Assembly (NCBI GenBank): GCA_021808285.1
Contig: JAKBBV010000031.1
Coordinates: 1-33,311, forward strand
Length of the DNA: 33,311 nt
Reading direction: 5' to 3'
Source: Pseudomonadota bacterium
GTDB taxonomy: Bacteria > Pseudomonadota > Alphaproteobacteria > Caulobacterales > Caulobacteraceae
The stretch's first letter is position 1. Every line of letters begins with the position of its first letter. Below the pieces are notes generated by a model that saw only the letters and a list, made by a program, of their open reading frames with translations, had not been told where the DNA came from and did not search any database. Below, piece after piece: positions 1 through 33,311 of this stretch. The position numbers and the translations under genes were made by a program.

Positions 1-611
1 ACGCCGAGCAGTTCGTCGTCCCAGTCCAGGGTCGCCAGATTCATCAGCATGGTGCGGCTGGCGTTCGTGACGTCGGTGACGTGTTCGCCGGTGAGACGCC
101 AGATCAGCCAGGTCTCGATGGTGCCGAACATCAGTTCGCCCCGGGCCGCCGCCGCCCGGGCCCCCTCCACATGGTCGAGCAGCCAGCGCACCTTGGGGCC
201 GGAGAAATAGGTCGCCAGGGGCAGTCCGCAGCGCGCCCGGAACAGCTCCTGCCCCTCGTCGCGACCCAGCTCAGCGACCAGATCGGCGGTGCGGGTATCC
301 TGCCAGACCACGGCGTTGGCGATGGGCTGACCGGTGCGGCGGTCCCAGATGACGGTGGTCTCGCGCTGGTTGGTGACGCCGACCGCGGCCAGATCGCGGG
401 CGGAGACGCCGGCCCGCTGCAGCGCCTCGGCGGTCACGGCCTGGACGCGATCCCAGATCTCCAGGGCGTCGTGTTCGACCCAGCCCGGCTGCGGATGAAG
501 CTGACGGTGAGGCGACTGGGCCATGGCCACGACATCGCCGGCGGCGTCGAAGATGAGACAGCGCGAAGAGGTTGTCCCCTGATCGATCGCCGCCACGTAT
601 GTCCCCGCCAT
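1..611 (-). CDS. glpK: Glycerol kinase, N-terminal part (runs off left edge)
   Basis: Phosphorylates glycerol with ATP to sn-glycerol 3-phosphate in the cytosol (FGGY kinase family). About 203 N-terminal codons are visible. The ATG at 611 opens [20 protein letters not shown], with the DQGTTSSR phosphate-binding signature at residues 10-17. Further in, the reading continues through [19 protein letters not shown] and [13 protein letters not shown], all characteristic of GlpK rather than sugar kinases. The C-terminal half is outside the window. It lies 77 nt downstream of pqiC on the same strand. The region just before the start is a run of G residues, so there is no clean purine-rich ribosome site apart from that G-run. 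A second FGGY kinase and glpD lie 16-20 kb away on the other strand, so glycerol genes are split between two sites. Confidence 0.95.
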
Positions 612-688
612 GCCCCCCCCGTCAGTTTCCAGGCGATCTTCGATCCCTTCCTAAAGCGCCTCTGGACGGGTGGAAACCGGTTATCCGG

Positions 689-1267
689 TCAGGCGGCGGG
701 CAGGCTCTGGACGATATGGTCGGCGGCGAGCGCCAGGAGGCGCGAAATCGCCCGGGCGTCCGCCTCGGGACCCCGGCCCTGAGCGGGTGCGACAAGGCTG
801 GCCTGCCGGCTGACGGCCGCCTGACCTGGGCGGGACAGCGTCCAGTTGACCTCTGCCTGGGCGCCCCCGCGATCCACTTCGAGGCTCAGAATATCGAAGC
901 TGAGGATGGCCGCGTCCGCAGGCGTCGGCGCCGCCGAATTCACCAGCCGCCCCGCCGGAAGCCGGCGGGCGAGGTCGGTCGCCAGAGTGGCCTGGACGAG
1001 CTCTGGCAGGGGCGCGGCCCATTGGGCGAAGGCATAGGTGTGCAAGGGTCCGCGGCGCGGGGTCGCGGTGATCTCAAGGCGATCGAACTGCGGCGGCACG
1101 TGGGTTCCGCGCAGCTGAAGGCGGACGCCCGACACACCGGCCGAGGCCGACGGCGCAATCGGCTCCAGGGTGTAGAGCCGCGTATTGGGGCTGTGCAGAC
1201 AGGCCGTCTGGCAAAGGACGGCCAGACCGGCGCCCCCCGCGAGGAGGGCGGCGAGAACCCGGTTCAT
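689..1267 (-). CDS. pqiC: PqiC/YmbA-like auxiliary lipoprotein of an MCE transport system
   Basis: A 192-aa protein with an N-terminal hydrophobic export signal and a candidate lipidated Cys at residue 23 (context QTAC; the -3 residue is not the usual Leu, so the lipobox is imperfect). The mature part carries the ABC-type transport auxiliary lipoprotein signature: NTRLYTLEP near the N-terminus, then VRLQLRGTHVPPQFDR, and an alternating beta/alpha pattern ending in a helix. The family (PqiC/YmbA) anchors to the outer membrane and works with the PqiB tunnel. Its ATG overlaps the pqiB stop by four bases (ATGA), so translation is probably coupled. Role assignment rests largely on its place after pqiA and pqiB. 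Confidence 0.85.
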   Translation of the reverse strand: MNRVLAALLAGGAGLAVLCQTACLHSPNTRLYTLEPIAPSASAGVSGVRLQLRGTHVPPQFDRLEITATPRRGPLHTYAFAQWAAPLPELVQATLATDLARRLPAGRLVNSAAPTPADAAILSFDILSLEVDRGGAQAEVNWTLSRPGQAAVSRQASLVAPAQGRGPEADARAISRLLALAADHIVQSLPAA

Positions 1268-2919
1268 TGGCTCTTCCCCTGAATGAGGGCCTCCGGATGA
1301 CGCTGGATCTCGTCGGCCAGGGACCGCACAGAACGCGCCGCGTTGGTCAACTCCCGCAGGGCGTCTGGGAGGTTGGCGTCGGGATTGGCGCCCTGACCGG
1401 TCACCATCTGGTTGGCCGAGGAGGCCAGCTGGTCCATCTGGTCGGCGGCGTGACGCAGATCGGCGATCAGAGGCCCGGCCTGAGGACGCACCGAACGCAG
1501 CAATTGATCGGTCTGGTTCAGGGTATCGTCAAGGCGCGACACGCTCTCATCGATCTTGCCCGAATTGAGAAGCCGGGCCAGACGCCCCGTGATCTGGCGC
1601 GTATTATCGCCGATCTCCTGGAGCGGCAGGGCGTCGAGATGATCGAGCAGGACCGCCGTCTTGTCGCCGAGATCGGTCAGGTCTGGGCTGGCATAGCTGG
1701 GCACCTCGGCATAGGGCCCGCTGCGGCCAAGCCGGGCCGGCCCGAGGTTCGTCGGGTCCAGGGCGATGAAGGACGCGCCCACCAAGGGAGGATTCTGCTC
1801 AAGCTCGGCGCGATAGCCGCGCCGAACCAGGCCGGCCATGGCCCTGTTCATCACCGGCCCCCAATCACCGCCTCTGGGAGAGGCGACGCCCTTGAGGTGC
1901 GTCCGGAGCGGCTCGATGGCGAAGGTCACCGGCATGTCGAGACGCCCCGTGGCAGGGTCGAGCGACATCCCGACATCGGTCACCGCCCCGACCTGAACCC
2001 CGCCAAGGGTCACCGGGGCGCCCTTGGCGAGCGCGCCCACCGGCGCGGAGAAGCTCGCCCGGTACAGCACCTTGGGCCCGACGCCCTCGCCCTGGGCGTG
2101 GGTCTGATCCGGAAACAGCGTATAGACCGTTCCCGCGGCGCTGCGGGGCTGTCCGCGAAGGGCGTCCGGAGTCTCGAACGTCACCGCGCCCAGAGCCGCG
2201 GAGGGGTCGAACTGCGCGCCGATATCCGCGCCAGAGAAGGAGATCCGCAACGGCGCCACCGTCCAGAACAATGAGCCGGGCCGAACTCGGGCGTCATAGG
2301 GCGCGCGGACGAAGGCGTGGGCGCGCAGCAAGGGGCCTTCGCCCAGGTCGACGCGGGCGATCTTTCCTACCTCAATGCCCCTGTAGAGCACGTTCGAACC
2401 CGCCCGGATGGTTCCGATATTGTCCGTCTGCAGCCAGTACCAGGTTCCGCGCTCATCGGGCATCACCACCGGTCGCGCATCCAGACCGACGAAATGCCGC
2501 GCGGGCGCGCCGCCGACCCCCGCGGCCATGTCGATCGTCACCCCCGCCACGGCGGCGCGAAGCGAGGCGAGATCGGACAGATCGACGCTGGCGCCTTCCA
2601 GCCAGAAGGCCGCGGAGCTGGTCAGCGCCGGACGCACCCGGGGATCGAGGCGAACCGTCACGTCGACGCTGTGGCCGTCGTGATCCAGCGAGATGCGGCT
2701 GACATGCCCCACCTGCAGCCCGCGATAGACCACCTTGGTGTCGCCGGGCGCGGCCCCGGCCGCATCCTTGAAGACGATGGTGGCTTCGATCCGCGGATCG
2801 GCGATGGCCCGGATGGCCAGATAGGCGACGATCAGGAGCGCCGCCAGGGGCACCGCCCAGACGAGGCCCGCCCGACGGCCCAGAACAGCGCGCGCCCGGC
2901 GCGGCAGCAACCCGCTCAC
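1264..2919 (-). CDS. pqiB: PqiB, intermembrane transport protein with three MCE domains
   Basis: A 551-aa periplasm-spanning MCE protein. An N-terminal membrane anchor lies at about residues 20-38 (LVWAVPLAALLIVAYLAI). Three MCE/MlaD repeats follow, starting near residues 44, 162 and 284, each with the G-x-x-V-x-Y/L-x-G-x-x-V-G core (VVYRGLQVGHV, VLYRGIEVGKI, VTLGGVQVGAV). A C-terminal helical region at about 430-545 would form the needle/tunnel. I chose the GTG at 2919, not an upstream ATG at 2955: the GTG overlaps the pqiA stop as GTGA and has a strong AGGAGGAG Shine-Dalgarno 5 nt upstream, while the longer start would add 12 residues with no such site. Known homologues move lipids between inner and outer membranes. 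Confidence 0.92.
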   Translation of the reverse strand: MSGLLPRRARAVLGRRAGLVWAVPLAALLIVAYLAIRAIADPRIEATIVFKDAAGAAPGDTKVVYRGLQVGHVSRISLDHDGHSVDVTVRLDPRVRPALTSSAAFWLEGASVDLSDLASLRAAVAGVTIDMAAGVGGAPARHFVGLDARPVVMPDERGTWYWLQTDNIGTIRAGSNVLYRGIEVGKIARVDLGEGPLLRAHAFVRAPYDARVRPGSLFWTVAPLRISFSGADIGAQFDPSAALGAVTFETPDALRGQPRSAAGTVYTLFPDQTHAQGEGVGPKVLYRASFSAPVGALAKGAPVTLGGVQVGAVTDVGMSLDPATGRLDMPVTFAIEPLRTHLKGVASPRGGDWGPVMNRAMAGLVRRGYRAELEQNPPLVGASFIALDPTNLGPARLGRSGPYAEVPSYASPDLTDLGDKTAVLLDHLDALPLQEIGDNTRQITGRLARLLNSGKIDESVSRLDDTLNQTDQLLRSVRPQAGPLIADLRHAADQMDQLASSANQMVTGQGANPDANLPDALRELTNAARSVRSLADEIQRHPEALIQGKSQ

Positions 2920-4178
2920 GCTTCTCCTCCTCGCGGCGAAACCGCCGCATCCCACATCAGGCGCGGATCGAAGGCGCGCGCCGCCAGCATGGTCAGCACG
3001 ACCACGGCCGTAAAGGCCGCGGCGGCCGGTTCGGCGCGCCCAAAGATGTAATCGTTATATTGCATGACCGGGACGAAGGCGCCGATCACGAACGGATCGA
3101 TCATCGACCAGCGCCCGATCTCGTCGATGACGCTGAACAGGCGCGACTTCACCTTCAGGGCGCGGCGCGAGCCGGCGACGACGGAGGTCGCGCACCAGGC
3201 CATGCCGACGAGCTTGATGCAGGGGATCGCGAAGCTGGCGGTGAACACCACCAGGGCGAGGCCGCCGAGGCCCGCCGCGGCCAGATCTCGAACCCCTTCG
3301 AGAATCGTGTAGCGGGTCGGCGTGAGACCCACTGGCAGGGTGGCGATCGGATAGAGGTTGGCGGGGATGTAGAGCGCCGCACCCGCCAGGGTCAGCGCCG
3401 CCGCCCGCCGCACCGCGCCGGTCTTGCGCCGACGCAGATGCGCGCCGCAGCGGGGACAAGGCGCCCCGGACCGGGCGCCAGGCTCGACACGCCCGCAGAC
3501 ATGGCAGGCCAGGGCGGGTCCCGGACGGGGCTCCGGCGCCGAGGCGATGCTCTCCCAGACCTGCGCCGGATCGAGGGCGGCCCGTGCGGCGAGCATGAGA
3601 ACCCCGGCTCCGGCCAGAGCGAAGGCTCCTGGTCGCAGGCTCACCGAGATCGTGGCCGCCAGGCGGCTATAGGCGATCAGCAAGGCCACGAGAAAAACGT
3701 CGGTCATGGCCCAGGGCTTGAGCGCCTCCGCCAGTCGGAAGGCCGGTCCGAGCCAGGCCGGGCGTCCGCGCCGGTGCAGACGCGCGAGCACGGTCGTGAC
3801 GAGGCCGAGCCTCAGCAGCGGAAAGACCACAAGGAAGAGCAGCATCGCCAGGCCGAGCCACGGGCGCCCGTCCCGCCACATCACTCCCGGCAGGCCGGTC
3901 AGCGCGCTGGTCCGGGCGGCGCCCAGGGCCGAGGTGGTCATGAGCGGCAGAACGAGCCCTGGAACCATGAGGACCAGGGCCGCACAGCTCAGGGCGAGGC
4001 CGGCCTCCAGACTGCGCCCGCCAGTCCGCTCAAGGGCCGCGTCGCAGCGAGGGCAGAGGAACACGGCGCCCCCGCCCGGGTGTCGGGGAATCAGGGAAAT
4101 CTCGCCGCAGTCCGAACACCCGAGCGCGATCTCTCGGCCATCGGCGTTCGCGAAAGGGTCGAGCGCCAGATCGGTCAT
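2916..4178 (-). CDS. pqiA: PqiA, paraquat-inducible inner-membrane protein
   Basis: A 420-aa integral membrane protein made of two tandem PqiA domains. Each begins with a zinc-ribbon-like cysteine quartet: C21/C24 with C42/C45 in the first half, and a CHVC...CPRC pair at about residues 225-247 in the second. Each quartet is followed by four predicted membrane helices. The second half carries the family signature LYIPANLYPIATLP and, further on, IGRWSMIDPFVIG. PqiA is the inner-membrane partner of PqiB. The gene starts 24 nt after the stop of the hlyIII-family gene, so it probably shares its transcript, and it overlaps pqiB by GTGA. Full length for the family. Confidence 0.93.
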   Translation of the reverse strand: MTDLALDPFANADGREIALGCSDCGEISLIPRHPGGGAVFLCPRCDAALERTGGRSLEAGLALSCAALVLMVPGLVLPLMTTSALGAARTSALTGLPGVMWRDGRPWLGLAMLLFLVVFPLLRLGLVTTVLARLHRRGRPAWLGPAFRLAEALKPWAMTDVFLVALLIAYSRLAATISVSLRPGAFALAGAGVLMLAARAALDPAQVWESIASAPEPRPGPALACHVCGRVEPGARSGAPCPRCGAHLRRRKTGAVRRAAALTLAGAALYIPANLYPIATLPVGLTPTRYTILEGVRDLAAAGLGGLALVVFTASFAIPCIKLVGMAWCATSVVAGSRRALKVKSRLFSVIDEIGRWSMIDPFVIGAFVPVMQYNDYIFGRAEPAAAAFTAVVVLTMLAARAFDPRLMWDAAVSPRGGEA

Positions 4179-4202
4179 GTCCCCGCCCCTCGGCCCATCG
4201 CC

Positions 4203-4889
4203 TCAGCTAAGGCCGGGCGGCGGCGCGAGGACCACGCCTAGCATTATGGCCGCGTAGTGGACCCCGGCCGCCGCCACGACGAAGCCATGCCAGATGGCGC
4301 GCCGATAAGGCAGGTTGCGCCGCAGATAGACGAGGACTCCCGCCGAATAGACGAGGCCCCCGACAACGAGCAGGACCAGCGCGGCCAGGGACACGGTGGC
4401 CAAGAGCGGCTTGAGCGCGAACAGGGCGATCCAGCCGAACGCGAGGTAGAGCCCGATCCAGAGCCTCCGATCGAGGCCCGGAGCGAACAGCTTGGCCAGG
4501 GCCGCGGTCGCCGCCAAGCCCCAGACCGCTCCGGTCATGCCCAGGGCCCAGGCGCCTCGAAGGCGAAGCGTCGTGAACGGCGTGTAGGAGCCGGCGATCA
4601 TGATGAAGATGGCGGCATGGTCCAGCCGCCGCAGCCACGGCCGTGTCCTCTCGCCGGCGAAGTTATAGGCGGCCGAACAGGCGAACATCAGCATGACCGA
4701 CACGGCGTAGACGGCCAGAGCGATGGCCATTGTCGGATGATCGCGTCCGAAGGCCAGGCCCAGGAGCAGACCGCCGCCGAGCGCGGCGCTCACCAGACCC
4801 ACCGCGTGGACGACGCCATCGGCCGTCCGCTCCGACGAGCGGGGATAGTGGGGCAGAGGCGGAACGAGGGCGGCGAGCCTGGCCAGCAC
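4203..4889 (-). CDS. Hemolysin III / YqfA-like seven-helix membrane protein
   Basis: A 228-aa protein of the HlyIII/PAQR (CREST) superfamily with seven hydrophobic segments. Recognisable blocks are HAVGLVSAALGGGLLL, CSAAYNF, LDHAAIFIMIAGSYTPF and the C-terminal WHGFVVAAAGVHYA. The superfamily usually carries a metal site built from S-x-x-x-H, D-H and H-x-x-x-H elements. Here the first His position reads Asn (SAAYN) while the other ligand positions are present. The start chosen is GTG 4889, with AGGAGC 8 nt upstream; the same frame stays open far upstream, through the divergent methyltransferase gene, but that is an antisense artefact of high GC. First gene of the hlyIII-pqiABC string. Despite the name, haemolysis is not implied; the function is unproven. 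Confidence 0.85.
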   Translation of the reverse strand: MLARLAALVPPLPHYPRSSERTADGVVHAVGLVSAALGGGLLLGLAFGRDHPTMAIALAVYAVSVMLMFACSAAYNFAGERTRPWLRRLDHAAIFIMIAGSYTPFTTLRLRGAWALGMTGAVWGLAATAALAKLFAPGLDRRLWIGLYLAFGWIALFALKPLLATVSLAALVLLVVGGLVYSAGVLVYLRRNLPYRRAIWHGFVVAAAGVHYAAIMLGVVLAPPPGLS

Positions 4890-4955
4890 CGGCGGTGCTC
4901 CTGAAGTTGCGGGCAATGAGGCCCCTAAACCTAAGCCGAGCCGTGCGGCGAGACC

Positions 4956-6239
4956 ATGGCCGATCGTCCAAAGGCCCGCTCTGGTCAGCCGGGGCCGAGT
5001 CGTGGTGCTTTCGACGCCATGGTCGCCCGTTCCCCGCGCAGCTTCTATGAGTTCTTCGCCGGCGGCGGCATGGCCCGGGTCGGTCTCGGCCCCGACTGGT
5101 CCTGTCTCTTCGCCAACGACATGGACGCGAAGAAGGCCGCCGCCTATCGGGTCAATTTCGGCGAGGACGATCTGGTCGAGGGGGATATCGCGAGCCTCAC
5201 GGGCGACGACCTGCCCGGGACCGCCGATCTCGCCTGGGCCTCCTTCCCGTGCCAGGATCTCTCCCTGGCGGGTCTGGGCGGGGGCCTGGAAGGCGCGCGC
5301 TCGGGCACGGTGTTCGCCTTCTGGCGGCTGATCCGCGACCTGGCGGACGAAGGCCGGGCGCCGCGTCTGATCGCTCTGGAGAATGTCTGCGGCGCCCTCA
5401 CCTCCCGGGGCGGCGGGGACTTCGCCCGGCTCTGCCAGGCCTTTGTCGAGGCCGGCTATGGCTTCGGCGCCCTCGTCATCGATGCGCGGCGCTTCACGCC
5501 CCAGTCGCGGCCGCGGCTTTTCCTGGTCGGCGCCCGAGATGACCTGGAGCCGCCCGCGACGCTCGTCGGGGACACCCCGGAAGCGATGTTTCATCCTCCA
5601 GCCCTGACACGGGCGGTGACCGGTCTGCCCGTGGAGCTGAGACAGGCGCACCGATGGTGGCGACTGGAGCCGCCCCGCGGCCGCGGGCCGAGCTTGGCGG
5701 ATATCCTCGACCTCGACGACGCCGCCCTCGCCCGGTCCCGGTTGGGGGCCTCCCGCACGGCGCGCCTGATCGCCCTGATGTCGGAGACCCAGCGCCGCCG
5801 TCTGGCGACCTTGCAGGCGCAGGGGGGACGTCACGTCGGCGCGGTGTTTCGCCGCACACGGCGGGGCCCCGACGGGATCGCCCGACAGCGGGCCGAGGCG
5901 CGGTTCGACGGGCTGGCCGGTTGCCTGAGGACGCCCGGAGGGGGCTCCAGCCGCCAGCTCCTTCTGGAGGTGGAGGGGCCAAGGATTGACGCCAGGCGCC
6001 TGACCCCGCGCGAGACGGCGCGCCTGATGGGTCTGCCGGACTCCTATCGCCTCCCGGCCCGCGAGGCCGACGCCCTGCACCTCACCGGAGACGGCGTGGC
6101 CGCGCCCGTGGTGGCCCATCTGGCCCGGGGCTTGTTCGAGCCGCTGCTGGAGGCTGTGACCGCCGGCGATCGCGCCGTGCGGCCGCGTGATCTCGCCCCC
6201 GCCTTCGTCAGGGAGCCCTCGCCCCTCGCAGGGGCGTGA
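4956..6239 (+). CDS. DNA (cytosine-5-)-methyltransferase, solitary
   Basis: A 427-aa Dcm-type C5 methyltransferase that transfers a methyl group from S-adenosylmethionine to cytosine in DNA. The motifs are in canonical order: I FFAGGGM (33-39), IV with the catalytic Cys99 in SFPCQDLS, VI ENV (142-144), VIII QSRPRLF (183-189), IX RRLTPRETARLMGLP and X GDGVAAPVVAHLA near the C-terminus. The target-recognition region lies between VIII and IX (about 215-330), so the recognition sequence cannot be read from the protein. No restriction endonuclease or Vsr gene lies beside it, so it looks solitary. ATG 4956 is divergent from the hlyIII-family gene 66 nt away; a second ATG at 5019 is possible because motif I starts only at residue 33. 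The last codons and stop lie in a 31-bp tandem repeat. Confidence 0.93.
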   Translation: MADRPKARSGQPGPSRGAFDAMVARSPRSFYEFFAGGGMARVGLGPDWSCLFANDMDAKKAAAYRVNFGEDDLVEGDIASLTGDDLPGTADLAWASFPCQDLSLAGLGGGLEGARSGTVFAFWRLIRDLADEGRAPRLIALENVCGALTSRGGGDFARLCQAFVEAGYGFGALVIDARRFTPQSRPRLFLVGARDDLEPPATLVGDTPEAMFHPPALTRAVTGLPVELRQAHRWWRLEPPRGRGPSLADILDLDDAALARSRLGASRTARLIALMSETQRRRLATLQAQGGRHVGAVFRRTRRGPDGIARQRAEARFDGLAGCLRTPGGGSSRQLLLEVEGPRIDARRLTPRETARLMGLPDSYRLPAREADALHLTGDGVAAPVVAHLARGLFEPLLEAVTAGDRAVRPRDLAPAFVREPSPLAGA

Positions 6240-6277
6240 CTTGCGCCCCTCGCCCCTCGCAGGGGCGTGACTTGCGC
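6216..6277. repeat. 31-bp perfect tandem duplication spanning a stop codon
   Basis: Two identical 31-bp units (6216-6246 and 6247-6277), each containing the small hairpin GCCCCT-CGC-AGGGGC followed by GTGACTTGCG. The first unit encodes the last residues (SPLAGA-type end) and the TGA of the methyltransferase; the second copy lies after it and carries the same in-register TGA. It is probably a slippage duplication of a small palindromic motif. It occupies most of the 112-bp gap before the P450 gene. Confidence 0.9.
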
Positions 6278-6351
6278 AATGGGCGAAGTCTTGTTGGTAT
6301 GTGCGCAGCGTCCCCGAGCGAAGGAGGGATGCGCGAAGCCGGGAGGCGAGG

Positions 6352-7632
6352 ATGAGCGACGGATCGGTGGACTTCAAAGAGGCGGTGCGCGCCCGTATTT
6401 CCGCGGAGCCTCTGGAGAGCCTCAATCCGGCCCAGCCCGAGCTCTTCGCGAGCGACGCCTTCTGGCCGATCTTCGAGCGCCTGCGCGAGGAGGCGCCGGT
6501 CCACTACGCCGCCGAGTCCGAGGACTACGGCCCGTTCTGGTCAGTCACCCGCTACAACGACATCATGGCGGTGGACACCAACCACGAGGTGTTCTCCTCC
6601 GCCGACGGCATCACTCTGCCCAGCAAGGAGCAGGACGCCGAAACCGCCAAGCGCCCGGTGCGGCCGAGCTTCATCAGCATGGACCCGCCGCGCCACGACG
6701 CCCAGCGCAAGGCTGTCAGCCCCGTCGTCGCTCCGGGCAATCTCCAGCGGATGGAGCCGATCATCCGCGAGCGCGCCGGTCACATTCTCGACGCCCTGCC
6801 GGTGGGCGAGCGGTTCGATTGGGTCGACCTGGTGTCCAAGGAGCTGACGGCCATGACGCTGGCGACCCTGTTCGACTTCCCGTTCGAGGAGCGGCGCAGC
6901 CTGACCTACTGGTCCGACATGATGACCAACGCCCCGGGCCATGGTCCGGTGACCAGCTGGGACCAGAAGCGGACCGAGATCGACGCCTGCTTCGCCGCCT
7001 TCGACACCTTATGGAAGGACCGCGTGGACGCGGAGCCGCGGTTCGACCTCGTCTCCATGCTGGCGCACAATCCGGCGACCCGGCACATGGATATCCACGA
7101 GTATCACGGCAACGTCACGCTCCTGATCATCGGCGGCAATGACACCACGCGGAACACCATCTCCGGCTCGATCTACGCCCTCAACCGCAACCCGGCCGAG
7201 TACGCCAAGCTGCGGGAGAACCCCGCCCTGATCCCGGCCATGGTCAGCGAGACCATCCGGTGGCAGACCCCGCTGGCCCATATGCGCCGCACGGCCCTGC
7301 GCGATATCGAGCTTGGCGGCCAGAGGATCCGCGAAGGCGATCGCGTGGTCATGTGGTACGTCTCCGGAAACCGCGACGAGCGGGTGATCGCTCGCCCGGA
7401 CGCCTACGACATCAGCCGCGAGCGGCCCCGCCAGCATCTGTCGTTCGGCTTTGGCGTCCATCGCTGTGTCGGCAACCGCCTGGCGGAGCTTCAGCTCACC
7501 GTGATCTGGGAGGAAATCCTCAAGCGCTTCCCGGTGGTCGAGGTGCTGGAGGAGCCGCAGCGCACCCATTCCATCTTCGTCAAGGGCTATGAGACCCTCC
7601 CGGTCCGCATCCCCTATCGCCTGTCGGCGTGA
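6352..7632 (+). CDS. Cytochrome P450, CYP153-like (alkane/fatty-acid terminal hydroxylase type)
   Basis: A 426-aa soluble P450. Heme-binding loop HLSFGFGVHRCVGNRLAELQ with the thiolate Cys372; I-helix oxygen-activation motif GGNDTT (261-266); ExxR pair E300/R303. The combination GGNDTTRN plus FGFGVHRCVGNRLAE is typical of CYP153, a family that hydroxylates the terminal carbon of medium-chain alkanes and fatty acids; the assignment is by recollection of the family pattern, not by search. ATG 6352 is preferred to the in-frame GTG at 6301 because GGGAGGCGAGG precedes it and the family begins near here. No ferredoxin or ferredoxin reductase gene is adjacent, so electrons must come from elsewhere. 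Its TGA overlaps the next gene's GTG. Confidence 0.9.
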   Translation: MSDGSVDFKEAVRARISAEPLESLNPAQPELFASDAFWPIFERLREEAPVHYAAESEDYGPFWSVTRYNDIMAVDTNHEVFSSADGITLPSKEQDAETAKRPVRPSFISMDPPRHDAQRKAVSPVVAPGNLQRMEPIIRERAGHILDALPVGERFDWVDLVSKELTAMTLATLFDFPFEERRSLTYWSDMMTNAPGHGPVTSWDQKRTEIDACFAAFDTLWKDRVDAEPRFDLVSMLAHNPATRHMDIHEYHGNVTLLIIGGNDTTRNTISGSIYALNRNPAEYAKLRENPALIPAMVSETIRWQTPLAHMRRTALRDIELGGQRIREGDRVVMWYVSGNRDERVIARPDAYDISRERPRQHLSFGFGVHRCVGNRLAELQLTVIWEEILKRFPVVEVLEEPQRTHSIFVKGYETLPVRIPYRLSA

Positions 7633-8306
7633 GCGGGGCGAGACGCCGCGTCGCGCTGTCGTGGAGCGGCGGCAAGGACAGCGCTCTGGCGCTCCAGGCG
7701 CTGCGAGAGGATCCGACCGTCGAGGTCTGCGCCCTCCTGACCACGCTCACGGCGGACTATGACCGCATCAGCATGCACGGCGTGCGTCGGGAGCTGCTGG
7801 AGGCGCAGGCGCGCAGCCTGGAATTGCCGCTCTGGCCGTGCCTGATCCCGGCCCAGGCTTCGAACGCCATCTATGAGGCGGCCATGGGCGAGGTCTTCGA
7901 CCGCTGCCGCGGCGAGGGCGTGTTCGAGATCGCCTTCGGCGACCTCTTCCTGCAGGACATCCGCGCCTATCGCGATCGCCTGGTCGCCCGCCACGGCCTC
8001 ACGGCGCTCTATCCGGTCTGGGGCGCGGATACCGTTGCGACCTATGCGCGCTTTCTCGATCTCGGCTTCAGGGCGGTGATCGTCTGCGTCGATCCCGATC
8101 AGCTCGACCCGGCGTTCCTGGGCCGCAGTCTGGACGCCGAGCTTCTGGCGGACCTGCCCAAGGGCGTCGACCCGTGTGGCGAAAACGGGGAGTTTCACTC
8201 CTTCGTCCATGACGGACCTCCGTTCACGCGACCGGTGGGCATTTGCCTCGGCGACGTGGTATGCCGAGGGGGATTCTGGTTCCGTGACCTGACCCCCGCC
8301 GCCTGA
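7629..8306 (+). CDS. Dph6-like PP-loop ATP pyrophosphatase (COG2102)
   Basis: A 225-aa adenine-nucleotide alpha-hydrolase. The PP-loop SWSGGKDSALAL (about residues 11-22) binds ATP; GVRRELLEAQA and FGDLFLQDIRAYR are further family blocks, and the C-terminus carries CGENGEFHSFVHDGPPF, a hallmark of the Dph6/diphthine-ammonia-ligase family. Bacteria do not make diphthamide, so the eukaryotic/archaeal reaction cannot be the role here; an ATP-dependent amidation of another substrate is the safest reading. The GTG start overlaps the P450 stop (GTGA). It is followed by a DUF6580 membrane protein and a BtuF-like protein, suggesting a corrinoid-related job (inference from context). Confidence 0.88.
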   Translation: MSGARRRVALSWSGGKDSALALQALREDPTVEVCALLTTLTADYDRISMHGVRRELLEAQARSLELPLWPCLIPAQASNAIYEAAMGEVFDRCRGEGVFEIAFGDLFLQDIRAYRDRLVARHGLTALYPVWGADTVATYARFLDLGFRAVIVCVDPDQLDPAFLGRSLDAELLADLPKGVDPCGENGEFHSFVHDGPPFTRPVGICLGDVVCRGGFWFRDLTPAA

Positions 8307-8345
8307 GCGTGCGGCGGGCGGCGTCTGGAGATGAAAGGGAAGAGG

Positions 8346-8882
8346 ATGTTGAAGACGCGCGCCCTGACGCTTCTGGGCCTGATCCTCGCGGCCGCGGCCT
8401 CCCGCCTGGCGCCGCATCCCTGGAACCTGACCTCGGTGGCCGCCCTGGCCCTGTTTGGCGGCGCGGCTTTCGATGACCGGCGGCTGGCCTTTCTGGCCCC
8501 CCTGGCGGCGCTGTTCCTGAGCGACCTGGCGCTGGGCCTCTATCCGGGAATGATCTTCGTCTATCCGAGCTTCCTCGCCGTCGCGGCCCTCGGCCTCGCC
8601 CTGCGCGGCCGCCGTCAGCCCCTGCCCATCCTCGCCGCCAGCCTCGCCGGATCGGTGCTGTTCTTCGTCCTGACCAATCTGGGCGTGTGGGCTGAGGGCC
8701 GCCTCTATCCCCACACTCTGGCCGGTCTGAACGCCTGTTTCGTCGCCGCCCTGCCTTTCCTGCGCAACACCGTGGAAGGCGATCTGGTCTATAATCTGCT
8801 GCTGTTCGGCGGTTTCGCCCTGCTTGAGCGTCGCTTCGCCGCCCTGCGCGAGGGCGGGCCCCTGGGGCTGCAGCCGGCCTGA
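8346..8882 (+). CDS. DUF6580-like integral membrane protein, putative transporter component
   Basis: A 178-aa protein with about five membrane helices. The conserved-looking parts are the N-terminal LAAAASRLAPHPWNLTSVAALALFGG, the acidic DRRLAFLAPLAALFLSDLALG, and the C-terminal CFVAALPFLRNTVEGDLVYNLLLFGGF. This pattern matches what I remember of DUF6580 'putative transport protein'. The size and fold recall stand-alone ECF S-components such as the cobalamin transporter BtuM, but I cannot establish homology by eye. I prefer the ATG at 8346, which has AAAGGG six bases upstream, to the in-frame ATG at 8331. Between the Dph6-like and the BtuF-like genes, 15 nt before the latter. Confidence 0.75.
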   Translation: MLKTRALTLLGLILAAAASRLAPHPWNLTSVAALALFGGAAFDDRRLAFLAPLAALFLSDLALGLYPGMIFVYPSFLAVAALGLALRGRRQPLPILAASLAGSVLFFVLTNLGVWAEGRLYPHTLAGLNACFVAALPFLRNTVEGDLVYNLLLFGGFALLERRFAALREGGPLGLQPA

Positions 8883-8897
8883 TTCGAGGAGGGCGCC

Positions 8898-9833
8898 GTG
8901 GCGCCGCCCAGCCGGACCATCGTCTCTCTTCTGCCCGCCGCCACGGAGATGGCCTTCGCCCTGGGCCTGGGCGATCAGGTGAGGGCGGTGAGCCACGAAT
9001 GCGACTATCCCTCAGGCGTTGGCTCGCTTCCTCGCATCACCCGTCCGGCCCTCAAGCTGGAGGGCCTGAGCCAGGCGCAAATCGACCAGGCCGTCAGCGA
9101 CCGCCTGGCCACGGGCGCCAGTCTCTATGAGATCGATGAGATCCTGTTGCGGCGGCTGGCGCCGGACCTGATCCTGACCCAGAACCTGTGCGCGGTCTGC
9201 GCACCGTCCGACCTCGAACTCGGCCCGCTGGCGGCCGGTCTGGATCCCGCCCCCGAAGTCCTGGCCTTCAGCCCCAGCTCGATCGCCGACATTTTCGAGA
9301 ATCTGGATCGGCTCGGACGCTCCACAGGGACATTGACCGCGGCCCAGGCCGTGACGGCGCGGGCGCAGCAGCGCCTGGAGGCGATGTCGTCGCTGCTGAG
9401 CGACGGCGTCCCCCGCACCCGGGCGGTGTTCCTCGAATGGGTCGATCCGGTGTACGGCGCCGGGCACTGGGTCCCGGAGATGGTGCAATTGGCGGGCGGT
9501 TTCGATCCCCTCGGTCGCCCCGGCGTCGATTCCGTGCGCACCGACTGGGAGGATGTGCTCCAAGCGGCCCCGGAGGTGCTGATCCTATCGCCCTGCGGTC
9601 TCAATCTGTCCCGCGCCCTGGAGGAGGGCCGCGCGCTGTTTCGCCGCCCCGGCTGGGATGGCCTGCCGGCTGTCCGCTCCGGCCGGGTGTTCGCCGTGGA
9701 CGCCAACGCCTATTTCGCCAGACCCGGTCCCAGGGTGTCCGAGGGCGTCGAGCTGCTCGCCCATCTCCTGCATCCCGAACTCGTGGACTGGCGCGGTCCC
9801 GCCGACGCCTTCGCTCCGCTGGGCCATGCTTGA
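8898..9833 (+). CDS. Cytosolic BtuF-like cobalamin-binding protein
   Basis: A 311-aa member of the periplasmic-binding-protein fold of BtuF/FhuD (COG0614). It starts directly with the first beta strand (RTIVSLLPAATEMAFALGLG), so it has no signal peptide and should act in the cytosol. Typical blocks of this 'cobalamin-binding protein' group are AVSHECDYPSG, GASLYEIDEILLRRLAPDLI, the Cys pair in QNLCAVCAPSD, EWVDPVYGAGHWVPEMVQLAGG and ILSPCG. The GTG start has GGAGGG five bases upstream. No BtuC or BtuD partner is nearby. The likely role is binding or handling of corrinoids rather than classical ABC import; that is inference from family and neighbours. Confidence 0.85.
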   Translation: MAPPSRTIVSLLPAATEMAFALGLGDQVRAVSHECDYPSGVGSLPRITRPALKLEGLSQAQIDQAVSDRLATGASLYEIDEILLRRLAPDLILTQNLCAVCAPSDLELGPLAAGLDPAPEVLAFSPSSIADIFENLDRLGRSTGTLTAAQAVTARAQQRLEAMSSLLSDGVPRTRAVFLEWVDPVYGAGHWVPEMVQLAGGFDPLGRPGVDSVRTDWEDVLQAAPEVLILSPCGLNLSRALEEGRALFRRPGWDGLPAVRSGRVFAVDANAYFARPGPRVSEGVELLAHLLHPELVDWRGPADAFAPLGHA

Positions 9834-10545
9834 CCGCCGGGCCCTCCTGACCGGCGTCGGAGCGCTGGGCGCCGGTCTGCTCGCCCCGGGCGGAGGACGC
9901 AGCCAGGTCGCCGCGACCATGCCGCCCCCCCCGACGCCCGGCTCCCCTGCGCCTCCGCCGGCGCCCTCGGACACGGACCTTTCCGCCCTGGCCCGGGCCC
10001 AGCTTGACCGCCTCGGTCGCCAGATCCCCCGGCGCGATCGCGTCGTGATGGTGGATTTCGCCCAGCCATCCTGGATCCCCAGACTGCACCTCCTCGACCT
10101 GGAGGGCGGACGACGCGACAGCCTGCTCGTGGCCCACGGTTGCGGGTCCGACCCGGATTTCACCGGCTGGCTAAAGCGCTTCTCCAACCAAGAGGGGTCT
10201 CAGGCCAGTTCGGAGGGCGCCTATCGCGGCGGCGGCGCCTATCATGGCCTCCATGGCCTGTCGCTCAGACTGGATGGTCTGGATCCGACCAACGACCAGG
10301 CGCGACGCCGCGACGTGGTGGTGCATTCAGCCCTCTATGTGAGTCCGGACGTGGTCCGGCTCGCCGGAAAGACAGGCTGGAGCGAAGGCTGCTTCGCCAT
10401 CGATCGGGTCGATCGGGCCCGGGTCCTGGCGACGCTCGAAGGGGGACGCATGCTGTTCGCCGCACGACTGTCGCAGGCGTCCGCCACCGCGGCGGTCACA
10501 GACGCGGTCACAGACGCGGTCACAGGCGCGGTCACAGGAATGTGA
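9826..10545 (+). CDS. YkuD_2-type (L,D-transpeptidase-like) exported protein
   Basis: A 239-aa protein of the 'murein L,D-transpeptidase catalytic domain' family (YkuD_2). An N-terminal twin-Arg/hydrophobic segment (DRRALLTGVGALGAGLLA) indicates export, followed by a Pro-rich linker (33-48). The catalytic pattern is H167 in VVVHSALYV and Cys189 in SEGCFAI, with GGGAYHGLHGLSLRLDG upstream, as in the family. It probably acts on peptidoglycan in the periplasm. ATG 9826 overlaps the BtuF-like stop by 8 nt. The last 16 residues are low-complexity (VTDAVTDAVTGAVTGM), made by a 12-bp tandem repeat, and look like an addition to the fold. Confidence 0.85.
   Translation: MLDRRALLTGVGALGAGLLAPGGGRSQVAATMPPPPTPGSPAPPPAPSDTDLSALARAQLDRLGRQIPRRDRVVMVDFAQPSWIPRLHLLDLEGGRRDSLLVAHGCGSDPDFTGWLKRFSNQEGSQASSEGAYRGGGAYHGLHGLSLRLDGLDPTNDQARRRDVVVHSALYVSPDVVRLAGKTGWSEGCFAIDRVDRARVLATLEGGRMLFAARLSQASATAAVTDAVTDAVTGAVTGM
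10492..10539 (+). repeat. 12-bp tandem repeat, four units, in a gene 3' end
   Basis: Four head-to-tail units of GCGGTCACAG plus two variable bases (10492-10503, 10504-10515, 10516-10527, 10528-10539). The first two are identical; the last two differ at one or two end positions. Twelve bases keep frame, so each unit adds four residues (AVTD/AVTG) to the YkuD_2 protein C-terminus. Probable slippage tract and likely length-variable between strains. Confidence 0.92.
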
Positions 10546-10588
10546 ACTTGCCGTCGACGACGCCGATGAGGCGGATTATGGAGCACGG

Positions 10589-11713
10589 GTGCGTAAACAC
10601 CTCGCCTCTCTCGATGGGCTGAGGGGCGTGGCGGCGCTCGCCGTGGCCCTCAAGCACTTTCAGAACCTCAGCCACATCAACCTGCATCTTCAGCAGGCCG
10701 CCGTGGCCGTGGACCTGTTCTTCGTGCTGAGCGGCTTCGTCATCGCCCAGGCCTATGAGCATCGGCTCGCCGCAGGCCTGAGGTGGGGTGAGTACATGCG
10801 GATCCGTCTGGCGCGCCTTTACCCGGCCATACTGGGAGGTCTGGTGATCGCCCTCATTCTGCGGTTCGCCTTTGGCGGCCCCTATATCTGGAGCTTCACC
10901 TTTCAGTTCGCCCTGCTGCCGGTCCTGGTCGGTCCCATGCTCTATGGCGGCGACATCTTCCCCCTCGATGGCCCGCAATGGTCGCTGTTCTGGGAGGTCG
11001 TGGCCAACGGATTGCACGCGGCGGTGTTCCGCTGGCTGACCCCGAGGCGACTGGCATGGATCATGGCGATCGCCGCCATCGGCCTGGCCTGGGCCGCCTG
11101 GGCCTGGGGGTGGCTGGATGTGGGCTGGACGCGGCGCACCTTCTGGTGCGGCCTGCCGCGGGTCATTTACGGCTTTTCCGCCGGGGTCCTCATCTTCCGC
11201 CTGAAGGCCAGGGGATGGAGCGCGCCCAAGGTTCCCTACCCGCTCCTCCTCCTCGTCCTGGCGCTCTGCATGTTCCGCTGGGCGCCCTCGATAAGGCTCT
11301 ATTGGGCCCGGGACCTCATCCTCGTCATCGTCATCCTGCCGCTCATCGTCGCCTTCGCGGTGAGCGCCGAGGCCAAGGGGCGCTGGATGAAACCCGTCCT
11401 CTGGCTCGGAGCCATCTCCTATCCCCTCTACACCCTCCACGTTCCGCTTCTGCGCGGCTATCGCTGGCTGCTTATGGAGCATCCTCCGATCACGCCCCTG
11501 GAAGGGAAGATCGGATGGGTCCTGGCCTTTGGTGGAACGCTCGCCTTCGCCCACCTCTTCGAGCGCGCTTACGATGCCCCGATCCGCGCCTGGCTGGCCG
11601 GACGGCGGAACAGATCCGCGACAGCCTCGCCGAGGCGGCCCGTCGTCCGCGAGGCGCCCGCCGATCAGCCCGAGGCGCCCGTCCTGGCGAACCCGTCCGC
11701 GCCTCGCCGCTGA
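10589..11713 (+). CDS. Acyltransferase 3 family membrane protein
   Basis: A 374-aa multi-spanning membrane acyltransferase (OafA/NodX type) that transfers acyl groups, often acetyl, from the cytosol to surface sugars. The N-terminal signature is HLASLDGLRGVAALAVALKH, with the conserved Arg and the His of the first helix. Next comes VDLFFVLSGFVIAQAYEHR, then RIRLARLYPA with the cytoplasmic Arg pair. The C-terminal third keeps the ISYPLYTLHVPLLR block, and about 35 disordered Pro/Ala-rich residues end the protein. The start is GTG 10589 with GGAG five bases upstream; no in-frame ATG is near. It follows the YkuD_2 gene by 43 nt. The acceptor is unknown. Confidence 0.88.
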   Translation: MRKHLASLDGLRGVAALAVALKHFQNLSHINLHLQQAAVAVDLFFVLSGFVIAQAYEHRLAAGLRWGEYMRIRLARLYPAILGGLVIALILRFAFGGPYIWSFTFQFALLPVLVGPMLYGGDIFPLDGPQWSLFWEVVANGLHAAVFRWLTPRRLAWIMAIAAIGLAWAAWAWGWLDVGWTRRTFWCGLPRVIYGFSAGVLIFRLKARGWSAPKVPYPLLLLVLALCMFRWAPSIRLYWARDLILVIVILPLIVAFAVSAEAKGRWMKPVLWLGAISYPLYTLHVPLLRGYRWLLMEHPPITPLEGKIGWVLAFGGTLAFAHLFERAYDAPIRAWLAGRRNRSATASPRRPVVREAPADQPEAPVLANPSAPRR

Positions 11714-11721
11714 GTTCCGCT

Positions 11722-11750
11722 TTGGAAATTGGCTCGCGAGAGGCTAAAAC
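11722..11750 (+). promoter_or_regulatory. Candidate sigma-70-type promoter before the second P450
   Basis: TTGGAA (11722-11727) and TAAAAC (11745-11750) are separated by 17 bp and lie 25 nt upstream of the P450 ATG, in the 61-bp gap after the acyltransferase. The spacing is ideal and each hexamer matches consensus at four of six positions. The gap is otherwise AT-richer than its surroundings. Prediction by eye only. Confidence 0.4.
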
Positions 11751-11774
11751 AGGCGCGCGCAGAGGATCCCTGAC

Positions 11775-13019
11775 ATGGCCGACGACGCCCCCCGCCCCCC
11801 CGTTCAGTCCGTTCTGGAGCTGACGCCGCTCAATCCGGCGTTCCGCGACGACCCTCACGCGCTCCTCACACCGCTGCGCGAACAGTTCCCCATGATGCGC
11901 GACGAGATGGGCGGCTCCTACCTGCTGACCCGTTACGAGGACGTCCGGCGCATCGTCACAGACCTTTCCCTGTGGCGCGATCCGCGCAAGGCGGAACCGG
12001 CGGCCGTCATGACCCGGAGGCTGGTGGATCAGTCCGAGGCGCGTCCAGACGGCGACGACGGGATGAGCATCCTCTTTCTCGACGACCCCGACCATGCGCG
12101 TATCCGCACCCCCCTCGCCCAGGCGCTCTACAAGCGAGTCGCCAGGAGCCGGCCCGCGGTGGAAAAGGTGGTGGACGAGACCCTGGACGGGCTCGCCGGG
12201 CGCGACGGGTTCGATCTGATGAGCGCCTTCGCGGTGGTCATTCCCATCGACGTGATTGCGGTGATCCTGGGCGTCGACACCGACCGGCTGACCGAGTTCC
12301 GGGACTGGTCCGAGGGCGTGGTCCAAAGCCTCAATCCCATGCGCAACGCCGAACAGACCGCGCACCTGGAGCGTTCGGGTGTGGCCCTCAACGACTATAT
12401 GACCAACCTCATCGAGATGCGTCGCCGCGAGCCCCGGGACGATCTGGTCTCGGACATGGTCGCCCTGCAGGCCGAGGGCGCGGCGCTCACGGACGCCGAA
12501 ATCCGGACCAATCTCAGCACCCTTCTGGTGGCCGGGAACCTCACCACCACCGACCTGATCGGCAACGGCGTGTGGCTGTTCATGCACCACCCCGATCAGC
12601 TCGCCGCCCTGCGCGCCAATCCTGGTCTGATCAATCAGGCGGTGGAGGAGATCCTTCGCTACGAACCGCCGGTGGACATCACCAGCAGGACCGCCAGTGG
12701 CGAGATGGAGGTGCGCGGCTGTCCGGTCCACAGGGCCCAGGTCATGACCGTGTCCCTGCGCAGCGCCAATCGCGACGAGTCCGCCTTCGAGGCCCCGCAG
12801 GTCTTCGACATCACCAAGAAGCGAACCTCGCACGTCGCCTTCGGCGGCGGCGCCCATATCTGCATCGGCGCGCCGCTCGCGCGTCTGGAGGCCCAGGTGG
12901 CCCTCGGCCGCCTCCTGACCCGATTCCCGAACCTGCGCCTGGCGGACCCTGAGGCGCCGCCGGCCTGGCGGCCCTTGCCCTTCTTCCGCGGCCTGGAGCG
13001 CCTGGAGATGCGGATCTGA
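11775..13019 (+). CDS. Cytochrome P450 with atypical I-helix motif
   Basis: A 414-aa soluble bacterial P450. Heme loop FGGGAHICIGAPLARLE with thiolate Cys363; ExxR at E292/R295; the hydrophobic N-terminus of a membrane P450 is absent. The I-helix reads LLVAGNLTTTD (251-260): the acidic residue that normally precedes Thr-Thr/Ser is Leu here, an altered proton-delivery position seen in some bacterial subfamilies. The substrate cannot be read. ATG 11775 has AGAGGA eight bases upstream. It is transcribed toward the convergent Rieske/BVMO operon, 55 nt away. No ferredoxin or reductase gene is adjacent. Confidence 0.92.
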   Translation: MADDAPRPPVQSVLELTPLNPAFRDDPHALLTPLREQFPMMRDEMGGSYLLTRYEDVRRIVTDLSLWRDPRKAEPAAVMTRRLVDQSEARPDGDDGMSILFLDDPDHARIRTPLAQALYKRVARSRPAVEKVVDETLDGLAGRDGFDLMSAFAVVIPIDVIAVILGVDTDRLTEFRDWSEGVVQSLNPMRNAEQTAHLERSGVALNDYMTNLIEMRRREPRDDLVSDMVALQAEGAALTDAEIRTNLSTLLVAGNLTTTDLIGNGVWLFMHHPDQLAALRANPGLINQAVEEILRYEPPVDITSRTASGEMEVRGCPVHRAQVMTVSLRSANRDESAFEAPQVFDITKKRTSHVAFGGGAHICIGAPLARLEAQVALGRLLTRFPNLRLADPEAPPAWRPLPFFRGLERLEMRI

Positions 13020-13074
13020 GGTCGCGAGACCCGACTGCAGCGGCCACCGCCCACGATCAGGGCGTCGTCGTCGC

Positions 13075-14265
13075 TCATGCCCCCGCGCCCGCGCCGAGAC
13101 GCGCGAGGTCGGCGACATAGCGCGCCACATATTGCCGCGTCCCGGGCTCCATGCGCGAGAACGGCCCCGGGGTATAGGCGCGGGACCTCACCCCGGCCTG
13201 GTTGCGCTCGATGATGGTCTTGTCGGCCTCACTGGTCACCCGCCAGAGCCAGGTCAGGGCGTCGAGGTCATAGTCCGCCCCCGGCCGGGCGGCGCCCTCC
13301 ACCAACCAGATCACCTCCATGCGCGTTCGCTGCGGCGCCAGGGGGATGAAGCGGTAGATCACCCCGTGATCCGCATAGGCGAGAGCGGCGGAAAGATAGC
13401 CCAGCTCGGCGAAGACGCAGCGTCCCCAGAGGGTCGGGGCCGGACCCATGGCCGGGGCGAGCGGGGCGCCGTCTCGCGAGCCGGTGGCGCAGCCCTCCGC
13501 CAGTTCCGAACGCATCACCCGCGCGGTCTCGCGCTCCAGCCCGGACAGTCCCCAGTCCTCGAAGTCCGCGAGTCCCGTGGCGTCGTCCGCCTCCGGCGTC
13601 AGGGTCCGGCGCCCCGGCCGGGCCAGGGCGTGGAGCTGAGCGAACTCGGGATGGGCGGGGCCGCAGTGATAGCACTCGTGATAGTTCTCCATCACCAGCT
13701 TCCAGTTGGCGGCGACCTCGTAGCTTTCGCGGCCGGCGATCTGGGCCTGCGCCCAGCCAAAACGCGCCGTCATCGCCTCCAGGACCGGGCGCGCCAGGTC
13801 GAGGCGGGGCGGGGCGTCCGAGAAGGCGATGAAGATGAGGCCGCCGATCTCGGCCAGGGGCAGGGACTTGAGCGCGAAGGCGGAGCGGTCAAAGCCTTCG
13901 TCCATCTGGGGCGCGGCCACGAGACCGCCATCCAGGCCATAGGACCAGGCGTGGTAGGGACAGGTCAGCAACCGGGAGCGGCCGCGCGGGGCGACGCAGA
14001 TGCGGGAGCCGCGGTGGCGGCAGACATTGGCCAGGGCGCGCAGGGACCCGTCCTCGCCGCGCACGATGATGGCCTCCTCATCGCCCAGAGCGGCGATAAA
14101 CCAGTCGCCGGGCCGAGGCGCCTCGCTGATATGTCCAGCCAGGGTCCATCGCCCGGCGAGGAGGTCGAGGTCGGCGGCAAACACCGGCTCCGACACATAG
14201 GCCTCGCGCGGCAGGCTCCAGCCCTCGCGGGCGACGAACAGCGCTCCGCCCGAGACCGCGTTCAC
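13075..14265 (-). CDS. Rieske non-heme iron oxygenase, alpha subunit (GbcA/CntA-like)
   Basis: A 396-aa mononuclear-iron oxygenase. The Rieske [2Fe-2S] ligands are C82, H84, C102 and H105, in the CxH-x17-CxxH pattern. The catalytic-domain core is NWKLVMENYHECYHCGPAHP, in which H200 and H205 match the two iron His ligands. The residue three before H200, which in ring-hydroxylating dioxygenases is the bridging Asp, is Glu197. This arrangement is known from carnitine oxygenase CntA and related N-demethylating or C-N cleaving oxygenases such as glycine-betaine GbcA. The start is GTG 14265, overlapping the BVMO stop (GTGA) with GGAG five bases upstream; longer in-frame readings run into the BVMO gene. 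No reductase gene is nearby. Substrate not determinable. Confidence 0.88.
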   Translation of the reverse strand: MNAVSGGALFVAREGWSLPREAYVSEPVFAADLDLLAGRWTLAGHISEAPRPGDWFIAALGDEEAIIVRGEDGSLRALANVCRHRGSRICVAPRGRSRLLTCPYHAWSYGLDGGLVAAPQMDEGFDRSAFALKSLPLAEIGGLIFIAFSDAPPRLDLARPVLEAMTARFGWAQAQIAGRESYEVAANWKLVMENYHECYHCGPAHPEFAQLHALARPGRRTLTPEADDATGLADFEDWGLSGLERETARVMRSELAEGCATGSRDGAPLAPAMGPAPTLWGRCVFAELGYLSAALAYADHGVIYRFIPLAPQRTRMEVIWLVEGAARPGADYDLDALTWLWRVTSEADKTIIERNQAGVRSRAYTPGPFSRMEPGTRQYVARYVADLARLGAGAGA

Positions 14266-16208
14266 ACCGGCTCCGGCGCCAGGGCCAAGGTCGGCTGAGG
14301 CGCGCCATCCACGATGAAATCCGCCGGATCGGGCGCCTTGGTGGCGCTCCAATAGTCCACCAGGGGAAAGGGCCAGTTCTGCGACACCCGGCCGAGGCTG
14401 TTCTTATACCAGCTCGTCACCTGCGGCGCGCCCCAGGCCATGCGCGCGTTCTCGGCGTCGACGCGGACATTGAAGGCGTCATGGACCTCGCGCCGGACTT
14501 CCAGGCTGCGGGCCCCCGTCTCGGCCAGAAGCTTCAGGCACCCGACCACATAGCGCACCGAACACTCCGAGAAGAAGATGATCGAGCCGTTGACGACGAT
14601 ATTGGTGTTGGGCCCGTAGAGCATGAACAGATTGGGAAAGCCGGGCGTGGTCATGCCCAGATAGGCCCGGGCGTCGCCGCCCCAGGCCTCGTGCAGCTCG
14701 ACGCCTCCGCGGCCATGGATCCTCATCGGAACCAGGAAGTTGCTGGCCTCGAAGCCGGTGCCGAAGATCAGCACCTCGGCCTCGTGCAAGGCGCCGTCTG
14801 CGGTCTCCACGCCCTCTGGCCGGATGCGGCGGATCGGCGTGGTCACCAGATCCACATTGTCGCGGCGGAGCGCCTGAACCCAGACGCCATTGTCGACCAG
14901 GCCGCGCTTGCCGCCGGGCGGATAGTCCGGGATCAGCTTGGCCGCCAGGTCCGGATCGTCCGGAACCTGGATGCGCACCGCCGCGGCCAACATCTCGCGC
15001 AGCATGGCGTTGGCGGCGCCCACCGCGCCGGGCCCCCCGTTCCAGCCCGGTTCAGCCTTGACCGCCTCGGTGAGGCCGTCGGTGAGCCTCCAGAACAGGA
15101 AGAACCGATACCAGCGGCCATAGAAGGGGACATGCTGGATCAGCCACTTGATCCCCTCCGGCACGTCGTCGTGATAGTTGGGTCCGGGGATCATCCAGGG
15201 CGGCGTGCGCTGAAACACGCTGAGATGGGCGACCTTCGGCGCGATCTCGGGGACGAACTGGAACGCGCTCGCCCCCGTGCCGATCACCGCGACCCTCTTG
15301 CCATCGAGCGGAACGTCGTGGCGCCAGCGCGCCGAATGGAAGCTCGGCCCGGCGAAGTCGTCGCAGCCGTCGATCTGAGGCAGCCGGGGCCGGTTCAGCT
15401 GGCCCACAGCGGTGATCAGGGCCTGGCCCTCGAAGCTCTCGCGCCCGCCGCCGGCCGTGCGCGCGCTCACCCGCCACAGCCCCTGCGCCTCATCGAAGCG
15501 GGCCTCCTCCACCTCGGTCTCGAAGCGGATGTGCCGGCGCAGGTCATGCTTGGCGACGATCCTCTGGAAATAGTCGAGCAGCACCGGCTGGGTGGAATAG
15601 AACTGCGGGAAGTCGTGGTTCGGCTCGAAGCTGTAGGAATACATGTGGTTGGGATTGTCGACCCGACAGCCCGGGTAGACGTTCTCGAACCAGGTGCCCC
15701 CCGCCTCCGCGTTCTTCTCCAGAATGGTGAAGGCGACCCCGGCCTGCTTGAGGCGAATCCCGGTCAAGAGACCCGACATTCCCGCCCCGATGACGATCAC
15801 ATGCAGGCGGCGCGCCGCGGCCTGGAGCGTGGGCTCCGACCAGTCCGGAGCGCGGGGGTCCTCGCCAGAGATGTGCAGCTCTTCCAGCAGGAAGGGGACA
15901 TAGGGGTCGGGAATCTCGGCGCCGGCGATGAAGGTCATCATCCTGCGCACCGTGGCCTCGCTGGGGGGATTGGGAAGACCCGCGCCGTTGAGATAGGCGT
16001 TGATCGCCAGGCGGGCCCGATCGCGGATCCTCTGCTGCACCTCGGCTGAGAGGCCGCCGTCGGAGGCGTCGCCCATGAGCGGATAGACCGGACGCGCGTC
16101 CTCCGCGAGCAAGCCCGCATCGCCGGTCAGATGCACTGTCGCCATGAGCAGGGCCGGAAGGTGCGCGGCGGCAAGCGCCTCCTCCGGAACCGACTTGGGC
16201 TGGGTCAT
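14262..16208 (-). CDS. Type I Baeyer-Villiger monooxygenase, HAPMO-like
   Basis: A 648-aa flavoprotein that inserts oxygen next to a carbonyl using NADPH and O2. An N-terminal extension of about 130 residues precedes the first Rossmann motif VIGAGMSG (139-146, FAD), as in 4-hydroxyacetophenone monooxygenase, which has a similar total length. The BVMO fingerprint F-x-G-x3-H-x3-W is at 285-295 (FAGPSFHSARW), followed by the second, NADPH-binding Rossmann motif VIGTGASA (308-315). A conserved FGTGF block lies near the C-terminal half. ATG 16208 is preceded by AGAGGGAG six bases upstream. First gene of a two-gene operon with the Rieske oxygenase; divergent from glpD. Confidence 0.93.
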   Translation of the reverse strand: MTQPKSVPEEALAAAHLPALLMATVHLTGDAGLLAEDARPVYPLMGDASDGGLSAEVQQRIRDRARLAINAYLNGAGLPNPPSEATVRRMMTFIAGAEIPDPYVPFLLEELHISGEDPRAPDWSEPTLQAAARRLHVIVIGAGMSGLLTGIRLKQAGVAFTILEKNAEAGGTWFENVYPGCRVDNPNHMYSYSFEPNHDFPQFYSTQPVLLDYFQRIVAKHDLRRHIRFETEVEEARFDEAQGLWRVSARTAGGGRESFEGQALITAVGQLNRPRLPQIDGCDDFAGPSFHSARWRHDVPLDGKRVAVIGTGASAFQFVPEIAPKVAHLSVFQRTPPWMIPGPNYHDDVPEGIKWLIQHVPFYGRWYRFFLFWRLTDGLTEAVKAEPGWNGGPGAVGAANAMLREMLAAAVRIQVPDDPDLAAKLIPDYPPGGKRGLVDNGVWVQALRRDNVDLVTTPIRRIRPEGVETADGALHEAEVLIFGTGFEASNFLVPMRIHGRGGVELHEAWGGDARAYLGMTTPGFPNLFMLYGPNTNIVVNGSIIFFSECSVRYVVGCLKLLAETGARSLEVRREVHDAFNVRVDAENARMAWGAPQVTSWYKNSLGRVSQNWPFPLVDYWSATKAPDPADFIVDGAPQPTLALAPEPV

Positions 16209-16420
16209 GGCCGACTCCCTCTGAAAGGACCTGTCTGGCTCCCTACCTAGCCGCCTTCCGCGACGGCGGGGAAGAGCGTCGGCGACGGCGGCTGCACGAG
16301 CGTCTCGGTCTGGAGGCGATGAATCGCACCCTAAAGGCCCAAGGTCATTTGCAATCGCGCCGGACGGCGCCAGAACAGCGGCGCGAACGACGCCCGCAGA
16401 GGCGGACCAGGGAGGCGCCC
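16209..16420. promoter_or_regulatory. Divergent intergenic region between BVMO and glpD
   Basis: 212 bp separating the oppositely transcribed BVMO and glpD starts, so it must hold promoters for both operons. I see no convincing -10/-35 pair or long palindrome. The only notable stretch is somewhat AT-richer DNA around 16320-16355. No regulator gene is adjacent. Confidence 0.4.
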
Positions 16421-18010
16421 ATGCCAAGCGACCGGCTCGATCTGAGAGACCGCGCCTCGGCCCTTTCGGCGCTGGAGGGGCGTGTGTTCGACCTCGCGGT
16501 GATCGGCGGCGGCATCACCGGCGCGGGAGTGGCGCGCGACGCGGCCATGCGCGGTCTCTCCGTGGCCCTGGTCGAGGCGGAGGACTTCGCCTCGGGAACA
16601 TCGAGCCGTTCCTCGAAAATGATCCATGGCGGGCTGCGCTATCTGGCCATGGGCGATCTGGCCCTGGTGCGGGAGGCGGCCTCGGAGCGCAAGATCGTCC
16701 AGGCCATCGCCCCTCACCTGGCGCGCGAGACGCCGTTCGTCATGCCCGCGCGCACGGCGGCCACGATCGCCAAGCTGCGCGCCGGCCTCTGGACCTTCGA
16801 GAAGCTCGGCGGCGTGCCCCGCAGCCGGCGGCATGAGGTCTGGGACGCGGAGGAACTGGCCCGGCGCGAGCCGGCCGTGCGCTCTCAGGACCTGGCGGGC
16901 GCCGTGGTCTATCCGGAATATCTCACCGACGACGCCCGCCTGACCCTGGCCAATGTGCGCAGCGCCGCGGCCCACGGCGCGGTCTGCCTCAACCACGCCC
17001 GCGCCACCGCCATTGTCGTGGAGAACGGCCAGGCCCGGGGCCTCGACATCGTCGATTCCGGCGGCCGTGGCGTCCGCCTCGCCGCGCGCCAGATCGTCAA
17101 CGCCGCCGGGCCCTGGGTCGACGCCATCCGCGCGCTGGAGGCGCAGGGCGCCGCGCCGCGGCTCAAGCTCAGCCGGGGCGTGCATCTGGTGTTCGACCGG
17201 CGCCGGATCCCGGTGGAGCGCACGGTCATCCTGCCGGCCTCGGACAGGCGCAGCGTCTTCGCCGTGCCCCGGGGCGGGGCGGCCTATCTGGGCACCACCG
17301 ACACCTTCCACGAGCCCGCCGACCTTTGGCCCCCGGTCACCGCCGAGGATGTCGACTATCTGCTGGCGGCCGCCAACAGGGGCCTCGCCCTCGCCCCGCT
17401 GACCGCCAGAGACGTGGTCGCGACCTGGTCGGGCGTCCGACCCCTGGTGGCGGAGGACGGCAAGTCGGCCTCTGACGTCAGCCGCAAGGACGAGATGTGG
17501 GAGGGACCCGCCGGGGTGCTCGCCATAGGCGGCGGCAAGCTGACCGCCTATCGGCGCATGGCCGAGCGGGTGGTCGACCGCGTCGAGGCCGCTCTGGGGC
17601 GCCAGGTCACGCCCTGCCGGACGGCGACCTCGCCCCTGCCCGGCGGCGATGTGGACGTGGCCGGGGCCATCGCCGCGCTTCGCAAGGCGGGGATCGCCGA
17701 GGCCGAGCGGCTGGTCCTGCTCTACGGATCGGAGGCGACGGCGATCGCCGCCGACGGAGGCGATGTCGCCGCCGAGGCGCGCCACGCGGTGCTCCAGGAA
17801 GGGGCCCTCACCCTGGAGGACTACTGGGTGCGGCGCAGCGCGAGGGCCTGGTTCGACGTCCGGGGCGGCGAGGCTTCCCTGGCGCCAGCCGCCGAGGCCA
17901 TGGCCCCGCTCCTGGGCTGGAGCGAGGCGGACCGCGCCGATCAGATCGCCCACTGCCGCGCGCTCAGGGCGCGCAGCCTGGACGTCGTCACAAAGGAGCA
18001 GGCGGCATGA
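16421..18010 (+). CDS. glpD: Aerobic glycerol-3-phosphate dehydrogenase
   Basis: A 529-aa FAD enzyme of the GlpD/GlpA family, oxidising sn-glycerol 3-phosphate to dihydroxyacetone phosphate at the membrane and passing electrons to quinone. The FAD Rossmann motif VIGGGITGAG is at 27-36, then SGTSSRSSKMIHGGLRYL, a family hallmark. The middle holds LGTTDTFHEP and SGVRPLV, and VLAIGGGKLTAYRRMAE closes the flavin domain; the C-terminal GlpD cap domain follows. ATG 16421 (GGGAGG seven bases upstream) is preferred to an in-frame ATG at 16319 that would add 34 Arg-rich residues. Its TGA overlaps the next ATG (ATGA). Confidence 0.92.
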   Translation: MPSDRLDLRDRASALSALEGRVFDLAVIGGGITGAGVARDAAMRGLSVALVEAEDFASGTSSRSSKMIHGGLRYLAMGDLALVREAASERKIVQAIAPHLARETPFVMPARTAATIAKLRAGLWTFEKLGGVPRSRRHEVWDAEELARREPAVRSQDLAGAVVYPEYLTDDARLTLANVRSAAAHGAVCLNHARATAIVVENGQARGLDIVDSGGRGVRLAARQIVNAAGPWVDAIRALEAQGAAPRLKLSRGVHLVFDRRRIPVERTVILPASDRRSVFAVPRGGAAYLGTTDTFHEPADLWPPVTAEDVDYLLAAANRGLALAPLTARDVVATWSGVRPLVAEDGKSASDVSRKDEMWEGPAGVLAIGGGKLTAYRRMAERVVDRVEAALGRQVTPCRTATSPLPGGDVDVAGAIAALRKAGIAEAERLVLLYGSEATAIAADGGDVAAEARHAVLQEGALTLEDYWVRRSARAWFDVRGGEASLAPAAEAMAPLLGWSEADRADQIAHCRALRARSLDVVTKEQAA

Positions 18011-19404
18011 GCCTCCACGGACTGGACGCCCTGGCCCGGGCGATTGGCGAGGCGGCGATCGTCGCCGATCCGGCGCAACTCGCGGCCCGCCGGCACGACT
18101 ACTGGGCGCTCAGCCACCTGCGCGATCATGTCGGCCGCCCGGCTCCGGTTCCGGGTGTCCTGGTGAGGCCCACTGGCGTCGCCCAGGTGCAGGAGGTGGT
18201 GCGCTTCGCCGCCGAGCGCCGCGTCGCCCTCATTCCCTTCGGCCTCGGCAGCGGGGTGGTGGGAGGCGTGATCGCCTCGCCGGACGCCATCCTCCTCGAC
18301 CTCAGCGAGCTGAAGCGCGTGCGCTTCATTGACGCCACGAACCTCATGGCCGGGTTCGATGCGGGCCATAACGGCCTCGCCGCCGAGGAGGCCGTCGCCG
18401 CTCAAGGACTGACGATCGGCCACTGGCCGCAGTCGGTGGCGGTGAGCAGCGTGGGCGGCTGGGTCGCCACCCGGGCCTCCGGTCAGCTCTCCACGGGTTA
18501 TGGCAATATCGAGGACATCCTGCACACCGTCGAGGCGGTGCTGCCCAACGGCGAGCTCGTGACGCTGGGCAAGGGGCCGAGGGCGTCGGCCGGGCCGGAC
18601 CTGCGCCAGCTTATGCTGGGCTCGGAGGGCGCGCTGGGCGTCATCACCGGCGTCGTCGTCTCCCTGCGGCGGCAGCCCGAGGCCAAAGCCTTCAGCTGCT
18701 TCGAAGCGCCGGACATGCGCACGGGCTTCGAGCTGCAGCGCGAGATCGTGCAGCGCGGCTGGCGCCCCCCCGTGATGCGCCAGTACGACGCCCGCGAGAG
18801 TCGACGGCAGGACGGCGACGCCACGGGCTGTCTCCTGCTGATGGCCCACGAGGGGCCGGCCGGCCTGGTCGCGGCGGAGACCGCCGCGGTCCGCGACCTG
18901 GCGGCGGCGGCGGCGGCGCCCGAGCGGCCGGGCGAGATCGTCGCGCGCTGGTTCAGCCACCGCAACGTCGTGCCCTCCTGGGACACCCTGCTGTCGCGCG
19001 GCCTGGTGGTGGACACGGTCGAGGTGTCCGCCGGCTGGACCGACATCGGCGCGGTCTATGACGACGCGGTCGCCGCGCTCAAAGGGATCGACGGGCTCAT
19101 CGCCGGCTCGGCGCACAGCTCTCACGTCTATCGCAGCGGCCTCAATCTCTACTTCACCTTCGCGGTGCAGACGACGGACCCCGACCAGATGGAGCCGGCC
19201 TATCTGGAGGGCTGGCGGCGGATCCTGGACGCCACCGCGCGCCACGGCGGCAGCATCTCTCATCATCACGGCATCGGGCGCGTGCGCCGGGACTGGCTGG
19301 CCGGCGAGATCGGCCCGTCCGGCGTGGCGCTGCTGCGCAAGATCAAGAGCGCGCTCGATCCGCAGGGGATCATGAACCCCGGGGTCCTCATTCCCGATGC
19401 CTGA
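18007..19404 (+). CDS. FAD-binding oxidase, alkylglycerone-phosphate-synthase-like
   Basis: A 465-aa flavoprotein of the VAO/PCMH superfamily (COG0277). The FAD PP-loop is IPFGLGSGVVGG (76-87), and GYGNIEDILHTVEAVLPNG and LMLGSEGALGVITGV belong to the FAD domain. The C-terminal half has GWRPPVMRQYD, SHVYRSGLNLYFTF and the His triplet SHHHGIGRVRRDW (H419-H421), a pattern I associate with alkyldihydroxyacetonephosphate synthase (AGPS) rather than lactate or glycolate oxidases. AGPS swaps the acyl group of acyl-DHAP for a fatty alcohol to make ether lipids. Placement between glpD, whose product is DHAP, and a glycerol-kinase-like gene supports a DHAP-related substrate. The exact reaction is inference. 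It overlaps both neighbours. Confidence 0.85.
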   Translation: MSLHGLDALARAIGEAAIVADPAQLAARRHDYWALSHLRDHVGRPAPVPGVLVRPTGVAQVQEVVRFAAERRVALIPFGLGSGVVGGVIASPDAILLDLSELKRVRFIDATNLMAGFDAGHNGLAAEEAVAAQGLTIGHWPQSVAVSSVGGWVATRASGQLSTGYGNIEDILHTVEAVLPNGELVTLGKGPRASAGPDLRQLMLGSEGALGVITGVVVSLRRQPEAKAFSCFEAPDMRTGFELQREIVQRGWRPPVMRQYDARESRRQDGDATGCLLLMAHEGPAGLVAAETAAVRDLAAAAAAPERPGEIVARWFSHRNVVPSWDTLLSRGLVVDTVEVSAGWTDIGAVYDDAVAALKGIDGLIAGSAHSSHVYRSGLNLYFTFAVQTTDPDQMEPAYLEGWRRILDATARHGGSISHHHGIGRVRRDWLAGEIGPSGVALLRKIKSALDPQGIMNPGVLIPDA

Positions 19405-20824
19405 ACTCCTGCTCGGGCTCGATGTCGGCACCACCTCGGTGGTCGCCGCCCTGTTCGCCCCGGACGGCCGGTCTCTGGGCCTGGGCCGGCGTCGCCTGAC
19501 CTCCGCCTCGCCCTCGCCCGGACGGGTGGAGCAGGATGCGGCGGCGGTCTGGCGGGCGGCGCGGGCGGCGATGCGCGCGGCCCTGGCGCAAGCGGGTCGC
19601 CAGGCGGCGGATCTGGCGGCCATCGGCATCGCCTCCCAGCGGGCCAGCGCCGTAATATGGGACCGCGCCACCGGCGCGCCGCGCTCGCCCCTGGTGGTGT
19701 GGAGCGATCTTCGCGGCCTCCAGCGCGCCGGAGAGCTGCGAGAGGCCGGCTTCATGATCGCCCCGCAACAGTCGGCCGCGAAGCTGGAGGGCATGATGGC
19801 CGCGGTCGAGGGCGGCGCGCCCCTCGCCTGGGGCAATATCGATAGCTACATCCTCTTCCGCCTGAGCGGGGGGGAGGCCCACGTCTGCGACCGCAGTCAG
19901 GCCTGGCCCTCCGGCTATCTGGACCTCGCCTCCCAGGGCTGGAACCCCGCCCTGATCGCCCACCAAGGCCTGGACCCCGACGCCTTCCCGACCCTGGTGG
20001 ACACCTGGGGGCCGATCGCGCGCGCCGATCCCCGCATCCTGGGCGCCGCCACACCGATTTGCGCCGATATCGCCGACCAGCAGGCCGCCCTGGTCGCCCA
20101 CGGCGAGAGCGAGGGCCTGATCAAGGCCACCTTCGGCACCTCGGCCACACTCGACCTCTCCACCGGCCCGCGGCTGGTGTTTCGAGACATGTCCATCCCG
20201 CCCTTCATCATCGCCTCGGCCGCGGGGGAGACCCGCTATTGCCTGGAAGGCATGGTCTATACCGCCGGCGCCGCGCTCGACTGGGTGCGCGGTCTTCTGC
20301 GCCTTGGCGATGTCGAGGCTTTCGACGCCCGCGCGGCGAGCGTGGCCGACAGCGGCGGGGCCTGGTTCCTGCCGGCCTTGCAGGGGCTGGGCGCGCCCTA
20401 TAGCCAGGGGCTCGTTCGAGGCGCCTTGGGAGGGCTCAGCCTGGCCACCGGTCCGGCCCAGGTGGCGCGGGCGGCCCTGGAGGGGGTGGCGTTCCGCGCC
20501 CGCGAGGTGTTCGACCACCTCTGCCGCGCGGCGGGGCAGCCGCCGCCGCCGTCCCTGGCGGTGGACGGAGGGCTCACCGCCAGCCGTCTGTTCCTGCAGA
20601 TCCAGGCCGACGCCCTGGGACGGCCGGTGCGGCGCTATGCCCATGCCGAGGCCACCGCCTGCGGCGCGGCGATCTGCGCCGGGCGGGGCGCCGGGCTGGC
20701 GATATCGACCGAGGCCTTCGCCGCCTATGACCTGACCGTGGAGCCGCGTCTGTCCGCGGACGAGACCGAAGCCCGCTTCAGCGCCTGGAAAGCGGCGGCC
20801 GTGGGTCCAACCGCAGCCGCCTGA
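19397..20824 (+). CDS. FGGY-family carbohydrate/polyol kinase
   Basis: A 475-aa kinase of the glycerol/xylulose/gluconate kinase superfamily. The N-terminal phosphate motif is GLDVGTTSVVAALF (7-20), followed by IGIASQRASAVIWD and LVVWSDLRG. The C-terminal FGGY part has ATFGTSATLDLS, GLGAPY and SLAVDGGLTASRLFLQIQADAL, the adenosine-binding segment. It is less GlpK-like than the partial glpK at the left edge, so a different polyol or alkylglycerol is possible. The start overlaps the preceding gene by 8 nt. Last gene of the glpD-AGPS-like-kinase string; the phage block starts 131 nt further on. Confidence 0.87.
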   Translation: MPELLLGLDVGTTSVVAALFAPDGRSLGLGRRRLTSASPSPGRVEQDAAAVWRAARAAMRAALAQAGRQAADLAAIGIASQRASAVIWDRATGAPRSPLVVWSDLRGLQRAGELREAGFMIAPQQSAAKLEGMMAAVEGGAPLAWGNIDSYILFRLSGGEAHVCDRSQAWPSGYLDLASQGWNPALIAHQGLDPDAFPTLVDTWGPIARADPRILGAATPICADIADQQAALVAHGESEGLIKATFGTSATLDLSTGPRLVFRDMSIPPFIIASAAGETRYCLEGMVYTAGAALDWVRGLLRLGDVEAFDARAASVADSGGAWFLPALQGLGAPYSQGLVRGALGGLSLATGPAQVARAALEGVAFRAREVFDHLCRAAGQPPPPSLAVDGGLTASRLFLQIQADALGRPVRRYAHAEATACGAAICAGRGAGLAISTEAFAAYDLTVEPRLSADETEARFSAWKAAAVGPTAAA

Positions 20825-20844
20825 GAGTCCGCGCCGGCAGGGGC

Positions 20845-20873
20845 TTGACGGCCGGGCGAGACTGTGTTGCAAT
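20845..20873 (+). promoter_or_regulatory. Candidate promoter ahead of the portal gene
   Basis: TTGACG (20845-20850) and TGCAAT (20868-20873) are 17 bp apart, in the 131-bp gap between the FGGY kinase and the portal gene. The -35 is near-consensus and the -10 is four of six. If real, the phage block has its own transcription start rather than relying on the kinase operon. Confidence 0.4.
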
Positions 20874-20955
20874 TTGCATGTTCACGGTGCTGCGCCCTTC
20901 GAAGCAGCCCGGACAATTCCACCTTTTTCGCAATCTTCTCACGCGGGAGCCCGGC

Positions 20956-22935
20956 ATGGCCGCTGCGAAACGCCCGGCGCCGCGACCGGGGAATGCCGCC
21001 CCATATCCCGACCTCCTCCGCCTCAAGCGCTACTTCACCGAGTTCGAGCAGCTCACCTACGAGGCCCGGCGCAACAGCCTCACCGCCATCGACTATTACG
21101 ACTCCGACCAGTTCACCCGGGAGGAGCTGGCCAAGCTGCGCGAGCGGGGACAGCCGGCGATCGTCATCAACCGCATCAAGCCGGCGATCAACGGCATCCT
21201 GGGCGTGGCGGAGAAGGGGCGGTCCGACCCGCGCGCCTGGCCGCGCAACCCCACCGACACGGACGCGGCGGATGTGGCGACCGACGTGCTGCGCTATGTG
21301 GCCGACTTCAACCGCTTCCGCCGGCTCAAGCTGGACGCCTTCAAGGACATGCTGATCGCCGGCACGGGCGCGGCCCTGATCGGGGCGGACGCGGACCTGC
21401 AGGTGACCATCACCCAGATTCGCTGGGAGGAGTTCTTCGCCGATCCCCGCTCGCGCCGGGCCGACCACAAGGACGCGCGCTATCTGGGCATCGCCAAGTG
21501 GATGTATGCCGACGACCTCGTCGCGCTCTATCCCGACAAGGCCCGCGAGGTCGCGCTCTCGGTGGAGAACACGCCCATCGGAGGGGGCATGGTCCCGGAC
21601 CAGAGCTTCCAGGACCGGCCTCTGAACGGCCCCGGAACGGGCGGGGCGTGGATCGACCCAAAGCTGCGGCGTCTCCTGGTGCTGGAGATGTATTGGCGGG
21701 ACGGGGCGGACTGGAACCGCTCGGTCTTCACCGGCTCGGACATCCTGGAGCACGGGCCGAGCCCCTATCTGGACCACAAGGGGCGCCCGACCTGCCCGAT
21801 CGAGGCCCAGAGCGCCTATGTGCGCCGGGATAACGGGCGTTACGGGGCGGTCTGGGACATGATCCCGGTGCAGGACGAGATCAACAAGCGCCGGTCCAAG
21901 AGCCTGCACCTCCTGAGCGTCACCCGCATCGAGGTGAAGGACCCCAGCGCGATCAATATCGACGCGGAGGAGGCGCGGCGCGAGGCGGCGCGGCCGGACG
22001 GGGTGATCCCCTATGGCTGGGGCCTCTCGCCCAACACCGCCGAGCTGCAGGGCAATCTGGAGCTGATGGCCGAGGCCAAGTCCGAGCTGGAGCGCATGGG
22101 CCCAAGCCCCGCGGTTCTGGGGCGCAGCGCCGAGGACGCTTCGGGCCGGGCCCTCCTGGCGCGCCAGCAATCGGGCCTGACCGAGCTGTCCCTGCTCTAT
22201 GGCGGTCTGGAGGACTGGGAGCTGCGGGTCTATCGCCAGTGCTGGGCGCGGGCCAAGCAGTTCTGGCGCGCGCCGCAGTTCATCCGCGTGACCGACGACG
22301 AGAACGCCCCGCGCTTCGTGGGGCTGAACCAGCCCATCTATGCCGACGCCCCACCTGACGTCGCCCCCTCCACCCCTTCGGGGTCCCCCTCCCCCGCTGC
22401 GCAGGGGAGGATGGTCCTGGGCTATCGCAACGCCCTGGCCGAGATGGACGTGGATATCGAGGTGGACACGCAGCAGGACGTGGGCAACCTCCAGGCCGAG
22501 GCGTTCAGCGAGCTGATCGACCTGGTGAAGCTGAGCCCCGCCTATCAGCAGCAGGTGAGCCTCAAGGAGCTGATCCAGCTCTCGCCCATCGTTCACAAGC
22601 AGGCGGTCCTCGACGTGATCGACCAGGCCGCCCAGGCGCAACAGGCCCAGGCGCAGCAGGAGCACGCGCTGGCCCAGGCCCACGGCCAGGCCCAGATCGG
22701 CAAGCTGCAGAGCGAGGCGCAGCGCAACCAGGCCGAGGGCACGGCCAGGATGTTGAACGCCCTTTCGGAGGCTCACGCCGTCCACGCCGAGCACAACGCC
22801 GCCGGCTTCGAGGCGGGCGTGGCGCAAGCTCAGGCGGACAAGGCCCAGGCCATGACGCAGCAACAGACGGCCGCCGAACAGGCCGCCGCGCAGACCGCGC
22901 AGGACCAAGCATTGAACGGAGGGGCGCCGACCTGA
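20956..22935 (+). CDS. P22-like portal protein
   Basis: A 659-aa portal (head-tail connector and DNA-entry ring), P22 gp1 type. The N-terminal half has YFTEFEQLTYEARRNSLTAI, QFTREELAKLRERGQPAIVIN and RIKPAINGILGVAEKGRSD, typical of P22-like portals; the middle has DMIPVQDEINKRRSKSLHLL. The last 110 residues are a long Gln/Ala-rich helix, as in the portal barrel. ATG 20956 (GGGAG six bases upstream) is chosen over a start at 20845 that would add 37 unrelated residues. At residues 470-486 the chain reads APSTPSGSPSPAAQGRM, the in-frame translation of a palindromic repeat found between other phage genes here. It sits between the clip/wing-like part and the C-terminal helix and would be a Pro/Ser-rich loop. 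Confidence 0.9.
   Translation: MAAAKRPAPRPGNAAPYPDLLRLKRYFTEFEQLTYEARRNSLTAIDYYDSDQFTREELAKLRERGQPAIVINRIKPAINGILGVAEKGRSDPRAWPRNPTDTDAADVATDVLRYVADFNRFRRLKLDAFKDMLIAGTGAALIGADADLQVTITQIRWEEFFADPRSRRADHKDARYLGIAKWMYADDLVALYPDKAREVALSVENTPIGGGMVPDQSFQDRPLNGPGTGGAWIDPKLRRLLVLEMYWRDGADWNRSVFTGSDILEHGPSPYLDHKGRPTCPIEAQSAYVRRDNGRYGAVWDMIPVQDEINKRRSKSLHLLSVTRIEVKDPSAINIDAEEARREAARPDGVIPYGWGLSPNTAELQGNLELMAEAKSELERMGPSPAVLGRSAEDASGRALLARQQSGLTELSLLYGGLEDWELRVYRQCWARAKQFWRAPQFIRVTDDENAPRFVGLNQPIYADAPPDVAPSTPSGSPSPAAQGRMVLGYRNALAEMDVDIEVDTQQDVGNLQAEAFSELIDLVKLSPAYQQQVSLKELIQLSPIVHKQAVLDVIDQAAQAQQAQAQQEHALAQAHGQAQIGKLQSEAQRNQAEGTARMLNALSEAHAVHAEHNAAGFEAGVAQAQADKAQAMTQQQTAAEQAAAQTAQDQALNGGAPT
22363..22412 (+). 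repeat. Two-hairpin palindromic element, in-frame copy inside portal gene
   Basis: Copy 1 of the element family. Hairpin 1 is ACCCC-TTC-GGGGT (22372-22384); the C-rich linker CCCCCTCCCCC follows; the second arm pair is CCCC...AGGGG around GCTGCGC. It begins exactly on a codon boundary and contributes no stop codon, so the portal frame stays open. The same sequence is found at 26051, 26601, 28440 and 28518 outside genes. Confidence 0.92.
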
Positions 22936-23020
22936 CGCGCGGTCAGCGTCTCAGTTTGAAATCCACCGCCGTTGACGAAGGGATCCGCAACAAACGGCGA
23001 ATTGATGCGGCCAGACAACA

Positions 23021-23090
23021 CCCAAAAAGGGAATTATCCCATCGTTTCCCAAAAAGGGTGTTGGCCCATCGTTTCCCAAAAAGGTGTTGG
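23021..23090 (+). repeat. Imperfect 26/27-bp tandem repeat with CCCAAAAAGGG cores
   Basis: Two full units, 23038-23064 and 23065-23090, share CCCATCGTTTCCCAAAAAGG and end in TGTTGG; the second lacks one G. A partial third core, CCCAAAAAGGG, is at 23021-23031. The block is framed by the inverted heptamers GAATTAT (23031-23037) and ATAATTC (23092-23098), which could be operator half-sites for the downstream toxin-antitoxin genes. Confidence 0.8.
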
Positions 23091-23115
23091 AATAATTCGC
23101 AACGTGCGATTTTAT
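23087..23115 (+). promoter_or_regulatory. Candidate promoter for the toxin-antitoxin genes
   Basis: TTGGAA (23087-23092) and TTTTAT (23110-23115) are 17 bp apart, about 120 nt upstream of the antitoxin ATG. The inverted heptamer ATAATTC overlaps the -35 and spacer, the usual place for autorepression by an antitoxin. Sequence-only prediction. Confidence 0.35.
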
Positions 23116-23237
23116 GCTGGCGAATTATGTGTGGGTCATACAATCGCCAACAGGCGCTACGAAATTAGAGCCGTGGAAAAGTTGTCGCCAACGAGGCGGA
23201 AGCCACACGTTGGAGCTAAAGCGGAAAGGAGGTCGTT

Positions 23238-23405
23238 ATGAGCTATGTCGAAAAGGCGCAATATGCGCCCGGTGCCGCGACCCCAAAAAATGAGCGCCCA
23301 AAAGAGTATTATCGCGCGCGCCCCTGCGGTGAGCTTGATTACAAAGCCCTCGTTGAAGACGTGAAGCGTAGGTTCCCGAAAATACTCGCGCACCTTGCTG
23401 AATGA
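23238..23405 (+). CDS. Putative antitoxin, 55 aa, partner of Doc
   Basis: A short gene with a strong ribosome site (AGGAGG five bases before ATG 23238). It encodes a 55-residue charged protein that starts MSYVEKAQYAP and ends with a predicted amphipathic helix, YKALVEDVKRRFPKILAHLAE minus its last residue. It overlaps the start of the Doc toxin gene by 11 nt, the usual antitoxin-first arrangement. It is not recognisably Phd: it is shorter and has no visible AbrB or Phd/YefM DNA-binding domain. Assignment as antitoxin comes from position and size, with some confidence that RFPK...LA-type C-termini occur next to Doc genes elsewhere. Low GC like the toxin. Confidence 0.65.
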   Translation: MSYVEKAQYAPGAATPKNERPKEYYRARPCGELDYKALVEDVKRRFPKILAHLAE

Positions 23406-23805
23406 GCCTTGCTGGATCACCGCAGAGGGGGTGATCCAGATTAATAAGGACATCTTGTCGGAAGGCGAGCGTCACGTTTTACGTGATCAGGACCTTCTCG
23501 AGAGCGCATGTCATAGGCCAAAGCATGCGTGGGCCCTCATTTGTGAGGACGACGTCGCAACCCTGGCGACTCTCCTCGCTTTTGGAATAGCGAAAAACCA
23601 CCCGTTCGAGCAGGGGAACAAGCGCACGGCGTTTGCGGCTATGGTGGGCTTTCTGGCCATCAACGGCTTTGCCCTGAGACTTCGGGATGACACCGCCTGT
23701 TCCAGCGCCATGCTTGCAGTGATCGTTGGTCAGGAGACCGAGGAGCAGTTCGCCGACTCTTTGCGTCGCGTGATCGAAATGGATGATCCAAGAGAATGGG
23801 TCTGA
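23395..23805 (+). CDS. doc: Death-on-curing (Doc/Fic-fold) family toxin
   Basis: A 136-aa Doc-family protein. Fic motif HPFEQGNKRTAF at 69-80, with catalytic His69 and the GNKR nucleotide-binding loop of Doc, which phosphorylates EF-Tu rather than AMPylating. The N-terminus (EPCWITAEGVIQINKDIL) and RDQDLLESACHRPKHAW match the family. The start is TTG 23395 or CTG 23398: no ATG lies in frame upstream, and the family usually begins right at the E-P-x-W block. It overlaps the putative antitoxin, implying coupled translation at an inefficient start, a common way to keep toxin below antitoxin. Base composition is lower in GC than adjacent phage genes, suggesting separate acquisition. Confidence 0.85.
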   Translation: MLNEPCWITAEGVIQINKDILSEGERHVLRDQDLLESACHRPKHAWALICEDDVATLATLLAFGIAKNHPFEQGNKRTAFAAMVGFLAINGFALRLRDDTACSSAMLAVIVGQETEEQFADSLRRVIEMDDPREWV

Positions 23806-23924
23806 ACTTGGTCATCGCCAACGACGATGTGAGCTTCGCCGACGACATGGTCGCGGTGATCGAAGGGACGATGACGCAGGAGGCCTTCGCCGACCGGCTG
23901 AGGGCGATGCTGACAGACATCTGA
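23796..23924 (+). pseudogene. Remnant of a second Doc C-terminus
   Basis: A 42-codon open stretch starting within the doc stop region and ending TGA 23922-23924. Its product contains SFADDMVAVIEGTMTQEAFA, then DRLRAML. This lines up with the end of the intact toxin next door (SSAMLAVIVGQETEEQFADS, then LRRVI): M-x-AVI-x-G, E-x-FAD-x-LR. It lacks the Fic motif and everything before it. Base composition is GC-rich like the phage, unlike the intact doc. It reads as the 3' end of an older doc gene left after the present module came in. It could alternatively be a chance small ORF, but the match spans about 30 residues. Confidence 0.65.
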
Positions 23925-23927
23925 CCA

Positions 23928-23950
23928 CCCCGCCGCCGGGGGGCCTTTGG
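23928..23950 (+). terminator. Possible terminator-like hairpin after the toxin region
   Basis: CCCC-GCCGCC-GGGG (23928-23941) followed by GGCCTTTGG. The stem is short and the T-run is only three bases, so it is weak. A second, better stem, GACCGGC...GCCGGTC (23973-23993), follows without T-run. Either could separate toxin transcription from the scaffold gene. Confidence 0.3.
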
Positions 23951-24031
23951 GCTGACGGGCGCCAATCGGGATGACCGGCCCCGCAAGCCGGTCCTGGCCG
24001 CCGCAGATCGGGCGACACGGGCCGCCACCGC

Positions 24032-24832
24032 ATGGGCGATGAGGATCAATCGAGAATGGACGAGACCGAACTGGCCTCCTTGATCGGAGGCGAGGGCGCA
24101 CCCGCGCCCGTTGAACAGGCGCCGCAAGCCAAGGCTCCCGACCCCGCTCCGCAACCGGACAGCACGCCCCAGGGCGCCGCGCCGTCGCGGGACGACAAGG
24201 GCCGCTTTGCGCCCAAGGGCGAGACGCCGCCGCAAGCCGCGCCTGGCGCCCCGGCCGCTCCCGAGTCTCCCGAGCCCGGCCATGTGCCGCTGGCCGCGAT
24301 GCTGGATGAGCGGGAGAAGCGCAAGGCGCTGGAGGCCAAGCTGGCCGAAGTGGAAGCGAGGCAGCGGGAAGCCGCCGCCCGCGCCTCCGCCGAGGACCTG
24401 CCGCCCGAAGCCCGCGCCGCGCAGCAACGCTATGCCGACAACCTGCGGATCTCCCGCAAGTTCGCCGACAAGGCCTATGGCGCGGAGACGATGGCGCAGG
24501 TCCACGCCTGGGCCGAAGCCCGGTGCGACGCCGACCCCCTGTTCAACCAGAAGATGCTCGCCTCGGACGATCCTTACGAGGACGCCTACACGGCCTGGCG
24601 TCAGGACCAGCTCCTGAACGAAGTCAGCCCTGACGACCTCGACGATTATCGCGCCTGGAAGGCCCAGAAGGCCGCCCAGGGCGCCGTTCCCGCGCACGCC
24701 CCCGCCGCCGCTGCGGCGCCGGTCCGGCCGCCTCCCGCCAGCCTCGCCCACGCGCCCAATGCGGGCGGACGCGGCGCGACGGAGGTCCCGGTCGGCGCGG
24801 GCGAAGCCTTCAAGAGCCTCTTCACCCGATAG
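24032..24832 (+). CDS. Putative scaffolding protein
   Basis: A 266-aa acidic, Ala/Pro-rich protein between portal and capsid, the position of the P22 scaffold gene. The N-terminal 90 residues are low-complexity, with DDKGRFAPKG in the middle. A charged coiled coil follows (about 93-118, LDEREKRKALEAKLAEVEAR). The rest is helical with a Pro/Ala linker, and a short C-terminal tail ends in FKSLFTR. Scaffold proteins are poorly conserved, so the call rests on order, composition and coiled coil. ATG 24032 has little ribosome site; ATG 24056 is in frame, with GAGG 12 bases upstream, and is equally possible. Confidence 0.65.
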   Translation: MGDEDQSRMDETELASLIGGEGAPAPVEQAPQAKAPDPAPQPDSTPQGAAPSRDDKGRFAPKGETPPQAAPGAPAAPESPEPGHVPLAAMLDEREKRKALEAKLAEVEARQREAAARASAEDLPPEARAAQQRYADNLRISRKFADKAYGAETMAQVHAWAEARCDADPLFNQKMLASDDPYEDAYTAWRQDQLLNEVSPDDLDDYRAWKAQKAAQGAVPAHAPAAAAAPVRPPPASLAHAPNAGGRGATEVPVGAGEAFKSLFTR

Positions 24833-24884
24833 GCCCCGCCGGATGGTCCGGCCGGGCAATCCCTGATTCAAGGATACCCAAACC

Positions 24885-26027
24885 ATGGCCGAGACCACTC
24901 TCGCGACCGCCTCCGAACGTCAGATCTGGATCACCAAGTATTTCCAGGAATACGTCCGGTATTCCCGCTTCGCCCCCTACATGTCGAACGCGGACATCAA
25001 CAAGGGCGGCATCATCCTCACCAAGTTCCAACGCGAGGACGAGGCCTACAAGACGATCAACGTCCCCTTCATCGCCCGGCTCAAGTCGGCCGGCGTCACC
25101 GGCGCCAGCGTGCTGGACGGCGCGGAGGAGGAGCTGGTCAACTACAACCTGCCGATCAGCATCGACTGGCGGCGCAACGGCGTTCGCCTGCCCAAGTCCA
25201 CCACCTTCATGACCGAGGTGAACCTGTGGGACGCGGCCAAGGACGCGCTCATGGTGTGGGAGAGCGAGAAGCTCCGCGACGACATCATCAAGGCCCTGGC
25301 GCAGATGGTCGTCGACACCAATGGGACGGTGGCGTTCAACGACCAGGCCACGGCGGCGCAGCAGAACACCTGGGTCACCGCCAACCCTGACCGGGTGCTG
25401 TTCGGCACGGCGAAGAGCTACTATTCGACCACCTTCGCCACGGCTCTGGCCAATGTGACCTCCGCCATGACCGCCTCGGCGAGCATGATGGGTCTGGCCA
25501 AGCGCATCGCCAAGCTGGCCGATCCGCACATCCGGCCCTTCCGGGTGGAGGATGGCGACGGGCGCGAATACTTCGTGGCCTTCCACGGCTCGCGCACCTT
25601 CCGCGACCTCAAGGCGGACACCACGATCTACAACGCCAACACCCAGGCCCGCAGCCGTGAAGGCATGGGCATGGACAAGAACCCGATCTTCCAGGACGGC
25701 GACCTGATCTATGACGGCGTGATCCACCGGGAAATCCCGGAGATCGACGCCTACTGCGATCTGTGCTCGTCCAACCCCAACGGCGGCGCGGCGTTCGACG
25801 GCGCGGGCGCTTCGGGCGCGGACGTGCGGCCGATCTTCGTCTGCGGCGGCGGTTCGGTGGCCGTGGCCTGGGGCCAGGAGCCGACCCCGCGCACGGACAT
25901 GATCAAGGACTACGGGTTCCGTCCCGGCGTCGCGATCGAGGAGCTGCTGGGGGTCAAGAAGGTCAACTACAACGGCATCCAGAACGGCATGGTCACCGTG
26001 TTCGCCGGCGCCGCCGCCGACAGCTGA
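24885..26027 (+). CDS. Major capsid protein (N4-gp56/DUF4043-like)
   Basis: A 380-aa coat protein. Features I associate with the N4-gp56/DUF4043 capsid family are the N-terminal KYFQEYVRYSRFAPYMS, then GGIILTKFQREDEAYKTINV and YNLPISIDWRRNGV. The C-terminal core has GREYFVAFHGSRTFRDLKAD, NPIFQDGDLIYDGVIHREIP, RPIFVCGGGSVAVAWGQEPT, then DYGFRPGVAIEELLGVKK. This is an HK97-fold capsid rather than the classic P22 coat sequence, although the portal is P22-like. AAGGAT precedes the ATG. The stop codon at 26025-26027 begins a stretch almost identical to the sequence at the holin gene stop. Confidence 0.88.
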   Translation: MAETTLATASERQIWITKYFQEYVRYSRFAPYMSNADINKGGIILTKFQREDEAYKTINVPFIARLKSAGVTGASVLDGAEEELVNYNLPISIDWRRNGVRLPKSTTFMTEVNLWDAAKDALMVWESEKLRDDIIKALAQMVVDTNGTVAFNDQATAAQQNTWVTANPDRVLFGTAKSYYSTTFATALANVTSAMTASASMMGLAKRIAKLADPHIRPFRVEDGDGREYFVAFHGSRTFRDLKADTTIYNANTQARSREGMGMDKNPIFQDGDLIYDGVIHREIPEIDAYCDLCSSNPNGGAAFDGAGASGADVRPIFVCGGGSVAVAWGQEPTPRTDMIKDYGFRPGVAIEELLGVKKVNYNGIQNGMVTVFAGAAADS

Positions 26028-26050
26028 TCCGGCTGACGCCTCGCCGTCTG

Positions 26051-26101
26051 GAGCCCCCTCCACCCCTTCGGGGTCCCCCTCCCCCGTGAACGGGGGAGGA
26101 T
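26051..26101 (+). repeat. Two-hairpin palindromic element, copy 2
   Basis: Hairpin 1 ACCCC-TTC-GGGGT, linker CCCCCTCCCCC, hairpin 2 CCCCCGTGAACGGGGG. It lies 23 bp after the capsid stop and is paired, in inverted orientation, with the next copy. Confidence 0.92.
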
Positions 26102-26106
26102 CAGAC

Positions 26107-26160
26107 AATCCTCCCCTGCGAAGCGGGGGAGGGGGACCGCTGAAAGCGGTGGAGGGGGCT
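26107..26160 (-). repeat. Two-hairpin palindromic element, copy 3 (inverted)
   Basis: Reverse-orientation copy facing copy 2 across 5 bp. Its hairpin 1 is ACCGCT-GAA-AGCGGT: different bases from ACCCC/GGGGT but fully paired. Hairpin 2 is formed by CCCCTGCGAAGCGGGG. Together copies 2 and 3 form a long near-palindrome on the capsid side of the DUF559 gene. Confidence 0.9.
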
Positions 26161-26195
26161 CGTCGGAGAGAGGCGCCAGGGACAAACCCGCGCCG

Positions 26196-26543
26196 TCAGG
26201 GCGTCTCGGGGGTGAAGATCGCCTGGAGGACCCCTTCCACACCCTCGTCGTCGAGCACTGCGGCGGCGGCGAAGCGGATCACCCGGATGCCGCGTTGTTC
26301 GAGCCAGAGACCGCGATCGGCGTCGTGAGCGGCCTGGGTCGGGTGGTCGTGGCCGGCGCCGTCGACCTCGACGGCGAGGCGCCGCTCGGGACAGAAGAAA
26401 TCGAGGATGTAAGGCCCCACAGGGTGCTGGCGTCGAAAGCGGGGTCTTCTCCCCCGGAGCAGGCTCCAGAGCTTCACCTCCGGCGCGGTCATCCGCCGCC
26501 GCAGGTCTCGCGCCCGACGAAAGGTCACATCGCCCGCCCGCAT
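26196..26543 (-). CDS. DUF559 / Vsr-like endonuclease-domain protein
   Basis: A 115-aa protein (127 if TTG 26579 is used) of the DUF559 family, related to very-short-patch-repair and PD-(D/E)xK nucleases. Family blocks from the ATG at 26543: RRMTAPEVKLWSLLRGRRP, FRRQHPVGPYILDFFCPE, then RLAVEVDGAGHD, with the acidic catalytic residues expected in LDFF and VEVDG, and LEQRGIRVIRF near the end. It is the only minus-strand gene in the phage block and sits between capsid and decoration genes, with palindromic element pairs on both sides. No structural role is likely; a selfish or repair nuclease is more plausible. No clear ribosome site at either start. Confidence 0.85.
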   Translation of the reverse strand: MRAGDVTFRRARDLRRRMTAPEVKLWSLLRGRRPRFRRQHPVGPYILDFFCPERRLAVEVDGAGHDHPTQAAHDADRGLWLEQRGIRVIRFAAAAVLDDEGVEGVLQAIFTPETP

Positions 26544-26600
26544 ACCGTCAAGGTGAGCGCAGATCGGGTTTCTGGGCAAGTCCTGCGGTCTCGCTCCCTG

Positions 26601-26650
26601 GAGCCCCCTCCACCCCTTCGGGGTCCCCCTCCCCCGTGAACGGGGGAGGA
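26601..26650 (+). repeat. Two-hairpin palindromic element, copy 4
   Basis: Identical to copy 2 over the whole core: ACCCC-TTC-GGGGT, the C-rich linker and CCCCCGTGAACGGGGG. It stands just upstream (by the nuclease gene's orientation) of the DUF559 start. Confidence 0.92.
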
Positions 26651-26660
26651 AGATTCAATC

Positions 26661-26686
26661 ATCCCCCCGTCTACGGGGGAGGGGGC
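26661..26686 (-). repeat. Two-hairpin palindromic element, partial copy 5 (inverted)
   Basis: Only the second hairpin and part of the linker remain: CCCCCGTCTACGGGGG then AGGGGGC. The loop differs from copy 4 (CT instead of GA centre) while the stem stays paired. It pairs with copy 4 to close the other side of the nuclease cassette. Confidence 0.8.
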
Positions 26687-26752
26687 GTCCAGAACGCGGG
26701 CTCTCCACACATCCCTCATCCCACACCCCTTTGATGAAAGGAGCGCGTCGCC

Positions 26753-27238
26753 ATGACCGCTTATTCGACCCAGAACGTCGTCAACAAGACCCCGGCCCTT
26801 AGCGGCCATGGGCTCTCCAAGAACCGCACCTGCCTGCACGCCAAGTCAGGGACCATCTCCACCTGGGCGGCGGGCGACACCCTCGCTGTCGGCTATCTGC
26901 CGCGGGGCGCGGTGGTGACGAGCGCGGTGCTCAAGGCCGCCAGCCAGCTGGACAGCAACGCCAGCCCCACCCTGGCGCTGGATCTGGGCGTCGCCGGGAC
27001 CGCGCAGCTCTTCAAGTCCGCCGTGACCACGGTGGGCCATTCCAGCGGCGCGAGCGCGGACGCCACGATCAACGCCGGGGGCCTCCTCTACGCCAACGCG
27101 ACCAGCAATGACGACACGACCGGATCGGATGTGGAGGTGATCGTCACCGTCCACACCGCCGCCGCGACGCCCGTCGCCGGCACGCTGGAGGTGCTGATCG
27201 ACTACTTCGTCGAGGACGCCACCGCGACCACGCCCTGA
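26753..27238 (+). CDS. Phage structural protein, possible capsid decoration protein
   Basis: A 161-aa protein rich in Ala, Thr, Val and Gly with an alternating beta pattern (GDTLAVGYLPRGAVVTSAVL, SPTLALDLGVAGT, VEVIVTVHTAAATPVAGTLE). No signal peptide or membrane segment. It has AAGGAG nine bases before its ATG. Its place after the capsid gene (the nuclease being an insert) and its composition suggest a head decoration or minor head protein. I do not recognise a specific family. Confidence 0.6.
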   Translation: MTAYSTQNVVNKTPALSGHGLSKNRTCLHAKSGTISTWAAGDTLAVGYLPRGAVVTSAVLKAASQLDSNASPTLALDLGVAGTAQLFKSAVTTVGHSSGASADATINAGGLLYANATSNDDTTGSDVEVIVTVHTAAATPVAGTLEVLIDYFVEDATATTP

Positions 27239-27269
27239 CGCCCCTAACCGCGAGACGGAGGCAGAGGCG

Positions 27270-27515
27270 ATGCAGGACAGCGCCTTGATCTACATCGCGG
27301 GCTTCGTGCTGCTTCAGACAGGCGTCATCGCCTTCTGGGGCGGCACGATGCAGGCGACGCTGCGACACCTTCAGGAGAAGGTGAAGCCCATCGACAACCT
27401 GTCCGACGACCTGATCCGGGTCGAGAGCAAGATGGCCGCCCTTCTGGAGCGGCTGGACGGCTGGGACCACGATCACAAGACCGCCCCGCGAGCCCGCAAG
27501 GCGGACGCGGCGTGA
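27270..27515 (+). CDS. Small phage membrane protein with coiled coil
   Basis: 81 aa: one N-terminal membrane helix (SALIYIAGFVLLQTGVIAFW), then a charged helix with heptad-like spacing (LQEKVKPIDNLSDDLIRVES, KMAALLERLD), then a basic tail. It overlaps the lysozyme gene by GTGA, so it is probably a lysis accessory (spanin-like or second holin), but I do not recognise the family. GAGACGGAGG precedes the ATG. Confidence 0.65.
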   Translation: MQDSALIYIAGFVLLQTGVIAFWGGTMQATLRHLQEKVKPIDNLSDDLIRVESKMAALLERLDGWDHDHKTAPRARKADAA

Positions 27516-27964
27516 CCTCGGCGGCGGACGCGGCGTTGCTGGCCCTCGCCGCGCCGCTCATCAAGGGCGAGGAGGCCTGTCGCCTCAGCGCCTATCAGGA
27601 CACGCGCGGCGTCTGGACCATCGGATGGGGCCGCGCCGACGCGGGTGTGCATCCTGGCATGACCTGCACCCAGGACCAGGCGGACGCGTGGTTCGAGGTC
27701 AAGGTCGCGGGCCTCATCGCCCAGCTCGACCGGGCCATCCCCTGGTGGCGGACCATGAGCCCGCCGCGCCAGGCGGTGTTGCTGGACATGGCCTATCAGC
27801 TGGGCCTGGCGGGGCTTCTCCGCTTCGCCAAGGCCCTCAGCGCCATGGAGGCTGGGGACTGGCGCGCGGCGCACGACGAGATGCTGGTCAGCGCCTGGGA
27901 CTGCCAGACGCCGAACCGCGCGCAAGCCGAGGCGCGCATCATGCTCACCGGCCAGATGGCCTGA
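27512..27964 (+). CDS. Phage endolysin, T4-type lysozyme (GH24)
   Basis: A 150-aa muramidase cutting the MurNAc-GlcNAc bond of peptidoglycan. The catalytic triad of the family, E-x8-D-x5-T, is exact: E21, D30 and T36 in EACRLSAYQDTRGVWTIGWG. Further blocks are QADAWFEVKV and RQAVLLDMAYQLGLAGLLRF. There is no signal peptide or SAR anchor, so it needs the holin to reach the wall. The GTG start overlaps the preceding stop. Confidence 0.93.
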   Translation: MTSAADAALLALAAPLIKGEEACRLSAYQDTRGVWTIGWGRADAGVHPGMTCTQDQADAWFEVKVAGLIAQLDRAIPWWRTMSPPRQAVLLDMAYQLGLAGLLRFAKALSAMEAGDWRAAHDEMLVSAWDCQTPNRAQAEARIMLTGQMA

Positions 27965-27980
27965 CCCCACGGAGATCCTC

Positions 27981-28415
27981 ATGTCCGATCCCACCCAGGC
28001 GCCCGCGCGCCCGGCCGCCATGCCCACCTATGCCGACACGCTGCTCTCCACCGTCCTCATGGGCGTGGGCGCGCCCCTTGTGGCGCGAGGCGTCATGACC
28101 GGCGCGCAGGAGCAGGCCGTCGGCGGCGGCATCCTGGCGGCGATCTGCGTGGCCTGGCAGATCCTGAACGCCAATCCCCATCGCCAGAGCCCCATCGTCC
28201 TGCTCAAGTCCCTGGTGAGCCGGGGCGGCGGGACGAGCGCCTACAACGCGGCCCTTCCGCAGGCGGAAGCGGCGCTGGTCGCCAAGATCGAGGCCATGGT
28301 CGACGCGGCCATCCACAGGAAGGCCGGCATCCTGGCCGGTCCGGTCGACACCGCCGCCAACGCCGTCATCCGCGACGCGGGCGCGCAAGCGGTCGAGCAC
28401 CTGCGGATCAGCTGA
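27981..28415 (+). CDS. Pam3-gp28-like putative holin
   Basis: 144 aa. The first 65 residues resemble the Pam3-gp28 putative holin family: TYADTLLSTVLMGVGAPLVA, RGVMTGAQEQAVGGGILAAI, then CVAWQILNAN, giving two hydrophobic segments separated by a short turn. The C-terminal half (Ala-rich, soluble) is longer than I expect for a holin. It follows the lysozyme by 16 nt. The stop codon at 28413-28415 lies at the start of a stretch nearly identical to that at the capsid stop. Confidence 0.7.
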   Translation: MSDPTQAPARPAAMPTYADTLLSTVLMGVGAPLVARGVMTGAQEQAVGGGILAAICVAWQILNANPHRQSPIVLLKSLVSRGGGTSAYNAALPQAEAALVAKIEAMVDAAIHRKAGILAGPVDTAANAVIRDAGAQAVEHLRIS

Positions 28416-28439
28416 TCGGGCTGACGCCTCGCCCGGCTG

Positions 28440-28492
28440 GAGCCCCCTCCACCGCGTTCCGCGGTCCCCCTCCCCCGTGAACGGGGGAGGAT
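28440..28492 (+). repeat. Two-hairpin palindromic element, copy 6
   Basis: Hairpin 1 is ACCGCG-TTC-CGCGGT, a third stem sequence, still fully paired; hairpin 2 is CCCCCGTGAACGGGGG as in copies 2 and 4. It begins 24 bp after the holin stop, the same distance class as copy 2 after the capsid stop. Confidence 0.92.
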
Positions 28493-28517
28493 CGGTTGCG
28501 GACGCCTCGCTCTTCTG

Positions 28518-28569
28518 GAGCCCCCACCACCCCTTCGGGGTCCCCCTCCCCCATTTGCATGGGGGGGAT
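28518..28569 (+). repeat. Two-hairpin palindromic element, copy 7
   Basis: Direct-orientation copy right after copy 6. Hairpin 1 ACCCC-TTC-GGGGT; hairpin 2 is CCCCCATTTGCATGGGGG, with the inner pairs changed from CG/GC to AT/TA and still complementary. Preceded by GACGCCTCGC, as are copies 2 and 6. Confidence 0.92.
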
Positions 28570-28575
28570 GAATTG

Positions 28576-28627
28576 ATCCTCCCCTGCGAAGCGGGGGAGG
28601 GGGACCGCGGGACGCGGTGGAGGGGGC
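28576..28627 (-). repeat. Two-hairpin palindromic element, copy 8 (inverted)
   Basis: Inverted copy facing copy 7 across 6 bp. Hairpin 1 is ACCGCG-GGA-CGCGGT; hairpin 2 CCCCTGCGAAGCGGGG matches copy 3. Copies 6-8 fill nearly all of the 267-bp gap before the next gene. Confidence 0.9.
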
Positions 28628-28682
28628 GGTCCAGGGCGACACGGCGGCCGCCCGTCCTGTTCAACCCCCAACGGAGACTCCC

Positions 28683-29060
28683 ATGTCCTGGTTTTCTCAA
28701 TATGTCGGCGATCCGCTCAAGGCCCTTCTGGTGAAGGCCGAGCAGGCGGTGGAGACCGATCTGCACGCCCTGGCCGGCGATGTCGCCAAGACGCTGCCCG
28801 CCGCGCCGGTGACGGCGGCCGTGGAGGTGCAGTTCGAGACCGACCTGCAAACGGCGGTGGATGCCGCGATCACCGCCGCGGTGGGCCCCGTGCCCGTGGT
28901 CGGCGCGCAGATCGACGCCGCCGCCGTGGCCGAGGCCAACAAGGCCATCGACTATCTGGTGCAGAAGGGCGGCGCGAGCCTCAACGCCCTGGCGGCCCAG
29001 GCCAAGGCCAAGCTGACGGCGTTCGCGGCGCAGACGCCCTCCACCGGCGTCGCGGCCTGA
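28683..29060 (+). CDS. Phage protein of unknown function
   Basis: A 125-aa, Ala/Val-rich, mostly helical protein (SWFSQYVGDPLKALLVKAEQ at the start; several Ala-rich helices, then KAIDYLVQKGGASLNALAAQ). A weak hydrophobic stretch around residues 65-80 is not a clear membrane helix. ATG 28683 is chosen because ACGGAGA lies just upstream and the in-frame reading before it is inside the repeats. I do not recognise a family. Position between holin and connector gene. Confidence 0.6.
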   Translation: MSWFSQYVGDPLKALLVKAEQAVETDLHALAGDVAKTLPAAPVTAAVEVQFETDLQTAVDAAITAAVGPVPVVGAQIDAAAVAEANKAIDYLVQKGGASLNALAAQAKAKLTAFAAQTPSTGVAA

Positions 29061-29085
29061 TCCTCAAGCCAGAAGGGGCACCGTC

Positions 29086-29760
29086 ATGACCACGCCGCGC
29101 CTGGCCATCACGCGCGCCCTGCGCCTTCTGGGGGCCATCGCGCCTGGAGACGGGCCCACGGCGGACGAGCTGGCCGTGGGTCTGGATGAGCTGCAGGACC
29201 TGATCCTCAACCTGCACGAGGCGCGCGGGTCGCTCCTGACGCTGGACATCACCGGACCGTTGAGCGGCCCGGTCGTGCCCGGCGAGAACCAGCGCCTGCG
29301 CATCCAGTCGGGAACGACGGTCACCGTCACCCTGCCCAACAGCGTGGCCATGTTCGGGGGTTATGACCCCTACGACTACGGCTTCGACGGCGCCTATATG
29401 AACGACCCCCAGGTGTTCCCGCCGGCGGGGAGCACGGGGCCCGCTGACTGGGTGGCGTGGCGACCGCCGCAGGACGGCGCGCGGATCGAGATCGTGGGCA
29501 CGCAGAGCGGGCTCTATTTCTACCGCGAGGACACCAACGCCTGGGTGAGCGCGCTGGGCCTCAGCCTGGATGGCGCTTTCCCCCTCAACAGCCGCTTTGA
29601 CGGCGAGGTCGCCGCCCTCCTGGCCGAGCGCGCGGCGGACGTGCTCTCCGGCGCGCCGCAGATCACCCCGACCCTGCAGGACCGCATCCGCAAGGCCCGC
29701 GAGGCCCTGATGACCCGCACCGGAACGCACCGGCGCGAGACGCGCGGCCAGTATTTCTGA
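29086..29760 (+). CDS. P22 gp4-like tail accessory / head-completion protein
   Basis: 224 aa. The N-terminus (ITRALRLLGAIAPGDGPTAD, then ELAVGLDELQDLILNLHEAR) is the pattern of the P22 gp4 'packaged DNA stabilization / tail accessory factor' family, which binds the portal and closes the head. The middle has NQRLRIQSGTTVTVTLPNSV, and the C-terminus a helix (LNSRFDGEVAALLAERAADV) and basic tail. AAGGGG lies seven bases before ATG. In P22 it follows the coat gene, consistent with the order here once lysis genes are set aside. Confidence 0.78.
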   Translation: MTTPRLAITRALRLLGAIAPGDGPTADELAVGLDELQDLILNLHEARGSLLTLDITGPLSGPVVPGENQRLRIQSGTTVTVTLPNSVAMFGGYDPYDYGFDGAYMNDPQVFPPAGSTGPADWVAWRPPQDGARIEIVGTQSGLYFYREDTNAWVSALGLSLDGAFPLNSRFDGEVAALLAERAADVLSGAPQITPTLQDRIRKAREALMTRTGTHRRETRGQYF

Positions 29761-29784
29761 CCCCTGACGCACAAGGAGGGGCCC

Positions 29785-29943
29785 ATGCCCTTCACCGGCC
29801 ACCAGGCCTTCGATCCGCAGGGCGAGAGCGATCTTGCCGTGGATGAGGCCCTCGACGCCCTGGAGACCGACTCCAAGGGCGATGTCCTGATCGTCACGCC
29901 GCAGACCCAATGGACTGGCCAGACCGCCTCGGAGAGCCTGTGA
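29785..29943 (+). CDS. Small phage ORF, 52 aa
   Basis: A 52-residue acidic protein with a strong ribosome site (AAGGAGG six bases before ATG 29785), followed by an overlap with the tailspike start (TGATG). It reads HQAFDPQGESDLAVDEALDA near the N-terminus and ends in TASESL. No family recognised. The coding support is the ribosome site, the tight spacing on both sides and the absence of another gene in the gap. Confidence 0.6.
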   Translation: MPFTGHQAFDPQGESDLAVDEALDALETDSKGDVLIVTPQTQWTGQTASESL

Positions 29944-32102
29944 TGCGATACCGCCTGATCCGCGCCGTTTCGGCTCTCGCCCTTTTGGCTTCCTGTCAGG
30001 GCGAGGCGGCCTTCGCCCAGAACGTCGGCCTGCCCAGCCTGCCCGCGCACGGCTATGCCGCCGCCACGGACCTGATCCCCATCCAGGCGCCGGGCACGAC
30101 GCAGCTTCAGAGCACGCCGGTGGGCTATCTTTCCACCGTGCTGGGCGTGCTTGGCGGCTCCAATGCGTGGACCGGGGCCAACAGCTTTTCCCAAGCCCCA
30201 ACCTTCGGCGCGCCCCTGGCCGTGACCTCGGGCGGCACGGGCGGCGTGACGGCCACGGCCGCCCGCACCAGCCTTGGCGCGGCGGCTCTGGGCGCGAACA
30301 GCGACATCACGTCTCTGACGGGGCTGACGACCGCGCTTCCGCTTACGGAGGGCGGCACGGGCGAGGCAACGGCCCCCGCCGCGCTCAATGCCCTCAGCGG
30401 CCTTCCTCACCTCGCCAACAAGGCCGCGCTCACGGCTGCGGCCTCCACGGCCTATCCCATCGTGGTCCGGGACGGCTATGCGACGGCGGGGGACGCGCAA
30501 CAGCTTTCCTATCTGCCCTCGTCATCCCCCTGCCCGATCTCCGGCGGCGACGGCGGCTCGCAGATCCCGACCTCGGACGGCAAGTGCTGGCTGGCGGTGT
30601 TCCCCGAGGGCCGCGTGGACGTGCGCGAGTTCGGGGCCAAGGGCGACGGGACGACGAACGACACGGCGGCCGTGGTCGCCGCGCGCAACTTCGTGGCGAC
30701 CAATACGGCGCTGTATTATCTCTACTTCCCGCCGGGAAAGTATGAGATCAGCTACCTGCCGCTCCAGGTCGCGGGCTTCCGCCTTCGCGGCGCGGGCCAC
30801 AACCTCGTCACCCTGCAACGCCTGGCGGGATCGGCCAATTCGGTCCTGATCGACGGAAGCAGCTGCGCCCTCGGAAACAGCGCCCCGGCGGTCAACTCTG
30901 TCTCCGTCGAGGGCGTCACCCTGGATGGAAACAAGGCGAACATAACGCGGCCGGCCGACGACACGACCGAGTGGGGCATCTGCTACACAAACGACTCTTA
31001 TTCTGCGGTTCGAGACGTTGTAGCGCAGAATTTCTGGAACGGGGGCGTCGGGATATTCATCAATTCCAACTATGACAACGCCCAGGGATGGTCGAACAAC
31101 AACGGTCAGGGGTCCGTCTCCGTGGGCACCGAGCCGGGATTGGACATCAACGCCTCGAAGTTTGACATTGTGGACTGGATATCGACTGGCGGCGATTATC
31201 TCGGCGGCCGCATCCTCAACAATTCCTGGGGCGATCACTTCAAGCTGACCGTTTACAACCCCGTCACTGTAGGCTTTGAAGACGCGGCGTTCGCCGCAGG
31301 CACGGGCATCAACTACGCCAACATTTCAAACGTCTCTATTGTCGGCGGCGCGTCCGGAAGCGCTCTTGACGTTACCGGAGATGTTCACGGCGACATCATC
31401 CACGTGACGGCCCAAGGCACGACCGGCCAGTGTGTGATCTCCGACAATGGCGCAAGCGGCGACAACGCGACGGGCAATGCGATCACAGCCGTCACCTACG
31501 GCAACGCCGGCGAGGTGCTGTGCAACACGGCCTCGGGCGAGACCTACAACATTTCGTCGAGGGGCGATGGGACCTCCGCCTCGTACACAAACAACCTTTG
31601 GCTGCTGGACATCACCGGATCGAACAACACGATCGCAGCGAACCTTCAGGGCAACAGCGTCAACTATCTGGGAGGCGTCGCCTTCCGCTCCGGCGCGGCC
31701 GGAAACCGGTTCGGGGCCTTCCGCATCTCCGGTATGGGAACGGGGGTGAACCTCTATCAAGATCTCAACGGTGCTTCGACAACCAACCTGCCTCCCACCA
31801 ACTTTCAGACGCCGGCCGCCACGCTCACCCTCAACTCCGGCTGGTCTTGGACCGGGTCGGCTGGCACATGCTACGTGGATAGCTCTGGCTTGGTCCACCT
31901 GCGTGGCGTCGCCGGAGGCGGCACGGGCTCGATCCTGACACTTCCAGCCCAGTGCTGGCCCCAAACCTACAACGTGTTTGTCGGAGACCCCGGCGGGTCG
32001 TCCGTGCAAATCCTTTCCTCCACGGGGGCGGTCAACGTCCAAAGCGGCTCGGGCCCCTATAATTTGACCATCGGCTACCCTGGCGCCAACTTTGGGAATT
32101 GA
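29943..32102 (+). CDS. Tailspike / pectate-lyase-fold fiber protein with signal peptide
   Basis: 719 aa. From ATG 29943 the first 26 residues look like a Sec signal (MRYRLIRAVSALALLAS, C18, then GEAAFAQ): basic start, hydrophobic core, a possible lipobox LASC and an A-F-A site. Next come two tail-fibre-type repeats (VTSGGTGGVTATAARTSLGA; PLTEGGTGEATAPAALNALS). At about residue 230 the phrase VDVREFGAKGDGTTNDTAAV begins a right-handed beta-helix of the Pectate_lyase_3 kind common in tailspikes, probably binding or cutting a surface polysaccharide. From about 30,950 on the DNA is visibly less GC-rich. An in-frame ATG at 29910 would hide the signal and overlap the small ORF. Confidence 0.8.
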   Translation: MRYRLIRAVSALALLASCQGEAAFAQNVGLPSLPAHGYAAATDLIPIQAPGTTQLQSTPVGYLSTVLGVLGGSNAWTGANSFSQAPTFGAPLAVTSGGTGGVTATAARTSLGAAALGANSDITSLTGLTTALPLTEGGTGEATAPAALNALSGLPHLANKAALTAAASTAYPIVVRDGYATAGDAQQLSYLPSSSPCPISGGDGGSQIPTSDGKCWLAVFPEGRVDVREFGAKGDGTTNDTAAVVAARNFVATNTALYYLYFPPGKYEISYLPLQVAGFRLRGAGHNLVTLQRLAGSANSVLIDGSSCALGNSAPAVNSVSVEGVTLDGNKANITRPADDTTEWGICYTNDSYSAVRDVVAQNFWNGGVGIFINSNYDNAQGWSNNNGQGSVSVGTEPGLDINASKFDIVDWISTGGDYLGGRILNNSWGDHFKLTVYNPVTVGFEDAAFAAGTGINYANISNVSIVGGASGSALDVTGDVHGDIIHVTAQGTTGQCVISDNGASGDNATGNAITAVTYGNAGEVLCNTASGETYNISSRGDGTSASYTNNLWLLDITGSNNTIAANLQGNSVNYLGGVAFRSGAAGNRFGAFRISGMGTGVNLYQDLNGASTTNLPPTNFQTPAATLTLNSGWSWTGSAGTCYVDSSGLVHLRGVAGGGTGSILTLPAQCWPQTYNVFVGDPGGSSVQILSSTGAVNVQSGSGPYNLTIGYPGANFGN

Positions 32103-32197
32103 GGCAGTGTCACCGAGCGCACCGGAGAAATGTTCTGTGGGCACCGGCGAATCAGACAGGTGCGTTGCGCGATATTACTATGGAGATTTGAAGCGCC

Positions 32198-33298
32198 GTG
32201 CCCGGATCAAACGTGGAGCCTTCCAACTTGGCCTCGTCGTCAGACCGATTGATGTTTCTCGATTCTCTCAGGGCATTAGCAATCGCGATGGTCGTCTGGC
32301 TGCACGTCAGCGAACTCTATAATCCCAACAGCACGATCGCGAACGTGGGGGCATTTTGGGGCCGCGGCGTTCAGTTGTTCTTCATCGTGAGCGCCTTCAC
32401 ACTTCTGACAGTCGAACATGACGTGAAATATTGGCGATTTCTCGGACGCCGATTTTTTCGCATTTTTCCGATGTTATACATTGGGATCGTCTTTTATACG
32501 ATAAGAAATGGCATGGGCGCGAGCATGTATTCGCCCCACGGCGTCACGCCAATTGACGTTATCCTGAATTTCGCGTTCCTAAATGCTTGGTTTCCAAATG
32601 CGGCCTATTCGGTCATGCCCGGAGGCTGGAGCATCAGTTGCGAAGCGATGTTCTATTTGGCATTTCCCATTTTGATGATGAAGGTGCGTTCAGTCAGAGA
32701 GTCTTCTATTTTTCTCCTTTTTACTATAGTCGGATCATTGATTACGATGGGATTAATACTGAAGCTCGGTGCGAGAGGTGACCCCACAATTAGAAGTTAT
32801 TCTTATCTCAATCCTATCGGACAAGCGCCTGCTTTTGCGTTTGGATTTCTGGTATATTTTGTGTTTCACAGTGTGAGGAATAGAAAAATAAGTCATTTGA
32901 TATCTCCGATTGTGGTATTATCTTCATTAATGACGTTGGTGGTTCTCTCTGGAATCGGCGGCCCTCTGGCGCGTTTTCACATGATAGCCGATGGCGTGCT
33001 TGCCATACTGACATTGAGCGTCGCGCTCTCGCCTCCGCGCTGGCTGGTCAATCCGTGGACGGCCTACGTCGGGCGCATAAGCTACAGTGTGTATGTAATT
33101 CATTTTGGTGTCATCGGAGTCATAGGTCGACTGTTCAAAGACTCTGTCGCAGCGGCGCCCATTGCATACTTGGCCATTTTCGCGATTTCGATCGCGCTGT
33201 CTGGGCTCTCGTATCGTTTCATTGAGAGACCGATGATCAGGTTCGGGCGTAGCCTGATAGCCCCTGAGCGCCCGAAGCTGAGCCTGCCGGCTAGCTAA
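32198..33298 (+). CDS. Acyltransferase 3 membrane protein, probable phage O-acetyltransferase
   Basis: A 366-aa membrane acyltransferase (OafA/Oac type). N-terminal block LMFLDSLRALAIAMVVWLHV with the conserved Arg and His; GVQLFFIVSAFTLL; RRFFRIFPMLYIGIV. It then has WSISCEAMFYLAFPILM, and near the end VGRISYSVYVIHFG and YRFIERP. About ten membrane helices. It follows the tailspike by 95 nt, the arrangement of seroconverting podophages, where a tailspike recognising O-antigen travels with an enzyme that modifies it. GTG 32198 is used; GGAGA lies 11 bases upstream. The gene is clearly AT-richer than the phage head genes, a sign of separate transfer. Distinct from the acyltransferase at 10589. 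Confidence 0.85.
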   Translation: MPGSNVEPSNLASSSDRLMFLDSLRALAIAMVVWLHVSELYNPNSTIANVGAFWGRGVQLFFIVSAFTLLTVEHDVKYWRFLGRRFFRIFPMLYIGIVFYTIRNGMGASMYSPHGVTPIDVILNFAFLNAWFPNAAYSVMPGGWSISCEAMFYLAFPILMMKVRSVRESSIFLLFTIVGSLITMGLILKLGARGDPTIRSYSYLNPIGQAPAFAFGFLVYFVFHSVRNRKISHLISPIVVLSSLMTLVVLSGIGGPLARFHMIADGVLAILTLSVALSPPRWLVNPWTAYVGRISYSVYVIHFGVIGVIGRLFKDSVAAAPIAYLAIFAISIALSGLSYRFIERPMIRFGRSLIAPERPKLSLPAS

Positions 33299-33311
33299 GT
33301 TTGGACCGTCG

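Follow-up and report, generated by a model that had tools for sequence, protein, structure and literature searches.

A REP-like palindromic repeat in frame within the portal gene of an apparently phage-derived locus in Caulobacteraceae

Short palindromic repeats of the REP type are mostly intergenic and sometimes lie within coding regions, where, according to one source, they may be neutral owing to their siting in flexible linkers or loops (PMC3733652). Rickettsia palindromic elements are ~150 bp long, with close to half of the R. conorii ones lying in genes, and the CIR elements of Caulobacter are described as strictly intergenic (both from excerpts of PMC10969869). In the portal protein of phage P22, the wing ends at residue 524, the crown starts at residue 525, and residues 495-504 contact the scaffold (PMC12005531, in part), while the hammer loop comprises residues 456-505; it folds against the crown of the procapsid, and in the virion it is disordered (PMC5290284 and PMC13386823, in part). 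Intragenic REPs and the Rickettsia elements are already known; no report of a REP-like insertion in phage portal or other head genes was found among the best-ranked matches in the open-licence literature.

The window, by which we mean the whole 33,311-nt stretch of DNA analyzed in this study, comes from a draft assembly of 105 contigs, the one assembly from which its portal allele is known. The portal gene (20956-22935, + strand; 659 codons and a stop) was assigned to the P22/Pam1-like type (PF16510, phrog_156) by a Pfam profile search, in which PF16510 was matched over nearly its full length (E 1.2e-100, profile positions 2-589 of 594), and by the portal fold of its product. Structural and sequence comparisons identified the cyanophage portals Pam1 (7eep) and Pan3 (9vyf) as the closest solved structures, and the named relatives of the window portal are Caulobacteraceae records. 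Downstream are a scaffold-like gene (24032-24832, + strand), named by its position between portal and coat and without a match in Pfam or PHROGs, and the gene for the coat (major head) protein (24885-26027, + strand; PF13252, phrog_334).

Positions 22363-22412 of the portal gene (+ strand; GCCCCCTCCACCCCTTCGGGGTCCCCCTCCCCCGCTGCGCAGGGGAGGAT) hold a full copy of a two-hairpin, REP-like element, annotated from a direct-repeat family (D2), from pattern matches across the genome and from folding calculations. The D2 family links the portal stretch to three other window members, at 26032, 26582 and 28499. The element consists of a small hairpin, CCCCTTCGGGG, followed by CCTCCCC-N9-GGGGAGG; both hairpins are kept in the portal copy, the second with a mismatch, and a 31-nt stretch of this copy matches the family pattern exactly. 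The original prediction had described the insert as palindromic, which is true of the repeat family, but the portal copy alone was no stabler than shuffled DNA (z -1.10 on the + strand, 26 of 200 shuffles as good; z -1.68 on the - strand, 17 of 200). Three other window copies folded with z of -2.58, -2.83 and -4.82, and the weak fold of the portal copy is explained by its mismatched second hairpin. Judged from sequence, the identification of the portal element rests on repeat identity and not on folding. A chance palindrome was considered and ruled out by this identity together with a gap in the sister gene described below.

As had been predicted, the element starts on a codon boundary, with codon 470 opening at position 22363, and the translation of codons 470-486 is APSTPSGSPSPAAQGRM. 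The lack of a stop had been offered in support of the insertion; the frame is indeed open, but this says little, since stops were absent from each of the six frames in between 12 and 16 of the 16 distinct copies of the element. Because the element is open in almost every frame, its being stop-free in the portal carries little weight, and it bears no sign of adaptation for coding; the open frame was dropped as an argument.

Six further copies of the element, with at most one substitution per arm, were found in the window, and they fall between the + strand phage genes apart from an 11-base ORF overlap of the last. The first lies past the coat gene and outside the phage genes of the + strand (26053-26102, + strand), and is joined by a copy inverted relative to it (26109-26159, - strand); another lies at 26603-26652 (+ strand), between ORF 26196-26579 (- strand) and ORF 26753-27238 (+ strand). 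The other three comprise a copy 3' of ORF 27981-28415 (28442-28493, + strand), a degenerate copy with one substitution in its first arm (28520-28570, + strand) and an inverted copy (28577-28627, - strand) that overlaps the initial 11 bases of mechanical ORF 28617-29060. A minus-strand ORF at 27948-28850 contains three copies and drew 3 to 6 spanning tblastn matches; it was set aside as a presumed shadow of the phage genes on the + strand.

Whole genomes were searched with a strict pattern, CCCCCTCCACC-N4-14-GGTCCCCCTCCCC, and with the reversed pattern as a control. The strict pattern occurred 13 times in the 2.9-Mb genome and the control not at all; the longer hairpin alone was present at 17 sites. 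Six of the 13 strict copies lie within 20842-33311, a region taken as phage-derived that represents 0.43% of the genome. Counting the strict pattern only, 139 of 199 family genomes had at least one copy, with no control match in any of the 199. A scan of viral contigs returned at least 120 stretches with the element, which makes it a common repeat there. One Y1_Tnp gene was found in the genome, and the 3 kb examined around it contained no copy of the element.

The position of the element relative to genes was assessed for 48 copies in four genomes of the same genus, within 40 regions chosen around listed copies and not at random. Here, a copy was spanned by 42 distinct ORFs with a length of 110 aa or more, and none of the 30 that were scanned had Pfam domains flanking the element on both sides. 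Two of these 30 had a Pfam match, with the domain starting past the element in both (element within residues 200-245 and domain from 349 in L156; element near residue 32 and domain from 88 in L180), and silence in Pfam is no proof that such ORFs are not genes. In-gene copies thus numbered none shown in this sample, and at least 6 of 129 on 80 viral contigs. The element looks mainly intergenic; as a short palindromic repeat in several copies, it is REP-like in these respects.

These properties set the element beside three described systems. Going by the excerpted account of intragenic REP units of the GTAG and CGTC super-families (PMC3733652), the likeness is that both are short, palindromic, mostly intergenic and in some cases within genes; the present element differs in its length of ~50 nt, in its two hairpins and in its targets, which are phage portal, capsid, scaffold-like and terminase genes, with two unrelated repeats in one loop, and it is compared with those super-families by description only. 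The parallel with the Rickettsia elements drawn in the original prediction is a loose one: a palindromic repeat lies in frame within functional genes in both cases (PMC10969869 and PMC3733652, in part), but the element is 50 nt long, about a third of the Rickettsia length, looks mainly intergenic in the sample instead of having a large in-gene share, and shows no sign of favoring a reading frame. The Caulobacter CIR elements, compared by description only, are repeats of Caulobacter genomes, and the relatives of the portal come from Caulobacteraceae records; they differ in their strictly intergenic location as given in the consulted part of PMC10969869.

Alignment to a homologue lacking the insert was possible with the portal L026, which lies on contig G021:C24 (match coordinates 2236-4176 coincide) in a genome with no strict copies of the element. 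L026 and the window portal share 92% nucleotide identity (1772 of 1926 aligned columns, counted to 56 bases beyond the L026 stop). Pairwise alignment placed a gap of 54 nt, or 18 codons, in L026 at the loop; elsewhere the alignment has a gap of 3 columns close to the start and gaps of 15 and 56 columns toward the end. The loop reads QPVQDETTGAVL in L026 and QPIYADAPPDVAPSTPSGSPSPAAQGRMVL in the window. BLAST homology ends at 22334 and restarts at 22413, and the loop segment absent from the sister (22335-22412, + strand) therefore comprises the element and ~28 nt to its left that are also unshared, for a net difference of +54 nt. The claim of an in-frame palindromic repeat within the portal gene was confirmed by this gap in a 92% identical sister and by the 13 strict copies in the genome. 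The estimate of about 17 added residues agrees with codons 470-486 and needs amending in other respects, as the bare element of 50 nt is no multiple of three, the gap in the sister is 18 codons and the left 28 nt are unshared as well. Since neighboring loop codons differ too, the loop was remodeled and not merely made 17 residues longer, and since a 50-nt insertion alone shifts the frame, the length must have been corrected either in the event itself or afterward. The unshared left 28 nt would count against a clean single insertion.

The structural setting was explored with a model of the portal built from 41 aligned portals (mean pLDDT 77.4, pTM 0.66). Residues 466-483 had pLDDT below 50, which is no proof of disorder, and lie between strands 459-462 and 487-491, with a helix at 512-526 after them. 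The insert is thus probably in an exposed, low-confidence loop, as had been suggested; its location between wing and helical barrel was not borne out, the loop appearing from the model to be a wing loop that we presumptively label hammer-type and not a wing-barrel linker. Model residues 18-506 aligned to P22 residues 6-523 (9jg6), with similar ranges for other P22 entries and 14-16% identity over the structural alignments, and strand order places the window loop at the P22 hammer loop. The sequence profile aligned only residues 20-193 with P22, leaving the hammer-loop part unaligned. Like the P22 hammer loop (PMC5290284, PMC13386823), the window loop appears to be a surface loop of the wing shortly before the crown, with equivalence by topology only. 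In the alignment with the Pam1 portal (7eep), the loop at this place contains no such Pro/Ser sequence.

The loop was then compared across 104 distinct portals, 102 of which span it. Its length in tblastn alignments of these 102 ranged from 4 to 72 residues, with a median of 22. Repeats of the three patterns searched sit in the loop of three of the 102 portals, the window portal and two others that carry another repeat, and nowhere else in the 102 portal coding regions; the sole further match, in L029, falls beyond the stop codon. The second repeat is palindromic and unrelated to the window element, and it encodes LLRQG[YF]GGQA by CCTCCTTCGCCAAGGCTACGGAGG and a close variant (LLRQGYGGQA in L037, which is the same as L196; LLRQGFGGQA in L031, on contig G105:C381). 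It was also seen outside the portal gene in several related contigs and is rare, with 0 to 2 places per genome in five genomes at up to one mismatch. In a tree of 50 portals that excluded the loop, the window portal paired with L026 (100/100). The clade around them (100/100) has 17 rows, of which 15 have short loops and the other two are the window and L037. The tree placement of L037 and L031 requires two origins for the second repeat, with the caveat that L031 is on a long branch (0.48); counting the window element, repeats have then reached this loop three times. With arrivals spread uniformly over 640 codons, the chance of three in one 27-codon stretch would be ~0.002, and selection against insertions elsewhere in the portal is the obvious reason for the clustering. 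Repeat-free relatives carrying the same Pro/Ser loop, which would have pointed away from an insertion, did not appear among relatives of at least 50% identity, whose examined loops lack the window's Pro/Ser sequence.

In-frame copies were additionally identified in other head and packaging genes. A homologue of the scaffold-like gene (L052), itself without a family match, carries the same element in frame, as do two HK97-type capsid proteins (L273 and L332; PF05065, TIGR01554), in which it precedes the Pfam capsid domain, and three HK97-type portals (L320, L340 and L349; PF04860). In the terminase large subunit L279, the element takes up residues 172-183, within a longer extra stretch between domains PF03237 (residues 10-144) and PF17289 (residues 195-348). 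Conserved sequence flanks both sides of the in-frame copy, and element-free homologues were found, in all of these cases. The in-gene count on the 80 viral contigs is a minimum, since judgment was limited to 16 candidate frames; L273, L279, L320, L340 and L349 were accepted from these, with L332 added through its alignment to L273. As the viral collection is viral by construction, the counts are no proof that head genes are hit above host genes. Eleven other loci (L308, L283, L309, L295, L300, L291, L290, L346, L345, L326 and L311) were rejected as intergenic-spanning ORFs or shadow frames, the in-gene candidates in L034 and L074 as shadow frames, and L068 as an upstream extension. The element strand equaled the coding strand in 8 of 8 accepted in-gene copies (two-sided 0.008); the three HK97 portals share one site and the two capsids another, leaving five independent sites (two-sided 0.06), and an orientation bias is not claimed.

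The explanation that we consider probable is that a REP-like element of the host family was tolerated in a loop of the portal, where it is read as a disordered peptide in a protein that stays constrained. The element, ~50 nt with two GC-rich hairpins and mainly intergenic, would have been copied into a portal gene belonging to a phage-derived cluster of the P22/Pam1-like type. It may have moved in the manner proposed for REP-like elements, via a transposase of presumed Y1/RAYT type acting in trans or by recombination between repeats. The landing site would have been a length-variable wing loop at what by topology is the P22 hammer-loop position, and neighboring loop codons would have changed along with the insertion, giving the net +54 nt relative to the sister. 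Given that the repeat is stop-free in nearly every frame, the sole real condition would be a total length change divisible by three. The outcome would be a disordered Pro/Ser/Gly peptide, presumably neutral, in a portal protein that is presumably made and assembled. Selection would purge insertions elsewhere in the ring protein and spare this loop, which would also account for the second, unrelated repeat in the same loop of two other portals.

An adaptive insert, in which the length or flexibility of a hammer-type loop tunes contact with crown and scaffold and thereby the procapsid-to-virion switch, and repeats there are retained for a function, seems unlikely to us. It draws on the behavior of the P22 hammer loop, which goes from a folded to a disordered state between procapsid and virion and touches the scaffold (PMC5290284, PMC13386823 and PMC12005531, in part), on the three arrivals of repeats at this site and on the same-family repeat that a related phage carries in its scaffold-like gene. 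However, loop length varies widely (4-72 residues) without recognized repeats, which is what a tolerant loop would show, different peptides are encoded there by the two repeat families, and equivalence with the hammer loop was established by strand order only, in a part that the profile left unaligned with P22.

Relaxed selection was judged slightly less likely again. Here, the cluster would be a decaying remnant in which the insert was simply not purged, consistent with the absence of a terminase beside the portal and the orphaning of the cognate terminase on another contig. Such decay is at odds with the portal, scaffold-like and coat genes, all open and conserved, and with the orphan terminase frame, which is open over 524 aa. 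Furthermore, comparison of the window portal with L026 over 631 codons outside the loop gave dN 0.027 and dS 0.263, a ratio of ~0.10 that also covers the time before the insertion and does not isolate the period after it. Purifying selection acts on the portal gene as a whole. The view that the insert leaves a long structural protein unbroken is supported by the retained frame and by the gene-wide ratio, subject to the same inclusion of pre-insertion time.

A misjoin of the repeat into the portal gene during assembly or binning would be a more prosaic origin, and the draft state of the genome (105 contigs), with copies of the repeat near the ends of contigs C51 and C80, gives it some footing. 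We regard it as very improbable, as a misjoin at a repeat would usually unite unrelated flanks and those found here are two halves of one gene in register with the sister, and as similar insertions occur in other head genes on independent contigs. That the Pro/Ser loop is native and resembles the repeat by chance can practically be dismissed: long Pro-rich loops do exist in other homologues, such as L030, and the portal copy folds no better than shuffles, but a 31-nt exact pattern match, a sister without the sequence and a reversed control that scored zero in 199 genomes speak against it.

Returning to a host-family REP-like element tolerated in the portal loop, the locus offers a natural experiment, with a 92% identical sister lacking the insert and two portals holding an unrelated repeat in the same loop. 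This permits a test of how far a P22-type switch loop can lengthen in a ring protein. The in-frame REP-like repeats in portal, capsid, scaffold-like and terminase genes suggest bacterial intergenic repeats as a source of linkers for phage head proteins. A broader proposition, which we put forward tentatively and with more doubt than confidence, is that head and packaging genes of alphaproteobacterial phages or phage-derived loci repeatedly capture host REP-like palindromes in frame, in linkers and switch loops, that these become new virion loop sequence and that the P22-type hammer-loop switch is altered in the process.

Several minor observations were made on the head genes. The element is at the same place in the three HK97-type portals (L320, 241-295; L340, 2714-2765; L349, 1833-1885), where hairpin lengths differ, so that the reading phase varies in its second half and the downstream frame is kept. 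The Pro-rich linker of the scaffold-like protein contains other palindromic stretches in L036, L038, L049, L050, L027, L053 and L037, classed as palindromic only, by their fold.

Regarding gene order, the portal-scaffold-coat cluster starts ~130 bp (20824-20956) past the gene for an FGGY kinase, with no terminase adjoining. Homology with L026 stops ~115 bp before the portal, and different genes lie upstream there. The cognate terminase is a lone open gene on another contig (L394, 7896-9434, - strand), 64.5% identical to the L034 terminase; the LysR and MFS genes near it are, we assume, host-type. Terminase and portal were on separate contigs in seven of nine same-genus genomes and adjacent in G095 and G046, a comparison limited by draft contigs. 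Altogether, the arrangement resembles a set of phage genes that has been scattered and possibly domesticated.

A promoter- or operator-like motif precedes the portal gene (20845-20879, + strand), with similar motifs in related loci. The motif, TTGACnnCCGGnCGnnAnTATGTTGCAATATGCAA with the palindromic TTGCAnnnTGCAA, was found in 22 of 88 related loci at up to six mismatches, mostly just 5' of the portal, including sites at L026 3583, L028 7918 and L045 1956. It is single-copy in this genome at up to three mismatches, and a looser version was recognized by eye upstream of the orphan terminase. Between the portal and the scaffold-like gene, a lower-GC stretch (23395-23805) matched a Doc-like toxin family (phrog_577, E 7.1e-21), and imperfect tandem repeats containing CCCAAAAAGGG were noted at 23021-23074. 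Elsewhere in the window, positions 6216-6277 form a perfect 31-nt tandem duplication.
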